Assembly (NCBI RefSeq): GCF_034522235.1
Contig: NZ_JAXHLN010000003.1
Span: forward strand, 1,612,001-1,676,000
Origin: Thiohalophilus sp.
GTDB taxonomy: Bacteria; Pseudomonadota; Gammaproteobacteria; UBA6429; Thiohalophilaceae
DNA: 64,000 bases
Direction: 5' to 3'
The position numbers were made by a program, and so were the translations under genes. The first letter of the stretch is position 1, and each line of letters starts with the position of its first letter. The notes beneath the pieces are model-generated. The model had not been told where the DNA came from. It saw only the letters and a program-made list of their open reading frames with translations, and did no database searches. Shown here piece by piece: positions 1 through 64,000 of the stretch.

Positions 1-454
1 GGACCTGGCTTTGCATATCCAGCGACAATACTTCGAGCTCGTTGGCCAGCGTGTTGAAGTCACCGAACAGTCCCTTGAATTCGTTGGGAACTTCTTCCGG
101 CAGACGGGCGGCCAGATTGCCCTGACGCAGTTCCGCAGTCCAGCGGCGTAACTGGGTCAGGGGCCTGAGCAGGGTGCGCTGCACTACAATGATGAGCAGC
201 GCGATAAGCGCCAGACCGCCGACGAGCAGGGCCAGGGTAATGGCCACCAGGGTTGAGCCGGCATGGTTGACGTACAGCAGCCAGGCGCTGGCGATGCCGA
301 GTATGATGAGAACCGCGCCGATCCCGAAAATGGCGCCACACAGGCGGCTTCGCCAGATGCCCTCGTACGGCGTCAGCGGGTCGGTGGCGGCGTTCTCCGT
401 GTCGCCGGCCGGCTCAGAACGACTGGCTACGGTGTGTGGCTTGTTCATCGACAT
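1..454 (-). CDS. Membrane sensor histidine kinase N-terminus (HAMP), cut by window edge
   Basis: The first about 151 residues are visible and the rest lies before position 1. An N-terminal cytoplasmic tail of about 40 residues leads into two hydrophobic segments (about residues 42-62 and 70-92). Only a loop of about 7 residues separates them, so there is no real periplasmic sensor domain. A HAMP-like stretch follows (residues about 95-150, with LRPLTQLRRW and a P-E-E-V-P-NEF linker). This layout fits an intramembrane-sensing kinase or a related signal transducer; the catalytic part is not in view. Two in-frame ATGs (454 and 448) are possible starts. It lies 77 bp downstream of dsrR on the same strand, so it may be co-transcribed with the end of the dsr operon. 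The kinase assignment is an inference from TM-TM-HAMP alone. Confidence 0.6.
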   Translation of the reverse strand, partial: MSMNKPHTVASRSEPAGDTENAATDPLTPYEGIWRSRLCGAIFGIGAVLIILGIASAWLLYVNHAGSTLVAITLALLVGGLALIALLIIVVQRTLLRPLTQLRRWTAELRQGNLAARLPEEVPNEFKGLFGDFNTLANELEVLSLDMQSQV

Positions 455-531
455 AGTATACGGCAGACCCCGATGGCAAGGCGATATTCAGGATGACTGG
501 ACACATCTGGAAGACACCTTGACTCATTGAA

Positions 532-870
532 TTAAAAGTAATGCGAGCTGTCACTGTCCGCTTTGGGCGGGACGTACTCGGGATCGTTGGGATTGAGGAA
601 AATAAAATTGAATTCCCCCGACTCCAGCTCCACGAAATCCAGTGTAGCGCCCTGCAACAGAGCGACGCTGTCCGGCGGCACCATCACCGAGACGCCTTCG
701 GAGGTGTAGCTGATGTCATTCTCATCCTGCTGATCGGCAAAGCCCATGGCGTACTGGATCGATCCGGCGTCATCGCGTTTGGCGGCGATACGGATGGGCA
801 TGCCTTCCATCTGGTTCTGCTTGGCCGATTGCTTGATTTGTTCCGCGGCTTTGGGCGTCACCGTAATCAT
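532..870 (-). CDS. dsrR: DsrR, cysteine-free A-type-scaffold-like protein
   Basis: This 112-residue protein has the fold signature of the IscA/SufA/ErpA A-type carriers (ITVTPKAAEQIK start, GF.. loop, LDFVELESGEFNF). It has no cysteine at all, so the three cluster-ligating cysteines of true IscA are missing. That absence is the known hallmark of DsrR in Allochromatium, where the protein is needed for efficient sulfur-globule oxidation and proposed to act on dsr expression. It sits directly after dsrN with a 73 bp gap, matching the canonical dsrN-dsrR order. The start ATG at 870 has an AGGAG-type ribosome site (aaggagtcctt on the coding strand is close by). Confidence 0.9.
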   Translation of the reverse strand: MITVTPKAAEQIKQSAKQNQMEGMPIRIAAKRDDAGSIQYAMGFADQQDENDISYTSEGVSVMVPPDSVALLQGATLDFVELESGEFNFIFLNPNDPEYVPPKADSDSSHYF

Positions 871-943
871 AAGGACTCCTTCGTTTCGATTGCCTGACAG
901 AGGTTCGCTGACTGGATGGTTAATATCCCAGTCATTTAGTCAA

Positions 944-2341
944 TTATACATCAATTCCGTTCTCGCGGGTGCGCCGGACAAAGTCGATAAAGCGTCGGGC
1001 CCAGTGGTGGCGCGCTGTATCGCGCTGGTGAGCGTAGCAGGCCAGCAGGTTTTTGTGGATCAATCCGTCGTGCTCGCCATCAATGCCGGTGCCGCGCAGC
1101 ACCCGGTAGGCGAAGCGCTGGGGCTGGGCCAGATTTTCGAGCGCGGAATAGTGAAACTCATGGGCGGGGAATTCCGCCTGCGGATCGGCGGGCGCGGCAG
1201 TCGCCCAGGGGCTCTCGTCGGTCTCGCGCAGACGCACGTAACCGCGGCCCTGGGGGCGGCTATGCATGACCACATCCGCGGGAATGACGCCGACCATGGG
1301 CGCTGTCTCGCCCTGCCAGCGGATCTGACGACACAGATACATCAGGCCGCCACACTCGGCATAAGCAGGCAAGCCGCCTTCAATCGCGCTGTGAATGGCC
1401 TCACGCAGGGGCTGATTGGCCGCCAGTTCCGTCAGACGGGATTCGGGGAAACCGCCGCCGATGAACAGCCCATCGATCGCCGGCAACTGGCGATCGTGCA
1501 GGGTGTCGATGGGGACCAGTTCGGCGCCGGCTTGCTGCAGCGCCTCGAGATCACCGGGATAGTAAAAGCCGAAAGCCTCATCCCGGGCGATACCGAGACG
1601 GATATCCGGCGGCCGGACCGGCGCCGGGGCCGTCGGTAGTTCGCTGGCGGGCAGGGCCGGCGCCTGGCGGGCCAGGGTCTGGAGCCGGTCCAGATCCACC
1701 TGCTGGGCAATCAGCTGGCCGATGGCTTCGATTTTCCCGGTGGCCTCGGTGTTTTCATTGCTGGGGATCAGCCCGAGATGGCGCTCGGTAATGGCCAGGC
1801 GTGTATCGTGATAGACGGCACCGACCACGGGCAGATGGGTATAGTGCTCGATGACGGCGCGCAGTTTGGCTTCGTGGCGGCTGCCGCGGATCTGGTTGAG
1901 AATCACCCCGGCAATATTGACCTGGGGATCAAACGCCTGATAACCGAGGATCAGCGGGGCGATCCCCCGGGTCATCCCCTGCACGTCAATGACCAGAATG
2001 ACAGGTGTTTCGGTCAATCGGGCCAGTGCGGCATTACTGTTGCTGCCTTCGATATCCAGTCCGTCATACAGACCCTTGTTGGCTTCGATCAGCGCCAGAT
2101 CGCTCGCTCCGGCCTGTTGTTGCAGGGTCTGCAGAATCTCGTCCCGGGACATGGTGTAAAAATCGAGATTATGACAGGGGTGCCCGGCCGCCTGACCCAG
2201 CCACATGGGATCGATATAGTCCGGCCCTTTTTTGAACGGCCGGACATCGAGTCCCCGCTGCCGAAACGCCGCGCACAGTCCGATCGACAAGGTGGTCTTG
2301 CCGGAAGACTTATGGGCAGCGGAAATGAGCAAGCGGTTCAT
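944..2341 (-). CDS. dsrN: DsrN, siroheme amidase (cobyrinate a,c-diamide synthase family)
   Basis: This 465-residue, two-domain protein is of CobB/CbiA type. The N-terminal P-loop domain starts LLISAAHKSSGKTTLSIGL (ATP site) and carries DYIDPMWLG and NKGLYDG motifs. The C-terminal class I glutamine amidotransferase domain (about residues 245-450) has the nucleophile in YAECGGLMYL and a catalytic-His region HEFHYS. In sulfur oxidisers this enzyme amidates siroheme to the siro(heme)amide prosthetic group of DsrAB. It is separated from dsrP by 217 bp that contain a terminator and an intergenic repeat, so dsrNR may be expressed from their own promoter. Confidence 0.93.
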   Translation of the reverse strand: MNRLLISAAHKSSGKTTLSIGLCAAFRQRGLDVRPFKKGPDYIDPMWLGQAAGHPCHNLDFYTMSRDEILQTLQQQAGASDLALIEANKGLYDGLDIEGSNSNAALARLTETPVILVIDVQGMTRGIAPLILGYQAFDPQVNIAGVILNQIRGSRHEAKLRAVIEHYTHLPVVGAVYHDTRLAITERHLGLIPSNENTEATGKIEAIGQLIAQQVDLDRLQTLARQAPALPASELPTAPAPVRPPDIRLGIARDEAFGFYYPGDLEALQQAGAELVPIDTLHDRQLPAIDGLFIGGGFPESRLTELAANQPLREAIHSAIEGGLPAYAECGGLMYLCRQIRWQGETAPMVGVIPADVVMHSRPQGRGYVRLRETDESPWATAAPADPQAEFPAHEFHYSALENLAQPQRFAYRVLRGTGIDGEHDGLIHKNLLACYAHQRDTARHHWARRFIDFVRRTRENGIDV

Positions 2342-2365
2342 GATGTGAGAGACTGAATTATTAAC

Positions 2366-2480
2366 ATAATAATGTTGAATGTTGAATTTTGAATTACAGG
2401 TTCGTATTTAATCCAACATTAACCATTAACCATTAACCATTAACTGTTCAACATTACATTTCGTTCTCTGCGGTAAATGC
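2366..2480. repeat. Intergenic AT-rich inverted repeat with right GC-rich arm (copy 1)
   Basis: Inner left arm aatgttgaatgttgaattttgaatt at 2371-2395; inner right arm ends in gttcaacatt near 2446-2455. Between them lies a short tandem array of the heptamer taaccat (about 2420-2440). A remnant of the outer GC-rich arm (cgttctctgcggtaa) follows at 2462-2476. Belongs to the family described at 16764, 48197 and 48467. It lies between dsrN and dsrP. Confidence 0.85.
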
Positions 2481-2494
2481 TTTTTGGCGTCCGA

Positions 2495-2530
2495 TTAAAA
2501 AAGGGGACACAGTCGAAACCGGGTCCCCCT
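2495..2530 (-). terminator. Rho-independent terminator after dsrP
   Basis: On the minus strand GGGGGACCCGG..CTGTGTCCCC forms a GC-rich stem (GGGGAC/GTCCCC) followed directly by TTTTTT. It lies 28 bp beyond the dsrP stop and before dsrN. It should end or attenuate dsrA-P transcription. Confidence 0.75.
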
Positions 2531-2558
2531 TATATGGTGATGCTGGGTTAAAAATCAA

Positions 2559-3770
2559 TCAGGCAGAATGATGAGGATCGACATCCTCATCGGCCAGGCT
2601 GGTGGGCATGAATCGCAGGATCTTGACCGCCAGGGCGACCATGATCAGGGCCACGGCCATACCGCCCAGTCCCAGCAGAACCTCCCAGATGCTCGGGGCA
2701 TAGTGTGCCACCTGACCATCAAAGAAGCTGCTTTCGATCACTTCCTTACCGGGGAAGATTTCCAGCGGATAGGCCTGACCGCCGATAATCAGGACATACA
2801 GCTGGATGAAGCCGCCGATGATGACCAGCAGGGCGCCCAGTCCAACCAGCGTCCGGTTTTTGCCTGTGCTCGGATGGTAGAACAGGAGCAGCGGCAACAG
2901 GGAGCCGATCACAATCTGGCCAATCCAGAACAGCTGGGGGTAAATGCCGCCATCGCGCAGAATGAAGGCTTCAATGCCGTGATGCTCGGTCGCATACAGA
3001 TTGGTCAGATGGTAGGCCAGGACAAAGTAGAGCACACCGGCCACAAACACACCCAGCAGGTTTTTCAGACGCCGGAAGAGGGCATCGCCCAGCGGCCGGC
3101 CGGTCCATTTATAGGCGGCCATCAGGACCAGCAGGAAAATCGCCAGACCAAAAGAGAAGGACATGGCAATGAACAGCGGCGCCATGATGGCGGCATCGTA
3201 GCCCTGGCGGGCAACCAGGAAGCCGAAGATGGAGCCGGTACCGGTGGTAAGAATCAGGCGCCAGAGGAAGGCGGCAACACCGACCGGCTTGCTGTATTTA
3301 TTCATGCTCTGCTGCATCATCATCCACAGGTAAACGGCGACGATAACAAAGAAACCGTTATACAGAATGATATTCCAGGCAAAGATCGATTTGAAATTGT
3401 AGTAGGTCATGGCGATGATCAATCGATCGGGGCGACCCAGATCGAGCACCAGAATCATCAGGCCGCCGGCGAGCAGGGCAATGGCCAGCAGTCCGGAGAG
3501 TCTGGCCAGTGGTTTGTAAGCCGTTTTATTAAATACGGATGAGATTGACGCGACGTTGAGCGCGCCGGAGGCGGCGACGATCAGAAAGATCGCGAAGATA
3601 TGCGGTGTGCCCCAGACAACGGCGTTGTTCATCCCGGTAACATAATGGCCATGATGTTCCATGACATACCAGGCACCCAGTGCGACCAGAATGATGGCGC
3701 CGAGGATGCCGAGGAGGGCAAGATAGCCGAAGCTCCGGCCTTCAATTTCCATGAACTGTACGTTTTTCAT
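2559..3770 (-). CDS. dsrP: DsrP, NrfD-family integral membrane quinol-interacting subunit
   Basis: About 403 residues, almost all in hydrophobic segments; about ten transmembrane helices typical of the NrfD/PsrC family. It forms the quinone-facing membrane subunit of the DsrMKJOP complex and pairs with the periplasmic ferredoxin DsrO. I prefer the ATG at 3770 (MKNVQFMEIEG) over the TTG at 3782, because the TTG sits directly on the upstream AGG. It follows dsrO by about 30 bp with this start. The stop is followed by a strong terminator. Length and position match the family. Confidence 0.93.
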   Translation of the reverse strand: MKNVQFMEIEGRSFGYLALLGILGAIILVALGAWYVMEHHGHYVTGMNNAVVWGTPHIFAIFLIVAASGALNVASISSVFNKTAYKPLARLSGLLAIALLAGGLMILVLDLGRPDRLIIAMTYYNFKSIFAWNIILYNGFFVIVAVYLWMMMQQSMNKYSKPVGVAAFLWRLILTTGTGSIFGFLVARQGYDAAIMAPLFIAMSFSFGLAIFLLVLMAAYKWTGRPLGDALFRRLKNLLGVFVAGVLYFVLAYHLTNLYATEHHGIEAFILRDGGIYPQLFWIGQIVIGSLLPLLLFYHPSTGKNRTLVGLGALLVIIGGFIQLYVLIIGGQAYPLEIFPGKEVIESSFFDGQVAHYAPSIWEVLLGLGGMAVALIMVALAVKILRFMPTSLADEDVDPHHSA

Positions 3771-3800
3771 TTCGACTGACAACCTGCTTTGTAGATTTTG

Positions 3801-4562
3801 TTATAGACCCCGGTAGCGAACGCCGGTGTTCAGCCCCAGATCGGCGCGTAATTCCTTACCACCGTATTGCTTGAGCTGACGGGAGATTTCGCTGTTCGGA
3901 TCCTTCAGATCGCCAAAGTACATGGCGTTGTGATTGTCGGCATTGCAGGCCTCGACACAGGCGGGCGTGCCGTTCTCGTCGACCCGGTGTACACACATGG
4001 TGCAGGATTCGACAGTCCCTTTGCCGCGGGGCGCCACGACCTTCTGATCTTCCAGATCTTCGTGGACAAAAGAGCGGGCCTTGTAGGGGCAGGCCATCAT
4101 GCAATAGCGGCAGCCGATACAGATGTGCTTGTCGACCAGTACGATGCCGTCGGCCCGTTTCATCGATGCGCCGGTGGGGCAGACATCGACACAGGGCGGG
4201 TTTTCGCAATGCTGGCACATCAGAGGCAGAGACTGGACGTGACCGGTCTGCTTGTCCTTGATGGTGACCTTGCGAATCCACTGGGCTTTCTGGTGCGGAC
4301 CGGACTTGTCTTCACTGGCATCAGCCCGACCCCAGCCGTTTTCATCCATGCAGGCGGTGACACAGCTGTCACAACCTTTGGCACACTTGTCGGTATCGAT
4401 CAGGATACCCCAGCGCTGTTCGCTGGTAGCGGCCTGATCCGCCGGGCGGGCATGCACCTGGCGCAGGAAAACCCCGGGGGCGACCGCCATACCGGCTGCA
4501 GCGGCGGCTTTACCGAAAAAGTGCCGGCGCGACAGGTCCGCGTTGTATGTCTTGTCAGTCAT
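3801..4562 (-). CDS. dsrO: DsrO, periplasmic tetracluster ferredoxin (Tat-exported)
   Basis: 253 residues. The N-terminus carries a twin-arginine signal (SRRHFFGKAAAAAG, residues about 11-24) and an A-x-A-type cleavage region near VHARPA. The mature part has four groups of cysteines of the DMSO-reductase B/HybA type (CAKGCDSC, CQHCENPPCVDVC, CIGCRYCMMAC, CTMCVHR..CVEAC), which bind four [4Fe-4S] clusters. Its ATG overlaps the dsrJ TAA (TAATG at 4560-4564), implying translational coupling. It works with DsrJ and DsrP on the outer face of the membrane. Confidence 0.95.
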   Translation of the reverse strand: MTDKTYNADLSRRHFFGKAAAAAGMAVAPGVFLRQVHARPADQAATSEQRWGILIDTDKCAKGCDSCVTACMDENGWGRADASEDKSGPHQKAQWIRKVTIKDKQTGHVQSLPLMCQHCENPPCVDVCPTGASMKRADGIVLVDKHICIGCRYCMMACPYKARSFVHEDLEDQKVVAPRGKGTVESCTMCVHRVDENGTPACVEACNADNHNAMYFGDLKDPNSEISRQLKQYGGKELRADLGLNTGVRYRGL

Positions 4563-5065
4563 TATTGTTGGTCTCCTTCAGTCAATACCTGCAAGGTTTC
4601 GACGGAGAGTTTTTTCCCTTTCAGAGCCATCTTGCCGTGGTGGGGATTATTACCGCTATTGAAGGTATGCCGATAATCGGTATCTTCAGGCGTATCCCGG
4701 TGGCAGCTGAAGCAGTCGACACTGACCGAGGCATAATTGTGGCAACTGCTGCAAAAATGCTCGTCTTCACCGAAGCTGGCAAATTGGCCGTCTTCTTCGG
4801 GAGTGACATGGCAGTTGATACATTCCGCCAGGCTGAACTTGTCGGTCCGAATGCCTTCACGCAAGGTATCGTCGCGCTTGTGCATCAGTTCATCCATATG
4901 GTTTTTACGCATGTACTCGACCGGCGCAACGCAACCATATGCCTCTGTCGCCTTCTCTTTGGCTTTGGGAATTTCAGGTGAAGGTGTATCACCTGCCAGC
5001 ACAGTAAAGGGCAGGGCAATAAGCCCTGCCATTATTGTTGTTTGTATCAACTGTCGTAGTGACAC
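4562..5065 (-). CDS. dsrJ: DsrJ, periplasmic triheme cytochrome c
   Basis: 167 residues with a Sec-type signal/anchor at residues about 7-24 (TIMAGLIALPFTVLA). Three CxxCH heme c sites are visible: CINCH, CSSCH and CFSCH. A further conserved cysteine (YGCVAPVEYM) precedes them; in DsrJ proteins such a cysteine can serve as an unusual distal heme ligand. It is part of the DsrMKJOP electron-transfer complex. It lies 25 bp after dsrL and is coupled to dsrO by overlapping stop and start codons. Confidence 0.94.
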   Translation of the reverse strand: MSLRQLIQTTIMAGLIALPFTVLAGDTPSPEIPKAKEKATEAYGCVAPVEYMRKNHMDELMHKRDDTLREGIRTDKFSLAECINCHVTPEEDGQFASFGEDEHFCSSCHNYASVSVDCFSCHRDTPEDTDYRHTFNSGNNPHHGKMALKGKKLSVETLQVLTEGDQQ

Positions 5066-5090
5066 CGTAACTACTCCTGCTCGTTGTTAT

Positions 5091-7040
5091 TCACCCATTG
5101 CCCATTGCCATGTCGATGTAGCCGGTCGGGCAAACATCGGCGCAGATGTGGCACCCGATACAACGTGAGTAATCGGTGGCAACATAACGGCCCATGGTAT
5201 GTTGGTCCTTCGGCACACGATAGACGGCATCCTGCGGGCAGTAGATGACACAGTTATCGCATTCGAAGCACATGCCACAGCTCATGCAGCGATCGGCTTC
5301 TTCACGGGCCTGCTCATCACTGAGACCTTTCATACGTTCCTGGAAGTGGCCCAGTACATCGCCGGCTGACGGGACATCTTCCTGACGCTTGAGGCGCGGC
5401 GTGTATTTAAAGTGGCCCAGGAACAGTTCATCCGCCGGAATGATTTCATGCGCCGAACGATCTTCATAGTTATGCACGGCCCATTCCGCGCCGGCGGTGC
5501 CCCATTCAGATTCATGAGTATAATCTTCGGGTTCCAGGCCGGCTTCACGCAGCTTGCTCAGCAGGTTGAAGTGGTGCTTGTCGACCTTCGGACGCTTGCC
5601 CAGGTTTTCCGCTTTCAGATAGTGATCAATGCTTTCTACCGCGATGGAGGCCTGACCGATGGCGGTGGTCAGCAGATGCGGACGCACGATATCGCCGGCG
5701 ACAAAGTGTCCCGGTTTGTTTGGTACCTGGTAGTGCTGATCGGCATCGATGAAGCCACGATCGTTACCCAGATCTTCAAAGCCTTCCAGCTTGCCGCCCT
5801 GGCCGATCGCGGAGACCAGCAAATCCAGTTCGATGTCGTACTCGGAGCCTTCGATCGGGGTCTTGCCGTCATCTTCCATTTTTTGTACCCGCAGTGCCTT
5901 GGCACGGCCCTTGTCATCGAGAATCACTTCCATCGGGTTAACACGGTCGACAATATCGACACCTTCACGCAGGGCATCGTTGACTTCGTGCTCGGCGGCA
6001 GCCATGTCCTTGACCGGTGAACGGGACAGCAGCATAACCTGCGCGCCCTGACGGGTGGCGGAAGAGGCGACATCGTGCGCCGTATGGCCCAGAACAATGT
6101 TTTCCGGACGGTCATTTTCGTTAATTTCAGTGATGTGACCCAGACGACGGGCAACGGAGGCCACGTCGATGGAGGTATCACCGCCACCGACTACCACGAC
6201 TTTTTCAGAAACCAGTTGCAGACGACCGTCGTTAAAGGCTTCCAGGAAGTCGACACCGGTCAGCACATTCTGCGCACTGTCGGCACCGGGGATCGGCAGC
6301 TTGCGGCCGGTCCAGGTACCCACGGCCCAGAGAATGGCGTCGTAGTCTTTTTCCAGCTGTTCGACAGTCACATCCTTGCCAACCCAGGTGTTGAGTTTGA
6401 CTTCGACACCCATGTCGATGATGCGGTCGATTTCACCGTCCAGTACGTCACGCGGCGTACGATAACCGGGGATACCGTATTTCATCATCCCGCCGAGCGT
6501 GGCGTGGTTCTCGAAAACGGTGGCGCCATAGCCCTTGCGGCGCAGCTGGAAAGCCGCGGCCAGGCCGGCGGGTCCGCCGCCGACAATGGCGACTTTCTTG
6601 CCGTTGTCCTTGCCGACTTCGAACTTGTATTTGTTGGACAGGCCGGTGTCGCCAATGAAGTGCTCGACGGAGTTGATACCCACGTAATCTTCAACCTGGT
6701 TACGGTTGCAACCGTCCTGGCACGGGGCGGGACAAACACGGCCCATGACGGAAGGGAACGGGTTGGCATCAGTCAAACGACGGAACGCATATTCCTGCCA
6801 GTCCATACCTTCGGGCGGTTGTTCGATACCGCGAGCAATATCCAGCCAGCCACGAATGTCCTCACCTGAGGGACAGCTACCCTGGCAGGGCGGGGTACGG
6901 TGCACGTAAGTCGGGCATTTGTTTGAAGTATCTTCGTTGAAGATCTTGTCCGACCAGGAAGCCCAGTCCTCAGTAGTTTCACCGTCCTTGAATAGACGGA
7001 AGGTTAGCTTGGTGTTCATATCGTCTTGGGAAGTCGCCAT
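5091..7040 (-). CDS. dsrL: DsrL, NAD(P)H:acceptor oxidoreductase iron-sulfur flavoprotein
   Basis: 649 residues, related to the small subunit of glutamate synthase. An N-terminal cysteine cluster region (CPTYVHRTPPCQGSCP.. and CPAPCQDGC) is followed by an FAD-binding GGGPAGLAAAF (about residue 153) and a second dinucleotide site VVGGGDTSIDVA (about residue 286). The C-terminus carries two [4Fe-4S] ferredoxin motifs (CMSCGMCFECDNC and CIGCHICADVC). DsrL is essential for oxidation of stored sulfur and takes electrons from DsrAB towards NAD(P)+; its presence marks the pathway as oxidative. The ATG at 7040 has an AGGAG ribosome site. Confidence 0.96.
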   Translation of the reverse strand: MATSQDDMNTKLTFRLFKDGETTEDWASWSDKIFNEDTSNKCPTYVHRTPPCQGSCPSGEDIRGWLDIARGIEQPPEGMDWQEYAFRRLTDANPFPSVMGRVCPAPCQDGCNRNQVEDYVGINSVEHFIGDTGLSNKYKFEVGKDNGKKVAIVGGGPAGLAAAFQLRRKGYGATVFENHATLGGMMKYGIPGYRTPRDVLDGEIDRIIDMGVEVKLNTWVGKDVTVEQLEKDYDAILWAVGTWTGRKLPIPGADSAQNVLTGVDFLEAFNDGRLQLVSEKVVVVGGGDTSIDVASVARRLGHITEINENDRPENIVLGHTAHDVASSATRQGAQVMLLSRSPVKDMAAAEHEVNDALREGVDIVDRVNPMEVILDDKGRAKALRVQKMEDDGKTPIEGSEYDIELDLLVSAIGQGGKLEGFEDLGNDRGFIDADQHYQVPNKPGHFVAGDIVRPHLLTTAIGQASIAVESIDHYLKAENLGKRPKVDKHHFNLLSKLREAGLEPEDYTHESEWGTAGAEWAVHNYEDRSAHEIIPADELFLGHFKYTPRLKRQEDVPSAGDVLGHFQERMKGLSDEQAREEADRCMSCGMCFECDNCVIYCPQDAVYRVPKDQHTMGRYVATDYSRCIGCHICADVCPTGYIDMAMGNG

Positions 7041-7089
7041 GCCTGTTCTCCTATGCGATGTCGGTTATTACCGTCAAATCGTAAAAAAT

Positions 7090-8616
7090 TTAAGCTTCTG
7101 CTTCAGTGTCACTGTCATTATCGTCACTCGGCGCATCGCTGAGAACGAGTGCCTCGCTGACGAGCTGATGAACACTGACAATGTCAGTCATACCGAACCC
7201 GTAGTAGGGTAGGACCTTGGTAAACTGGCTTTTGCAAATCGCGCAGATTGCCGCCACGTTGGTTACGCCATTGTCTTCCACAACGCGTTTGTATGCTTCC
7301 ATACGCGGTTGGGCACCCTTGACGCGGAGTTCCATAAGATCGTCGGTCAACAGGCCGCCGCCACCACCACAGCAAAACGTGGCTTCGCCGATGGCGTCGG
7401 CGGGCATGTCGACAAAGTTGTTACATGCCGCCCGAATGATCGCGCGGGGGATATCGAACTGACCCCCGGCTTTGTCACCCATACGTGAAGCGCGTGCCAC
7501 GTTACAGGAATCGTGGAAGGTGAGGGTCATGTGGTCGTTCTCGGACTTGTCGAATTTCAGCTTGTCCTTCTGAATCAGGTCGTAGGTGAATTCGCAGATG
7601 TGCTGCGGCACCGGATAGTTGGGATCCAGGAAGTCGAAGGGTCCGGCCAGTGTATTCAGGAAGCTGTAGGCGACACGCCAGGCATGGCCGCATTCACCGA
7701 ATACGATGCGTTTGACGCCCAGATCCTCGGCGGCTTTGCGGATGCGCAGGGACAGACTGCGCATGTTTTCGTAGCTGCCGATGAACATGCCGAAGTTGGC
7801 GGCCTCGGAAGCGTAGGAACTCATGGTCCAGCTCACACCGGCTTCATGGAAGACCTTGGCATAACCGATCAGACCGTCCACATGGGGCTCGGCGAAAAAG
7901 TCGGCGGAGGGAGTGACCAGCAGGATTTCCGAGCCTTTTTGATCCAGCGGGAACTTGACCGGTACCCCGGTATCTTCCTCGACTTCTTCTTCGAGGCCTT
8001 CCAGGGTATCGGCCAGGGCCGGTTCGGGCAGACCCAGGTTGTTACCGATGGTGGCGGCCTTGCCGATGATTTCGTTGCAGTACTTCTGACCCACGCCGAT
8101 GGTATCCATGATTTCACGGGCGGCCATGGAGATTTCGGCGGTATCGATGCCGTAGGGGCAGAATACCGAACAACGCCGGCACTGGGAGCATTGATGGAAA
8201 TAGCTGTACCAGTCGTCGAGGACATCCCTGGTCAGGTCCTTCGCGCCAACCAGCCTGGGGAAGTACTTTCCGGCAAAGGTGCGATAGCGGCGATAGACCT
8301 GGCGTAACAGATCCTGACGCGCCACCGGCATGTTCTTCGGATCGCTGGTGCCCAGATAATAGTGGCACTTGTCGGTGCAGGCGCCGCATTTGACGCAGGA
8401 GTCCAGATAGACCTGAAGGGAACGGTAACGTCCTCTCAGATCATCAAGCTTTTCCAGTGCTTTTTCTTCCCAGTTATCCACCAGCTCGCCGGGAAAGCCC
8501 AGGGCTTCCTGGAACTGTACCTTGGCCACATACGGCTTGCTGTGTGCCATTACCCCTTCTTTAAGCTTGGGGATAATCGGGTATTCACGCAGTTCTGGTG
8601 TTTCGAAGTCTGCCAC
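7090..8616 (-). CDS. dsrK: DsrK, heterodisulfide-reductase-like catalytic subunit
   Basis: 508 residues. Two ferredoxin-type clusters (CVKCGACTDKCHYYLG, CSQCRRCSVFCPYG) precede a C-terminal CCG domain of HdrD type (HDSCNVAR, CCGGGGG, CAICKSQF), which binds the special cluster thought to act on the DsrC trisulfide/disulfide. Cytoplasmic subunit of DsrMKJOP. The start is a GTG at 8616 with AGAGGA 8 bases upstream. It follows dsrM by 32 bp. The last residues are acidic and low-complexity (SDDNDSDTEAEA). Confidence 0.96.
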   Translation of the reverse strand: MADFETPELREYPIIPKLKEGVMAHSKPYVAKVQFQEALGFPGELVDNWEEKALEKLDDLRGRYRSLQVYLDSCVKCGACTDKCHYYLGTSDPKNMPVARQDLLRQVYRRYRTFAGKYFPRLVGAKDLTRDVLDDWYSYFHQCSQCRRCSVFCPYGIDTAEISMAAREIMDTIGVGQKYCNEIIGKAATIGNNLGLPEPALADTLEGLEEEVEEDTGVPVKFPLDQKGSEILLVTPSADFFAEPHVDGLIGYAKVFHEAGVSWTMSSYASEAANFGMFIGSYENMRSLSLRIRKAAEDLGVKRIVFGECGHAWRVAYSFLNTLAGPFDFLDPNYPVPQHICEFTYDLIQKDKLKFDKSENDHMTLTFHDSCNVARASRMGDKAGGQFDIPRAIIRAACNNFVDMPADAIGEATFCCGGGGGLLTDDLMELRVKGAQPRMEAYKRVVEDNGVTNVAAICAICKSQFTKVLPYYGFGMTDIVSVHQLVSEALVLSDAPSDDNDSDTEAEA

Positions 8617-8648
8617 GTCAGTAATCCTCTAGCGACTTTCCTGTGTAT

Positions 8649-9377
8649 TTACTTTTCGAGTTCAGCAGCCCACGGCGCGAGATGGCGTTTTTCCCGCGGA
8701 TTGTCGACCTGGTTGCGGCTCGGGCTGAAGAACACACCCGGGGCGTGCAACAGTTTGCTGATCGGGAAGATGATCATCAGCAGGGCAACCAGTGTCAGAT
8801 GAGTGAGCAATAAAAGATCACTCGGCAGCGGTTCAATGCTGAAACGTAGCAGGCCAAGGAAAAAGCCTTTAACCATGACAATGTCAGTATGGGTGACAAA
8901 GGTCATAAGCATGCCGCTGGCGCCAATTGCAATCAGCAGCAACAGCATCAGATAGTCGGATGGCGCGGAAATGTAACGTACGCGATCCACGAAAATGCGC
9001 CGGGCAAACAGGCCGAGCAGGCCGATGACCATGGCGTATGAGGCATATTTGCCAAACGGTTGAATCAAATCAACCCAGAACCAGGTTTCTGCCTGGAAGT
9101 AACGCAGATGGCGCAACAAAACCAGCAACAGACCAAAATGAAACAACCAGCCAAACAGCCAGGTCCACTTGGTTGCCTTGAACAGACTGGTGAACAGTAC
9201 AACTTCGTGTACCATTCGTAATACAACACCGGAACGACTCACGGGAGCCGGTGTCGTGGGAATCTTTAATGGTGCCGGTGTGCGCGCATACAAGACAATC
9301 TTGCGCACCAAACCAACAACCAGCAGCAGGGTTGCCGCATAAAATAGTATTGCGTAAGTCACGGGCAGCGCCGACAT
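8649..9377 (-). CDS. dsrM: DsrM, NarI-like diheme membrane cytochrome b
   Basis: 242 residues with five to six hydrophobic helices; several histidines inside helices (MVHEVVLF, FHFGLLL, LLRHLRYF, LTHLTLVAL) fit heme b ligands of the NarI/DsrM family. It forms the quinone-interacting anchor that pairs with DsrK. It is separated from dsrC by 102 bp containing a stable hairpin. ATG at 9377 with GAGGGAA upstream. Confidence 0.94.
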   Translation of the reverse strand: MSALPVTYAILFYAATLLLVVGLVRKIVLYARTPAPLKIPTTPAPVSRSGVVLRMVHEVVLFTSLFKATKWTWLFGWLFHFGLLLVLLRHLRYFQAETWFWVDLIQPFGKYASYAMVIGLLGLFARRIFVDRVRYISAPSDYLMLLLLIAIGASGMLMTFVTHTDIVMVKGFFLGLLRFSIEPLPSDLLLLTHLTLVALLMIIFPISKLLHAPGVFFSPSRNQVDNPREKRHLAPWAAELEK

Positions 9378-9438
9378 GCTACTGTTCCCTCTACGTTATC
9401 TCGTTGTAATTATCGATTTACATCAGTGATATAGAATA

Positions 9439-9459
9439 GAGGGGAGTAAAGCTCCCCTC
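9439..9459 (-). promoter_or_regulatory. Stem-loop between dsrC and dsrM
   Basis: Perfect 8 bp stem gaggggag/ctcccctc with a 5-base loop, 20 bp after the dsrC stop. There is no U-run, so it is probably a partial terminator or an mRNA 3'-end stabiliser that would let dsrC message exceed dsrMK message. The sequence is seen; the role is inferred. Confidence 0.6.
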
Positions 9460-9479
9460 GGATTCCGTAGCGCCAGAGC

Positions 9480-9815
9480 CTAGACGCAACCTGTCGGCTT
9501 GGGCAGACCGGCATATTTACATGCCTGCTTGCCGGGGCCATAGGGGAACAGTTCGTACAGGTACTTGCTGTTACCTTTTTCCTTGCCCAGTTTCTTGCCG
9601 ATAGCCTTGGTCAGTACACGAACAGCCGGTGCGATCTGATACTCTTCATAGTATTCACGCAGGAAGTTGATGACTTCCCAATGGTTTTCATTCAGATCCT
9701 GGCCTTCGTCTTTTGCCATATATTCGGCAACTTCCGGAGTCCAGTCAGACAGGTTTGACAAATAACCTTCTTCGTCGACTTCCAGCTCTTTGCCACCTAC
9801 GTTGATAGTACCCAT
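9480..9815 (-). CDS. dsrC: DsrC, sulfur-carrier protein
   Basis: 111 residues; the C-terminal arm keeps both redox cysteines (Cys99 in KQACKYAGLP and Cys110 in PTGCV, penultimate). It also has the internal segment KLGKEKGN that distinguishes dissimilatory DsrC from many TusE proteins. It accepts sulfur from DsrEFH, delivers it to DsrAB and is recycled by DsrMKJOP. ATG at 9815 with TAGGAG upstream. Compare the cysteine-free paralogue at 16003. Confidence 0.97.
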   Translation of the reverse strand: MGTINVGGKELEVDEEGYLSNLSDWTPEVAEYMAKDEGQDLNENHWEVINFLREYYEEYQIAPAVRVLTKAIGKKLGKEKGNSKYLYELFPYGPGKQACKYAGLPKPTGCV

Positions 9816-9857
9816 CGTTTATCTCCTATTAAGATACTCTGTGTGTGGATTTACTCA

Positions 9858-10166
9858 TTAAGTCCATGCGCTGACTTTGTCGTTATCGACAGTCAGCTGA
9901 ACGAAACCGCTGTAGTCGACAACCTTGACGCCGTCGATCAGCTTGCTTTCGTCGATGCCTCGGGCTTTCAGATCAGGACCCAGAACATAGAAAGAGACAT
10001 CTTTCATGGCACCTGATACTTTGTCAGCAGACGCTGCGCCCTTCATCGCACCATAAACCCCGTCTTCATACAGCATGACGGAGCTGCCTTTGAGAGCGTG
10101 ACTAATGGCGCTATCGAGGGAATTACGCTCAAAAGGCGATTTATTTACAGTGTGTAAAATCGGCAT
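9858..10166 (-). CDS. dsrH: DsrH, TusB-like subunit of the DsrEFH sulfurtransferase
   Basis: 102 residues of the DsrH/TusB family (ILHTVNKSPFERNSL start, EDGVYGAMKGA). In Allochromatium vinosum position 20 is a cysteine; here it is alanine (NSLDSAISHA) and the protein contains no cysteine. It therefore can only be structural in the E2F2H2 hexamer. It lies 18 bp after dsrF and 42 bp before dsrC. Confidence 0.94.
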   Translation of the reverse strand: MPILHTVNKSPFERNSLDSAISHALKGSSVMLYEDGVYGAMKGAASADKVSGAMKDVSFYVLGPDLKARGIDESKLIDGVKVVDYSGFVQLTVDNDKVSAWT

Positions 10167-10184
10167 TGTTTTCTCACCCTATAC

Positions 10185-10592
10185 TTAGAAGCTCAATACG
10201 ACGTCGGACTCATCCATCAGTTTGGCGAGTTCCTCGGCAGAGACCACCTTGATGGAATCTTTTTCCGCCCAGTCGTCATCTTCGTCTTCATATTTCAGAT
10301 CGAGGAGATCCTCGACGGTCAGACCGCGCGCGTCGAGCGACTCTTTTTCAACATAAATCTTCTGAACATCATAGTCGCCCAGAGCAGAGTAGGTCGGCGA
10401 GAAGTTCTTAATGCCGAGCCCGGATGTGTCCTGGCCTTTCATGATCTGGTAAACACCATCATCAACAAATGCCAGAGAGACGTCCTGTTCAAATGCGGCA
10501 CCGATCAGTACGACTTCCAGGGATTCCCAGGCATAGACCGTACCGTAGGGCGCCCGGCGGTTCAGATATAAAAAATTCTTAATATCAGACAT
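10185..10592 (-). CDS. dsrF: DsrF, TusC-like subunit of the DsrEFH sulfurtransferase
   Basis: 135 residues of the DsrE/F-like fold (LNRRAPYGT, ALEVVLIGAAFEQDV region, FVDDGVYQIMKGQD). No cysteine is visible, as usual for DsrF. An acidic insertion (KYEDEDDDWAEKD) precedes the C-terminus. Middle gene of the dsrEFH trio, 13 bp after dsrE. Confidence 0.94.
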   Translation of the reverse strand: MSDIKNFLYLNRRAPYGTVYAWESLEVVLIGAAFEQDVSLAFVDDGVYQIMKGQDTSGLGIKNFSPTYSALGDYDVQKIYVEKESLDARGLTVEDLLDLKYEDEDDDWAEKDSIKVVSAEELAKLMDESDVVLSF

Positions 10593-10605
10593 AAGGCACC
10601 CCTAA

Positions 10606-10998
10606 TCAGTCACCAAATACCATGAGACGATCCGCCTGAACACAGCCTTCAATCAGCTGCCCCAGACCAGAGATACGAAAACCGGGAGCAATGTTATTGC
10701 CGTCCTTACCGTTTCGACTCTGTTCGCCTTCATCAACAATACCGCGGCGTTGAGCGGCTGCGACACAAACCACCAGATCCAGTTCGTGTTTGCTGGCCAG
10801 TTCAGACCAGGTCTTCACGATGTTCAGATCATCCTGCGGTGGAGTGGTGTAGCGTGTACCGTTATTTACGCCATCATGATAGAAAAATACACGAAAGACC
10901 TCATGACCCGCATCCAGCGCGGCCCTGACAAAGTTCAGGGCCGATGTGGAAGCTTCATGATTGTAAGGGCCTTCGTTAACCTGAATAACATACTTCAT
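10606..10998 (-). CDS. dsrE: DsrE, sulfur-binding subunit of the DsrEFH sulfurtransferase
   Basis: 130 residues of the DsrE/TusD family. The conserved catalytic cysteine is in LDLVVCVAAAQRRG (about residue 78), the persulfide site that transfers sulfur to the penultimate Cys of DsrC. FRVFFYHDGVNNGT and the C-terminal GLGQLIEG.. region are typical. Starts 20 bp after dsrB. The DsrEFH trio marks an oxidative Dsr pathway. Confidence 0.95.
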   Translation of the reverse strand: MKYVIQVNEGPYNHEASTSALNFVRAALDAGHEVFRVFFYHDGVNNGTRYTTPPQDDLNIVKTWSELASKHELDLVVCVAAAQRRGIVDEGEQSRNGKDGNNIAPGFRISGLGQLIEGCVQADRLMVFGD

Positions 10999-11018
10999 CT
11001 GATTAACGTCCCCTTTGT

Positions 11019-12098
11019 TTAGAAGCGGATGTGGGTTGAAGCGTTCAGACTGCTGCGGGCACCACGCCAGTTATCGATGTGATACTTGGTGAACGGCAGA
11101 CCGGTCACTTCAAAGAAACGGGGCCAACCGATACGCTCGATCCAGTCGTTGACACGCTCCCAGTCTTTCGCGCCTTCCTTGTATTCCTTGAGAATGCGCT
11201 TGACGATGGCAGTTGCTTCAGGCCAACGCGGCGGATTGTTCGGAATACCGGAGGCAACCAGTTTCTGGAAGGTCGGCTTGCTACGGGCGTTGGAGTGGTT
11301 ACCACCCACCCAGATAGCCAGCTTGGTGTGTTCCGGATCATTGATCTGCATCGGCGGGCAGGGCGGGAAGCAGGCACCACAGCAGATGCACTTCTTCTCA
11401 TCGACTTCAAGAGAAGCCTTGCCGTTAACCATCGCCGGACGAATCGCGGCAACCGGGCAACGGGCCACAACCGAGGGACGTTCGCATACATTGGCAACCA
11501 GGTCGTGGTTGATGCGCGGCGGCTTGGTGTGCTGAACGTTGATCGCGATATCACCTTGACCGCCACAGTTGATCTGGCAGCAGGACGTAGTCATATGCAC
11601 CCGGTTGGGCATGTTGCAGTTCTGGAACTCATCGACCAGCTCATCCATCATCGCCTTGACCACGCCAGAGGCGTCGGTACCCGGGATGTCGCAGTGCAAC
11701 CAGCCCTGGGTATGCGACATCATCGCTACCGAGTTACCGGTGCCACCAACGATGAAGCCGGCATCGGTCAGTGCGGTGATCAACGGGTCAACTTTGGATT
11801 CATCGGATACCATGTATTCGATGTTACTGCGGATGGTGAAACGCACGTAGCCGTCACCATACTTTTCGCCGATTTCAGTCAGCTTGCGCAGTGAGTAGAC
11901 GTCCAGAATACGCTGGGTACCGGCCTTGACGGTCCAGATTTCATCACCACTATGGGCGACGTGGCGCAGAACACCCGGGCGCGGGTGTTCGTGGAACTTC
12001 CACAGGCCGAAGTTTTTGCGCATTACCGGATGCATGTACTGGAAGCCGTCGGGGCAACCAGATTCAATAGGTTGACGCATGTCTTCGTATGCCATCAT
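11019..12098 (-). CDS. dsrB: DsrB, beta subunit of reverse dissimilatory sulfite reductase
   Basis: 359 residues. Sulfite reductase core with siroheme/[4Fe-4S] region (TTSCCQINCGGQGDIA), then CERPSVVARCPVAAIRP and a ferredoxin insertion (CICCGACFPPCPP). It forms the alpha2beta2 enzyme with DsrA and oxidises DsrC-bound sulfur to sulfite in the cytoplasm. Two adjacent ATGs at 12098 and 12095 follow AGGAGAG. Gap to dsrA is 47 bp. Confidence 0.96.
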   Translation of the reverse strand: MMAYEDMRQPIESGCPDGFQYMHPVMRKNFGLWKFHEHPRPGVLRHVAHSGDEIWTVKAGTQRILDVYSLRKLTEIGEKYGDGYVRFTIRSNIEYMVSDESKVDPLITALTDAGFIVGGTGNSVAMMSHTQGWLHCDIPGTDASGVVKAMMDELVDEFQNCNMPNRVHMTTSCCQINCGGQGDIAINVQHTKPPRINHDLVANVCERPSVVARCPVAAIRPAMVNGKASLEVDEKKCICCGACFPPCPPMQINDPEHTKLAIWVGGNHSNARSKPTFQKLVASGIPNNPPRWPEATAIVKRILKEYKEGAKDWERVNDWIERIGWPRFFEVTGLPFTKYHIDNWRGARSSLNASTHIRF

Positions 12099-12145
12099 TC
12101 TCTCCTGATTGAGTTAATCTTGCTTAATCTGTCAACCTTACTGGT

Positions 12146-13405
12146 TTAGCCTGCTGCTTCTTCAGTCTTGCGGGCAAACCATTTCTCGGCTTCTTCGTCC
12201 CAGCCGTCAGTACGAACATAAGAAGACTGACGCGGGTTGTTGACCATGTGCGGATCGACCTCGATACCAACTCCTTCAAGGAAGTTGACCAGGCCGATAC
12301 GCTCGATCATTTCACCGGTACGCTCATGTTCCAGGGCGTTCTCGGCAAAGAAGTCGATGGTTTCCTCGGCGATTTCGACCAGACGTTCGTAGTCTTCTTC
12401 GCTTTCCATCTTCATGAACGGAACGATAACGGTACCCATCAGGTCACCGATCTTCAGGGTACGCTTACCGCCGATCAGCAGGGTGATACCGCGGTCGTCG
12501 CCGGGAGACAGTGCCTTGTTCATGACGTTCAGGCAGTGCATGCAACGTACGCAGTTGTGGTTGTCCACTTCCAGCGTGTCGTCGTCTTTCAGGCTCAGCG
12601 CCTGGGTCGGGCAACGGGTTACCACGTTGTCGATCACATATTCACGGCCTTTAGCTTTGACGAAGTTCTTGACTTCTTCCTGATCGACTTTCATGTCGTC
12701 GCGCCAGGTACCGATAACAGCGAAGTCGGCACGCTCGATGGCGTTAACGCAGTCGTTCGGGCAGCCCGAGACCTTGAACTTGAACTTGTAGGGCAGGGCC
12801 GGACGATGCACGTCGTCGGTGAAGTTGTTGACCAGCCAGCGCTGAATACCGTGTTCGTTGGCACAGGACTGTTCGCAACGGGCTGAACCGACACAGGACA
12901 TGGCGGTACGTACGCACGGACCGGCACCGCCGAGGTCCCAGCCGTATTCGTTGATTTCGTCGAAGAAGTGCTGGGTACCCTTAGTGGTGGTACCGATGAA
13001 CATGATGTTGCCGGTCTGACCGTGGAAGGTGACCAGGCCTGAACCGTGTTTTTCCCAGCTGTCGCCGAGCTGGTTCAGCATGTCTGTGGTGTAGTAGTTA
13101 CCTGCCGGCGGCTGAACGCGCAGGGTATGGAATTCGCGGGAAGCGGGGAATGCGTCGCCAACTTCGGAGAAGCGCGGGATGATGCCGCCGCCATAACCGA
13201 ATACAGAAACGGTACCGCCTTTCCAGTAACCCTTGCGGGTTTCGTAAGAGTGCTCCAGCTGTCCCAGCAGGGAGCTGGCCATTTCATTGATTCGTTCGTC
13301 GGGATGATCGTCGCGCAGACGCTTAAAGCCGGAAATAAAGCTGGGCCAGGGGCCTTTCTCCAGCTCATCCAGCATCGGAGTGTCATACATTTTCTTTGCA
13401 GCCAT
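12146..13405 (-). CDS. dsrA: DsrA, alpha subunit of reverse dissimilatory sulfite reductase
   Basis: 419 residues. Cluster/siroheme cysteines are seen in CVGSARCEQSC and KVSGCPNDC, and an inserted ferredoxin domain with CPTQALSL and CVRCMHCLNVMN. DsrL, DsrEFH and DsrC in the same operon show it works in the oxidative direction. First gene of the operon; ATG at 13405 with AAGGAGAA 6 bases upstream. The operon promoter should lie in the following 500 bp. Confidence 0.97.
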   Translation of the reverse strand: MAAKKMYDTPMLDELEKGPWPSFISGFKRLRDDHPDERINEMASSLLGQLEHSYETRKGYWKGGTVSVFGYGGGIIPRFSEVGDAFPASREFHTLRVQPPAGNYYTTDMLNQLGDSWEKHGSGLVTFHGQTGNIMFIGTTTKGTQHFFDEINEYGWDLGGAGPCVRTAMSCVGSARCEQSCANEHGIQRWLVNNFTDDVHRPALPYKFKFKVSGCPNDCVNAIERADFAVIGTWRDDMKVDQEEVKNFVKAKGREYVIDNVVTRCPTQALSLKDDDTLEVDNHNCVRCMHCLNVMNKALSPGDDRGITLLIGGKRTLKIGDLMGTVIVPFMKMESEEDYERLVEIAEETIDFFAENALEHERTGEMIERIGLVNFLEGVGIEVDPHMVNNPRQSSYVRTDGWDEEAEKWFARKTEEAAG

Positions 13406-13907
13406 GGTGTTCTCCTTAAGGGGTTACCCAAATAAGCCGTTGTACGTTTTACCTTCAAACCCCACCAAGCCGTGGGATTAACACATCTTTTAAAGTTACT
13501 GCGAAGTCTATGCCGCAACATTTGTGACGAGTATCATACTGATGGGGTGAATTGGCCCCCCCGGGTTATCCCTTATGGGGTATATCCACCGATACTACAT
13601 CTAGGGGCTGTCAGCCCGTCTATGTACAATTGTCGCCCTGTTTCGTGTTTCCAGCTGCCGACGACATTGACTCCGGGGCTGTATTACCAGCTGGGTATTC
13701 GTCCAGCGGTCGCGGTATGCTCTAATCAAGCCCCGGTAATCGACCGCTTGTCAGGCGAGTCGCCGGTTTACAGAATCCGCTTTGGATTCATCCTGGCCTA
13801 TATTATTAAGGTGGCCGTTGTCATGCCGGCGATATGTTTACATACCCGAGTAAAACAGTCGGGACGCCTCGTAAAATGTGGGCGTATTCTACTGATGAAC
13901 AGGCAGA
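13406..13907. other. Divergent intergenic region upstream of dsrA
   Basis: About 500 bp between dsrA (leftward) and the TauD-like gene (rightward). No convincing gene. It contains a C/G run (cccccccggg at about 13556-13564) and on the minus strand a TATGAT hexamer at 13532-13537 that could be a -10 element, but no good -35 partner. The dsr promoter and any regulator site should be here; I cannot locate them firmly. Confidence 0.5.
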
Positions 13908-14816
13908 ATGCAAATCATTAATGCACCAATAAAAAACGCGGGTGTCGCCGCTTTTGATCTCGACAATGCGCGAGCCTATCGGCAATGGCGGGAGCGGCGA
14001 CTGGCGGGCTATCCGACCATCGCGGCCCAGCTGCGGGTGCCGGTAGCCGATCCCCGACAGCTCAGCGAAGACGAGCTGGCGGCCCTGCGCGATCGGGTTC
14101 GTCGCTGCAATATGGCGATCTACGCGATCGATCCGGCGCAGGCGGGGCGCGAACCGATCCGTCGTCTGGGCCGGCAGCTGGGGCTCGAGCACCTGGATGG
14201 CAATCTGTGTGCCGACGAGGACAGCATTACCGCCTTGCAGGTGATCCCCGAGGGGCGTCAGCAGGGCTATATTCCCTACAGTAATCTGCCGCTGAGCTGG
14301 CACACGGACGGATACTATAATAAGGGTGATCAAATGATTCGGACCATGCTGCTGCACTGCGTGCGTCCGGCGGCCAGCGGCGGGGAGAACGCCCTGCTGG
14401 ATCATGAAATCGCCTATATCCACTTGAGAGATACCGATCCCGCCTATATCTCGGCCCTGATGGCGGCGGATGCGATGACCATTCCGCCCAATGTAGAGCA
14501 GGGGGTGGAAATTCGCGGCGCCCGCAGCGGGCCGGTCTTTTCCGTCGATGACCGCACTGGGAGTCTGCATATGCGCTATACCCATCGTCAGCGCAATATC
14601 GAATGGAAAACCGATACCCTGACCCGGGAGGCCGTGGCCTGCCTGCGTGAGTTTCTGGCCAGCGATTCGGAATACATCTTCCGGCATCGGCTGGCACCGG
14701 GCGAAGGCATCGTGTGTAACAACGTGCTGCACAGCCGCAGCGGTTTCGACGACGACCCGGCGCAGCCGCGGCTGCTGTACCGGGCCCGGTATTATGATCG
14801 GATAAGTGAGACGTAA
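13908..14816 (+). CDS. TauD/TfdA-family 2-oxoglutarate Fe(II) dioxygenase
   Basis: 302 residues. The family facial triad is visible: HTD in LSWHTDGYYN (about residues 130-133), distal His in NNVLHSRSGF (about residue 277) and a following arginine (RLLYRARYYDR) for 2-oxoglutarate. Family members hydroxylate small molecules such as taurine, sulfonates or betaines; the substrate here is unknown. It is transcribed divergently from dsrA, which suggests but does not prove a sulfur-related substrate. A repeat with a hairpin follows the stop. Confidence 0.85.
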   Translation: MQIINAPIKNAGVAAFDLDNARAYRQWRERRLAGYPTIAAQLRVPVADPRQLSEDELAALRDRVRRCNMAIYAIDPAQAGREPIRRLGRQLGLEHLDGNLCADEDSITALQVIPEGRQQGYIPYSNLPLSWHTDGYYNKGDQMIRTMLLHCVRPAASGGENALLDHEIAYIHLRDTDPAYISALMAADAMTIPPNVEQGVEIRGARSGPVFSVDDRTGSLHMRYTHRQRNIEWKTDTLTREAVACLREFLASDSEYIFRHRLAPGEGIVCNNVLHSRSGFDDDPAQPRLLYRARYYDRISET

Positions 14817-14826
14817 ATGACAAGGC

Positions 14827-14922
14827 AACCACTGAGCACACTGAATGCACTGAAATCACCGAAGTGATCTATCGCATTCACTCATTCAGTGAGTTCGGTG
14901 ACTTCGGTTTTTTCGGTGGTTA
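14827..14922. repeat. Imperfect inverted repeat of the caccgaag type
   Basis: aaccactgagcacactgaat.. ..caccgaag on the left is mirrored by cattcagtgagttcggtgacttcggttttttcggtggtt on the right, giving a long hairpin just after the dioxygenase stop. The same words (accaccgaaacgccgaagtcactgaa) occur at 50394-50420. Confidence 0.7.
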
Positions 14923-14967
14923 ACTGATGTATCGGATATTAATAAATGGCGACAACAGGATTGGATT

Positions 14968-15156
14968 ATGCTCTGGTTAAGTGAAGTGTTACTGCAGAAC
15001 CACGATCTGGAAAATTTTGAACAACTGGAAAAAGTGATCGTGGAAAAGGCCCAGGAAGGGGAAATGTTTTTTCGGATGGATGTGAAGCCGCCGTTCCACG
15101 ATACCCCGGAAAACTGGGAAGAACGCCTGGAAGCGGTATTTACCGCCCGAACCTGA
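14968..15156 (+). CDS. Small acidic protein of unknown function upstream of Cas6-like gene
   Basis: 62 residues, rich in Glu (VIVEKAQEGEMFF.. ENWEERLEAVF). No cysteine, no signal and no recognised family. A ribosome site (acaggatt) precedes the ATG. It ends 22 bp before the GTG of the Cas6-like gene and reads in the same direction, so the two are probably co-transcribed. The even spacing and normal codon use make it a real gene rather than a chance frame. Confidence 0.6.
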   Translation: MLWLSEVLLQNHDLENFEQLEKVIVEKAQEGEMFFRMDVKPPFHDTPENWEERLEAVFTART

Positions 15157-15178
15157 ATGAGACGCGAGGTGTTGTCAC

Positions 15179-15856
15179 GTGTTCTGGACTGAAGAGAACG
15201 ACGAACAGGAACAATTTGCCATCCCGGAGAATGTGCTGGATGTGGTCTTTGCTGTGCAGGACTGCCCCTGCCTGCCGGCCGAGCACGCCTATTCCCTGTC
15301 GCAGGCCCTGCATGACGCGCTGCCCTGGCTGTATGAAGAGGAGCGGGTCGGTGTCCACCCGATTTACGGCGCGGAAAGCGGTAACGGCTGGCAACGGCCG
15401 GCGGATCCCGATGCGCCGATCTATCTTTCCCGGCGTCAGAAAATGACCCTGCGGGTGCCGCGCGAGCGGGTCGAGGATGCCATGCAGTTATCCGGCAGTA
15501 CACTGGAGATCGATGATGGCTACAGCCTGACGGTGGGCGAGGCCAAAACCCGTCCGTTAAGTGATTTGCCGACCCTGTTTGCCCGCAATGTGGCCACCGA
15601 ACCGGGACTGAGCGAGGAGGCCTTTCTGGCCCGGGTCGCCGAGGAGCTGCGTGAGCTGGACGTTCAGGTCAAGAAAATGATGGCCAGTATCGAGCGCGAT
15701 ATCCGCACGCCCGACGGTCCGCTGCACACCCGCGGGCTGATGCTGGCCGATCTCAAGCCGGAAGATTCGGTGCGTCTGCAGGAAACCGGGCTGGGGTCCC
15801 ATCGCAAGCTGGGTTGTGGCCTGTTTGTGCCGCAGAAGGGTATCAAGGCGGTCTGA
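15179..15856 (+). CDS. Stand-alone Cas6/Cmx6-like protein
   Basis: 225 residues resembling the Cas6 subtype-MYXAN (Cmx6) family. The C-terminus carries the RAMP glycine-rich loop (GLGSHRKLGCGLFVPQKGI, residues about 204-222). The N-terminal ferredoxin-like half has a candidate catalytic histidine in AEHAYSLSQAL (His36; others at 45 and 60) and the hallmark ESGNGW segment (about residue 66). Cas6 enzymes cut CRISPR repeat RNA, but no cas gene or repeat-spacer array exists in this window. GTG start at 15179 with GAGGT 8 bases upstream. The neighbours are a small protein and a cysteine-free DsrC homologue, which suggests a non-CRISPR RNA role. The family call is from memory of conserved motifs and should be checked by profile search. 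Confidence 0.75.
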   Translation: MFWTEENDEQEQFAIPENVLDVVFAVQDCPCLPAEHAYSLSQALHDALPWLYEEERVGVHPIYGAESGNGWQRPADPDAPIYLSRRQKMTLRVPRERVEDAMQLSGSTLEIDDGYSLTVGEAKTRPLSDLPTLFARNVATEPGLSEEAFLARVAEELRELDVQVKKMMASIERDIRTPDGPLHTRGLMLADLKPEDSVRLQETGLGSHRKLGCGLFVPQKGIKAV

Positions 15857-16002
15857 TTCGCAGCCAATATGGCCGAAAATTCACGAAAAGTATTCACCCT
15901 GCGGCCTTTTTTTGGTTTAATAAGCGCCCTTTAATATTCGGCAATTATAATTTTCGATACGGTTTATTGATACTGACTTGATATTACAGGGGACAAGTAA
16001 AA

Positions 16003-16344
16003 ATGGGTTACGAACTGAACGGCAAGACCATTGAGACCAACGAAAACGGCTACCTGCTGGACCACAACGAGTGGAACGAGGAGCTGGCCCAGGTCATCGC
16101 CAATGAGGAAGGGCTGGGTGAGCTGACCGACAAACATTGGGATATCATTAACTACCTGCGTGATGAGTACATCAACAATGCCGGGACCCAGCCCAATGAG
16201 CGCACCATTCTCAAGGCCATGGGCGAGAAATGGGGTACCAAGATCGGTCAGAAGGACACCTTCTCCCTGTTCCCCAAAATGCCTTCCAAGCAAGGCGGCA
16301 AGGTCGCCGGGCTGCCGGAAAGCCGTCGCAAGGGCGGGTATTAA
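16003..16344 (+). CDS. Cysteine-free DsrC/TusE-like protein (RspA type)
   Basis: 113 residues clearly homologous to DsrC (NGKTIETNENGYLL, DKHWDIINYLRDEY, KVAGLPES at the C-terminus). Aligned without gaps at the end, Cys99 and Cys110 of the DsrC at 9480 are replaced by Gly99 and Lys110; there is no cysteine anywhere. It therefore cannot carry sulfur. DsrC homologues lacking both cysteines have been proposed to be regulatory (RspA). It retains the wing/helix surface and a basic end (ESRRKGGY), compatible with nucleic-acid or partner binding. It follows the Cas6-like gene by 146 bp. A G/C stem with TTTTTTT (about 15870-15912) in that gap may be a weak terminator. Confidence 0.88.
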   Translation: MGYELNGKTIETNENGYLLDHNEWNEELAQVIANEEGLGELTDKHWDIINYLRDEYINNAGTQPNERTILKAMGEKWGTKIGQKDTFSLFPKMPSKQGGKVAGLPESRRKGGY

Positions 16345-16454
16345 TTCCGGCATAGACCAAAAGTGATATAGGCGGGGCGGGCCCGGCCTGCTAAATTGAC
16401 CCACAATCACGAATTCAGATACTATTTATATAAATAGAGAGCGAGGTAACCGCT

Positions 16455-16664
16455 ATGAGCTCAAAAGCAGAAAAGATCGCCAAGCTGATCGAAATGCAGA
16501 AGCAATTCATCGAATACGAACAGACCCACGGCGTGGATCCCAGGGACTACTACGCACCGGAGTCCGGTCACATGCTGGAAGGCTATCGTCAGCAGTACCG
16601 TGACCTGGCGATGGACGTGCTGGAAGAGGCCCACAAGACCGTGGGTTCCAAGGCCTTCAGCTAA
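16455..16664 (+). CDS. Small conserved-looking hypothetical protein
   Basis: 69 residues, helical and charged (KAEKIAKLIEMQKQFIEYE, then HGVDPRDYYAPESGHMLEGYRQQYRDLAMDVLEEAHK). No cysteine or known domain recognised. ATG preceded by GAGG (gcgaggtaaccgct). Located 110 bp after the DsrC-like gene and followed by a strong terminator, so it closes the cluster that begins at 14968. Function unknown. Confidence 0.7.
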   Translation: MSSKAEKIAKLIEMQKQFIEYEQTHGVDPRDYYAPESGHMLEGYRQQYRDLAMDVLEEAHKTVGSKAFS

Positions 16665-16687
16665 TCGCCTTAACGCGAAATAGCTAA

Positions 16688-16716
16688 TAAAAAACGGGGC
16701 CTTGCGCCCCGTTTTT
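16688..16716 (+). terminator. Rho-independent terminator closing the Cas6/DsrC-like cluster
   Basis: aaaaaacggggccttgcgccccgttttt: stem CGGGGC/GCCCCG with a flanking A-run and T-run, 24 bp after the stop at 16664. The symmetric A/T runs allow bidirectional function. Confidence 0.85.
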
Positions 16717-16763
16717 CATGTAAATTATAGCAAATTTCCTCTTTTCGGACTCAATATATAATT

Positions 16764-16905
16764 AACGCGGAGGTCGCAGAGGCGCGGAGACGCAAAGATA
16801 TAATTTTGAATGTTGAATTATGAATTTTGAATTACGGTGTGGCATTCCAAATAATTCAAAATTCAGCATTCAGAACTCAACATTGTTATCTTCCTCCGCG
16901 TTTTT
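16764..16905. repeat. Nested inverted repeat, nearly complete copy
   Basis: Left GC arm aacgcggaggtcgcagaggcg.. (16764-16797), left AT arm ttttgaatgttgaattatgaattttgaatt (about 16803-16832), short unique centre, right AT arm aattcaaaattcagcattcagaactcaacatt (about 16853-16883) and a shortened right GC arm cctccgcgtt. Between the 69-residue gene and ybiX. Confidence 0.88.
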
Positions 16906-16925
16906 ATCACTGTTCTATCGATTGC

Positions 16926-17600
16926 TCAGATCTCGGCCCACATGCGAAACAGGTTTGAATAGGCGATATCCACCTGTCGGGTTTCGTCGTCGTCGGGACG
17001 TTGCTGCAGCAGGCTCTCGCGGGCCTGGTTGAGGCCGAACAGCAATTCTCGCTGTGCGGGGTCCCGGATCATGCTCTGGGCCCAGCTGACGGCCACCAGG
17101 CGGCTGCCACGGGTCACCTCGCTGACGTGGTGCAGGCTCGAAGAGGGATAGATGACCGCATGCCCGGCCGGGAGTTTGATCGACTGACTGCCGAAGCTGG
17201 TGCGGATCACCAGTTCGCCGCCGTCGTATTCGTCCGGGCTGTTGAGAAACACCGTGCTGGAGACATCCGAACGATAGCGGCCCTGGGCGGGACCCATGAT
17301 GGCATCGTCCACATGATCGCCATAGGCCATACCCGGTTGATAGCGCGCGTAATAGGGCGCAGCAATTTTGGCCGGCAGGGTGACGGACTGGTACAACGGA
17401 TGCTTGACCAGATTGCCCATCACCAGATTGTTCAGCTGTTCCAGTTGTTCGGCGTCAGCGGCCAGCTCCTCGTTCTGTTTAACCCGTTCGGCCGCCATGC
17501 CGGCGGAGAGTTTACCATCGACGAAACGAGCGTTTTCCAGTACCGAACGGATATAGTCGAGCCGCTGTTGATCCAGTACATCGGGTATTGTCACAAGCAT
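16926..17600 (-). CDS. ybiX: PKHD-type Fe(II)/2-oxoglutarate hydroxylase, YbiX/PiuC family
   Basis: 224 residues, the usual length of YbiX/PiuC. Iron-binding motif HVDDAIMG (HxD, about residues 96-98), distal His in SSSLHHVSEVTRGSR (about 157) and the Arg for 2-oxoglutarate. N-terminal VLDQQRLDYIRSVLENARFVDGK is typical. Elsewhere this family lies beside TonB-dependent siderophore receptors; no such receptor is present here. Substrate unknown. It is transcribed towards the Cas6/DsrC-like cluster (convergent), with a repeat between. Confidence 0.88.
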   Translation of the reverse strand: MLVTIPDVLDQQRLDYIRSVLENARFVDGKLSAGMAAERVKQNEELAADAEQLEQLNNLVMGNLVKHPLYQSVTLPAKIAAPYYARYQPGMAYGDHVDDAIMGPAQGRYRSDVSSTVFLNSPDEYDGGELVIRTSFGSQSIKLPAGHAVIYPSSSLHHVSEVTRGSRLVAVSWAQSMIRDPAQRELLFGLNQARESLLQQRPDDDETRQVDIAYSNLFRMWAEI

Positions 17601-17684
17601 TACGTGGTGTCTCTGTGGCAGTGATTCGTTACAATAATACCAAATTCATGTCAGACCATGTGGCTGATCGAAAGGAGTTAAGTG

Positions 17685-18002
17685 ATGATACTGAATATCA
17701 TGGCGGATGGACAAAGTATTCCGCTGGAAGTGCCGGAGAACATGCTCAACGAAGCCAGGCCGGTGTTTGACAAGATGGATGCCGACATGGATAACGGCTG
17801 GCAGATGGGCCGGGACTGGCTGGATAATCCGGATCCGGAGCAACGTTGTCAGATCGCCGCGGACAAGCTGTTGACCGCGCTGGAGACGGACAATCGCAAT
17901 ATGGCGCAAATGATGGCCGCCTATATTCTCAGCAAGGCGCCGCAGGTCGAAACCGTGGTGATCGACACCAACGGTGAAATGACCGAAACCCATTTCATGT
18001 AA
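17685..18002 (+). CDS. Hypothetical protein, about 105 residues
   Basis: Acidic, methionine-rich soluble protein (MILNIMADGQSIPLEVPENML.., GWQMGRDWLDNPDPEQRCQIAADKLL, IDTNGEMTETHFM). One cysteine, no signal peptide. I choose the ATG at 17685 over the GTG at 17682 because AAAGGAG lies 7 bases upstream. Divergent from ybiX with only 84 bp between starts. No family recognised. Confidence 0.75.
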   Translation: MILNIMADGQSIPLEVPENMLNEARPVFDKMDADMDNGWQMGRDWLDNPDPEQRCQIAADKLLTALETDNRNMAQMMAAYILSKAPQVETVVIDTNGEMTETHFM

Positions 18003-18238
18003 TCCCTCGCCGCCGGCCGCCGCCTGTCGGGCGGCAGCAGCACAAACGCTATTCACTCATCGGCCCGCCCTGGATAACCTCTGTGTTGATAGTGTTTTTC
18101 TATGATATACCGATTGAACAATTCGTATTTTGATGCGCCGGGGAAAGTGTTGAATTTTTCTGGCGTTCCCGCCGCAGTGATCCTATAGTCAACAGGATAT
18201 CTCACTCAGCCAGGTAACAACGATAAACGATCATCTGC

Positions 18239-19519
18239 ATGAGTCAGTCTTTGAATTCCGCTTCCCGCCAACCGACCGCGATTCATCGGCCTCCAGGCAC
18301 GCTGTTCGCTCTTCTTGTCTGTTTATCGATCTGCCCGGGCCCGGTTGCGGGCGAGACCGGTGCGCAGGACAATTCCCTCAAACAGCGGATCGAGATTCTC
18401 GAGCGACAGTTGTCAACGCAGCAAGAGGGGAGTATCGCCGATAAGCAGGCGGCCCAGACCGGTGCGGAGAAGGATAATGAGGCGCCGGTAAAACTGGGTG
18501 GCGCGCTGCGCTTTAACTATTTTACCAGTGACCATAGTGATGATCTGAAAAACCGCTATGGGGACACCGGTCTGGATCTGTTCCGCCTCAACGCGGACGG
18601 TCAGTTCGGCAAACTGTTTCTGTCCGCCGAGTATCGCTTTTATCGCTACATGAACACCATTCATCACGGCTATGTCGGCTATCAATTAAGTGATAACAGT
18701 GAGATACAGGGCGGCATCACCCGGGTTCCCTTCGGTCTGCTGCCCTATGGCGCGCACAACTTCTGGTTCGGCGTACCCTATTATCTGGGACTGGCCGATG
18801 ATTATGACTCGGGTATCAAATATCAAACCCGCCAGGGCGGCTGGGATACACAGCTGGCCTTTTTCAAGAACGAGGAGCTGGGTAATGCCGGCGATCTGGC
18901 GCGCTATTCCTATGATCCGGTGACAACCGGCGCGACCGCTAATCAGGAAACCAACACCGTCAATGCGCGGGTGGCCTATACCTTCAATCGGGACAGTAGC
19001 TGTGCTCACGAAGTCGGGCTGTCCGCCCAGGGTGGACAGTTGTATAACGCCGACACCGCCGAAGACGGCGATCACTGGGCCGCGGCCGGTCATCTGGATA
19101 CACACTGCGGCCGCTGGAACTTTCAACTGCAACTGGCGCGTTATGCCTACAATCCGGAGAATCCCACCGGTATCTCTGATGATACGGTTACCGTCGGCGC
19201 GTTTTTGGATAGTTACGAGATCGCCTCACGCGGTAACCTCTATGTCGCCAATGTTGCCTATAATCTGCCGGTCAACTGGCCGGGCATCCAGCTACTGACT
19301 TGCTACAATGATTTCAGTATGCTGGACAAGCAGATTAGCGGCTTTGATAATTCCTATATCAATACCACCGGCTGTCTCATCAACGCCGGACCGACCTACA
19401 CATATGTGGATATTATCCGCGGGAAGAATATGATCTACCTGGGTGACGGTTCGCTGGCCGACGGCGGTAGTCAGGATTGGGAAACCCGTTTTAACATCAA
19501 CTTTGGTATTTACTGGTAA
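18239..19519 (+). CDS. Porin-like outer-membrane beta-barrel protein
   Basis: 426 residues. Signal peptide at residues about 22-40 (LFALLVCLSICPGPVAG), a short coiled coil (NSLKQRIEILERQLSTQQEG) and then an antiparallel-strand pattern rich in aromatic residues to the C-terminal FNINFGIYW, which ends in an aromatic residue as porins do. Three cysteine residues pair up in the second half, unusual for porins. The TAA overlaps the ATG of the next gene (TAATG at 19517-19521), so the two products are translationally coupled. Probably brings a solute through the outer membrane for that binding protein. Confidence 0.8.
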   Translation: MSQSLNSASRQPTAIHRPPGTLFALLVCLSICPGPVAGETGAQDNSLKQRIEILERQLSTQQEGSIADKQAAQTGAEKDNEAPVKLGGALRFNYFTSDHSDDLKNRYGDTGLDLFRLNADGQFGKLFLSAEYRFYRYMNTIHHGYVGYQLSDNSEIQGGITRVPFGLLPYGAHNFWFGVPYYLGLADDYDSGIKYQTRQGGWDTQLAFFKNEELGNAGDLARYSYDPVTTGATANQETNTVNARVAYTFNRDSSCAHEVGLSAQGGQLYNADTAEDGDHWAAAGHLDTHCGRWNFQLQLARYAYNPENPTGISDDTVTVGAFLDSYEIASRGNLYVANVAYNLPVNWPGIQLLTCYNDFSMLDKQISGFDNSYINTTGCLINAGPTYTYVDIIRGKNMIYLGDGSLADGGSQDWETRFNINFGIYW

Positions 19520-20667
19520 TGCACATGGTTCCATTACACAGAAGTGCTTTTGTCCGTTCCCTGCTGCGCACGGTAACGCTGCTGTGTCTGCTGATTCCGG
19601 GCAGCGGAACACTGCAGGCGCAAAGTACGACCTACCCGGATCCGTTGACCTTCGTCAGCTGGGGCGGGGCGTATACGCGCAGCCAGATGCTGGCTTTCGT
19701 TTATCCCTTTGAGCGGCGCTTCAATACGCGGGTCAATGTGCTCGATTATCACGGCGGGCTGGATGATATCCGTAATCAGGTCAGCTCACTCAATGTCAAA
19801 TGGGATGTGATCGATCTGGAACCGGCCGACGCCATTCGCGGCTGCGAGGAGGGATTGCTGCAGCCGCTCGATCCGGCACTGTTGAAAAAGAGTCCCGACG
19901 GTAAATCGCTGCAGGAGGATTTTTTGCCCGAGGCCATTCAAAAATGCGCCGTGGGTACGGTGGTCTGGTCGACCGTTATCGCTTATGACCGGCAGCAGTT
20001 CAAGGACGGCGCGGCGCCGGAGAGTCTGCAGGATTTCTTTGATACGGTACGGTTTCCCGGCCCCCGCGGCATGCGCCGCACGCCCAAGGCCAACCTGGAG
20101 TGGGCGCTGATCAGCGACGGTGTCCCCGCGGACCAGGTCTATTCAGTACTGGAGACTGACGACGGGTTGCAACGGGCGTTCAGCGTACTGGATCGATTGA
20201 AGCCGAATATTGTCTGGTGGAACAGCGGCGCCCAGGCACCGCGACTGCTGGAAGCCGGGCGGGTGGTAATGACCACTGCTTATAACGGACGGGTTTACGA
20301 TGCCATGGCCCAGCGCAGTCCGGGACTGCGAATTATCTGGGACCATCAGATCTGGAGCTATGACCTGCTGGGGATACCACGCCACAGCCGCAACCGGGAG
20401 CAGGCCGAGAAATTTATCCGTTTCGCCACCAGCAGTGAACAGCTGGCGGAACAGGCCCGACATATCCCGTACGGACCGGTACGCCACTCCGCAGTTGAGC
20501 GAGTCGAGAGCGCCCTGCGGCCCCATCTGCCGACCGAACCGGAAAACTTTGCCAATGCGTTACAGATCAACGCGGCCTGGTGGGCCGAGCATTTCGATCA
20601 AATCAATGTCCGCTTCGAAGAGTGGCTGGAACGGCCGGTGCGGGTACCGCGGGCGCTCCCACATTAA
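19519..20667 (+). CDS. Periplasmic solute-binding protein, PotD/spermidine-putrescine-like
   Basis: 382 residues with a signal peptide (residues about 9-35, LLCLLIPGSGTLQAQ). Family features: FVSWGGAYTRSQ near the N-terminus, VKWDVIDLEPADAIRGCEEGLL, WSTVIAYDR, and SYDLLGIPRHSRN. This is the extracellular solute-binding class that feeds polyamine or similar ABC importers. No permease or ATPase gene is adjacent, so it is an orphan receptor here. It is coupled to a porin-like gene, so it may also act as a sensor or partner of that channel. Confidence 0.85.
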   Translation: MHMVPLHRSAFVRSLLRTVTLLCLLIPGSGTLQAQSTTYPDPLTFVSWGGAYTRSQMLAFVYPFERRFNTRVNVLDYHGGLDDIRNQVSSLNVKWDVIDLEPADAIRGCEEGLLQPLDPALLKKSPDGKSLQEDFLPEAIQKCAVGTVVWSTVIAYDRQQFKDGAAPESLQDFFDTVRFPGPRGMRRTPKANLEWALISDGVPADQVYSVLETDDGLQRAFSVLDRLKPNIVWWNSGAQAPRLLEAGRVVMTTAYNGRVYDAMAQRSPGLRIIWDHQIWSYDLLGIPRHSRNREQAEKFIRFATSSEQLAEQARHIPYGPVRHSAVERVESALRPHLPTEPENFANALQINAAWWAEHFDQINVRFEEWLERPVRVPRALPH

Positions 20668-20676
20668 CTAACAGGG

Positions 20677-20704
20677 CCGAGGGACGAGTAACGAGGGACG
20701 AGGA
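20677..20704. repeat. gagggacgag repeat, copy 1
   Basis: ccgagggacgagtaacgagggacgagga immediately after the stop of the binding-protein gene; the same sequence with one change occurs at 60532-60559 after clpA. It contains two gagggacgag words separated by taac/ttac. Confidence 0.85.
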
Positions 20705-20719
20705 AGATCAAAATCCGGT

Positions 20720-20799
20720 AACCACGAAGATACCAGGACACGAAGGATAAAAGCTGAAATTTTATCAAGAACTCTTCGTGTCTTCGTGTCTTGGTGGTG
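20720..20799. repeat. Inverted repeat of the accacgaagacacgaag type
   Basis: Left arm aaccacgaagataccaggacacgaagga (20720-20747), right arm cttcgtgtcttcgtgtcttggtggt (20774-20798). The right arm runs into the GNAT gene at 20765 and encodes its C-terminal residues. Confidence 0.85.
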
Positions 20800-21247
20800 A
20801 ATCTTTATACGACGGCCCGAGAGTTTTAGACATTTCGTAATGGACGATCTCGCCGAACAGGGTATGACTCCGGCCCAGCAATTGATAACCGTGTTGTTGA
20901 TAAAAACCTACTACCGGTTCGCGTGCGTGTAGCAGCAACCGCCTCAGTCCCTGTTCCATAGCGGCATTTTCCAGTGCCAACAGGATCTGTTCGCCCAGTC
21001 CCTGTCCGCGGTAGTCAGGGTCAACCGCCATATAGCGCAGCTGTCCATTGTTGTTATCGAGCCGATGCAGACGGCCGACCGCGATAACCTGTCCCGCGTC
21101 ATTGACGATCATGCGATGAGTCGCCTCAGATTCGAGCGCATCGCGTTCACTGCCATGTGGCTGTTGCCAGGGAGCACGCAGGATCCGCCAGCGCAGATCG
21201 TAACAGGCCTCGAACTGCGCCGGGGTTTGCGGCGTGACAATCTGCAT
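20765..21247 (-). CDS. GNAT-family N-acetyltransferase with repeat-derived C-terminus
   Basis: 160 residues. GNAT core with acetyl-CoA loop DYRGQGLGEQIL (about residue 81) and HAREPVVGFYQQHGY. The natural end is near MSKTLGPSYK; the last about 12 residues (DSPPRHEDTKSS) are encoded by the intergenic repeat at 20720-20799, so the stop codon lies in repeat DNA. Probably co-transcribed with the upstream oxygenase gene (14 bp gap). Substrate unknown. Confidence 0.85.
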   Translation of the reverse strand: MQIVTPQTPAQFEACYDLRWRILRAPWQQPHGSERDALESEATHRMIVNDAGQVIAVGRLHRLDNNNGQLRYMAVDPDYRGQGLGEQILLALENAAMEQGLRRLLLHAREPVVGFYQQHGYQLLGRSHTLFGEIVHYEMSKTLGPSYKDSPPRHEDTKSS

Positions 21248-21261
21248 GGGCGGCGTTGCTG

Positions 21262-21870
21262 TCAGGCGAATACCACCCAGGTGGTGGCGATATACTTGAC
21301 GCCCTGTTCGAGCACGCAGGCGCGGTGCTCGTGAGTCCAGAAGGGCGGAAACAGAACCAGTTTACCGGTCTGCGGTTTGACCTTGATGTTCTGATACAAA
21401 AATTCGGTTTCGCCGCCGTGGCTGACGTCGTTCAGGTACCACAGCGCGACCAGCTGGCGCATGGCGAAGTCGTGGCTGCCGCCGTCGATGTGCCAGTGAT
21501 AATACTCGCCGGGCTGGTAGCGTTGCAGGCCGTAACCGATATCCTTGAACGGCCCCTTGAAATAAGGGAAAGTCTCGCGAAACTCCAGCAGGGCGGTCTT
21601 GAGTGACTGGAACAGTGCCTGATCCACATCCTTCCAGTGTTCCTTGCCGCTGACCACCAGATCGGTGGTTTTTTTTACCCCGCTGTTCTCATCCACCGTC
21701 TGGCCAATACGGCCCGGGTATTGCTCCTCGGTATGCTGTTCGAAGCGTTCGATCATATCCCGACACAGTTCGGCCGACAGGGCATCGGGCTGTTCGAAAA
21801 TAAAGCTGTTGGGCTGCAACTCGCGAATCGTCTTCAGCGGCGGCGGGGTGAACTCGGTCTGACTGGACAT
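21262..21870 (-). CDS. 2-oxoglutarate Fe(II) oxygenase, prolyl-4-hydroxylase-like
   Basis: 202 residues. Jelly-roll core with iron site HWHIDGG (HxD, about residues 125-127), distal His in FWTHEHRACVL (about 180) and the 2-oxoglutarate Lys in VKYIATTW. YHGGETEF-type loop is present (SHGGETEFLYQ). Related to P4H-type oxygenases acting on protein or small-molecule substrates. Third such oxygenase within 8 kb. Start at 21870, followed upstream by an intergenic repeat. Confidence 0.85.
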   Translation of the reverse strand: MSSQTEFTPPPLKTIRELQPNSFIFEQPDALSAELCRDMIERFEQHTEEQYPGRIGQTVDENSGVKKTTDLVVSGKEHWKDVDQALFQSLKTALLEFRETFPYFKGPFKDIGYGLQRYQPGEYYHWHIDGGSHDFAMRQLVALWYLNDVSHGGETEFLYQNIKVKPQTGKLVLFPPFWTHEHRACVLEQGVKYIATTWVVFA

Positions 21871-21905
21871 GCTAAAACCTGTGGCAAGTTAGGGTTCAGG
21901 ATCAT

Positions 21906-22010
21906 AACGCAGAGGCGCAATGTTATGTAAATGTTGAATTTTAAATTTTAAATTTTGAATTGAATGCGTGTCCACCATTCAACATTCAAAATTCAACATT
22001 CAAAATTATC
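21906..22010. repeat. Nested inverted repeat, AT-rich inner arms
   Basis: Left fragment aacgcagaggcgcaa (21906-21920), inner arms aatgttgaattttaaatttt.. and attcaacattcaaaattcaacattcaaaatt (21978-22008). Between the stop of the 350-residue gene and the oxygenase start. Confidence 0.85.
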
Positions 22011-22013
22011 TTT

Positions 22014-23066
22014 TCAGAGTCGGTTTTTTTCGATCAGATCCTGGATGGCTGCCACGTACTGGCGTTCGGGATCGGGCTCGATTTTGAGGATTTCCTCGGT
22101 CAGCTGCGACCAGTGTGCCTCGTTGCGATCGGCCAGTTCATCCAGCCGGGCACGATTGCCGGTCTCCTGCCAGTGACGGTAGGCGTCCATCAGCGATGGC
22201 GACAGGTGCTTGCGCATGTGGGTCAGGTTGCCGAAATAAAAATGCAACGACGGTTCGCTCTCCTTCTCCAGCAGAGCAGGCAGGGTGGTAATGGCGTCGG
22301 CCAGGTGGTCGCGCACCGCGCGCAGCATCAGCTCGGCTTTGGTGTAAGGCAGGGTGATTAGCAACTCTTCCCATTTTTTGCCGAGGCGTTCGCCGGCGCG
22401 GATCTCGCCGATTTCATGCAGCAGGATGGTCTCCAGCTCGTTATCCGTCATCGCCTCCAGCGCCTGGTCGACGTTGCCTTTGAAGTCGTAATAGCCCAGC
22501 GCCTTGCCCATGGCGTTGTCGGGCTGGTTCCAGTTCCAGCTTTCGAGCTTTTCCCAGAGCATGCGTTTGACGGATTCCCGGCGGATGTAGATATTGTTGC
22601 CCTGGGCCATGGCGGGCGGGGAGGTCAGATCCCGGGCCAGCTCCTTGTCGGCGACATACAGGGTATAGCCGTTATACGCATCATGACGCTTGAGCCGGGC
22701 GAGAAAAAAGTGGGGCTTGTTGTTGATGCCCAGGCCACCGCTGTAGACCAGTCCGTCGTCACGCAGGGCCGTGTTGATGGCGCCGGAGTCAAACGGATTG
22801 TATTCATTGTCGTCGATGCGCATGGGAGCAAATTCCTCGGTCTCCAGGCTCTCCCAGAGCGCCTCGCGCTCGCGCAGCCAGCGCCCGACCTGGCGGTTAT
22901 CGAGGGAGGCCGAGAAACCTTCTCCGGCCTCCCAGCGGAAGAATTCGCGCATTTTCATCAGATAGATACAGAGGGTGTAATCACCGGCATGACTGGCATC
23001 GGCGATGTGGCAGTTGCGCTGTACAGTCTCTTGCAGATTTTGCATCTCGCGACTCATCGGTATCAT
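22014..23066 (-). CDS. Conserved protein of unknown function, Sfum_1244-like
   Basis: 350 residues, soluble, no signal. Starts MIPMSREMQNLQETVQRNCHIADA.. followed by GDYTLCIYLMKMREFFRWE, a pattern I associate with the Sfum_1244 family of uncharacterised proteins. A central HEIGEIRAGE segment is reminiscent of, but does not match, HExxH. ATG at 23066 is preceded by GAGG. Transcribed divergently from the gene at 23284 (217 bp between). Family name is tentative; function unknown. Confidence 0.7.
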   Translation of the reverse strand: MIPMSREMQNLQETVQRNCHIADASHAGDYTLCIYLMKMREFFRWEAGEGFSASLDNRQVGRWLREREALWESLETEEFAPMRIDDNEYNPFDSGAINTALRDDGLVYSGGLGINNKPHFFLARLKRHDAYNGYTLYVADKELARDLTSPPAMAQGNNIYIRRESVKRMLWEKLESWNWNQPDNAMGKALGYYDFKGNVDQALEAMTDNELETILLHEIGEIRAGERLGKKWEELLITLPYTKAELMLRAVRDHLADAITTLPALLEKESEPSLHFYFGNLTHMRKHLSPSLMDAYRHWQETGNRARLDELADRNEAHWSQLTEEILKIEPDPERQYVAAIQDLIEKNRL

Positions 23067-23283
23067 TATTCCTCGCTGCCCAAACCGGAGTATAATCTTG
23101 TTTTTCCGGTAAGTAACTTAGTAAAATACTCTGGATTACAGGTTAGCATGTTGAGCATTCAGGTTCTACCCCTTAATAATCAACATATTAGCAACGTTTT
23201 TTAATGTGTATTCGCGCCTCCTGTCCGGGACCGCGCACCCTGGCGCGCATGCCGCGCCCTGATAATTGATATGTGAGGCTAAA

Positions 23284-23835
23284 ATGGTACGTTTAAAGAC
23301 CCGCTGGCATAACAAGGAGGTCAGCCACAGTTTTGATCAGATCGCCGGCGCACTGGCCTACAACCTCTGGAAAATCGCTATGAACGGCGTCCTGAACCTG
23401 GAGAAGGCCGATTTCGAGACCAACAGTCTCAAGCACCGCATGGAAATCATCGCCGAATACCTCGCCTTCAGCGTTCATCTGGCCGATCGCATGACCTACG
23501 AGCAGTTCGACGCAAACGAGCGCCAGGCCTTCATGACCGAGCTGGTGGGCAAGTGCGCCAAGCATTATGAGGACAATATGCGCGATGTGATGGGCGGGGG
23601 CGATTACCGCCAGGCGTTCATCGAACTGGTCAACCACCGCATGGCCGAGTATGCCGAATGCGACTGGTCAGCCGAAAACGGCCCGAGTTTCGGGATGAAA
23701 CGGATCTTCGGGGAGTTCGTCAAGGACGTACTCAATGACAAGGACAAGGAGTGGATCGGCCAGCAGATCATCGACGCCGAGGCCCCGGAGATCGTCCAAC
23801 AGCTGCGCCGGGCGATGCCGAATCTATTTACATAA
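23284..23835 (+). CDS. Hypothetical protein, 183 residues
   Basis: Helical soluble protein (MVRLKTRWHNKEVSHSF.., FDANERQAFMTELVGKCAKHYEDNMRDVMG). No recognised domain. The ATG at 23284 with GAGG 6-7 bases upstream is preferred over the TTG at 23266. Divergent partner of the Sfum_1244-like gene; both may respond to a shared control region at 23067-23283. Confidence 0.75.
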   Translation: MVRLKTRWHNKEVSHSFDQIAGALAYNLWKIAMNGVLNLEKADFETNSLKHRMEIIAEYLAFSVHLADRMTYEQFDANERQAFMTELVGKCAKHYEDNMRDVMGGGDYRQAFIELVNHRMAEYAECDWSAENGPSFGMKRIFGEFVKDVLNDKDKEWIGQQIIDAEAPEIVQQLRRAMPNLFT

Positions 23836-23867
23836 CAAGTAGTTATGGCTTGTATTTAAAGCGTTTT

Positions 23868-23988
23868 ACCGCAGAGGAGATAACTAACAATGTTGAATTC
23901 TGAATGTTGAATTTTGAATTATCCGGAATTCCGCAATTTAAAATTCAACATTAACCATTCAAAATTATACCTTCCCCTTTGCGTTGAA
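23868..23988. repeat. Nested inverted repeat, inner arms plus short outer arms
   Basis: Outer remnant taccgcagaggaga (23867-23880), inner left arm aatgttgaattctgaatgttgaattttgaatt (23889-23920), inner right arm aatttaaaattcaacattaaccattcaaaatt (23936-23967), right remnant tttgcgttgaa. Lies after the 183-residue gene. Confidence 0.85.
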
Positions 23989-24009
23989 TAGTTATGAAAA
24001 GCCGGGCAC

Positions 24010-24037
24010 AAAAAAGCGGGCCGTAGCCCGCTTTTTT
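24010..24037. terminator. Bidirectional rho-independent terminator
   Basis: aaaaaagcgggc-cgta-gcccgctttttt, stem GCGGGC/GCCCGC with A6 and T6 flanks, between the converging genes at 23284 and 24062. Confidence 0.88.
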
Positions 24038-24061
24038 GTTCAACTTGCCGCGGTCAGTGGT

Positions 24062-24256
24062 TTATTTTTTCCACTTGGCGAAGTTGTCGGTGTTCTTGGC
24101 CTTGCCGTCTTCGTAGCCGGCGCTGTAGGCCTCGGTGACACGCTGTTCTTCCCGCCCGGGGTTGTTCAGAAAGCCACCTTGCCAACCCTGGATGTATTCA
24201 GGATCAACACCTTCTTTTTCCATCTTGGTCACAGCGTCGTAGTAGTCTTGGTTCAT
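24062..24256 (-). CDS. Small hypothetical protein, 64 residues
   Basis: MNQDYYDAVTKMEKEGVDPEYIQGWQGGFL.. ends NTDNFAKWKK. Contains a GW-GGFL-NP motif and a YSAGYEDGKA segment, giving it the look of a conserved small cytoplasmic protein rather than a chance frame. AGGAGA lies upstream of the ATG (aggagactctc) and a strong terminator follows the stop. Function unknown. Confidence 0.75.
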   Translation of the reverse strand: MNQDYYDAVTKMEKEGVDPEYIQGWQGGFLNNPGREEQRVTEAYSAGYEDGKAKNTDNFAKWKK

Positions 24257-24677
24257 GAGAGTCTCCTCTATGTTCAGCAGATTATCGCAAGGTCATTAGT
24301 ATTAGTATCAGCAGGTTTCCGCCCACGGCGCATCAAGCGTCGGGCCGGACCGAAATTCAGTCAGTGGCATTTCTGTTGCCGCACAGCGCCAACCCGCCGG
24401 GTGGGCCGTACAATGGCCGCGAAATATACCAGAGTCTGGCGCGTAAATCCTGTTTTTCCGCCGTGGTTTCTCGCCCGGTCAGCGGCACGGACTGGCAGCT
24501 GCCCCCGGACAAACCCCGGCGTGACAGTAGTGTACAAAAACCCTGAATTATCACGTATATCCCGATAGAGGGAGGCCATCGTATTCAAAGGGAATAATAA
24601 CCGAGTCCGTGACTAGGTTAAGTAAATCAGGATATACTAGCGCGTTCAAGCGATAAACCCGCAGCGGGAGCCCGATT
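24257..24677. other. Intergenic region, no gene recognised
   Basis: About 420 bp between two divergent genes. Open frames on both strands here lack ribosome sites and family features. It contains an inverted pair ccgccgggtggg / cccccgg and, near the right end, a plausible promoter for the Sel1 gene. Confidence 0.5.
24609..24638 (+). promoter_or_regulatory. Possible sigma-70 promoter for the Sel1-repeat gene
   Basis: gtgact (24609-24614) and TATACT (24633-24638) separated by 18 bases, 40 bp before the ATG at 24678. The -10 is good and the -35 weak. Confidence 0.4.
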
Positions 24678-25112
24678 ATGTCAGAACAAAGCAGCACTGA
24701 AGAAGTGGAATTTTCCAGCGCCATGTCCGCCTTCGAGGCCAAGCATTTTTCGCGCGCCATGCCCATGTTGATGCCGTTCGCCGAAAAAGGCGATCCGGAA
24801 GCCCAGCACCGGGTGGCGATCATGTACCAGAACGGCCTGGGCGTGGTGCGTAGCGACGAACAGGCGCTCAAATGGATGCGCGCCGCCGCCGACCAGGGCC
24901 ACGCCCTGGCCCAGCACGGCATGGGTTTCATGTATCTTGAAGGCGAGTGCGTTGACAAGGACGAAACCCGGGCTGTGGAATGGTTCCGCAAGGCCGCCGA
25001 ACAGGGCCTGGCCGGCTCCATGACCACCCTGGCGATGATGTACGAAGAGGGCAAGGGCGTCCCGCAGGACGCCGAAGAAGCCCGGAAATGGTATGCCAAG
25101 GCCGGCTTTTGA
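24678..25112 (+). CDS. Sel1-repeat (TPR-like) protein
   Basis: 144 residues with three Sel1 units of about 36 residues (A-x-Y/H-R-V-A-x-M-Y-Q-N-G-x-G-V; QHGMGFMYLEGECVDKD; TLAMMYEEGKGVPQDAEEA). No signal peptide, so probably a cytoplasmic adaptor of protein interactions. Single-gene unit; the intergenic repeat starts 5 bp after the stop. Confidence 0.9.
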   Translation: MSEQSSTEEVEFSSAMSAFEAKHFSRAMPMLMPFAEKGDPEAQHRVAIMYQNGLGVVRSDEQALKWMRAAADQGHALAQHGMGFMYLEGECVDKDETRAVEWFRKAAEQGLAGSMTTLAMMYEEGKGVPQDAEEARKWYAKAGF

Positions 25113-25117
25113 AGATC

Positions 25118-25222
25118 AATGTTGAATGATGAATGTTGAATTTTAAATTGGGTTATTCAGCATCAATTCAAAATTTAACATTCAAAATTCAACATTCTTT
25201 TTCGTTCTCTGCGCCTCCGCGC
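25118..25222. repeat. Nested inverted repeat with right GC-rich arm
   Basis: Inner left arm aatgttgaatgatgaatgttgaattttaaatt (25118-25149), inner right arm aattcaaaatttaacattcaaaattcaacatt (25165-25196), then gttctctgcgcctccgcgcg (25203-25222). Confidence 0.87.
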
Positions 25223-25325
25223 GACGTACAGGGATGTACTAGTACCCAAAACACTCGCTACGCTCATGGGGCAGGCTCTGTCGCGGGAGTCATGGATGAC
25301 GAGAGCGACCCTTTGCGTTATTTAC
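25223..25325. repeat. Palindrome-word spacer (acagggatgt / catggatg) embedded in the repeat
   Basis: Between the right GC arm and the word ctttgcgttattta that normally completes it (25312-25325) lies about 85 bp with cgtacagggatgtacta and gagtcatggatgacgagag. These short dyads look like a second small element inserted into the first repeat. Confidence 0.45.
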
Positions 25326-25355
25326 AGTTAATTTGAAAAAGTGGAAATTTAGTTT

Positions 25356-26399
25356 ATGCGTCCAGCCCATTTGGTATCCGTACTCGACAAGGAATTTCTC
25401 AGTGCCCGCGAGGGCCAGCATACGCCGGTGATGATCTGGGGGCCGCCCGGGGTGGGCAAGTCGCAGATCATTGGCGATATCGCCGAGCGGCATCAGGTGC
25501 CGCTGATCGATATTCGTCTGTCGCAGATGGAGCCCAGTGATCTGCGCGGGATTCCGTTTCGCAAGGCGGAGCTGGTGGAGTGGGCGGTGCCGGCGATTCT
25601 GCCGGATGCGCAACGCCACGGCCCCGAAGGCATCCTGTTTCTGGATGAGATCACCTCGGCCACGCCGAGTGTCTCGGCGGCGGCCTATCAGCTGATCCTG
25701 GATCGGCGTCTGGGCGAGTACGAGATTCCCGACGGCTGGGCCATTTTCGCCGCCGGCAACCGCCAGGGCGATCGGGGTGTGACCTATACCATGCCGGCAC
25801 CGCTGGCCAACCGCTTCTCGCATTTCGAGTTCGAGGTCAACCTGGACGACTGGGTGGCCTGGGCCTATCAACACGGGGTCGACGAGCGCATCATCGCCTT
25901 TGTGCGGTTTCGTCCCGAACTGTTGTTTGAATTCGATCCGGCGCACAATCCCATGGCGTTTCCCTCGCCGCGTTCCTGGGAGTTTGCCAGCCGCGCGCTG
26001 CACAAATTTGAACATCAGCATGATATTCGTCTCGGTACTCTGCAGGCCTGTGTGGGGCCGGCGGCCGGTATCGAGTTGAATGCCTTTATCAACAATCTGG
26101 ATCAACTGCCGGATATCGATGCCATCGTGCGTGGCGAGCCGGTGTCGGCGCCCAAAGAGATCGATCTGCAGTACGCGGTGGCGGCGTCCCTGGTCGGTCG
26201 TGCCATCAAGGCGCGGGACAGCGAGGATTCCATGCAGGTGCACGGCAACATCATCGAATTTGCCAACGCCTTCCCACAGAAGGAGATGGGCGTGATGCTG
26301 GTCTCCGATATGCACCGGGCCATTGGACAGGCTATTTTTAACGTGCCGCAGTTTACCAAATGGTCGAATGCCGTGGCCGACGTCATGCTCTACAACTGA
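25356..26399 (+). CDS. MoxR-family AAA+ ATPase
   Basis: 347 residues. Walker A GPPGVGKSQ (about residues 29-37), Walker B ILFLDEITSA (about 90-99), sensor 1 IFAAGNRQ. MoxR ATPases act with VWA-domain partners as chaperones that insert metals or assemble complexes. The next gene is exactly such a partner, and further downstream lies a DsrS-like gene, so its client may belong to sulfur metabolism. ATG at 25356. Confidence 0.9.
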   Translation: MRPAHLVSVLDKEFLSAREGQHTPVMIWGPPGVGKSQIIGDIAERHQVPLIDIRLSQMEPSDLRGIPFRKAELVEWAVPAILPDAQRHGPEGILFLDEITSATPSVSAAAYQLILDRRLGEYEIPDGWAIFAAGNRQGDRGVTYTMPAPLANRFSHFEFEVNLDDWVAWAYQHGVDERIIAFVRFRPELLFEFDPAHNPMAFPSPRSWEFASRALHKFEHQHDIRLGTLQACVGPAAGIELNAFINNLDQLPDIDAIVRGEPVSAPKEIDLQYAVAASLVGRAIKARDSEDSMQVHGNIIEFANAFPQKEMGVMLVSDMHRAIGQAIFNVPQFTKWSNAVADVMLYN

Positions 26400-26422
26400 A
26401 CCGGGACGGGTCGTCGAAGGTT

Positions 26423-27778
26423 ATGAGCGAGCAGGATCTGGAAACCAAGCTGGCCGCCGCGCGCACCAAACTGATTATCGACAAACCATTTCTGGGTGCG
26501 TTGGTGTTGCGCCTGCCGATGGTCAAGGGCGACCCGGGCTGGTGCAAGACCACCGCCACCGATGCGCGCAAGTTCTACTACAACGCCGAATACATCAACG
26601 ATCTGAGTCTGGCCCAGACCCAGTTTGTGCTCGCCCATGAGGCGTTGCACTGTGCCCTGTCCCATTTCGTCCGCCGTCAACACCGGGTGCGCCATCGCTG
26701 GGATCTGGCCTGCGATTTCGCGATTAACCCGTTACTGATCAAGGACGGCCTGACGCCGCCGCCCAACGCCCTGTACCAGCCGATGTTCGACGGCATGACC
26801 GCCGAAGAGATCTATCCCATGCTGGACGATTTCGAGAACGAGACGCCGCAGGATCAGCACGTCTACGACGAATCGGACAGCGAGGGCGAGAATCCGCAGG
26901 GCGACAGGGAACCACCGACCGAGACACCACCGCCCAAAGACACGCCCGGCGACCGGCAGAACGACGAACCGGAGCAGGACCCGCCGCAAAACCGGGGCAG
27001 TGGCGGCGATCAATCGGCGGACAATGAACAGTCCGGCGGGGGGCAGTCACAGGACAAAGATCCCGCCGAGGGCGAAGGCCAGAGCCCCGAGCTCGAGGAA
27101 ACCGAGGATCAGGGGGCGCCGCAGCCCCCGCCGCTGTCGCACAGCGAGAAAGAGGCGCTGAACGTGCAATGGAAACAGCGCCTGGCCGGTGCGGCCCAGT
27201 CGGCCATGCAGGCCGGCAAGCTGGGCGACGATATGGCGCGGCTGGTGGATTTTCTGCTGCAGCCGGAGCTGCCCTGGCGCTCGCTGCTGGCGCGCTACAT
27301 GAGCTCGGTGGCGCGCGACGATTACAGCTATACCCGCCCCAATCCCCGGCGCGGCGATCCGGCGGTGTATCCGAGCCTGCGCAGTCAGCAGGTGGATATC
27401 GTGGTGGCGATCGACACCAGCGGCTCTGTCTCCGATGGCGAGATACAGGCGTTCATCTCGGAGATCGATGCCATCAAGGGGCAGATGCGTGCGCGCATCA
27501 CGCTGGTGGCCTGTGACTCCGAGCTGGCCGAGGAGGGCCCCTGGGTCTATGAGCCGTGGGATGAGTTCAGCAAACCGGTGTCGATCACCGGTGGGGGCGG
27601 GACCTCGTTTGTGCCGGTGTTCGAGTGGGCCCGGCGTCAGGATCGCTACCCGGAACTACTGATCTATTTCACCGATGCCCAGGGCGCGTTTCCCAAATAC
27701 GAACCGGACTTTCCGGTGCTCTGGCTGGTCAAGGGCAAGGCGCCGGTGCCCTGGGGCCAGCGTATCCAGCTGAACTGA
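26423..27778 (+). CDS. VWA-like protein with putative metallopeptidase domain (DUF2201 type)
   Basis: About 451 residues. The N-terminal domain has a zinc-type HEALHCALSH motif (HExxH, about residue 72). A low-complexity Pro/Glu/Gln/Ser linker spans about residues 145-245. The C-terminal VWA-like domain has the MIDAS start VVAIDTSGSVSDGE (DxSxS, about residue 332) and ITGGGGTSF. I take the ATG at 26423 (MSEQDLETKL); an upstream frame overlaps moxR and is less likely. Works with the MoxR ATPase encoded 23 bp upstream. Confidence 0.87.
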   Translation: MSEQDLETKLAAARTKLIIDKPFLGALVLRLPMVKGDPGWCKTTATDARKFYYNAEYINDLSLAQTQFVLAHEALHCALSHFVRRQHRVRHRWDLACDFAINPLLIKDGLTPPPNALYQPMFDGMTAEEIYPMLDDFENETPQDQHVYDESDSEGENPQGDREPPTETPPPKDTPGDRQNDEPEQDPPQNRGSGGDQSADNEQSGGGQSQDKDPAEGEGQSPELEETEDQGAPQPPPLSHSEKEALNVQWKQRLAGAAQSAMQAGKLGDDMARLVDFLLQPELPWRSLLARYMSSVARDDYSYTRPNPRRGDPAVYPSLRSQQVDIVVAIDTSGSVSDGEIQAFISEIDAIKGQMRARITLVACDSELAEEGPWVYEPWDEFSKPVSITGGGGTSFVPVFEWARRQDRYPELLIYFTDAQGAFPKYEPDFPVLWLVKGKAPVPWGQRIQLN

Positions 27779-27790
27779 TACAATAGGCTC

Positions 27791-28918
27791 ATGGAACTCT
27801 CCAACGAAGACGCGCTGCGCCTGAATGTGCTGTTGAATCAGGAGCTGCAGGCGATCCGCATCGATGAATCGAAAATGATTGTCTACGGCCTGTCGGACAA
27901 GGGTGAGGCGACGGTCTCGCTCAATCCCAATTGCCGGGACGAGCAATATCTCAAGCAGGTCAAGGAGCTCATCTCCACTCAGGTGCTGGGGTCGCCGGGC
28001 GGCTACCCGGTGTTCCTGCGCCGCTGGACCCGGATGGGTCAGACCAAGGACAAGAGCCTGGCCAAGCTGCTGCAACTGGGCGAGTCTGAGGCGGTGGTGG
28101 CCGTGGTCCATGCCGAAGGGCTGACCGACGATCTGGCCCGGCGCGCCTGGTGGGCCATGCCCAGTTCGGAAAATGCCCGCTGCATGCTGCGCCGCGAGGC
28201 GGTGGTGCAGGGCGAGATGGGGCCGGTGCTGGCCGATTTCCTGCTCGAATTTCTGCCCTTCGAGGAAGAGCCCCGCGACATCGTCGAGTCGGTGCGCCTG
28301 GTGCTGCAGCCGGGACTGATCGACGAGGCGACCCGGGCCGATCTGTGGAGCAAGGGGCAGCGCAAGAACGCCTATCTGGTCGGGTTTCTCAAGACGCTGC
28401 CGGATGCACTGCCCGAGCCGGCGACGCCGCATCCAGAATTCGAGACGCTGCAACCGGCGCTCGATGCCCTGATCGAGCAGGGCAATCCGGCGGCGCGGCA
28501 ACTGCGGCGCACACTGGATGCGCCTGGCCAGGCCTTTCTCAAGACCGCCACCCAGGTGATGAAAAAGCCGGCCAACCAGGACGTGGTGGTGGCCCTGCTG
28601 GAGGCGATTGAAGATTACTTTGCCGAACTGCATCCCGGCTGCGCGCCGTGTCGCGAGGTGGCGACGATTCTGGAGACCGCCCGTCGCTGTTGCGCCGATC
28701 CGCAACAGCTGCCGGCGCCGGCCCGTGAGGTGATCGAACAGCTCCCCCGGAGCCGGGATCTGGCCGAGTCGGCGCTGGTGCTGGCGCAAATGGGGGTGCC
28801 GGTGATTAACCCCATCTTTGCCGTGACCGATTCGGTGGGATCGGTCATGCGGCGCAAGATCGAACCGGTCAGCAGCCCATTTTTTGAACATGCCGGCCGT
28901 CTTCTGGGTCAGTCCTGA
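27791..28918 (+). CDS. DsrS-like cytoplasmic protein
   Basis: 375 residues, soluble, all-helical appearance, no signal. The N-terminal half (ELSNEDALRLNVLLNQ, SPGGYPVFLRRWTRMGQ, RRAWWAMPSSENARCML) matches my recollection of proteins annotated as DsrS, a conserved cytoplasmic protein of sulfur oxidisers. In Allochromatium dsrS follows dsrR; here the place after dsrR is taken by a sensor kinase and this gene lies 27 kb away. It starts 12 bp after the VWA gene. A CxxC (GCAPCREV) is near residue 287. Identification needs a profile check; otherwise it is an unknown conserved protein. Confidence 0.6.
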   Translation: MELSNEDALRLNVLLNQELQAIRIDESKMIVYGLSDKGEATVSLNPNCRDEQYLKQVKELISTQVLGSPGGYPVFLRRWTRMGQTKDKSLAKLLQLGESEAVVAVVHAEGLTDDLARRAWWAMPSSENARCMLRREAVVQGEMGPVLADFLLEFLPFEEEPRDIVESVRLVLQPGLIDEATRADLWSKGQRKNAYLVGFLKTLPDALPEPATPHPEFETLQPALDALIEQGNPAARQLRRTLDAPGQAFLKTATQVMKKPANQDVVVALLEAIEDYFAELHPGCAPCREVATILETARRCCADPQQLPAPAREVIEQLPRSRDLAESALVLAQMGVPVINPIFAVTDSVGSVMRRKIEPVSSPFFEHAGRLLGQS

Positions 28919-28922
28919 ACCG

Positions 28923-29486
28923 ATGGGACTGACGTTCTCCCGCGTAGCGCTTTCGCTGGTGGTCAAGGTTCCCCTGGAGGAGCTGGAACAGCACATGGTC
29001 GCCAACCCGGCGGTGGTCGGCGAGGAGCTGGCGCGCGAGGTGGCGCGCTACGCCCGGCAGCATAAGCTGGGATATTACCCGGCACTGGATTATTTTCTCG
29101 AGCACGGCGGTGTGGACCCGGATCTGCTCAATGCACTGGAGAGCATGACCTGGCTGGTCACCGGCCTGGTGCGCGAAGAGATCAAGACCCGTCTGCGGCC
29201 GGTGTTTTCCACTATCCGGTTTGAGTCCATTCAGGCACTGGCCTATACCATGCCCACCGTGCGCCCCGGTCAGAACAATGCCCTGTTGCGACTGGGCGAG
29301 CATTTCACCCCGGATCAGGTCAAGCTGACCCTGATCGCCACGTCGATCCGCCATCGGGATACCCCCGAGACCGCGATCAAGATGGCCGAGCGCATGACCT
29401 GGCGCTGGCTGCATGAACACTTCGAGGCGATCGATATTACCAACATTCGTTATCTGCCACCGGAGGGGGACGATACGCACGCATGA
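28923..29486 (+). CDS. Hypothetical protein between DsrS-like and glutaredoxin genes
   Basis: 187 residues from the ATG at 28923 (MGLTFSRVALSLVVKVPLEELEQHM..); an ATG at 28884 overlapping the previous gene is an alternative. Helical soluble protein, no cysteines in the core and no recognised family. Its stop overlaps the ATG of the glutaredoxin gene (ATGA at 29483), and it starts 4 bp after the DsrS-like gene, so it is firmly within the operon. Its function is likely tied to its neighbours. Confidence 0.75.
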   Translation: MGLTFSRVALSLVVKVPLEELEQHMVANPAVVGEELAREVARYARQHKLGYYPALDYFLEHGGVDPDLLNALESMTWLVTGLVREEIKTRLRPVFSTIRFESIQALAYTMPTVRPGQNNALLRLGEHFTPDQVKLTLIATSIRHRDTPETAIKMAERMTWRWLHEHFEAIDITNIRYLPPEGDDTHA

Positions 29487-29749
29487 TTCGGGTTCAAATG
29501 TACTGCACTAAAGCCTGTCCCTATTGTCAGCGCGCCGAACAACTGTTGCGCAAACGCAAGATTCGTTTTGAGAAGATCCGCGTGGACCTGGCCAAAGGCA
29601 AGTTACGCGAGATGCTCAAACGCAGCAAACGGGAGACGGTACCGCAGATATTTATCGGCGATCGCCATATCGGCGGGTATGACGAACTGCGCAAACTGGA
29701 TAAAAACGGTAAATTATTAAAGTTGTTACAATCCGGTTCTCGTGTTTGA
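29483..29749 (+). CDS. grxC: Glutaredoxin 3 family
   Basis: 88 residues with the dithiol active site CPYC (about residues 11-14), the TVPQIF cis-proline motif and GGYDEL glutathione site. Reduces mixed disulfides with glutathione. The ATG overlaps the previous stop. Last gene of the moxR operon; it could reduce a disulfide in a sulfur-transfer partner. Confidence 0.92.
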   Translation: MIRVQMYCTKACPYCQRAEQLLRKRKIRFEKIRVDLAKGKLREMLKRSKRETVPQIFIGDRHIGGYDELRKLDKNGKLLKLLQSGSRV

Positions 29750-29784
29750 TCCTGAACTGTCGTTTGGCATGATTCGATGGTAAT

Positions 29785-29812
29785 GTTTATCCAGAACCTT
29801 TTATGGATAAAC
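29785..29812. promoter_or_regulatory. 9 bp inverted repeat upstream of egtB
   Basis: gtttatcca (29785-29793) and tggataaac (29804-29812), spacer 10 bases, 25 bp before the egtB ATG. Could be an operator or a hairpin in the leader. Confidence 0.45.
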
Positions 29813-29836
29813 AGATAGTGATAACAGGGGATTTAT

Positions 29837-31117
29837 ATGGCCGCCTCAATGGAATCCGCCGCGTCGCAAACGCACAGCCAGGAATTGCGCTCGGCTTATC
29901 AACGGGTTCGCAAGGCCAGTGAGCTGATTTGCGAGCCGTTGATGATCGAGGATTACGGCGTGCAGACCATGCCCGACGTCAGCCCGCCCAAATGGCATCT
30001 GGCGCACCTCAGCTGGTTTTTCGAGACCTTTGTGCTCAAGCCGTTTGTTGACGATTACCCGGAGTTTCATCCCGATTACGTGCGCCTGTTCAACTCCTAT
30101 TACGAACAGGTCAGCGTCTATCATCCCCGTCCGCAGCGCGGCCTGTTATCGCGTCCGACCGTCGATGAGATCTACGCCTATCGCGCGCATGTCGACGCGG
30201 CGATGCTGCAGCTGATCGATTCGGGCCGCGCCGAAGCCGACGCACAAATCCAGGAACGTCTGGTCACCGGTCTGCATCACGAACAGCAACATCAGGAGCT
30301 GTTGCTGACCGATATCAAACATATCCTCGGCATGAACCCCCTGCGACCCGCCTACCGGGAATGTGAGCTGCCACAGGGTATGGCACAACCGCTCGAGTTC
30401 ATCCGCTTTACCGGCGGGCTGAAAAAACTCGGTGCCGAACAGGACGGTTTCGCGTTTGATAACGAGCGGCCCCGGCACGATATCTGGCAGCCGCCGTTTC
30501 GGATTGCCTCGCGCCCGATCACCAACGGCGAGTACATCGACTTCATCGAGGACGGCGGTTATCTGCGCCCCGAGCTATGGCTGGCCGACGGCTGGGCCGC
30601 GATCAAGGCCGGACAATTTCATGCCCCGCTGTACTGGGAGAACCGCGACGGTGTGTGGTGGCACTATACCCTGGGCGGCATGCAGCCGATCGATCCCCAC
30701 GCACCGGTGGCGCATGTCAATTACTTTGAAGCCGACGCCTATGCCGGCTGGGCCGGCAAGCGCCTGCCGACCGAGGCGGAGTGGGAGACCGCGGCGGAAA
30801 ACCGGCCCATTGAAGGCAATCTGCGCAGCAGCGGTTATCTGCAACCGCTCGCCCCGGACACGACCGCAACAGGCCTGAGCCAGATATACGGCGACGTCTG
30901 GGAATGGACGCAAAGCGCCTACGGGCCTTATCCCAAATACCAACCAGCCGAGGGCGCGCTGGGTGAATACAACGGCAAGTTTATGTGTGGCCAGTATGTG
31001 CTCAAAGGCGGCTCCTGCGTCACGCCGGCCGATCATATCCGCCGCACCTATCGCAACTTTTTCTATCCCGCCGATCAATGGCAGTTCAGCGGATTTCGCC
31101 TGGCGGAGGATATCTGA
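29837..31117 (+). CDS. egtB: Ergothioneine biosynthesis sulfoxide synthase EgtB
   Basis: 426 residues. N-terminal DinB-like domain with metal histidines (WHLAHLSWFFETF and HHEQQHQELLLTDIKH). C-terminal formylglycine-generating-enzyme-like domain (GKRLPTEAEWE, GDVWEWTQSAYGP, GGSCVTP..RRTYRNFF, FSGFRLAED). Couples hercynine with a thiol substrate. The stop overlaps the egtD ATG (TGATG), so the two are coupled. The pathway makes the thiol antioxidant ergothioneine. Confidence 0.93.
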   Translation: MAASMESAASQTHSQELRSAYQRVRKASELICEPLMIEDYGVQTMPDVSPPKWHLAHLSWFFETFVLKPFVDDYPEFHPDYVRLFNSYYEQVSVYHPRPQRGLLSRPTVDEIYAYRAHVDAAMLQLIDSGRAEADAQIQERLVTGLHHEQQHQELLLTDIKHILGMNPLRPAYRECELPQGMAQPLEFIRFTGGLKKLGAEQDGFAFDNERPRHDIWQPPFRIASRPITNGEYIDFIEDGGYLRPELWLADGWAAIKAGQFHAPLYWENRDGVWWHYTLGGMQPIDPHAPVAHVNYFEADAYAGWAGKRLPTEAEWETAAENRPIEGNLRSSGYLQPLAPDTTATGLSQIYGDVWEWTQSAYGPYPKYQPAEGALGEYNGKFMCGQYVLKGGSCVTPADHIRRTYRNFFYPADQWQFSGFRLAEDI

Positions 31118-32088
31118 TGTCGGGCCTGCCGAAAACGCGTATTCAATTTTATGATGAACATCCGCTTATGGCCGATTTTTTCGGTGAAGTGCTGAGCGGG
31201 TTGCAACATCAACCACGACAAATTCCGCCAAAATTCTTTTATGACGAACGGGGCTCGGAACTGTTCGATGCCATTTGCCGAACCGAAGAGTATTATCCGA
31301 CCCGCACCGAACAACAGTTGCTGCGAACCCATGCCGCCGAGATTGCCGATCTGATCGGCAAGCAGTGTCTGTTGATTGAACCGGGCAGCGGTAACAGCGA
31401 GAAGGTCAGGTTACTGCTGGATAAATTGCAACCCGCTGCCTATCTACCGATGGATATTTCCGGGGATTTTCTCTTTCAGGCCGCCGAGCAGGTGGCGAAT
31501 GACTATCCCTGGCTGGCGGTGCATGCCGCCTGTGTTGACTTCACCGTGCCATTGAATTTGCCCTGGTGTCCAGCCAACCGCCGACGATTGATTTTCTTTC
31601 CGGGTTCCAGTATCGGCAACTTCGATCCCGGGCAGGCGGAAGAATTCTTGCGCAACCTGCATGGCGTGGCCGGTGATCAAGGGAGTTTGTTGATTGGTGT
31701 GGATCTGAAAAAAGATCCGTCGATCCTCAATGCCGCCTATAACGACAGCGATGGTGTGACCGCGGCATTTAATCTGAATTTATTGCACCGCATACAACGG
31801 GAACTCGATGCTGAACTCGATCCGGCTTTGTTCAGGCATCATGCTTTTTATAATGAACATCAGGGCAGAGTAGAAATGCATCTGGTCAGCCAGCAGGCAC
31901 AGACGCTGAAAATCGGCGAACAGCGATTCCACTTCGACAAGGGTGAGTCGATTCACACCGAAAGCTCCTACAAATATACCGTCGAAGAGTTTGTCGAGCT
32001 GGCGGGGCGCGCCGGCTTCACCAGCCGCCAGGTCTGGACCGATCCCGACAATTTATTCAGTCTGCACTATTTTGACGTTGGAGACTGA
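31117..32088 (+). CDS. egtD: Histidine N-alpha-methyltransferase EgtD
   Basis: 323 residues from the ATG at 31117. Family motifs: PPKFFYDERGSELFDAIC, EYYPTRTEQQLL, ELIEPGSGNSEKVRLLL (S-adenosylmethionine site), FFPGSSIGNFDP and GVDLKKDPSIL. Makes hercynine from histidine for EgtB. An intergenic repeat begins 3 bp after the stop. Confidence 0.94.
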   Translation: MSGLPKTRIQFYDEHPLMADFFGEVLSGLQHQPRQIPPKFFYDERGSELFDAICRTEEYYPTRTEQQLLRTHAAEIADLIGKQCLLIEPGSGNSEKVRLLLDKLQPAAYLPMDISGDFLFQAAEQVANDYPWLAVHAACVDFTVPLNLPWCPANRRRLIFFPGSSIGNFDPGQAEEFLRNLHGVAGDQGSLLIGVDLKKDPSILNAAYNDSDGVTAAFNLNLLHRIQRELDAELDPALFRHHAFYNEHQGRVEMHLVSQQAQTLKIGEQRFHFDKGESIHTESSYKYTVEEFVELAGRAGFTSRQVWTDPDNLFSLHYFDVGD

Positions 32089-32090
32089 AT

Positions 32091-32172
32091 AATTTTGAAT
32101 TAAATGCAAATCAGTAATTCAAAATTTAAAATTCAACATTCAAAATTATATTGTCGCGTCTCTGCGGTAAAT
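32091..32172. repeat. Nested inverted repeat, right half
   Basis: aattttgaatt on the left (32091-32101), aattcaaaatttaaaattcaacattcaaaatt on the right (32117-32148), then gtcgcgtctctgcggtaaat. Between converging egtD and mrpG. Confidence 0.82.
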
Positions 32173-32175
32173 CTT

Positions 32176-32502
32176 TTATTTTGTCTGTTTGTTACCCTCT
32201 TCGGGCGGTTTGGCGAGGGAGCGCAGTTGCAGGTGCAGGGCGGCTTTGGCGAGCAGGTGGGCGCTGACCGGGGCGGTGATGAACAGGAACAGGGTGACCA
32301 GTATCTCGTGCAGGCTGAGTTCGTCGCCGCGGCTGAAGTATATGGACGAGGCGAACAACAGGCTGCCGACCCCCAGGGTGGTGGCCTTGGTGGGCCCGTG
32401 CAGGCGGGTGTAGAAGTCTTTCAGGCGTACCAGACCCAGTGAGCCGATGAAGGTGAACACCGCGCCAATCAGAATCAATCCTGAGATAATGTATTCGGCC
32501 AT
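32176..32502 (-). CDS. mrpG: Mrp-type Na+/H+ antiporter subunit G
   Basis: 108 residues with three hydrophobic helices; family words GLILIGAVFTFIGSLGLVRLKDFYTRLHGPTKATTLG. Small membrane subunit, last gene of the antiporter operon, 5 bp after subunit F. Group-2 Mrp/Mnh/Pha operons export Na+ (or K+) in exchange for protons, giving salt and alkali tolerance. Confidence 0.93.
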   Translation of the reverse strand: MAEYIISGLILIGAVFTFIGSLGLVRLKDFYTRLHGPTKATTLGVGSLLFASSIYFSRGDELSLHEILVTLFLFITAPVSAHLLAKAALHLQLRSLAKPPEEGNKQTK

Positions 32503-32507
32503 AAGGG

Positions 32508-32777
32508 TTACTCGATAATGTCGCCGCGCAACAGGTATTTACTCAGCGCCACCGTGCCGACAAAGCCCATCAGGGCGATCAGCAGCGCCGCTTCGAAGTA
32601 GATGTTGCTGGCAGAGTAAATACCGAACAGCACCAGCAAGGCAATGGTGTTCACATACAGGGTATCCAGCGCCAGAATCCGATCCGGGGCATCCGGCCCG
32701 AACAACAGTCGCCAGAAATTGAGTACCACGGCCAGCGTCACCAGGGTAAAGGCGATGGGGATGACGATCTCGATCAT
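32508..32777 (-). CDS. mrpF: Mrp-type Na+/H+ antiporter subunit F
   Basis: 89 residues, three helices; typical GPDAPDRILALDTLYVN and ALMGFVGTVALSKYLLRGDIIE. The start overlaps the end of subunit E by 4 bp (ATGA-type junction). Confidence 0.93.
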   Translation of the reverse strand: MIEIVIPIAFTLVTLAVVLNFWRLLFGPDAPDRILALDTLYVNTIALLVLFGIYSASNIYFEAALLIALMGFVGTVALSKYLLRGDIIE

Positions 32778-33265
32778 GGTTCGAATACCTCCTTCAACGG
32801 CGCTTCATAACGCTGTTTGATCTTCTTCACCAGCGCCTCGCTGTCGGTTTCATGCAGGGCGTGGACCAGCAGGTGGCTGTGATCTTCGGCAAGTTGTGCC
32901 GACACGGTGCCCGGTGTCAGGGTAATGGTGTTGGCCAGCATGCTGATGGCCAGTTCATTGCGCAGATCCAGCGGCAGCTCGATAAAGACGGGGCGCAGTT
33001 TCTTCGGCCGGCCGAGAATCAGCGCCGCCACGATCAGGTTGGCCACGATGATATCGAACAGGACGATGACAAGGAATCTGAGCAGCACCAGCGGCCGGGC
33101 AATGCGCACCTTCTCCGGCCAGAAGTGGCGGGTAAACAGCGGGATCGCCCAGCCGAACAGCAATCCCAGCAGCAGCTGGCCGGGGGCAAAGCTGTTGACC
33201 AGCAACAGCCAGATCACTGTCAGCGCCAGGGTCAGCACGGGATGGGGTAGCAGATGTTGTCTCAT
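32774..33265 (-). CDS. mrpE: Mrp-type Na+/H+ antiporter subunit E
   Basis: 163 residues from the ATG at 33265 (MRQHLLPHPVLTLAL..). Features LTPGTVSAQLAEDHSHLLVHALHETD typical of subunit E. A longer upstream frame to 33379 lies inside subunit D and is rejected. The start overlaps the mrpD stop by 4 bp. Confidence 0.92.
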   Translation of the reverse strand: MRQHLLPHPVLTLALTVIWLLLVNSFAPGQLLLGLLFGWAIPLFTRHFWPEKVRIARPLVLLRFLVIVLFDIIVANLIVAALILGRPKKLRPVFIELPLDLRNELAISMLANTITLTPGTVSAQLAEDHSHLLVHALHETDSEALVKKIKQRYEAPLKEVFEP

Positions 33266-34782
33266 GAGCCGCTTCCTCCCAGTACCGCGCGAATATAGAT
33301 GTCCGGCTGCAGCAGTTGTTCGGCGATGGTGCGGGTCATGCTGTCCACCGGCCCGGCGCCGATCACCAGGGCGAGACACAACAGCAACAGGCCGCCGACC
33401 GGAAGCAGCTCTGCTCCTAAACGCCAGGCGATTTGCTGCGTCTTGTCAGCAGGCTTGTCACTGACCACCGAGCGATAGAAGAGCACGCTGCCCGAGCGCG
33501 CCAGAGCGACGATCGTCAGCAGGCCGCCACCGAGGACAATTGCCAGTACCCAGGCGATGGCGGGGCTGTCCAGCGCCGCGCGCAGGATTAGAAATTTACC
33601 CACAAAGCCCGACAGCGGCGGCAGCCCGGCCACCAGAAGGGCGAGAATAAAAAACAGCCCGCCAAGCAACCGGCGATCCGCCAGGACCACATTGGGGACA
33701 AACTGATCCCCGGCGTCCACGCGGCGCCGGGCGATGCTGTCGGCCAGCAGGAAGAAGGCGCCACCGGCAAAGCAGGTATGCGGCAGATAATAGAGTCCGG
33801 CGGCAATCCCGTCGACACCGCCCAGGGCAAAGGCGGTGAGCAGGGAGCCGACCGAGATGACCACCAGCCAGGCGATCTGCCGGCGCAGGGCAGTGCTGGC
33901 CATCACCCCCAGGGTCCCCAGTACCAGGGTCGTCAGGGCCAGCGGCAACAGCCAGGCATCGAGCAGGTCTGCCGCGGCCCCCTGGCCGTAGAGCAGGGTA
34001 TCCAGGCGTAAAATCCCGTAGGCGCCGACCTTGGTCATGATCACAAACAGGGCCGCCACCGGCGCGGTGGCGGCCGAGTAGGCCGCCGGCAACCACAGGT
34101 GCAGCGGCACCAGTGCTGCCTTGAGCGCGAACACGCCGAACAGCAGCAGCCCGGCCAGACGCACCAGCCCGATCTGTTCGGGCGTGACCTGACTGATCCG
34201 CACGGCCAGATCGGCCATGTTGAGGGTACCGAAGACGCCATACAGGGTGCCGACAGCAAACAGGAACAGCGTGGAGCCGGCCAGATTGATCACCACAAAG
34301 TGGAGTCCGGCGCGGGTCCGTTGGGGGCCGCTGCCGTGCAGCAAGAGGCCGTAGGAGGCGAGCAGCAGGATCTCGAAAAAGACGAACAGGTTGAACAGAT
34401 CCCCGGTCAAAAAGGCGCCCTGCAAACCGAACAGCTGTAGCTGGAACAGCACATGAAAATGCCGTCCGGCTCGATCCGCCCCCTGGCAGGCATATAGCAG
34501 GGCGAACAGGGCCAGCAGGGTGGTAATGACTACCATCCAGGCGGCGAGCGGATCGGCGACCAGGACGATACCGAAGGGAGCCTGCCAGTTACCCAGTGCA
34601 TAGACTTGCAGCGGCCCGTCGAGCACGCGCTGTAACAGGCGAACGGCAATGACGACCTGGGCCAGCAGGGCCAGCAGACTGAGGCCCCGTTGCCAGCGGA
34701 CCGTCATGCGGCGTAGCAGGAGCAACAGGATGCCGCTTAACAGCGGCAACAGGATCGGGGCGATAACCAGATGGGCCGTCAT
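33262..34782 (-). CDS. mrpD: Mrp-type Na+/H+ antiporter subunit D
   Basis: 506 residues, about 14 helices, homologous to NuoN/NuoM-type proton channels (VFALKAALVPLHLWLPAAY with the conserved Lys, VAALFVIMTKVGAYGILR). One of the two large ion-translocating subunits. Its start overlaps mrpC by 4 bp. Confidence 0.94.
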   Translation of the reverse strand: MTAHLVIAPILLPLLSGILLLLLRRMTVRWQRGLSLLALLAQVVIAVRLLQRVLDGPLQVYALGNWQAPFGIVLVADPLAAWMVVITTLLALFALLYACQGADRAGRHFHVLFQLQLFGLQGAFLTGDLFNLFVFFEILLLASYGLLLHGSGPQRTRAGLHFVVINLAGSTLFLFAVGTLYGVFGTLNMADLAVRISQVTPEQIGLVRLAGLLLFGVFALKAALVPLHLWLPAAYSAATAPVAALFVIMTKVGAYGILRLDTLLYGQGAAADLLDAWLLPLALTTLVLGTLGVMASTALRRQIAWLVVISVGSLLTAFALGGVDGIAAGLYYLPHTCFAGGAFFLLADSIARRRVDAGDQFVPNVVLADRRLLGGLFFILALLVAGLPPLSGFVGKFLILRAALDSPAIAWVLAIVLGGGLLTIVALARSGSVLFYRSVVSDKPADKTQQIAWRLGAELLPVGGLLLLCLALVIGAGPVDSMTRTIAEQLLQPDIYIRAVLGGSGS

Positions 34783-35105
34783 GCGTCGCGCCCGTCCACG
34801 TGGTCATTACCCAGTTCCGCGCGCGCCTTGAGGGCCAGCACGATGGCAAAGGCGGTCATGCCGAAACTGATCACAATGGCGGTGAGCACCAGTGCCTGGG
34901 GCAGGGGATCGGTATACTGGCTGATACCCTCGCGAATGATCGGCGGTTGACCAATGGTCAGCCGGCCCATGGCGAACAGAAAGACATTGACCGCATAGGA
35001 GAGCAGGGTCAGTCCCAGGACCATCGGGAAGCTGCGTCCGCGCAACATCAGATAGACGCCGCAGGCGGTCAACACACCGATGATGAACGATAACAGCGCT
35101 TCCAT
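34779..35105 (-). CDS. mrpC: Mrp-type Na+/H+ antiporter subunit C
   Basis: 108 residues, three helices, homologous to NuoK (LTACGVYLMLRGRSFPMVLGLTLLSYAVNVFLF; DPLPQALVLTAIVISFG). ATG overlaps the mrpA stop by one base. Confidence 0.94.
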   Translation of the reverse strand: MEALLSFIIGVLTACGVYLMLRGRSFPMVLGLTLLSYAVNVFLFAMGRLTIGQPPIIREGISQYTDPLPQALVLTAIVISFGMTAFAIVLALKARAELGNDHVDGRDA

Positions 35106-37915
35106 CAGGCTAGCTCTCCGGGCGGTTTCTGTTCCGTGCTATCGTCGCTGTGCAACATGCCGATAAAGATCAGAATCAGCAGCGTGGCACCCACCACGGT
35201 CAAATAGACCCCCAGATCGAACAGCATGGCCGTGGCCAGTTCAAACTCACCGACGATCGGCCAGTGCACATGACTGAAGGTGGAGGTCAAAAACGGATAA
35301 CCGAACCACCCGCTGCCCAGCCCGGTGAGGGTGGCCAGTAACAGGCCAATCCCGATCACCGGGTGCATGTTGGCGGGCAGGCGTGCCCGGGTCCAGCGTA
35401 CGCCGTTGGCCAGATACTGGGTAATCAGCGCCACGGCGGTTACCAGCCCGGCGATAAAGCCGCCACCGGGCAGATTGTGACCGCGCAGCAGAATAAACAG
35501 CGAGACCAGCAAGGCCATGGGCAGCAATATCCGGGTCAGGGAGGCCATGATGGTGGGATGGATGTCGCGATTCCACGGACGGCCACGGCGGTCGACCGTG
35601 GGGCCGCTCAGCGCCAGGTGTTCCAGCATGGCGTAGATCCCCAGTGCCGCCAGCGCCAGCACGGTAATCTCGCCGAGCGTATCGAAGCCGCGGAAGTCGA
35701 CCAGGATGACGTTGACCACGTTGGTGCCGCCGCCACCGCTGACGCTGTTGTCGAGAAAGTAATCGGAGATACTGCTAAAGGGCCGGGTCAATACCGCCCA
35801 GCTCAGCAGGCCTGCCCCGCCGCCGGCGGCCAGCGCCAGCAGCAGATCACGAGCGCGGCGCCACAGCCCGGATTCCGGCACCTGCTGCTGGGGCAGGTAA
35901 TAGAGGGCCAGCAGCAGCAGGACGATGGTGACCACCTCCACCGACAGCTGGGTCAGGGCCAGATCCGGCGCGGAGAATTTAACGAAAATCAGCGCCACGA
36001 TCAGCCCCACCGCACCCATCACGATCAGGCTTAACAGCCGTCGACGATGCAGCAGCACGGTTCCCAGCCCGGCGGCGATGATTCCCACGGCGGCGACCAG
36101 ACTCACACCATCGAGCGGCAGCGTACTGCGCGGGCCGCGCAGGATACCGTCGCCGGCCAGAAAACCGCTGATCCCCAGGACCAGGGCGCTGAACACAAAC
36201 CAGGCCAGCATGCGTTGCAGGGAGCCGATGTCGGTGTGCCGGGTAATGCCGGCTGCCAGGGCATTGAGGGCGCGCAGCAGGGCGTCGAACACCTTGCTGG
36301 CCTGAACATAGGGCTCGAAACGATCATACAGACGAAACAGGGGATAGCGCAGGGTGTATACCAGCAGCCCGCCGAGCAGGGCGATGATGCTCATCAACAG
36401 TGCCGGACTGAAACCGTGCCAGATGGCCAGATCAAAGTGCGGCAGTGGCGCTTGCAGGACACCCCCGGCGGCAATGCGCAACAGGGGTTCGACGGTCAGG
36501 GTCGGCAGGATACCCACCAGCAGGCACAACGCTACCAGCATCTCCACCGGCACTTTCATCCAGCGCGGCGGTTCGTGCGGTGTTTTGGGTAAACCGATCG
36601 GCTCGCCGTTGAAAAACACATCATGAATAAAGCGAATGGAATAGGCGAATGCGAAGACCCCCGACAGCGTCACCAGCGCCGGCAATATCCAGCCCAGTTG
36701 CAGATAGGTGGTGGCACTGACCGCTTCGGCGAAAAACATCTCCTTGGAGAGAAAACCGTTGAGCAGCGGCACTCCGGCCATCGCCCCGGCGGCCACCATC
36801 GCCAGCAGCGCGGTATGGGGCATGTATTTCCACAGACCGTTGAGTTGGCGCATGTCGCGCGAGCCACTTTCGTGATCGATGATCCCGGCGGCCATGAACA
36901 ACGAGGCCTTGAAGATGGCGTGATTGATGATATGGAATACCCCGGCCACCGCCGCCAGCGGGGTGCCGATGCCGAACAATAACGTGATCAGGCCCAGGTG
37001 GCTGATGGTGGAGTAGGCCAGCAGTCCCTTGAGGTCGTGTTTGAACAGGGCGACGATGGCACCGACCAGCAGCGTAATCAGGCCGGCGCCACCCACCAGC
37101 CAGGACCACTCCGGCGTGTTCGACAGGGCAGGAAAAAACCGCGCCAGCAAAAAGACCCCGGCCTTGACCATGGTGGCCGAGTGCAGATAGGCGGAGACCG
37201 GGGTGGGCGCCGCCATCGCATTGGGTAACCAGAAGTGAAACGGGAACTGGGCGGACTTGGTAAAGGCGCCGAGCAGAATCAGGATCAATACCGTCAGATA
37301 TTGAGGGTGATTGCGAATCAGCTCCCCGGCATTAAGGATCACAGACAGCTCATAACTGCCCACCATCTCACCCAGCAGCACAAAGCCCCCGAACATCGCC
37401 AGTCCCCCGGCGCCGGTGATGGCCAGGGCCATGCGGGCACCGTTGCGGGCCTCACTGCGATCCTGCCAGTAGCTGATCAATAAAAATGACGACAGACTGG
37501 TCATTTCCCAGAAGATCAAAAGCTGGATAATGTTTTCCGACAGGACGATGCCCAGCATGGCGCCCATAAACAGCAACAAATAGGCGTAAAAGCGTCCCAT
37601 GCAATCCTGCTCGGAGAGGTAATAGCGGGCATAGAGGACGATCAGCAGACCGATACCCAGAATCAGCAGGGCAAACAGCAGTCCCAGACCGTCGAGTCGA
37701 AAGACCAGGTCCAGACCTGCCGTCGGGATCCAGCTCCAGCGTTCGATGGTGGTCTCGCCGTCAAGGACCGGCATCATCAAAAACAGCAACTGGATCAGCG
37801 CGACAATGACTACCACGCCGGAGAGCCACGCCGCATGCAGTCGCCCCAAGCGGGAGACCAGCGCAGCCAGCATGCTGCCGACAAAGATTGTGAATACCAG
37901 TCCCAGCAGACTCAT
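35105..37915 (-). CDS. mrpA: Mrp-type Na+/H+ antiporter fused subunit A/B
   Basis: 936 residues. The NuoL-like proton channel domain (residues about 60-480, with FTKSAQFPFHFWLPNAMAAPTPVSAYLHSATMVKAG split over this region) is followed by a DUF4040-type region (DLALTQLSVEVVTIVLLLLALYY) and, from about residue 790, an MrpB-like domain (LRGHNLPGGGFIAGLV). The A/B fusion explains the absence of a separate mrpB and is typical of proteobacterial Pha/Mrp operons. First gene of the operon. Confidence 0.95.
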   Translation of the reverse strand: MSLLGLVFTIFVGSMLAALVSRLGRLHAAWLSGVVVIVALIQLLFLMMPVLDGETTIERWSWIPTAGLDLVFRLDGLGLLFALLILGIGLLIVLYARYYLSEQDCMGRFYAYLLLFMGAMLGIVLSENIIQLLIFWEMTSLSSFLLISYWQDRSEARNGARMALAITGAGGLAMFGGFVLLGEMVGSYELSVILNAGELIRNHPQYLTVLILILLGAFTKSAQFPFHFWLPNAMAAPTPVSAYLHSATMVKAGVFLLARFFPALSNTPEWSWLVGGAGLITLLVGAIVALFKHDLKGLLAYSTISHLGLITLLFGIGTPLAAVAGVFHIINHAIFKASLFMAAGIIDHESGSRDMRQLNGLWKYMPHTALLAMVAAGAMAGVPLLNGFLSKEMFFAEAVSATTYLQLGWILPALVTLSGVFAFAYSIRFIHDVFFNGEPIGLPKTPHEPPRWMKVPVEMLVALCLLVGILPTLTVEPLLRIAAGGVLQAPLPHFDLAIWHGFSPALLMSIIALLGGLLVYTLRYPLFRLYDRFEPYVQASKVFDALLRALNALAAGITRHTDIGSLQRMLAWFVFSALVLGISGFLAGDGILRGPRSTLPLDGVSLVAAVGIIAAGLGTVLLHRRRLLSLIVMGAVGLIVALIFVKFSAPDLALTQLSVEVVTIVLLLLALYYLPQQQVPESGLWRRARDLLLALAAGGGAGLLSWAVLTRPFSSISDYFLDNSVSGGGGTNVVNVILVDFRGFDTLGEITVLALAALGIYAMLEHLALSGPTVDRRGRPWNRDIHPTIMASLTRILLPMALLVSLFILLRGHNLPGGGFIAGLVTAVALITQYLANGVRWTRARLPANMHPVIGIGLLLATLTGLGSGWFGYPFLTSTFSHVHWPIVGEFELATAMLFDLGVYLTVVGATLLILIFIGMLHSDDSTEQKPPGELA

Positions 37916-38018
37916 GGGTCGCGTTTTATCCTTCTACAGACAACGGGTTTTTAACCCGCTGAACATAACTGTCAGGTTTGTTGTGGCGCAACGAAACGCA
38001 CAATACCACAAGCGTCTC

Positions 38019-38396
38019 TCAGGTGCCTGCATGGGGCGGTATTGCCGGGGCGTTCATTGGTCGTTTTTCATACAGATACAACCAGCCTTTGACAATGCGA
38101 TAGACCACCCAGAAAAAAGTCGCGAGCAGGATCAGCCAGCCGATCACAATGAAGTAAGTGATGGCGCCGATAATGAAGCCGATCAGGCTGTACCAGAAGG
38201 TGCGGATTTGCCAGCGAAAGTGGGATTCGAGCCAGGTGCCGCGCACATCATCCAGTTTGACGTAATTGACGATCACCGCAATCGCATAAGTCAGCGGACC
38301 GGTGACAAAGATCAGTGCCTGCAGCAGATAGACAATGTGGGTCAGTTTGACCAGATTGTCGAGGGGATCCTGATAGGGGTCGTAGGTCGGTTCCAT
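38019..38396 (-). CDS. Small membrane protein, DUF4870/Tic20-like
   Basis: 125 residues with three to four hydrophobic segments (VYLLQALIFVTGPLTYAIAVIVNYV; FWYSLIGFIIGAITYFIVIGWLILLATFFWVVYRIV). The pattern LESHFRWQIRTFWYS is typical of DUF4870 proteins. Function unknown. Confidence 0.75.
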   Translation of the reverse strand: MEPTYDPYQDPLDNLVKLTHIVYLLQALIFVTGPLTYAIAVIVNYVKLDDVRGTWLESHFRWQIRTFWYSLIGFIIGAITYFIVIGWLILLATFFWVVYRIVKGWLYLYEKRPMNAPAIPPHAGT

Positions 38397-38479
38397 AAGT
38401 TTAAGTTGTTTTTTATAAAGTTGTTGTTATGCCGGTTGTCAGAATAATGGCGAACAAGCTGTTCAATGAGTTACGTGCT

Positions 38480-40342
38480 TTATTGATTGACAGCCTGTTT
38501 TGCCGAAGCCTCTTCATCCGCAAGTTGCAGCCAGTTTGCACGGGCGGAAGATTGTGCCGGGGTGGCATCCGCCTGCCCGGTTAAATAGACCGTATCGGCC
38601 GGCGCCGGTTCCAGGCGGATACGGGTTTCGAACAGTTCATCCCGCCGAAAAACGTGAATTGTGGTTGGTGTATCAAGCGGATAATTCGCCAGCCGGGATT
38701 CCAGGTTATTTTTGTCGACCTTGATGCCGTCCCAGGCAATGATGACATCGCCGGCGGAGAGACCGGCTTTTTGCGCCGGTCCGTTGTCAAACACATGGCT
38801 GAGTCGGGCACCGGTGTTGTCGACGACGACCCGTGCGCCAAGCCAGGGTTGTGGTCGGTTGGCGATTTCATCAACCGCCGGCTCACCGCCCTTGTCATCG
38901 GCATTGCGGGCGGGGCGTAGTTGAAAATCGATACCCGGATCGGCGAACAGGTCTTGCAACGGCGGATCCTCGGTGCCGTAGACATAGCGGGTGAAAAAAT
39001 CGCTCAGATCCCGTCCGGCAATATCCGCCGCCAGCTGTTCGATCCCGCCTTCGGGCACGCCGATCCCTGCTTTGCCGTACGCCTGCCAGAGTCGACGCAT
39101 CAGATCATCCAGTGACTGCTGTTGATCCGTTACCCGGCGCAGGGTCAGATCCAGTGCCAGGGCAATCAACGCGCCTTTGGCGTAATAACTGACGATATTA
39201 TTCGGGGCGCTTTCATCCTGTTTGTAAAACTTGCTCCAGGCATCGAAACTGCTGTCGGCGACACTCTGCTTGAAACGTCCCGCGCCGCGCCACACGCGGG
39301 TGGCGGTCTGGCCCAGCAGCTGGAGATAACTTTGCGGTTCGATCAGACCGCTGCGCACCAGTGCCAGATCATCGTAATAGGAAGTGATGCCTTCGAAGGC
39401 CCATAACTGCCGGGTCGGGGTTTCGCGGCTCAGATCGTAGGGCATGAAGGCCGCCGGCTTGATGCGCTTGATGTTCCACAAATGAAAATATTCGTGACTG
39501 CACAGGCCGAGGAAATTGCGATAGTTGTCGTTGATCGCTTCCTGATCCGGCAGCGGCAGATCGTTGCGACTGCACAGCAGACTGGTGGAACTGCGATGCT
39601 CCAGCCCGCCGTAGCCCTCGCCGACCACCATCACCAGAAACAGATAACGCTCCATCTTCGGCAGTTCGCCATACATTGCAACATGGGTGGTGCAGATCTT
39701 TTCCAGGTCCCGGCACAGACGCGGCAGATCGGCGCGATGTTTGCCGGTGATGGCAATGTCGTGCGGCGTATCGGCGACTTCGAACGAGGCCAGATCGAAC
39801 TCGCCCATCTCCACCGGGTGATCGATCAATTCTTCATAGTCCCGGGCCAGATAGCTGCCGAAGCGGTACAGCCCGGCATCCAGGCGCGGCAGCGTGGTGG
39901 CGACCCGCCAGTTTTCATAGGCGGCGCCGGCCGGCGGGGCAATATCGACCCGGCAGGGTTGATCGCTCTGGCCGTCGACGGAGACAAACACACTGGTGCC
40001 ATTGAAATAGCCGTGGCCGGTATCCAGATGCGCGCCGCGCACCGACAGATCCCAGGCATAGACCTCGTATTCTATATATAAGGGCCCATCACAAGGCAAT
40101 ACCTGCCAGCTTGCCTTGTCCCGCTTTTCCACCGTCACCGGATTATGTTCTCGATCGGTCGCGTTGAGCCAGATAATGTTTTTGGCAAAGTCACGGATCA
40201 TGTAACTGCCGGGAATCCAGTTCGGCATACTCAGGCGCTGGCCGTCCGGATCCGGTTGTTCGATACAGCAGCGAACGCGAAACAGATGGGCTTCCGGTGA
40301 GACCGGAAAAATGGAATACGCGACAGGGTAATTCTGACTCAC
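38480..40342 (-). CDS. M61-family metallopeptidase with PDZ domain
   Basis: About 620 residues. Zinc motif HEYFHLWN with downstream Glu (region about residue 270), glycyl-aminopeptidase family N-terminal beta domain (MPNWIPGSYMIRDFAKNI) and a C-terminal PDZ (FDNGPAQKAGLSAGDVIIAWDG). I choose the GTG at 40342 (VSQNYPVAYSIF) because CGAGGA lies 5-6 bases upstream; a longer frame to 40411 would overlap the preceding gene. No signal peptide is seen, so it is probably cytoplasmic. Confidence 0.87.
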   Translation of the reverse strand: MSQNYPVAYSIFPVSPEAHLFRVRCCIEQPDPDGQRLSMPNWIPGSYMIRDFAKNIIWLNATDREHNPVTVEKRDKASWQVLPCDGPLYIEYEVYAWDLSVRGAHLDTGHGYFNGTSVFVSVDGQSDQPCRVDIAPPAGAAYENWRVATTLPRLDAGLYRFGSYLARDYEELIDHPVEMGEFDLASFEVADTPHDIAITGKHRADLPRLCRDLEKICTTHVAMYGELPKMERYLFLVMVVGEGYGGLEHRSSTSLLCSRNDLPLPDQEAINDNYRNFLGLCSHEYFHLWNIKRIKPAAFMPYDLSRETPTRQLWAFEGITSYYDDLALVRSGLIEPQSYLQLLGQTATRVWRGAGRFKQSVADSSFDAWSKFYKQDESAPNNIVSYYAKGALIALALDLTLRRVTDQQQSLDDLMRRLWQAYGKAGIGVPEGGIEQLAADIAGRDLSDFFTRYVYGTEDPPLQDLFADPGIDFQLRPARNADDKGGEPAVDEIANRPQPWLGARVVVDNTGARLSHVFDNGPAQKAGLSAGDVIIAWDGIKVDKNNLESRLANYPLDTPTTIHVFRRDELFETRIRLEPAPADTVYLTGQADATPAQSSARANWLQLADEEASAKQAVNQ

Positions 40343-40358
40343 AATATCCTCGGGATTA

Positions 40359-41249
40359 TTACGGCTGGTGTTCGATTTTAACAAAAATGCGATGGTGCTG
40401 TTCGCTTTCACGCCGGGTGGAGTGGGTTAGACCGCGCTGGCGGCTTTGCCTGCTTTCGACTGTGCCGCCCAGTTCCACCCATTCGCCGAGACGGGTATTC
40501 ACGGTCGTCTCCAGTCCGCTGACATTGATTCGTCCCTCGCCGGCGTTGTTCACGGAGGCCCGCTGCGGTCGAATAAACAATTGCACCTGCTCGCCGTTGA
40601 GTTGGGGTCGGATCTGGAAACCGCTGGTGACGTTTTGATAACGGGTCGTGTGGGTGACGGTGCCATCGGGGTTAGTGATCTGTTCGCGGATCGGCATGGC
40701 CTGACCGGTACGGATAGTGGCCCATTGCCCCTCCTGAACCCGGATGGTCTGCGCGGACGGCTCCTCCGAGCGGGTTCGGGTGCTGGACATCCCCACGCCT
40801 CCGCGGGCACCGCCCTCTATTTGCCGGCCGCCTTCGATGACGATTGTCTCTTCACCCTGATGCGGCACTTCACTGCGCACCCCGATAGCATCGTTACCGA
40901 TCCGGCCCCGGGCCGCGATCGACTGCTCGGCCTCGATGGCCTCATAATCGGTGGAGACGTACACGGTCAATTCCCGCAGCGCGGTGTCCACCTTGCCCAG
41001 CAGTTGACGAATTTCTTCAAGGTTTTGCGGGGTAGAGCGGATGATCAGCTTGTAGTCGGTGCCGGTAATACTGCCACCCTTGGCGACAAACGGCTTGAGC
41101 ATGGGAACCACTTCCTCAGCGGTGCGATGGCGCAGATCGATCACTTCAAGTTCCATCGTGTCAGGAAATACCGGTTGACTGACAAACAGGCCCAGCAACA
41201 ACGCTGGAATCAGCGCAAATCTGTTTATCACATATAAAACATTATTCAC
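40359..41249 (-). CDS. Secretin N-domain/NolW-like exported protein
   Basis: About 296 residues from the GTG at 41249, with a signal peptide (INRFALIPALLLGLFVSQPVF). The mature start MELEVIDLRHRTAEEVVPMLKPFV and IRSTPQNLEEIRQLLGKVD are typical of secretin N1/NolW domains, but the protein is too short to form a secretin channel. Its start codon lies directly against an intergenic repeat remnant. Sixteen bp before the M61 gene. Role unknown. Confidence 0.75.
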   Translation of the reverse strand: MNNVLYVINRFALIPALLLGLFVSQPVFPDTMELEVIDLRHRTAEEVVPMLKPFVAKGGSITGTDYKLIIRSTPQNLEEIRQLLGKVDTALRELTVYVSTDYEAIEAEQSIAARGRIGNDAIGVRSEVPHQGEETIVIEGGRQIEGGARGGVGMSSTRTRSEEPSAQTIRVQEGQWATIRTGQAMPIREQITNPDGTVTHTTRYQNVTSGFQIRPQLNGEQVQLFIRPQRASVNNAGEGRINVSGLETTVNTRLGEWVELGGTVESRQSRQRGLTHSTRRESEQHHRIFVKIEHQP

Positions 41250-41277
41250 TTTGCGTTCTCTGCGCCTCTGCGGTGAG
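41250..41277. repeat. GC-rich arm remnant of the nested repeat family
   Basis: actttgcgttctctgcgcctctgcggtg, equal to the outer arm in the copies at 25203 and 48300. It abuts the GTG start of the preceding feature, so it forms part of that gene's leader. Confidence 0.8.
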
Positions 41278-41283
41278 ATGATT

Positions 41284-41814
41284 TTACAAATAGAGCCGCC
41301 GGGCATCGGTCGGCACCTGACTGTGTTCCCAGACTTCATTGAAGTGCTGTAACAGATAGTGGGCCAGCCTGGGATCGTTGTAGTTGGCAATGCCTTCGTA
41401 ACGATCGCTCTGCTTGCGATGCAGTACAGCCCGCTCATCCACGATAAAAAAGGTCTCGTTATTATCCGTGTAATCCTTGTGGATCAGCCGGATTTCCATC
41501 GAACTGCTCAGGTGTCGGGCCAGTTCGATCAGCCGATGTCCGTGCCTGACCAGCGGTTCGATGTCGCGAATCAGAATGCGAACCTGTGACTGGGGATGGC
41601 GGGTCGCCAGACGGCGCAGCGCAATACTGAATTCCTGCTGATCGTAGAGTTTACCGTCAAGATAACGGCTGTACACAGCCAGGCTGCGCCGTCCCTTGTC
41701 GAGCATGTTGAGCAGGGTCTGATAATTATCCTGACTGTCGTTGACGATCAGCTCGCCAGTCTGTTCGCCGATGTCGGCACGGGTCAGTGCGGGAGTGTCG
41801 TCAATGTGCGCCAT
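41284..41814 (-). CDS. Phospholipase D-like (DUF7931-type) hypothetical protein
   Basis: 176 residues from the ATG at 41814 (MAHIDDTPALTRADIG). Words NYQTLLNMLDKGRRSLAVYSRYLDGKLYD and FFIVDERAVLHRKQSDRYEG resemble PLD-like domains that in other gammaproteobacteria are fused behind a GNAT domain. Here the GNAT domain is a separate gene directly upstream (10 bp). No complete HKD motif, so probably not catalytic. Confidence 0.65.
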   Translation of the reverse strand: MAHIDDTPALTRADIGEQTGELIVNDSQDNYQTLLNMLDKGRRSLAVYSRYLDGKLYDQQEFSIALRRLATRHPQSQVRILIRDIEPLVRHGHRLIELARHLSSSMEIRLIHKDYTDNNETFFIVDERAVLHRKQSDRYEGIANYNDPRLAHYLLQHFNEVWEHSQVPTDARRLYL

Positions 41815-41824
41815 GCTGAAAATT

Positions 41825-42268
41825 CTAGCCGATCCGGGCCAATTCCAGAACCATTCTTTTGTGCGGGATCCCCGCGTCCATGAAGGTTTCACCTTCAACC
41901 TGAAAACCGGCCTTGGCATAAAACCCCACGGCACTGACCTGGGCATTCAGAAACACCCGGGACAGTTGCTGTGCCCGGGCCATCTCCAGCAGACGCCTGA
42001 GCATTGCTGCACCCACGCCCTGACCCCGCGACTGTGACAGCACCGCCATGCGGCCGATGTGGCCGTTTGGCAGCAGGCGGGCCGTGGCCAGCGGGGTGCC
42101 GTCGCTATCGTTGACCAGCAGATGTATGGCGCTGTCATCCAGCCCGTCCCATTCCAGCGCTTCGGGAACCTGCTGTTCCTGGATAAAGACCTGGCGGCGG
42201 ATCGATTCGATGGCCGGGCGTGCCTCGCGGAAGGTGACCTGCTTCAGCGTAAAATCAGTCCGGCTCAT
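41825..42268 (-). CDS. GNAT-family N-acetyltransferase (ElaA-like)
   Basis: 147 residues; acetyl-CoA loop QSRGQGVGAAMLRRLLE and the ending GFYAKAGFQVEGETFMDAGIPHKRM. N-terminal FIQEQQVPEALEWDGLDD is typical of this subgroup. Overlaps the 3' end of roxA by 14 bp, so it is translated in the same transcript. Substrate unknown. Confidence 0.87.
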   Translation of the reverse strand: MSRTDFTLKQVTFREARPAIESIRRQVFIQEQQVPEALEWDGLDDSAIHLLVNDSDGTPLATARLLPNGHIGRMAVLSQSRGQGVGAAMLRRLLEMARAQQLSRVFLNAQVSAVGFYAKAGFQVEGETFMDAGIPHKRMVLELARIG

Positions 42269-43424
42269 CGATCAGCACCACGCCGAGATTGATCAGTTTG
42301 GTTAGCAAGTCAATAAATGCGGCATCTTTTCGCCATTGAGATACCGTCGACAGATCGTAAATGTCAAAGTCACATAGCCAGCGCAGTGGTTCAAATAATT
42401 CCCGCGCGACAGTCAGACTGTGACCGGCGGCAAACAGGGTGAGTTGTTGTCCGTGGTCAGTGTAGATCAGCCGGGCCCAGGGATTGCGTACCAGTACCGA
42501 CTGTTGCGCCAGCGTATGTTCAACCGATTCCCGGCCAAGGGGTGTTTCCAGCGGCAAAACGGCATCGGCCTGTTTGGCCTCGGTGAGCAGGCGGCCCAGC
42601 CACTCATTGAGTTGAGCATCGGATAAAAACCGCAGACGCAGGATATCGCGCAATTCGCGCAATGATTCGCCATCCAGGTGCGCGGGGTGATCGGGCAGGG
42701 CACGACCGGGATCGGTATAAAACTGTTGGCTTTGCTGATGTTCGACATAGTCATCGGCAAAGCTGCCGAGCAACTGGGTATAAGAAGGGGCGCGAAAGCC
42801 GACCGACAGGGTCATGCACTCACCCTCGGCAATACCATGATGCGCCACGCCGGGCGGCAGATACAACATGTCACCGGGCTCGAGCAACCACTCCTGTTCC
42901 GTCTCGAACTGTTTCAGGATATGCAACGCGGTGTCGGGAATGAAATTGTCTGCTCCGATCGGCTGTGTGTTGATCCGCCAGCGCCGGGTACCGCTGGCCT
43001 GCAGCAAAAAGACATCGTAATTGTCGACATGTGGCCCCACCGACCCCTGATCGGCGGCATAACTGATCATGATGTCATCCATGCGCCAGTCGGGAATAAA
43101 CCGGAACTGCTGCATCAATTCGGCCACGCCGGGAATGTACTTGTCGACGTCCTGCACCAGCAGGGTCCAGTGGCTTTTGGAAAGCTCGGTAAAACGTTGC
43201 GGGCTGAACGGCCCGTTTTCCAGATGCCAGGGGGTGGGGCCGCCTTTTTCCAGCACCAGTCGCGATTCAATGTCGGTTTCACAGGCCAGTCCGGCCAGTT
43301 CGTCGGCGCTCAGGGGCGGGACAAAGTTCGGAAAAGCCTGGCGAATCAGCAAGGGGCGTTGTTGCCAGTAGTTCTGTAAAAAATCGGCAGTGGAGAGTTG
43401 GCCTGGCGGAGTGCGTGCGGCCAT
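42255..43424 (-). CDS. roxA: Ribosomal protein L16 arginine hydroxylase RoxA (YcfD)
   Basis: 389 residues, JmjC/cupin oxygenase. Iron site VGPHVDNYDVFLLQ (HxD, about 125-127) and distal His in YLPPGVAHHGIAEGEC (about 188). N-terminal FLQNYWQQRPLLIRQAF is the family signature. Hydroxylates an arginine of L16 in E. coli. Five bp after purB, so an operon. Confidence 0.93.
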   Translation of the reverse strand: MAARTPPGQLSTADFLQNYWQQRPLLIRQAFPNFVPPLSADELAGLACETDIESRLVLEKGGPTPWHLENGPFSPQRFTELSKSHWTLLVQDVDKYIPGVAELMQQFRFIPDWRMDDIMISYAADQGSVGPHVDNYDVFLLQASGTRRWRINTQPIGADNFIPDTALHILKQFETEQEWLLEPGDMLYLPPGVAHHGIAEGECMTLSVGFRAPSYTQLLGSFADDYVEHQQSQQFYTDPGRALPDHPAHLDGESLRELRDILRLRFLSDAQLNEWLGRLLTEAKQADAVLPLETPLGRESVEHTLAQQSVLVRNPWARLIYTDHGQQLTLFAAGHSLTVARELFEPLRWLCDFDIYDLSTVSQWRKDAAFIDLLTKLINLGVVLIDEPD

Positions 43425-43429
43425 CGGGA

Positions 43430-44830
<1,401 letters not shown>

Positions 44831-44948
44831 CTATTTTACACAATTTAGTGGGAACTGTCCGCTGTCCAATATCATTCACCACACGACTGCAGGGACAAGG
44901 TGAAACCGCAGGACGAGAGGGTGGCCTGGGCCATGCAATCGACAGGCT

Positions 44949-45034
44949 GTAGGAGGCCAGCCCTCTGGCCGATAGGTTGAGAGTAGTGCGATCGTCGAGG
45001 CTGAATCGCCGAGAGGGCTCGGCTCCTACAGGGT
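44949..45034. repeat. REP/BIME-like inverted pair
   Basis: ctgtaggaggccagccctctggccgatag (44949-44977) and aatcgccgagagggctcggctcctacagg (45005-45033) face each other. The ctgtaggag.. ..gcgat layout resembles REP-like elements of other gammaproteobacteria. Lies in the 274 bp gap between purB and the next gene; nothing else was seen there. Confidence 0.75.
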
Positions 45035-45071
45035 CGTATAGTGTGCCTGCAGGGCGAGGGGGCGAATTCTC

Positions 45072-45299
45072 TTAACCCGCCTGGCGGTATATCAAGCCCG
45101 GTTTGAACAATATTTCATTGGCCGCCAGCTGATCCAGGGGACAACCTTCTTCATTACACCACGCGAGGCGATCGTATTCGTAACGATAGCCGTTGTGCTC
45201 GATGGACTGGTAGATCGGCTTGCCCAGATGACTCCCGATTTTCGGTCCGTATAACGGTTTTTGCACGACACTGACCTCCTGATTAACGATTTGCGACAT
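45072..45299 (-). CDS. Small hypothetical protein, 75 residues
   Basis: MSQIVNQEVSVVQKPLYGPKIG.. with a GCP-like CNEEGCPLDQLAANE segment (two cysteines five residues apart). An AGGAG-like site precedes the ATG (aggaggtcagtgtcg is within the first codons; upstream support is weak). No family recognised. Single-gene unit. Confidence 0.6.
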   Translation of the reverse strand: MSQIVNQEVSVVQKPLYGPKIGSHLGKPIYQSIEHNGYRYEYDRLAWCNEEGCPLDQLAANEILFKPGLIYRQAG

Positions 45300-45351
45300 G
45301 CACTTGCCCTGATGGCAAGATGTCCTGTTGCTATAGTCCCTACATGGTCAT

Positions 45352-45381
45352 GAAGCCGCCCGGTTTCAACCGGGCGGCTCG
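45352..45381. terminator. Strong stem-loop after acnA
   Basis: gccgcccggtt-tc-aaccgggcggc (45355-45378), an 11 bp GC-rich stem between the acnA stop and the 75-residue gene. No T-run, so efficiency is uncertain. Confidence 0.55.
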
Positions 45382-45421
45382 CTTCATCGTGCGATTAGTG
45401 ACGCAGTGGGACTTCAGGGGG

Positions 45422-48082
<2,661 letters not shown>

Positions 48083-48196
48083 GTAACAGGCTCCTTCGGA
48101 GAAAGCGATGATTTTGCCGGTGAATTATTCCCGCAATTATACGCCAAAGCGGCGGGGGCTGAAACAAACGCGGCTCTTTTTGGGGCCGGGAAATAA
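48083..48196. other. acnA upstream leader
   Basis: About 110 bp with no gene. The segment ctttttggggccgggaaataaa (48174-48195) is repeated with changes at 48438-48460 (ctttttggggacgggaaacaaa), marking the left end of the duplicated block. Confidence 0.6.
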
Positions 48197-48343
48197 AACG
48201 CGGAGTTCGCAGAGACGCGGAGACGCAGAGATATAATGTTGGATGTTGAATGTTGAATTAAGATTCTGTATCGAATTCAACATTCAAAATTGCTTTTTAT
48301 TCTCCGCGCCTCTGCGACTCCGCGCTCTCTGCGTTAATTTTCA
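48197..48343. repeat. Nested inverted repeat, complete copy A
   Basis: Left GC arm acgcggagttcgcagagacgcggagacgcagag (48198-48230), inner left arm aatgttggatgttgaatgttgaatt (48235-48259), centre aagattctgtatcg, inner right arm aattcaacattcaaaatt (48274-48291), right GC arm ctccgcgcctctgcgactccgcgctctctgcgtt (48302-48335). Confidence 0.92.
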
Positions 48344-48351
48344 GAAACTAT

Positions 48352-48411
48352 CTACTGGCAAGGCAGCTGCCGGGCGGTATCGATCGGGCGTTTACGTTTA
48401 AACAGGACCTG
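48352..48411 (-). pseudogene. Decayed duplicate of the hflD 3' end
   Basis: Read on the minus strand this 60 bp encodes QVLFKRKRPIDTARQLPCQ-stop, in frame with and similar to the end of hflD ([19 protein letters not shown]-stop at 48650-48709). No indels, about 12 of 19 residues identical. Nothing hflD-like precedes it. It sits after repeat copy A exactly as the real hflD end sits after copy B. Confidence 0.8.
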
Positions 48412-48466
48412 TCATCTTCACGTAACATTCCTGTCAGGCTTTTTGGGGACGGGAAACAAAGCGCGG

Positions 48467-48643
48467 AGTTCGCAGAGGCGATTATGCCCGTTGTTTGGGT
48501 GCAAAGGCGCGGAGATATAATTTTTAATGTTGAATTTTAAATTTTGAATTAAGATTCTGTATCGAATTCAATATTCAACATTCAAAATTGCTTTTTATTC
48601 TCCGCGCCTCTGCGACTCCGCGTCCTCCGCGTTAACTTCCAGA
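48467..48643. repeat. Nested inverted repeat, complete copy B with 21 bp insert
   Basis: Same centre (aagattctgtatcg) and arms as copy A. The left arm is split by ttatgcccgttgtttgggtgc (48482-48502), whose reverse complement with one change recurs at 50510-50530. Right arm ctccgcgcctctgcgactccgcgtcctccgcgtt. Confidence 0.9.
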
Positions 48644-48649
48644 GCCTAA

Positions 48650-49267
48650 CTATTGGGCAAGCAACTGCTGGGCCGTATCGACGATGCGTTTGCGTTTGAA
48701 CAGGATCTGCCAGCGGCGGCCGCCGAGCTGGCGCCAGAGTACCGCGGCGCGGAGGCCGGCCAGGAGCAGGGCGCGGATACGGCTGACATTGTCGGGATTG
48801 GAGAGGTATTGCTGTTCGCCGTTGACCATGATCTTCGGCGTGAGTGTACTGATGGTGTCGCTGTAGATGCCGGACAGGTTGGCCAGGACGTTGGTGTGGG
48901 TCAGGGCGTAGTGCTCGGTTTGTGCGCGGGCCCGTTCGATTCCCTCGGCGATTTGCCCCAGCATGGCGGGGTTTTTGTCCAGTTTACGTTGCAGGTGCAG
49001 CAGCGCGATGACATAGCGGGCAATTTCGACCTTGCGGTTTTGCGCGCTGGTTCCCAGCTGATTGATCAGGGTCTGCAAGCCGGTACGCAGCACCGCGGGT
49101 GGACCAAAGACATCGGTGACCGAGTCGGGATGGGTATTGAGGATCCCTTGCAAACAAACCTGCAGGTCATCGTCGTCGTAGCGGCCGCTGCTGGCGATGT
49201 TATGCACCAGCTGGGCCGTTTGAAATACCGCAGCCAACGCCAGGGTTTGTTCTTCTGTCCGGTTCAT
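48650..49267 (-). CDS. hflD: HflD, high frequency lysogenisation protein homologue
   Basis: 205 residues from the ATG at 49267 ([25 protein letters not shown]). The start overlaps the mnmA stop (ATGA), as in other gammaproteobacteria. In E. coli HflD is a peripheral membrane protein that affects lambda CII stability; its general role is unclear. A frame extending to 49360 lies inside mnmA and is rejected. Confidence 0.93.
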
Positions 49268-50361
49268 GCCTGACTCCGCTGATAATCCTGAATAATGCCG
49301 CCACCGAGGCAGACCTCGTTCTGATAGAACACGACAGACTGACCGGGGGTGATGGCCCACTGGGGATCCGCAAAGGTGACTTCACAGACGCCGTCGTGCA
49401 AACGGGTAATGGTACAGGCCGTGTCCTGCTGGCGATAGCGGGTCCGGGCGGTGCATTGCAGCGGTATGGGTGGTGCACTGCCGGCGACCCAGTGCAGATC
49501 GGTGGCGGTCAGCTGTTGACTGTAGAGCAGGGGATGATCGTGGCCGTTGACGACGATCAACACATTATTGTTCAGATCCTTGTCGGCCACATACCAGGTG
49601 GCATCCGGGTACCCCTTGACCCCGCCGATGCCCAGCCCCTGGCGCTGGCCCAGGGTGTAATACATCAATCCCTCGTGGCGGCCGAGTCGCTCCCCCGGAG
49701 GCGTGTGGATCTCGCCGGGCTGGGCGGGCAGGTAGTGTTTGAGAAAGGCCCGAAAATTCCGTTCGCCGATAAAACAGATGCCGGTGCTGTCTTTCTTATC
49801 GAAGGTGACCAGCTTTTGCTGTTCGGCCAGGCGGCGGACTTGCGGCTTGTCCAGTTCGCCCACGGGAAACAGGCTTCGGCTGAGCTGCTCCTGATTCAGG
49901 GTATATAAAAAGTAACTCTGATCCTTGTTGTGATCCTTGCCGCGCAACAGGTAATAATGGCCATCCTGTTCGCGGATCCGGGCGTAATGACCGGTGGCAA
50001 TGCGTTCGGCGCCCTGCGCCAGGGCATAATCCAGAAAGGCCCGGAACTTGATCTCCCGGTTGCAGAGAATGTCAGGATTGGGGGTGCGCCCGGCACCGTA
50101 CTCCTGCAGAAAATAACTGAATACCCGATCCCAGTATTGATCCGCGAAATTGACGCCCTGCAATGGGATGCCCAGTGCCTCGCATACTTGCTGTGCGTCC
50201 TTGAGATCGTCTTCCGCGGCGCAGTGATCATCGACATCGTCGCCTTCCCAGTTTTTCATGAATACCCCGCGCACGGCATGGCCCTGCTGTTTTAACAACA
50301 GCGCCGCCACCGACGAGTCGACCCCGCCGGACATGCCTACGATGATATTCATTGCTGCCAT
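49264..50361 (-). CDS. mnmA: tRNA 2-thiouridylase MnmA
   Basis: 365 residues. PP-loop [14 protein letters not shown], catalytic cysteines in [12 protein letters not shown] (Cys about 105) and [15 protein letters not shown] (Cys about 202). Adds sulfur to U34 of Lys, Glu and Gln tRNAs, usually receiving it through TusBCD-TusE, relatives of DsrEFH-DsrC. Start at 50361 or at 50352 ([10 protein letters not shown]); the shorter matches the family better. Confidence 0.96.
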
Positions 50362-50393
50362 AATTTTGATGACTTGCTGGTTGTTTTATAAAA

Positions 50394-50557
50394 CCACCGA
50401 AACGCCGAAGTCACTGAATATACTGAAAGATAATGCTTGATATTGATCAGTGACAGCGGTAACCGTAGAGGTGAATATTCTGAGATGATCAATTTTTCTC
50501 CGCGCCTCTGCACCCAAACGACGGGCATAAACGCCTCTGCGATCTCCGCGTTATATC
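50394..50557. repeat. Composite intergenic repeat between mnmA and nudJ
   Basis: Left part accaccgaaacgccgaagtcactgaatatactgaa (50394-50428, caccgaag family). Right part ctccgcgcctctgcacccaaacgacgggcataaacgcctctgcgatctccgcgtt (50499-50553), a GC arm split by the same 21-mer that splits copy B at 48482. Confidence 0.82.
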
Positions 50558-50581
50558 CCGGAGTGTTTACAAAATGGACCG

Positions 50582-51028
50582 CTATTCGATGTCACGATAC
50601 AGCTCGAGAGCGAACCGCTGTCCCTGCAGGTAATCCTCGATGCTTTGCATCACCAGTGGGCTGCGCAGTTTATTCGCTTGCGACAGCAATTCGTCCGGGC
50701 TGAGCCAGAGCGCGCGCAGGATACCATCGTCCAGTTCCCGGTCTGTAACCGCTTCGCCGACGCTACCGCAGAAGGCATGGCGCACAAAGGTGATATCGTT
50801 ATCCGGGTGCGTCCAGCGATAGATCCCGGTGACGGCCTGCGGCGCGAAGTAATGCGCCGTCTCTTCCAGGGTCTCGCGGATGACGGCATCGACAAAGCTT
50901 TCCCCGGCCTCCACATGGCCGGCCGGCTGGTTAAGGACGATCCGGCCCTCGACGTCTTCCTCGACCATGAGAAAGCGGCCGTTTTGTTCGATCACCGCGG
51001 CGACGGTCAGGTGGGGCTGAAATGTCAT
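50582..51028 (-). CDS. nudJ: NUDIX hydrolase NudJ
   Basis: 148 residues with the NUDIX box GHVEAGESFVDAVIRETLEETAH (about residues 38-60; Gx5Ex7REUxEExGU pattern). Phosphatase for nucleoside di/triphosphates and HMP-PP in E. coli. It overlaps the rluE frame by 98 bp, far more than typical. Confidence 0.92.
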   Translation of the reverse strand: MTFQPHLTVAAVIEQNGRFLMVEEDVEGRIVLNQPAGHVEAGESFVDAVIRETLEETAHYFAPQAVTGIYRWTHPDNDITFVRHAFCGSVGEAVTDRELDDGILRALWLSPDELLSQANKLRSPLVMQSIEDYLQGQRFALELYRDIE

Positions 51029-51593
51029 GGGACTCGCAATACTGTTGCAGGGTGGGCCAGGGTTGTTCTATCTCTTGCCACTGTCCGGGTTCGATCCCGG
51101 CGAGTGTCCAGGGGCCGATAGCATACCGGATCAGGCGCAGGGTAGGGTAGCCGACGGCGGCGGTCATGCGCCGCACTTGCCGGTTGCGGCCTTCGCGCAG
51201 AGTCAGGGAGAGCCAGCTGTCCGGCACATTCAGACGGTGACGGATCGGGGGCTGGCGCGGCCAGACAGCCGGTTCCGGGATGATCGAGACCTCGGCCGGA
51301 GCACTGGGGCCCTCTTTGAGCCTGACCCCGTGACGCAGTGCTTTCAGTGCCGCGCTGTCTGGCTTACCCTCGACCTGGACCCAGTAGATTTTGGGCAGCT
51401 TGAAGGCCGGAGCGCTGATGCGGTTCTGCAGTTTGCCGTCGTCGGTCAGCAGTAACAGACCTTCACTGTCCTTGTCCAACCGCCCGGCGGGGTAAATCGC
51501 CGGAATACTGATGTACCTGGCCAGTCCCGGGACATCCTGTTCGCTCCGGAACTGGCACAATACATTGAAGGGTTTGTTAAAAACGATTAGCAT
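50931..51593 (-). CDS. rluE: 23S rRNA pseudouridine synthase E
   Basis: 220 residues. Catalytic Asp in YPAGRLDKDSEGLLLLTDDG (about residue 39) and TLREGRNRQVRRMTAAVGYPTLRLIRYAIG. Modifies U2457 of 23S rRNA in E. coli. The family core ends near QQYCESHDI; the remaining about 25 basic residues (rich in Arg, Asp, Pro and Gly) overlap the start of nudJ. ATG at 51593. Confidence 0.94.
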   Translation of the reverse strand: MLIVFNKPFNVLCQFRSEQDVPGLARYISIPAIYPAGRLDKDSEGLLLLTDDGKLQNRISAPAFKLPKIYWVQVEGKPDSAALKALRHGVRLKEGPSAPAEVSIIPEPAVWPRQPPIRHRLNVPDSWLSLTLREGRNRQVRRMTAAVGYPTLRLIRYAIGPWTLAGIEPGQWQEIEQPWPTLQQYCESHDISAPPDRRRGDRTKRPLSHGRGRRRGPDRP

Positions 51594-51693
51594 GAATAGC
51601 CCTATGAAAAAAATGTATTAACAAAACAGCTCAATAATAAAGTATAAATGCCGACAAGCAACCCGTTCCCGATAAAGTGTAACCTGAATCAGT

Positions 51694-53927
51694 ATGTCGC
51701 AACCCTCCCTGCAAAAACGATTTTTCGCCATGGCGCTCGTTATTCTGGCCGCGCTGGGAGGCGTTGTTTATTACAGTCATACCCTTGTAGATCAAACTGC
51801 TAACGAAGCGATACAGACGATTGCCGAAACGCGAGAACTGGAACAGCGTGTCAACGAATTACGCAACCAGTTACAAACTCTGAAGCAGCTTGTCTATCAA
51901 AGAACTGTAATATCCTATAGTCAAGATAATCAGGTTAAACAGAAACTGCTCGGGCAGATCGAGGTGGTTGATAGTCAGATTGATAGTTTTTTTTCTACAT
52001 CAAGCCGATACAGTTCATGGCGGGAGGAATCCAAAGATGAGCCTGATTCATTCGCGGCTTTAGCGGCCGATGCCAAACAACACTTTCAAAAGATCAAGCG
52101 TTATATTGATTATTACAATATGGTTCTGGAGGATCCGCGTTTACGGTTCCCCTCCGCAGGACCCTTGAATGACGAATTACTGCCATTAAATCGCAGTTTT
52201 ATTACTGCTCTTAACAACGCGATACATGAAATAGAGGATTCGGAGGAATTAAATCAGAAAGAGACGATTCTCGGTATACTGGCGGATTTGCGTTACGCCT
52301 GGATTCAGCAAATAAGCATATTCAGAATGTTTGCGCTATCGCGCAGCGGAATGTTTGATACGCCGAGGACAGCCATGGAAACGACGCTTGTTGATCGCGA
52401 GTTGTTTGTCGAACAAGTCAACATTTTATTCTCCAGGTTAAATCGCCTTGACAGACAGGGTGTTCTGCCGTTTGAAACAAGTCTGTCGGTTGAGCAAATG
52501 ATAAAAATACAGAGGCGATATGAAAAACGATTTGATGAAATAAGACCAATACTGATGTCGGACGAATGGCGGATTGATCATTTGTTTTTGCAGGAAAATC
52601 TGCAGCCTGAATTTCAGGTGTTGAGCAACCTCATAAATCAAATCAACGAGACTATCAAACAGCATTCCACAAATGTCATAACGCAAACTCGCGATGTTGC
52701 AGGCGATATTAATGTGCTAATCCTGCTTTCCGGTGCTGTGCTGCTGGGCGTGATGGTGCTGGGTTATATGGCTTTTGAGCGACTAATACGCCGCCCTGTT
52801 CTGGTTGTGGCGGACGCGATGAATGCAGAGGCCAATGGCGAATCGTTTTATCCCATCATGAATGCCAACATAAAGGAAACCCGTTTGTTGGTCGAAGCAT
52901 TCCATAATATGCAGGAGCAGGTGCACTCTCGACAGACCCGGCTGGAATCGATACTGGGCAGTGCCGCCGAGGGCATTATCAGTATGGATGAGAACGGCGC
53001 TATCGAAGCGTTTAACACAGCTGCTGAAGAACTGTTTGGTTACCGTGCAGACGAGATACTGAGAGGGAATATTAATCAGTTGTTCCCCGCCGAGATACAA
53101 ACTCGTCAGGATTCATTTATTGCTGACTTGTGTCAGGGGAAAATTCGAAAGACCGATACCGAGATCGACACTGTCGGGTTGCACCGTGATGGTTCCGCCT
53201 TCCCGATGTCGCTCAAAATAAGTGAGATGACCGTTGGCGGACGGCGGCTTTATACCGCCCTGGTCGATGATGTTAGTGAGCGTATGACCATGATCAGCAA
53301 TTTGCGCCATCTGGCCGAACATGATTCGCTGACCGGGTTGGCAAACCGCTACTTCTTCCTGCAGGAGCTGGAACGTGTGGTGCACCGCGCATCGCGCGGG
53401 CAGCATTGTGATGTAGCACTGCTTTACATTGACATGGATAATTTCAAATATGTCAATGACACCATGGGGCATATGGCGGGTGACAAACTGTTGATCGAAG
53501 TCTCCGGTATGCTGAAACGGCGCAGTCGTGACACGGACCTGGTGGCGCGTATAGGCGGTGATGAATTTGCGGTCTTGCTCTATGATGTAACTCATGAAGA
53601 TGTACTGAACGCTGCCGAAGCATTCCGCGATAAATTACAAAATCATCACTTTTCCTTTGAAGGCAGAATGGCCGATGTCGGATGTTCCATTGGTGTAGCA
53701 ATGGTAGAGCAAGGTGTCAGCAAAGATGAGTTTCTGGCTCGGGCTGATCTCTCCTGTAATGCCGCCAAAAGGGCGGGGCGTAACAGGGTGCACCTTTACA
53801 GTGATACCGACAAACAGAATCTGGAGAACATCTCAGATGATATGGGCTGGGTGAGACGTATCAAGGATGCGGTGCGTAATAATCGGTTTATATTTGTTCT
53901 GCAGCCTATTATGCATGCCAGTACCCA
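51694..53927 (+). pseudogene. 5' part of GGDEF-EAL sensor protein, split by IS
   Basis: Encodes residues 1-744 of an ancestral protein of about 973. TM1 (about residues 9-29), long periplasmic-type sensor, TM2 (about 338-360), HAMP-like linker, PAS (about 415-535), then a GGDEF domain with inhibitory site RDTD and active site GGDEF (about 620). The I-site lies exactly five residues before the active site. The reading frame continues into the IS to a stop at 54081, adding about 51 foreign residues, so a diguanylate-cyclase-only protein could still be made. AT-richer and with different codon use than neighbours. Divergent from rluE (100 bp). Confidence 0.9.
53920..53927. repeat. Left target-site duplication of the IS256 element
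   Basis: agtaccca; identical copy at 55226-55233. Flanking cc extends identity to ten bases. Confidence 0.9.
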
Positions 53928-55225
53928 GAGGGTGTTCAAAACTCTGTGTCACCGAAGCACTTATAGCTCAATATGTTTTTCCAGCCTGCCCTCAAAATGG
54001 ATCGCCAGTTGCGAGAGGGTCAGGTTCCAGTTTTTCACCGGGTGCGTCCAGCGCTCGGACGCCTTGAGTATACCGGCATAGAGTAATTTGAGTAAGCTGT
54101 TTTCATTGGCGAACCCGCCCTTGGTTTTGGTCAGCTTGCGGAACTGACGATGCACGGCTTCGACGGCATTGGTGGTGTAAATGGCGGTGCGCACGTAGTC
54201 CGGATATTTGAAATAGGCCGATAGCGTAGGCCATTTACTGCGCCAGGACTGGATCACCATGGGGTACTTGTCACCCCATTTGGCTTCCAGTTCATCCAGG
54301 GCTGTCTCGGCGGCATTGAGGGTGGCGGCTTTATAGACGGTTTTGAGATCGGCCATGAAGGCTTTGTGATTTTTCGAGCCGACGTACTTTAGCGAGTTTC
54401 GGATCTGGTGAATGATGCAGTGCTGGATCTCGGTATCGGGGTAGAGGCTTTCGATGGCCTCGGGAAAGCCCTTGAGGCCGTCCACGCAGGCGATCAGAAT
54501 GTCCTTGACACCCCGGTTATGCAGATCGGTGAGCACGCTCAGCCAGTGGTGGGCGCCTTCGGTGTCCGACAGATACAGGCCCAGCAGCTCTTTTTTGCCG
54601 TCGATGTTCAGGCCCAGGATGGTGTAGATGGCCTTGCTAACATACCGGCCGTTCTCCTTGATTTTGTAATGGATGGCGTCGAGCCAGACAATCGGATAGA
54701 TGGCCTCCAGGTCCCGTTCCCGCCAGGCGGCCAGCTCGGGCAGGAGCTTGTCGGTGACGGCATTGAGGGTGCCATTGGACAGCGCGATGCCGTACATGTC
54801 ACCAATGTGGTCGCGGATGTCCTGATAGCTCATACCCAGAGCAAACAACGCAATGACCTTGCGTTCGAGCTCATCGGTCAGATGTGTCTGGTGCTTTTTG
54901 ACCAGCTGCGGCTCAAAGGTCCCGGCCCGGTCGCGAGGGGTGTCCAACTCAAATGGCCCGGCGGCGCTTTTCATGGTTTTTGAGGTGCTGCCATTTTTGC
55001 GATTGGGCGTCTCTTGGGCGTCCAGATGCGTCTCCAGCTCGGCTTGCATGGCCGCTTCGGTGAGCTGCTTGATCAGCGGGGTGAGGACCCCGTCCTTGCC
55101 ACTGAGGTCCTGGCCTTCACGCAACGCCTTGAGCGCCGCATCCATGTCGAAGTTGATTTGTTTTTTCATGTGTCATACCTTTTATAGACAGTTTAATGGA
55201 ATGACACAGAATTCTGAACACTACC
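53928..55225. mobile_element. IS256-family insertion sequence, 1298 bp
   Basis: Terminal inverted repeats of 24 bp: left gagggtgttcaaaactctgtgtca, right (reverse complement) ggtagtgttcagaattctgtgtca, 19 of 24 identical. Flanked by the 8 bp duplication agtaccca. One transposase gene on the opposite strand to the disrupted gene. Confidence 0.93.
53961..55169 (-). CDS. IS256-family transposase
   Basis: 402 residues. Mutator-type DDE: first Asp in YPIVWLDAIHYKI (about residue 164), second in ILIACVDGLKGFPEAI (about 229), Glu in IYTTNAVEAVHRQFRKLTK (about 339). N-terminal helix-turn-helix region. Intact, so the element is probably still mobile. Confidence 0.95.
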   Translation of the reverse strand: MKKQINFDMDAALKALREGQDLSGKDGVLTPLIKQLTEAAMQAELETHLDAQETPNRKNGSTSKTMKSAAGPFELDTPRDRAGTFEPQLVKKHQTHLTDELERKVIALFALGMSYQDIRDHIGDMYGIALSNGTLNAVTDKLLPELAAWRERDLEAIYPIVWLDAIHYKIKENGRYVSKAIYTILGLNIDGKKELLGLYLSDTEGAHHWLSVLTDLHNRGVKDILIACVDGLKGFPEAIESLYPDTEIQHCIIHQIRNSLKYVGSKNHKAFMADLKTVYKAATLNAAETALDELEAKWGDKYPMVIQSWRSKWPTLSAYFKYPDYVRTAIYTTNAVEAVHRQFRKLTKTKGGFANENSLLKLLYAGILKASERWTHPVKNWNLTLSQLAIHFEGRLEKHIEL

Positions 55226-55233
55226 AGTACCCA
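55226..55233. repeat. Right target-site duplication of the IS256 element
   Basis: agtaccca, matching 53920-53927. Confidence 0.9.
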
Positions 55234-55921
55234 TGAGATCAGCCGTTGGGAGGTATTGCTGCGCATGTTGGATGATAATGATAAATTCATTATGCCCAGT
55301 GGCTTTATTCCGCCGGCAGAGCGCTTCAGCATGATGCCGGAGATCGACCGTTGGGTAGTTAACCATGCTATTGATTTTCTCGCCAGTGATGAAAGCGACA
55401 AAATGAAGCTGGCGATCAATCTGTCTGCAGCCTCGTTTGATAATGAGGAGATGATTAACTGTATTACCGATAAAATCGCTCAGACCGGGATTGATCCTAC
55501 CCGTATGATATTCGAAATTACGGAAACCGTTGCCATGGCGGACCTGGAGCTGACCGCCTCGTTTATGGCGAAGTTGCGTAAGCTGGGCTGCCGCACTGCG
55601 CTGGATGACTTTGGCGTCGGTTACTCCTCATTTGCTTATCTTAAAGATCTACCGGTCGACTACGTGAAAATCGACGGCTCATTTGTTTGTGATATCGATA
55701 GCAATGAATTGAATCGAGCCATTGTCAAGTCGATGAACGACGTGGCCCAGGCCATGGGTAAGCTGACTGTGGCCGAATTTGTGGAAAACGAGGCGTGTAG
55801 GCACGTACTGGAGTTGATGGGAGTGGATTACCTGCAGGGTTATTATATCGGCCGTCCGGCGATCCCCGCTTTCGAAGCTCGCCGTATTGAGCTGGTGCGG
55901 CGTACTGTCTCCTCCTCCTGA
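55234..55921 (+). pseudogene. 3' part of GGDEF-EAL sensor protein (EAL domain)
   Basis: Joining agtaccca to the sequence at 55234 restores one open frame: ..IMHAS-THEISRWEVLLRML... EAL residues are present: Glu of EVLLR, INLSAASF, FEITETVA, LDDFGVGYSS, VKIDGSFV, VAEFVENEA and YLQGYYIGRP. Most catalytic residues are therefore kept and the domain would have been a c-di-GMP phosphodiesterase. Alone, the fragment could start only at a TTG (55256) without a clear ribosome site. Confidence 0.88.
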
Positions 55922-56161
55922 ATCAAACGATCCGAATAGCAGGAGGTGCGGCTACCCTGCGCCCTCCGGAACGTTCGACCACAGGGGTATATTCATTGTA
56001 TGTCCTGGCAGGCACAGAACACCTCGTAAGGTTGACAATGTTCGGGTGGTCGGAACCTCTGTTTAGCACCTTCCCGTGCAAGTTTGTCGTTGACGGGCAT
56101 TCTTTCCAGGCTGTTGATCCTGATATAATCCGGCTTTCATTTGCGATGACAGGGTAGAGGT

Positions 56162-57421
56162 ATGGCTTACGACAAGATCGTCGTCCCCACGGACGGCCGG
56201 GCAATTGCGGTCAACCCGGATAACTCACTCAACGTGCCCGATAACCCGATTATCCCCTATATCGAGGGTGACGGCATCGGGGTTGATATCAGCCCGGTAA
56301 TGAAGAAGGTGATCGACGCCGCGGTGGCAAAGGCCTATGGCGGCAAGCGCCGGCTGCACTGGATGGAAATCTATGCCGGGGAAAAATCCACCCGCCTTTA
56401 TGGTGAAGATGTCTGGTTGCCCGACGAGACATTGGCGGCGATTCGCGAATTCAGTGTGGCCATCAAGGGCCCCCTGACCACCCCGATCGGCGGCGGCATT
56501 CGTTCTTTGAACGTGGCGCTGCGTCAGGATCTCGATCTCTATGTCTGCCTGCGCCCGGTCCGTTACTATGACGGCACCCCCAGCCCGCTGCGCGAGCCGG
56601 AAAAGACTGACATGGTCATTTTCCGCGAGAACTCCGAAGATATCTATGCCGGGATCGAATGGCAGGCGGGTACGCCGGAAGTGAAAAAAGTCATCCAGTT
56701 TCTGCAGCAGGAGATGGGGGTCAACAAGATCCGCTTCCCCGATAGTTCGGGAATCGGGGTCAAGCCGGTGTCCCGCGAAGGCACCGAACGACTGGTGCGC
56801 AAGGCCATCCAGTACGCCATCGACAACGATCGGCCTTCGGTGACCCTGGTGCACAAGGGCAATATCATGAAGTTCACCGAGGGGGCCTTCAAGCAGTGGG
56901 GTTACGATCTGGCGCAACGGGAGTTCGGTGCCGGGGAGATCGACGGCGGACCGTGGTGCAGCTTCAAAAACCCCAATACGGGGACAGAGATCGTGATCAA
57001 GGATGTCATTGCGGACGCCTTTTTGCAGCAGATCCTGCTGCGCCCGGAAGATTACGATGTGGTGGCCACGCTCAACCTCAACGGCGATTACGTCTCCGAT
57101 GCGCTGGCGGCCCAGGTCGGCGGGATCGGCATCGCACCGGGGGCGAACCTGTCCGATACGGTTGCGCTGTTCGAGGCGACCCACGGCACGGCACCCAAGT
57201 ACGCCGGCCAGGACAAGGTCAATCCCGGCTCCTTGATTCTCTCCGCGGAGATGATGCTGCGCCATCTGGGCTGGACAGAGGCGGCCGATCGGGTGGTGCA
57301 GGGGATGTCTCGCGCGATTGCCAACAAAACCGTCACCTATGACTTTGAGCGCCTGATGCAGGGCGCAACCCTGCTCAGTTGTTCCGCCTTTGGCGATGCG
57401 CTGATCGCGCAAATGGATTAA
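56162..57421 (+). CDS. icd: NADP-dependent isocitrate dehydrogenase
   Basis: 419 residues of the E. coli Icd type ([65 protein letters not shown] with the regulatory Ser, [25 protein letters not shown]). TCA cycle, makes 2-oxoglutarate, the cosubstrate of the oxygenases in this window. GAGG precedes the ATG (gatagagg-type site). Confidence 0.97.
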
Positions 57422-57441
57422 TACCCGGGATGATGTTGGAC

Positions 57442-57472
57442 AAAAAGTAACCGCTCTTTAAGAGCGGTTACT
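57442..57472 (-). terminator. Rho-independent terminator of cspD
   Basis: agtaaccgctctt-t-aagagcggttact (57446-57472) followed on the minus strand by TTTTTG. It may also serve icd from the other side, though without a T-run there. Confidence 0.8.
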
Positions 57473-57502
57473 GGTTGGTGCGTGGATTTGTCGCCGGACC
57501 GA

Positions 57503-57721
57503 TCAGTGGGTTCCGGTGTCCTGGGGGGTGATGGTGGTCGCATGCATCCCTTTGGGGCCCTGCTGATACTCGAATTCAACCTGCTGGCCCTTTTTCAGGG
57601 TCTTGTAGCCGTCCATGCTGATGGCGGAAAAATGAGCAAAAATATCGTCTCCGCCGTTTTCCGGGGCGATAAACCCGTAACCCTTGGCATTACTGAACCA
57701 TTTTACTGTACCTGTCGACAT
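57503..57721 (-). CDS. cspD: Cold-shock-domain protein CspD-like
   Basis: 72 residues, RNA-binding motifs KWFSNAKGYGFI and DIFAHFSAI. Adjacent to clpS-clpA as in E. coli, where CspD inhibits replication in stationary phase. A GGAGG site precedes the ATG. Confidence 0.9.
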   Translation of the reverse strand: MSTGTVKWFSNAKGYGFIAPENGGDDIFAHFSAISMDGYKTLKKGQQVEFEYQQGPKGMHATTITPQDTGTH

Positions 57722-57917
57722 AATCTTTCAGCCTCCTTGTCCATCGACGGGGCAAACCCGGTTACCCCTTTTGTTGCCATGGAATTGCAGTGCCCCGGGG
57801 CCGGCCCGGGTGCAACTTTATCCCCTGACTATAGTCAAATTCAGTTGAATTTCATCCGTCAGAGTCCACAAAAATGGGGGATGGGCATCTTCCTCGCGTA
57901 TCGGCTAAAATCGGCCT

Positions 57918-58256
57918 ATGAGTGATCAAGAGCATACCCGAGACAACCAGGATGAGGGGCTGGTCCTTGACGAGGCGAAACCCAAGGTCAAGCGCCCGCC
58001 AATGTATAAAGTTTTGCTGATAAATGACGATTACACTCCTATGGAGTTTGTCGTGCATGTATTGCAGGCATTTTTTGGCATGGATCGTGAAAAGGCGACC
58101 CATATCATGTTGAACGTCCATACCAAGGGCAAAGGCATCTGCGGCATTTATCCCCGCGATGTTGCCGAAACCAAGGTGGCACAGGTCAACGAGTATTCGA
58201 GGCAGAATGAACATCCGTTACTCTGTACCCTGGAGCCGGATGCCGATGAGCAGTAG
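57918..58256 (+). CDS. clpS: ClpS, N-degron adaptor
   Basis: 112 residues; core [20 protein letters not shown] (the N-degron pocket Asn-Asp-Asp), [24 protein letters not shown]. Delivers proteins with Leu, Phe, Tyr or Trp at the N-terminus to ClpA. 14 bp before clpA. Confidence 0.96.
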
Positions 58257-58270
58257 GCGAGGAGGTCGTC

Positions 58271-60529
58271 ATGTTGAACAAGGACCTGGAAAAAACCCTG
58301 AATGAAGCTTTCAAACAGGCGCGGGAGCAGCACCACGAATTTATGACCGTGGAGCATCTGCTCCTGGCGCTGCTGGACAATCCCTCTGCCATCGAGGTCC
58401 TCAAAGCCTGCGGTGCCAATGTCGAGGCCTTGCGCAAGGACCTGAGTAAATTCCTCGACGAGACCATGCCGCTGTTGCCGCCCCATGACGACCGCGAGAC
58501 CCAGCCAACCCTCGGCTTTCAGCGCGTACTGCAACGGGCGGTGTTTCATGTGCAGTCTTCCGGCAAGCAGGAGGTCAGCGGGGCCAACGTCCTGGTGGCC
58601 ATCTTCAGCGAGCAGGAGTCCCAGGCTGTCTACTTTCTGAAAAAGCAGGACGTCAATCGCCTGGAGGTGGTGAATTACCTCTCTCACGGCATCAGCAAGG
58701 TGCAGGACGAAGAGCAGGTGGACCCGGAAAACCTCGGCGACGAGGAGGGTGGCGAAGACGCCAGCAATCCGCTCAAGCAGTTTACCGCCAATCTCAACGA
58801 GCTGGCCCGACAGGGTCGGATCGATCCGCTGATCGGCCGCAAGAATGAGCTGGAACGCACCATCCAGGTATTGTGCCGCCGGCGCAAGAACAACCCGCTG
58901 TTCGTCGGCGAAGCCGGCGTGGGCAAGACCGCCCTGGCCGAGGGACTGGCCAAGAAGATCGTCGACGGCGAGGTCCCGGAAATCCTCCGCGACAGCGTCA
59001 TCTATTCGCTGGATCTGGGCACCCTGCTGGCCGGCACCAAATACCGCGGCGATTTCGAAAAGCGGCTCAAGGCCGTGCTCGCTCAACTGCACAAGCAGGA
59101 GGGCGCGGTGCTGTTCGTGGATGAGATCCATACTATCATCGGCGCCGGTGCGGCTTCGGGCGGGGCCATGGATGCCTCCAACCTGATCAAGCCGGTGCTG
59201 GCCTCCGGTGAGCTCAAGTGCATCGGCTCCACCACTTACCAGGAATATCGTGGCATCTTCGAGAAGGACCGGGCGCTCTCGCGCCGCTTCCAGAAGATCG
59301 ATGTGCCCGAGCCGACGGTGGAAGAGTGCGTGCAGATACTTGAAGGGCTCAAGTCCCGTTTCGAGGAACACCACAGCGTGCGCTATACCCATCAGGCACT
59401 GCGCCTGGCCGCGGAGCTGTCGGAGCGCTATATCAATGATCGGCACCTGCCGGACAAGGCGATCGATGTGATCGACGAAGCGGGGGCCAATCAGCGCATG
59501 CAGGCCCCGTCCAAGCGCAAGAAAACCATCGGTGTGAAAGAGATCGAAGCGATCGTGGCCAAGATTGCCCGGATCCCCCCCAAGACCGTCTCCTCCAGCG
59601 ATATGGAGACCCTGCGCAACATGGAACGGGATCTCAAGCTGGTCATCTACGGTCAGGAAGAGGCGGTCGACAGTCTCTCCGCGGCCATCAAGCTCTCCCG
59701 GGCCGGGCTGGGCAACGAGAGCCGCCCCATCGGCTCCTTCCTGTTCGCCGGGCCCACCGGTGTCGGCAAGACCGAGGTGACCAAGCAGCTGGCGCGGATC
59801 ATGGGGATCGAGCTGATTCGCTTCGACATGTCCGAGTACATGGAACGGCACACCGTCTCACGGCTGATCGGCGCACCGCCGGGCTATGTGGGTTACGACC
59901 AGGGCGGGCTGCTGACCGAGGAGATCAACAAGCATCCGCATGCGGTATTGCTGCTCGATGAGATCGAAAAGGCCCATCCCGATGTCTTCAACCTGCTGTT
60001 GCAGGTGATGGATCACGGTACCCTGACCGACAACAACGGGCGCAAGGCCGATTTTCGCAACGTCATCATTGTCATGACCACCAATGCCGGCGCCGAGAAC
60101 CTGTCGCGCAGCTCCATCGGCTTCACCCGGCAGGATCACTCCAGCGATGCCATGGAAGCGATCAAGAAGACCTTCACGCCGGAATTCCGCAACCGGCTGG
60201 ATGCGGTCATCCAGTTCAAGCAACTGAGCCCGGACATCATCAGCCAGGTGGTCGACAAGTTCATGTTCGAATTCGAGGCCCAGCTGGAAGAGAAGGGCGT
60301 CAGCCTGGAAGTGGATGCCGAGGCCCGTACCTGGCTGGCCATGCGCGGCTACGATCCGACCATGGGTGCCCGGCCGATGGCACGGCTGATTCAGGAAAAT
60401 ATCAAAAAACCGCTGGCCGAGGAGCTGCTGTTCGGCAAGCTGGCCCACGGCGGGCATATCCGGATCAGCGTCGACAACGACGAACTGAGCTTCGAGATGG
60501 AAGGCAAGGACGAACTGGCCACCAGCTAG
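58271..60529 (+). CDS. clpA: ClpA, ATPase subunit of ClpAP protease
   Basis: 752 residues. N-domain, first AAA+ with GEAGVGKTALAEG (about 215) and second with GPTGVGKTEVTKQ (about 495). The ClpP-binding loop appears as SSIGFTRQD (IGF). Partner ClpP is not in the window. GAGG precedes the ATG. A gagggacgag repeat starts two bases after the stop. Confidence 0.97.
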   Translation: MLNKDLEKTLNEAFKQAREQHHEFMTVEHLLLALLDNPSAIEVLKACGANVEALRKDLSKFLDETMPLLPPHDDRETQPTLGFQRVLQRAVFHVQSSGKQEVSGANVLVAIFSEQESQAVYFLKKQDVNRLEVVNYLSHGISKVQDEEQVDPENLGDEEGGEDASNPLKQFTANLNELARQGRIDPLIGRKNELERTIQVLCRRRKNNPLFVGEAGVGKTALAEGLAKKIVDGEVPEILRDSVIYSLDLGTLLAGTKYRGDFEKRLKAVLAQLHKQEGAVLFVDEIHTIIGAGAASGGAMDASNLIKPVLASGELKCIGSTTYQEYRGIFEKDRALSRRFQKIDVPEPTVEECVQILEGLKSRFEEHHSVRYTHQALRLAAELSERYINDRHLPDKAIDVIDEAGANQRMQAPSKRKKTIGVKEIEAIVAKIARIPPKTVSSSDMETLRNMERDLKLVIYGQEEAVDSLSAAIKLSRAGLGNESRPIGSFLFAGPTGVGKTEVTKQLARIMGIELIRFDMSEYMERHTVSRLIGAPPGYVGYDQGGLLTEEINKHPHAVLLLDEIEKAHPDVFNLLLQVMDHGTLTDNNGRKADFRNVIIVMTTNAGAENLSRSSIGFTRQDHSSDAMEAIKKTFTPEFRNRLDAVIQFKQLSPDIISQVVDKFMFEFEAQLEEKGVSLEVDAEARTWLAMRGYDPTMGARPMARLIQENIKKPLAEELLFGKLAHGGHIRISVDNDELSFEMEGKDELATS

Positions 60530-60531
60530 TG

Positions 60532-60559
60532 CCGAGGGACGAGTTACGAGGGACGAGGT
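60532..60559. repeat. gagggacgag repeat, copy 2
   Basis: ccgagggacgagttacgagggacgaggt, one central difference from 20677-20704. Followed by a small hairpin ggtgcgt-tct-acgcacc at 60576-60592. Confidence 0.85.
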
Positions 60560-60669
60560 TGTTCAATCCGGATAGGGTGCGTTCTACGCACCGTCCGTAC
60601 CAGAGGCCAGGTCCTGGGGAACAATATTCCAGAGGGTTTTGTTTTTCTAGAAACTAGCCCCTGGAACCT

Positions 60670-60688
60670 GCCAGGCCGGAGGCCTGGC
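60670..60688. terminator. Stem-loop at the end of infA
   Basis: gccaggcc-gga-ggcctggc, 8 bp GC stem touching the infA stop. No clear T-run. Possible terminator between converging clpA and infA. Confidence 0.5.
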
Positions 60689-60907
60689 CTAGCGATTGCG
60701 GAAGGTGATGCGGCCCTTGCTGAGATCGTAGGGGGTCAGCTGGACGGTGACCTTGTCGCCGGTCAGGATGCGAATATAGTGCTTGCGCATTTTGCCGGAG
60801 ATATGCGCGGTCACAATATGACCATTTTCGAGTTCAACCCGAAATGTGGTGTTAGGCAGGGTTTCAACCACCGTGCCTTCCATTTCAATATGTTCTTCTT
60901 TAGCCAT
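60689..60907 (-). CDS. infA: Translation initiation factor IF-1
   Basis: 72 residues; OB-fold words [57 protein letters not shown]. Position next to clpA matches E. coli order clpA-infA-aat. Confidence 0.97.
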
Positions 60908-61042
60908 TCAGCAAATATTCTCACTCTCCCGAAACAGCGCGAATGATGCCTGATTCGGGGCCAATTTTCAAAGTAAATACGTATATAGCGACGGATCCGG
61001 CCGTTTCAAGGCCGAGGAGAGGGGACAGTGGTGAGGGGCGAC

Positions 61043-61279
61043 TCAGACCGCTACGGCGCATCGCCAGTCTACCGTGCTCCAGTAGACGTGGGGGTGAACC
61101 AGTTGGTCATCCAGAACGATCTCCATTCCCAGTAGCCGGGTAATCCGATCCAGATCGGGAATGGCCGCGAGATCCGCTTTTAAGCGGTCAAAGTGCTGGT
61201 GGTTCATCGATAACACATTGGGCCGAAAGCCCTGCTCAAGCTCGAACTGGTTAGCGAGGCGATAGATGAAGCTCAGCAT
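61043..61279 (-). CDS. Small conserved-looking hypothetical protein
   Basis: 78 residues (MLSFIYRLANQFELEQGFRPNVLSMNHQHFDRLKADL..). No cysteine except in the C-terminal WRCAVAV. AGGAGG lies 6 bases upstream of the ATG, supporting translation. No family recognised. Confidence 0.72.
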   Translation of the reverse strand: MLSFIYRLANQFELEQGFRPNVLSMNHQHFDRLKADLAAIPDLDRITRLLGMEIVLDDQLVHPHVYWSTVDWRCAVAV

Positions 61280-61490
61280 AAGGCACCTCCTGTGTTGGGA
61301 ACCCCAAATGTGCCTGTCTATTAAGACAACCCGATGACACGGGAGTTCGGATGGCCTTGTTTATTATATCGTCCCGCCACGCCAAGTGCTTTAATTCGAT
61401 GAAAAACCAATTGTGAACGAATGTCACAATTCTGATTCGGCGCTGTGAGAGCGGTTATACTGAACGTTCAGGGAGTTTTTATTTGCAAAG

Positions 61491-61513
61491 ACGCCGTTGC
61501 CCAATACGGCGTT
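61491..61513 (-). terminator. Possible terminator at the bpt stop
   Basis: acgccgt-tgcccaat-acggcgt overlaps the bpt stop codon region; a short T-rich tract follows at some distance. Weak. Confidence 0.4.
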
Positions 61514-62249
61514 AACCTGCCTTTTCCAGCTGAACCCATTGTCGGCCGTCGTACCCCTCCAGGGGCTGAAAACGGCGTTTGTAATTCATTTTTTCCGATT
61601 CCCGAATCCAGTAACCGAGATAGAGATAGGACAGTTGACGTTCGTGAGCCAGTTCGATCTGCTGCAGGATGGCCTGCGTTCCCAGCCCGCGTTGCGCGGC
61701 GTCGGGATCGAAAAAGGTATACACCGCTGACAGGCCGTCCGCGAGTCGATCGGTCACCGCGACGGCCAGCAATTGTTGTTGATGACGAAGTTCCAGCAGT
61801 TCGGTATTGGCCCAGTAGGAGTCGAGCACCCGCATATAGGTGTCGGGATCATCCTCGTCCATACCGCCACCGGGGTGGCGATGCTGCATATAACGGCGGT
61901 ACAACGCGTAGTGCTCATCGATAAATTCAACAGGGCGTATCACCCTGTGCAAGTCCTCGTTGGCCCTGCGGGTACGCCGTTGGCTGCGCGTCGGTTGAAA
62001 TTGTTCGACCGGGATCCGTACCGGAACACAGGCCCGGCAATTTCGGCAATGCGGGCGATAGATGTAATTGCCGCTGCGGCGAAAGCCGATGGTGGCCAGT
62101 GCCGAATAGTGCTGCGGCGTCAACAGCAGGGAGGGGTCGACGAAGATCGAGGTGGCCGTGCGATTCTCAAGATAACTGCAGGGATGTTCCGGGCTGGCAA
62201 AAAACTGCAGCTTGTCCAGTAATGGGTGGATTGTCTGGCGATCATTCAT
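61512..62249 (-). CDS. bpt: Aspartate/glutamate leucyltransferase Bpt
   Basis: 245 residues. N-terminal cysteine pair region (PEHPCSYL) and CRNCRACVPVRIPVEQF; HRVIRPVEF; GYWIRESEKMNYKRRFQPLEGY at the end, all typical of the ATE/Bpt family. Adds Leu to proteins with N-terminal Asp or Glu, creating ClpS substrates. 15 bp after aat. Confidence 0.95.
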   Translation of the reverse strand: MNDRQTIHPLLDKLQFFASPEHPCSYLENRTATSIFVDPSLLLTPQHYSALATIGFRRSGNYIYRPHCRNCRACVPVRIPVEQFQPTRSQRRTRRANEDLHRVIRPVEFIDEHYALYRRYMQHRHPGGGMDEDDPDTYMRVLDSYWANTELLELRHQQQLLAVAVTDRLADGLSAVYTFFDPDAAQRGLGTQAILQQIELAHERQLSYLYLGYWIRESEKMNYKRRFQPLEGYDGRQWVQLEKAG

Positions 62250-62264
62250 CAGAATTTACACGCT

Positions 62265-63011
62265 TTATCGGTTCCGGAACTCGATACGACCTGTCTCTTG
62301 TAACAGCCTGATCCATTGTAAATCGGTTGTCCAGTGTTCGGCCACGACAAGCTCACAATAGTTGTTTAAATAACGGGTGAATTCCTGGCGAGGAATCGTT
62401 ATGGCGCCCAGGCTGTTCAGGTGTGCGGTCTCTACCTGACAGTCGATCAATTGAAAACCCCACTGACGCAGATGTGCCGCCAGGGTGACAAAGGCCACCT
62501 TGGATGCATCGGTCATGCGGGCAAACATCGATTCGCCAAAGAAGACCTTGCCCAGGGCGACACCGTACAGTCCGCCGACCAGTTTGTTCTGATACCAGGC
62601 TTCGACCGAATGGGCGTGACCGGCTTGATGCAGGCGTTGATAAGCCTGCTGCATTTCATCGGTGATCCAGGTCCCGAAGCCATCCTCACGCGGTTCGGCA
62701 CAATGTCGTATTACCTCGGCGAAGGCGTTATCAAAGGTGATCTGATAATCCCCTTTTTTCAGTCGCTTGCGCAAACTGCGGGAGATTTTCAGTTGTTCGG
62801 GAAACAGTACCGAGCGTGGATCGGGCGACCACCAGAGGATCGGTTGCGCGTCACTGTACCAGGGAAAGATCCCGTGACGGTAGGCAGCCAGCAGGCGCGT
62901 AATGGAAAGATCCCCACCGATCGCCAGCAGGCCGTCCGGATCGCGCAACGCCAGTTCCACATCGGGAAACCAGGCAGGCTGGTGAGGCGGTAACCAGTAG
63001 GGAGCGCTCAT
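62265..63011 (-). CDS. aat: Leucyl/phenylalanyl-tRNA-protein transferase
   Basis: 248 residues. [48 protein letters not shown] and [18 protein letters not shown] are family signatures. Adds Leu or Phe to N-terminal Lys/Arg proteins, completing the N-degron pathway with Bpt, ClpS and ClpA. 8 bp after the next gene, so an operon. Confidence 0.97.
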
Positions 63012-63019
63012 GGTTGCAA

Positions 63020-64000
63020 TTAACCGGCTTGTTTAAAGGGCGAATGATCCTGCAACTCGTCGATATAATCTTCCACGGCTTCGCGCTCATGATCAAGATA
63101 GCGAATCAGCCCTTCGCGGAACCCCTCGTGTGCAATCCAGTGTGCCGACCAGGTCGGGGTTGGCAAAAAACCGCGACTGATCTTGTGTTCGCCCTGGGCG
63201 CCGGGCTCGAACCATTGCAGCCCGTGGTCGATGCAGTAGTCGAGGCCCTGGTAATAACAGGCTTCGAAATGCAGGCTGTGGAATTCCCGGTTGCAGCCCC
63301 AGTGTCGGCCATACAGGGTATCGTCGCCGCGGATATTAAACGCCGCCGCCACATACTCGCCCTGATGTTTGGCCATCACCACAACCATGTTGTTTGGCAT
63401 GGTTTCACCGATTTCCATAAAGAATTCGCGGGAGAGGGTGGGGATGCCGCTTTTACGTTCGAACGTGGATCGATAAAAGCGGTGATAGATGTCCCAGTGC
63501 TGTTCCTCCATCTCGTCGCCGTGACGGATTTCGATCTCGACTCCCTGTTCCTGGACCATCCGTCGCTCACGGCGGATTTTCTTGCGCTTTTGCTGGGTAA
63601 AGTGCGACAGATAATCGTCAAAATCCCGATAGCCATCATTCTGCCAGTGAAACTGACAACCCAGGCGCATCAAATAGCGCGGGTCGGCCTGAAACAACCG
63701 TGTATCCCGTTCATCGGTAAACAGCCAGTGCAGGGACGACATGCCGCTCTGTTGTGCATGTGCGGTTGCCGCGTCGACTAACTGCAATGCGTAAGTTGCA
63801 AAGTCCCTATCCGCACGCACCAGCAGGCGCGGGCCGGTCGCCGGGGTGTAGGGGATCGCGACCACCAGCTTGGGGTAATAACGCAGCCCGGCCCGATGCC
63901 AGGCATCGGCCCAGGCCCAGTCAAACACAAACTCGCCGTAGGAATTATCCTTGATGTACATCGGCGCGGCGGCCACCGGGATACCGTCTTCCTCGATCAG
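63020..64000 (-). CDS. GNAT/FemAB-like protein (DUF482 type), N-terminus outside window
   Basis: At least 326 residues; the frame stays open to position 64000 ([24 protein letters not shown]). Words [34 protein letters not shown] and [27 protein letters not shown] match the large acyltransferase-like family often annotated as peptidoglycan-related. It lies upstream of aat in many proteobacteria. Function uncharacterised. Confidence 0.85.

Follow-up and report, generated by a model that had tools for sequence, protein, structure and literature searches.

A Cas6-family protein outside CRISPR is linked to the dsr sulfur-oxidation genes of Gammaproteobacteria

Introduction

Cas6 enzymes are known from CRISPR systems. 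The dsr genes of sulfur oxidizers include families with relatives in RNA modification: the tRNA-thiolation proteins TusE and TusBCD are homologous to DsrC and DsrEFH, respectively. RspA proteins are cysteine-free DsrC homologues found in sulfur oxidizers, and the accessory proteins DsrR and DsrS belong to other families that do not have Cas6 folds.

In DsrC, the penultimate cysteine is described as strictly conserved (PMC3397948), and a part in regulation has been reported for DsrR (PMC11406059). The dsrC and dsrS genes of Allochromatium vinosum (A. vinosum) are reported to have extra promoters, so that expression of the dsr genes need not be even (PMC3368242). A gene labelled cas6 has been coloured in a drawing of dsr gene organization in mangrove metagenome-assembled genomes (Figure 3B legend), those drawn being assigned to Rhizobiales, Burkholderiales and Chromatiales (PMC10989796); in the accessible passages of that paper, the term "cas6" appears once, in the legend, "CRISPR" appears nowhere, and neither a survey nor a role is given. 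As far as those passages go, the cas6-dsr neighborhood has already been drawn in print, seemingly without discussion. A literature search, largely outside subscription papers, found no published account of a Cas6-dsr link, and the accessible parts of other papers naming both Cas6 and DsrAB do so only for ordinary CRISPR loci, in gene lists or in running text.

Here we describe a dsr-linked cas6 gene in a Thiohalophilus genome, together with its relatives and its gene neighborhood. The findings suggest that a CRISPR RNA-cutter has been recruited to help control sulfur oxidation.

Results

The cas6 gene belongs to a conserved unit beside dsrAB

A preliminary description of the window (the whole 64,000-nt stretch of DNA that was analyzed) had placed a Cas6-like gene in a four-gene cluster together with two small family-less proteins and a DsrC homologue, 1.5 kb from dsrA and closed by a strong terminator. 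All four open reading frames are present as described, the cluster ends in a strongly folding hairpin, and the two small proteins, p62 and p69, have no family match in Pfam, NCBIfam or PADLOC (Table 1). The cluster had, however, been drawn too short: a conserved TauD-family dioxygenase gene was overlooked, and because this gene belongs to the unit, the start of the unit moves from 1.5 kb to about 0.5 kb from dsrA; the unit runs divergently from dsrAB. The PiuC/YbiX-type dioxygenase gene on the right is a frequent neighbor that probably lies outside the unit. The promoter-like motif TGGTTTAATAAGCGCCC has one match within the window, and its counterparts in relatives look alike by eye. The genome's true DsrC is encoded separately, at 9480-9815, and retains both functional cysteines.

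Table 1. Features of the dsr-linked cas6 locus, in window coordinates.
Feature	Position	Strand	Basis
Core of the G-rich dsrC-dsrM hairpin; putative RNA target	9439..9459	-	folding z
dsrA, divergent neighbor of the unit	12146..13405	-	TIGR02064, 616.5 bits
TauD-family Fe(II)/2-oxoglutarate dioxygenase, first gene of the unit	13908..14816	+	PF02668, 86.9 bits
p62, small conserved protein, 62 aa	14968..15156	+	ORF; family-less
Cas6-family protein, 225 aa, GTG start	15179..15856	+	PF09559, TIGR02807, AF2 model
Promoter-like motif TGGTTTAATAAGCGCCC, 5' of the DsrC-like gene	15913..15929	+	sequence comparison by eye
DsrC-fold protein, 113 aa, cysteine-free, C-terminal RKGGY	16003..16344	+	PF04358, 111.5 bits
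p69, small conserved protein, 69 aa	16455..16664	+	ORF; family-less
Intrinsic-terminator hairpin at the end of the cluster	about 16690..16716	+	folding z -4.31
PiuC/YbiX-type Fe(II) dioxygenase, right-hand neighbor	16926..17600	-	profile matches, relatives' neighborhoods

The same arrangement recurs in relatives; counting the window, we mapped 80 of 81 loci (G022, where a contig end cuts cas6 down to a 99-nt fragment, was omitted). Most often the order is dsrAB (divergent), tauD, p62, cas6, the DsrC-like gene and p69, often followed by piuC and p106; at 68 of the 80 loci p62 is no more than 2.6 kb from cas6, as is tauD at 62. Of 19 loci with a wide gap between p62 and cas6, 17 have an extra protein of 220-272 aa in it; these proteins resemble one another by eye, and neither of the two examples searched against profiles gave a significant family match. 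A divergent dsrA stands within about 4 kb of cas6 in 62 of the 80 loci, or 62 of the 69 assessable ones, the other 11 having less than 4 kb of upstream contig; in those 62, with dsrA within 6 kb, the distance from dsrA to the cas6 start has a median of 1627 (range 586-4054).

In the remaining seven loci cas6 is unlinked to dsrA, and dsrA is found elsewhere in six of these seven genomes, indicating that cas6 has been kept even though its position was lost. Pfam identified no cas gene among nine flanking proteins at L064, L072, L098, L111, L068 and L112 (the unlinked loci L063, L073 and L100 were left out of this test), and PADLOC, run on eight of the nine, likewise returned no cas gene; a 5'-nucleotidase matched a candidate defence model. 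No CRISPR-like array is present at L064, L072, L098, L111 or L068. Dispersed repeats occur at L072 and L098. Neighbors of the unlinked copies include a SpoU methylase (L098) and an RNase III (L111).

Cas6 occurrence follows dsrA

Among 190 genomes, the window's own included, Cas6 is present in 81, with a single copy in each (PF09559 recovers 80 of the 81), and dsrA exceeds its cut-off in 78, to which we added four truncated strong matches as present. The two genes occur together in 76 genomes, Cas6 alone in 5, dsrA alone in 6 and neither in 103; with only the 78 over-cut-off dsrA genes the counts are 73, 8, 5 and 104. When one genome per family is retained (151 genomes), the counts become 48, 3, 4 and 96, although such tests ignore deeper relatedness and this thinning merely lessens kinship. 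The association, like the conserved gene arrangement, is far beyond chance. Nearly every exception coincides with a contig end: dsrA lies within about 0.7 kb of one, on the cas6 side, in the dsrA-only genomes G021, G036, G109, G118 and G149; the contig stops within the cluster, beyond p62, in G162; and it stops just 5' of the cluster in the Cas6-only genomes G034, G106, G132 and G165. The fifth Cas6-only genome, G003, carries p62 and a partial cas6 with 5.6 kb of contig upstream and has no dsrA over the cut-off. The gene is also kept in three near-complete genomes of only 1.1-1.4 Mb (G078, G148 and G180).

Other members of the unit follow Cas6 as well. Its co-occurrence with the DsrC-like protein (at least 107 bits) across the 190 genomes is 73 both, 8 Cas6-only, 2 partner-only and 107 neither; p69 is present in 62 genomes, of which 61 are Cas6-positive (61, 20, 1 and 108 in the same order).

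In a phylum-wide sample of 299 genomes, PF09559 is matched in four and dsrA exceeds its cut-off in 51. Within the window's class (Gammaproteobacteria, as judged from the congener Thiohalophilus), these four are all the genomes whose dsrA exceeds the cut-off, and cas6 adjoins dsrA in each, whereas the 47 dsrA genomes of other classes contain no PF09559 match. Twenty of these 47 were fetched; dsrEFH together with dsrC occurs in five (G232 has dsrEFH without a dsrC match), and in four of the five tauD and p62 adjoin dsrA while Cas6 is absent. To judge from these Cas6-less loci, tauD-p62 may be an older companion of dsr, and Cas6 may be a later addition in Gammaproteobacteria. A separate collection gave the same pattern in five of five named loci, one of them in genome G001. 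In both phylum samples, PF09559 matches are confined to dsrA genomes or stand beside other genes of the cluster, so the name "CRISPR-associated Cas6/Cmx6" is probably misleading for dsr-linked genes, of which the window's own is called Cas6 by a defence-system library.

The dsr-linked protein is a full-length Cas6 with a conserved active site

The 225-aa protein is a full-length member of the Cas6 family and fold. As a search against Cas6 models had been expected to show, it matches PF09559 (Pfam Cas6) with 201.8 bits (cut-off 26.7) and TIGR02807 (NCBIfam Cas6/Cmx6) with 123 bits (cut-off 98.85), and six PADLOC Cas6 models match it as well. An AlphaFold (AF2) model built from a 65-row alignment has a pLDDT of 93.4 and predicts the two-domain RAMP fold of the Cas6 type over residues 16-222. 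The closest solved structure is 8fcj_B, the Cas6 of a type I-B Cascade (Z 24.3, rmsd 2.4 Å, 198 residues), and further solved matches are other Cas6 proteins, including P. furiosus Cas6 (3pkm_X; Z 14.6, rmsd 3.3, 194 residues).

The proposed glycine-rich loop and catalytic histidine both withstand comparison across relatives. The loop spans residues 204-214, with G204, G212 and G214 invariant, and H36 directly follows the first strand (19-27 in the model), the position beside strand 1 at which the catalytic histidine of Cas6 is reported (PMC3150331). In a 79-row Cas6 alignment, from which L073 was excluded for its partial cas6, position 36 is His in 76 sequences and Asn in three (L080, L083 and L100), H60 is His in 73, and W71, R86 and R92 are invariant; a further alignment, A1, was built from the window's sequence, 63 of the 70 usable loci and a single distant relative. 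Judged from these residues, the dsr-linked Cas6 is probably catalytic in most lineages, although Asn at position 36 in three sequences indicates that catalysis can be dispensable. Between the window and its congener G001, a Thiohalophilus whose dsr-linked Cas6 is 88% identical, dN/dS is 0.12 for cas6, 0.064 for the DsrC-like gene, 0.098 for p62 and p69, and 0.02 for dsrA. The cas6 gene is under purifying selection.

A cysteine-free DsrC homologue is the usual, but not obligatory, partner

The 113-aa protein matches PF04358 (DsrC) as listed in Table 1 and TIGR03342 with 95.5 bits (cut-off 53.5), is predicted to be mainly helical, and contains zero cysteines, in keeping with its description as a DsrC homologue that has lost both functional cysteines. 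Among 64 DsrC-like sequences (proteins under 100 aa were excluded), 59 lack cysteine entirely, G112 occupies the position of DsrC's penultimate cysteine in all 64, and the tail is nearly invariant, with R109 in 63 and K110-Y113 (KGGY) in 64; the corresponding alignment, A2, comprises the window and 39 of 56 loci. The protein thus has a DsrC fold without cysteines, the mark of RspA, and may be of the RspA type. Without the functional cysteines it cannot act as a DsrC-type sulfur carrier, and a regulatory role is inferred. A DsrC-like gene reported just beyond the dsr cluster of Thiodictyon syntrophicum, THSYN_22565 (PMC5944118), fits the cysteine-free DsrC-like gene of the cluster.

Conservation of the pairing between Cas6 and this protein had been predicted, and it holds in most loci; in three lineages (L063, L096 and L097), however, Cas6 and p69 stand together without the DsrC-like gene, so that the partner is usual rather than obligatory. 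Cas6 is tied more tightly to dsr than to the DsrC-like protein. Mirror-tree distance correlations over 52 loci (cas6-dsrA 0.55, cas6-rspA 0.37, dsrA-dsrB 0.84) are modest for cas6, and the low cas6-rspA value counts against the reading proposed below.

CRISPR systems of the host probably do not account for the gene

The cluster had been described as free of other cas genes and repeat arrays, and a search of the neighbors of the dsr-linked cas6 indeed found no cas gene. A complete CRISPR-Cas locus elsewhere in the genome that clearly relies on this Cas6 had been named as a finding that would count against an independent role. A complete locus does exist about 0.3 Mb from cas6, a type I-G system comprising Cas3g, Cas8g, Cas7g, Csb2, Cas4-Cas1 and Cas2 with an array of 23 repeats, yet it carries its own Cas5-Cas6 in the form of Csb2 (TIGR02165, 201 bits). 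ARAGORN found no tRNA genes beside the CRISPR array on L115. Congener G001 contains no Cas1 match, and across the 190 genomes Cas6 shows no association with cas1 (both 32, Cas6-only 49, cas1-only 38, neither 71; p=0.55). On gene content and co-occurrence we rejected a CRISPR use of the dsr-linked Cas6, which the host's type I-G system, having its own Cas5-Cas6, probably does not need. It is close to certain that this Cas6 is both CRISPR-free and linked to dsr.

A hairpin downstream of dsrC as a candidate RNA target

The dsrC-dsrM gap of the window (9430-9480) folds with a z of -3.07, and relatives have similar hairpins: with 12 shuffles each, z falls below -2 in 38 of 50 loci at this gap, as against 38 of 48 at the p69 terminator and 24 of 58 at the dsrA-dsrB gap. 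The hairpin begins a median of 14 nt past the stop codon (41 loci), and its 5' arm carries GGGG in 32 of 45 cases and CCCC in none of the 45. The 5'-arm G bias is 42 versus 3 for this hairpin and 29 versus 12 for terminators of the same loci. This G-side orientation suggests sequence recognition, but the terminators share the lean in weaker form. The window holds no further copy, making this a single site, and no Rfam family matches window positions 5000-20000 at E values up to 0.1.

Aligned intergenic regions yielded no convincing consensus structure, their energies being mostly zero or near zero and their z-scores degenerate, and the aligned dsrC-dsrM hairpins reach -0.66 kcal/mol with an almost nil covariation term (22 of 41 sequences); the case for the hairpin therefore rests on per-sequence folding, which ignores relatedness. 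The hairpin is also present (z -3.2) in G286, the one case among five Cas6-less oxidative-type dsr operons, is weak (z -0.8) in the Cas6-bearing genome G427, and in the window has a fairly T-rich tail and scored as terminator-like, so that it could act independently of Cas6, as an attenuator or 3' stabilizer. As a Cas6 target, the hairpin is an unproven lead.

Discussion

The dsr-linked, CRISPR-free Cas6 is well established; a role in RNA control is the best reading of it and is unproven. We propose that a Cas6-type RNA endonuclease or binder left CRISPR and became an accessory of the gammaproteobacterial oxidative dsr locus. There it would recognize a hairpin in a sulfur-linked transcript, for which dsr mRNA is the likeliest candidate, and cut at, or hold, the 3' base of that hairpin. 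Action at a hairpin 3' of dsrC would leave a stable dsrABEFHC segment, thereby setting the output of DsrC and sulfite reductase apart from that of the downstream membrane genes. The cysteine-free DsrC would sense the status of DsrC or of sulfur, and sensing of oxygen or 2-oxoglutarate may come from the TauD-type dioxygenase. That the protein acts on RNA seems to us quite likely, and that dsr mRNA is its target is plausible at somewhat less than an even chance. The full version, in which Cas6 is a dedicated post-transcriptional factor of the dsr operon that cuts or caps the dsrC-dsrM hairpin while the cysteine-free DsrC and the 2-oxoglutarate dioxygenase report sulfur and oxygen state, is tentative and on balance doubtful. 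Taken as a whole, the explanation of a CRISPR-free Cas6 serving as an RNA control factor for dsr stands, in our judgment, evenly between right and wrong.

Cas6 might instead bind RNA or a partner protein with no need to cleave, perhaps forming a scaffold together with the cysteine-free DsrC, and so control dsr translation or transcription. The Asn found at position 36 in three of 79 sequences, beside the full invariance of W71, R86 and R92, points this way, as does an Asn aligned with H36 in 8fcj_B, the structurally closest solved Cas6; A. vinosum DsrC, moreover, is reported to bind DNA upstream of dsr (PMC5944118). That 76 of 79 sequences, drawn from many families, retain H36 would nevertheless be hard to understand were catalysis idle, and we consider binding alone unlikely, if a serious contender. 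Processing or binding of a tRNA or rRNA of the thiouridine pathway is improbable: DsrC and TusE fall under one family model, TIGR03342, and the methylase and RNase III genes next to unlinked copies at L098 and L111 would suit such a role, but the DsrC-like partner lacks the cysteine that TusE requires, and Cas6 occurrence tracks dsrA. We give very little credence to a role in trans, maturing the CRISPR RNA of systems at other sites in the genome, which full Cas6 family membership and the array in the host would allow, for a Cas1 match is absent from 49 of 81 Cas6-positive genomes with no association, as it is from congener G001, and the host type I-G system has Csb2. Equally far-fetched is a passenger gene hitchhiking beside dsr, since linkage alone could retain cas6 in a conserved gene order but not in the six genomes where it persists away from dsrA; the gene is also retained in small genomes and is under purifying selection.

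One branch of Cas6 thus accompanies, almost without exception, the gene that encodes the central enzyme of sulfur oxidation. If the proposed role in RNA control is true, it would provide a testable route to unequal protein amounts from the long dsr transcript and would give Cas6 a conserved housekeeping function unrelated to defence, a clear instance of CRISPR machinery redeployed in metabolism.

Like DsrR and DsrS, the genes of the unit are accessories of oxidative dsr. Its DsrC-like protein shares with DsrC and TusE (PF04358, TIGR03342) the family models and a fold predicted to be mostly helical, but the functional cysteines are gone and an RKGGY end replaces the cysteine-bearing arm; with RspA the protein shares a DsrC fold without cysteine and an occurrence in sulfur oxidizers. 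The Cas6 protein has the sequence family, two-domain fold, G-rich loop and, in most members, the His after strand 1 of Cas6/Cmx6 (PF09559, TIGR02807). It carries a segment, AESGNGW (residues 65-71), that is missing from 8fcj_B, the sole CRISPR Cas6 aligned, and, unlike CRISPR Cas6, it stands without an adjoining cas operon or array and tracks dsrA.

Gene-content variation around the dsr-linked cluster

In four oxidative dsr loci from outside the Gammaproteobacteria (L153-L156), tauD, encoding a TauD-family dioxygenase, and p62, encoding a 62-residue protein, adjoin dsrA without Cas6, forming a dsr-linked pair. A subset of families carries a further gene between p62 and the Cas6-family gene (L047 and 16 further loci), whose 220-272-residue product gave no significant family match for the two sequences searched. 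Strong hairpins occupy the dsrA-dsrB gap in part of the locus set (for example L054, L060, L086, L092 and L099), the window's own gap having none; among the 28 below -8 kcal/mol, the 5' arm is G-rich in 18 and C-rich in 4.

Within L115, the host genome's type I-G CRISPR region, four direct repeats spaced by 136-138 nt include a string resembling a tRNA 3' end, and ARAGORN found no tRNA there. With a fifth copy immediately beyond the array, the site is possibly an integration site.

Candidate internal promoters

An extended -10-like TGGTTTAATAAGCGCCC lies 5' of the cysteine-free DsrC-like gene, with similar motifs in relatives, and therefore this gene and p69, encoding a 69-residue protein, may have their own promoters. 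By eye, many relatives carry CCAAAnTGGATATAG 5' of p69, followed ~20-30 nt downstream by GCTAAATTT or GCTATATT, an arrangement looking like an operator plus promoter.

Coordinates of the features
Feature	Sequence	Position
Inserted gene	L047	661-1365
Four direct repeats	L115	17-505
Fifth repeat copy	L115	15858-15935
TGGTTTAATAAGCGCCC	Window	15913-15929
Gap 5' of p69	Window	16345-16454
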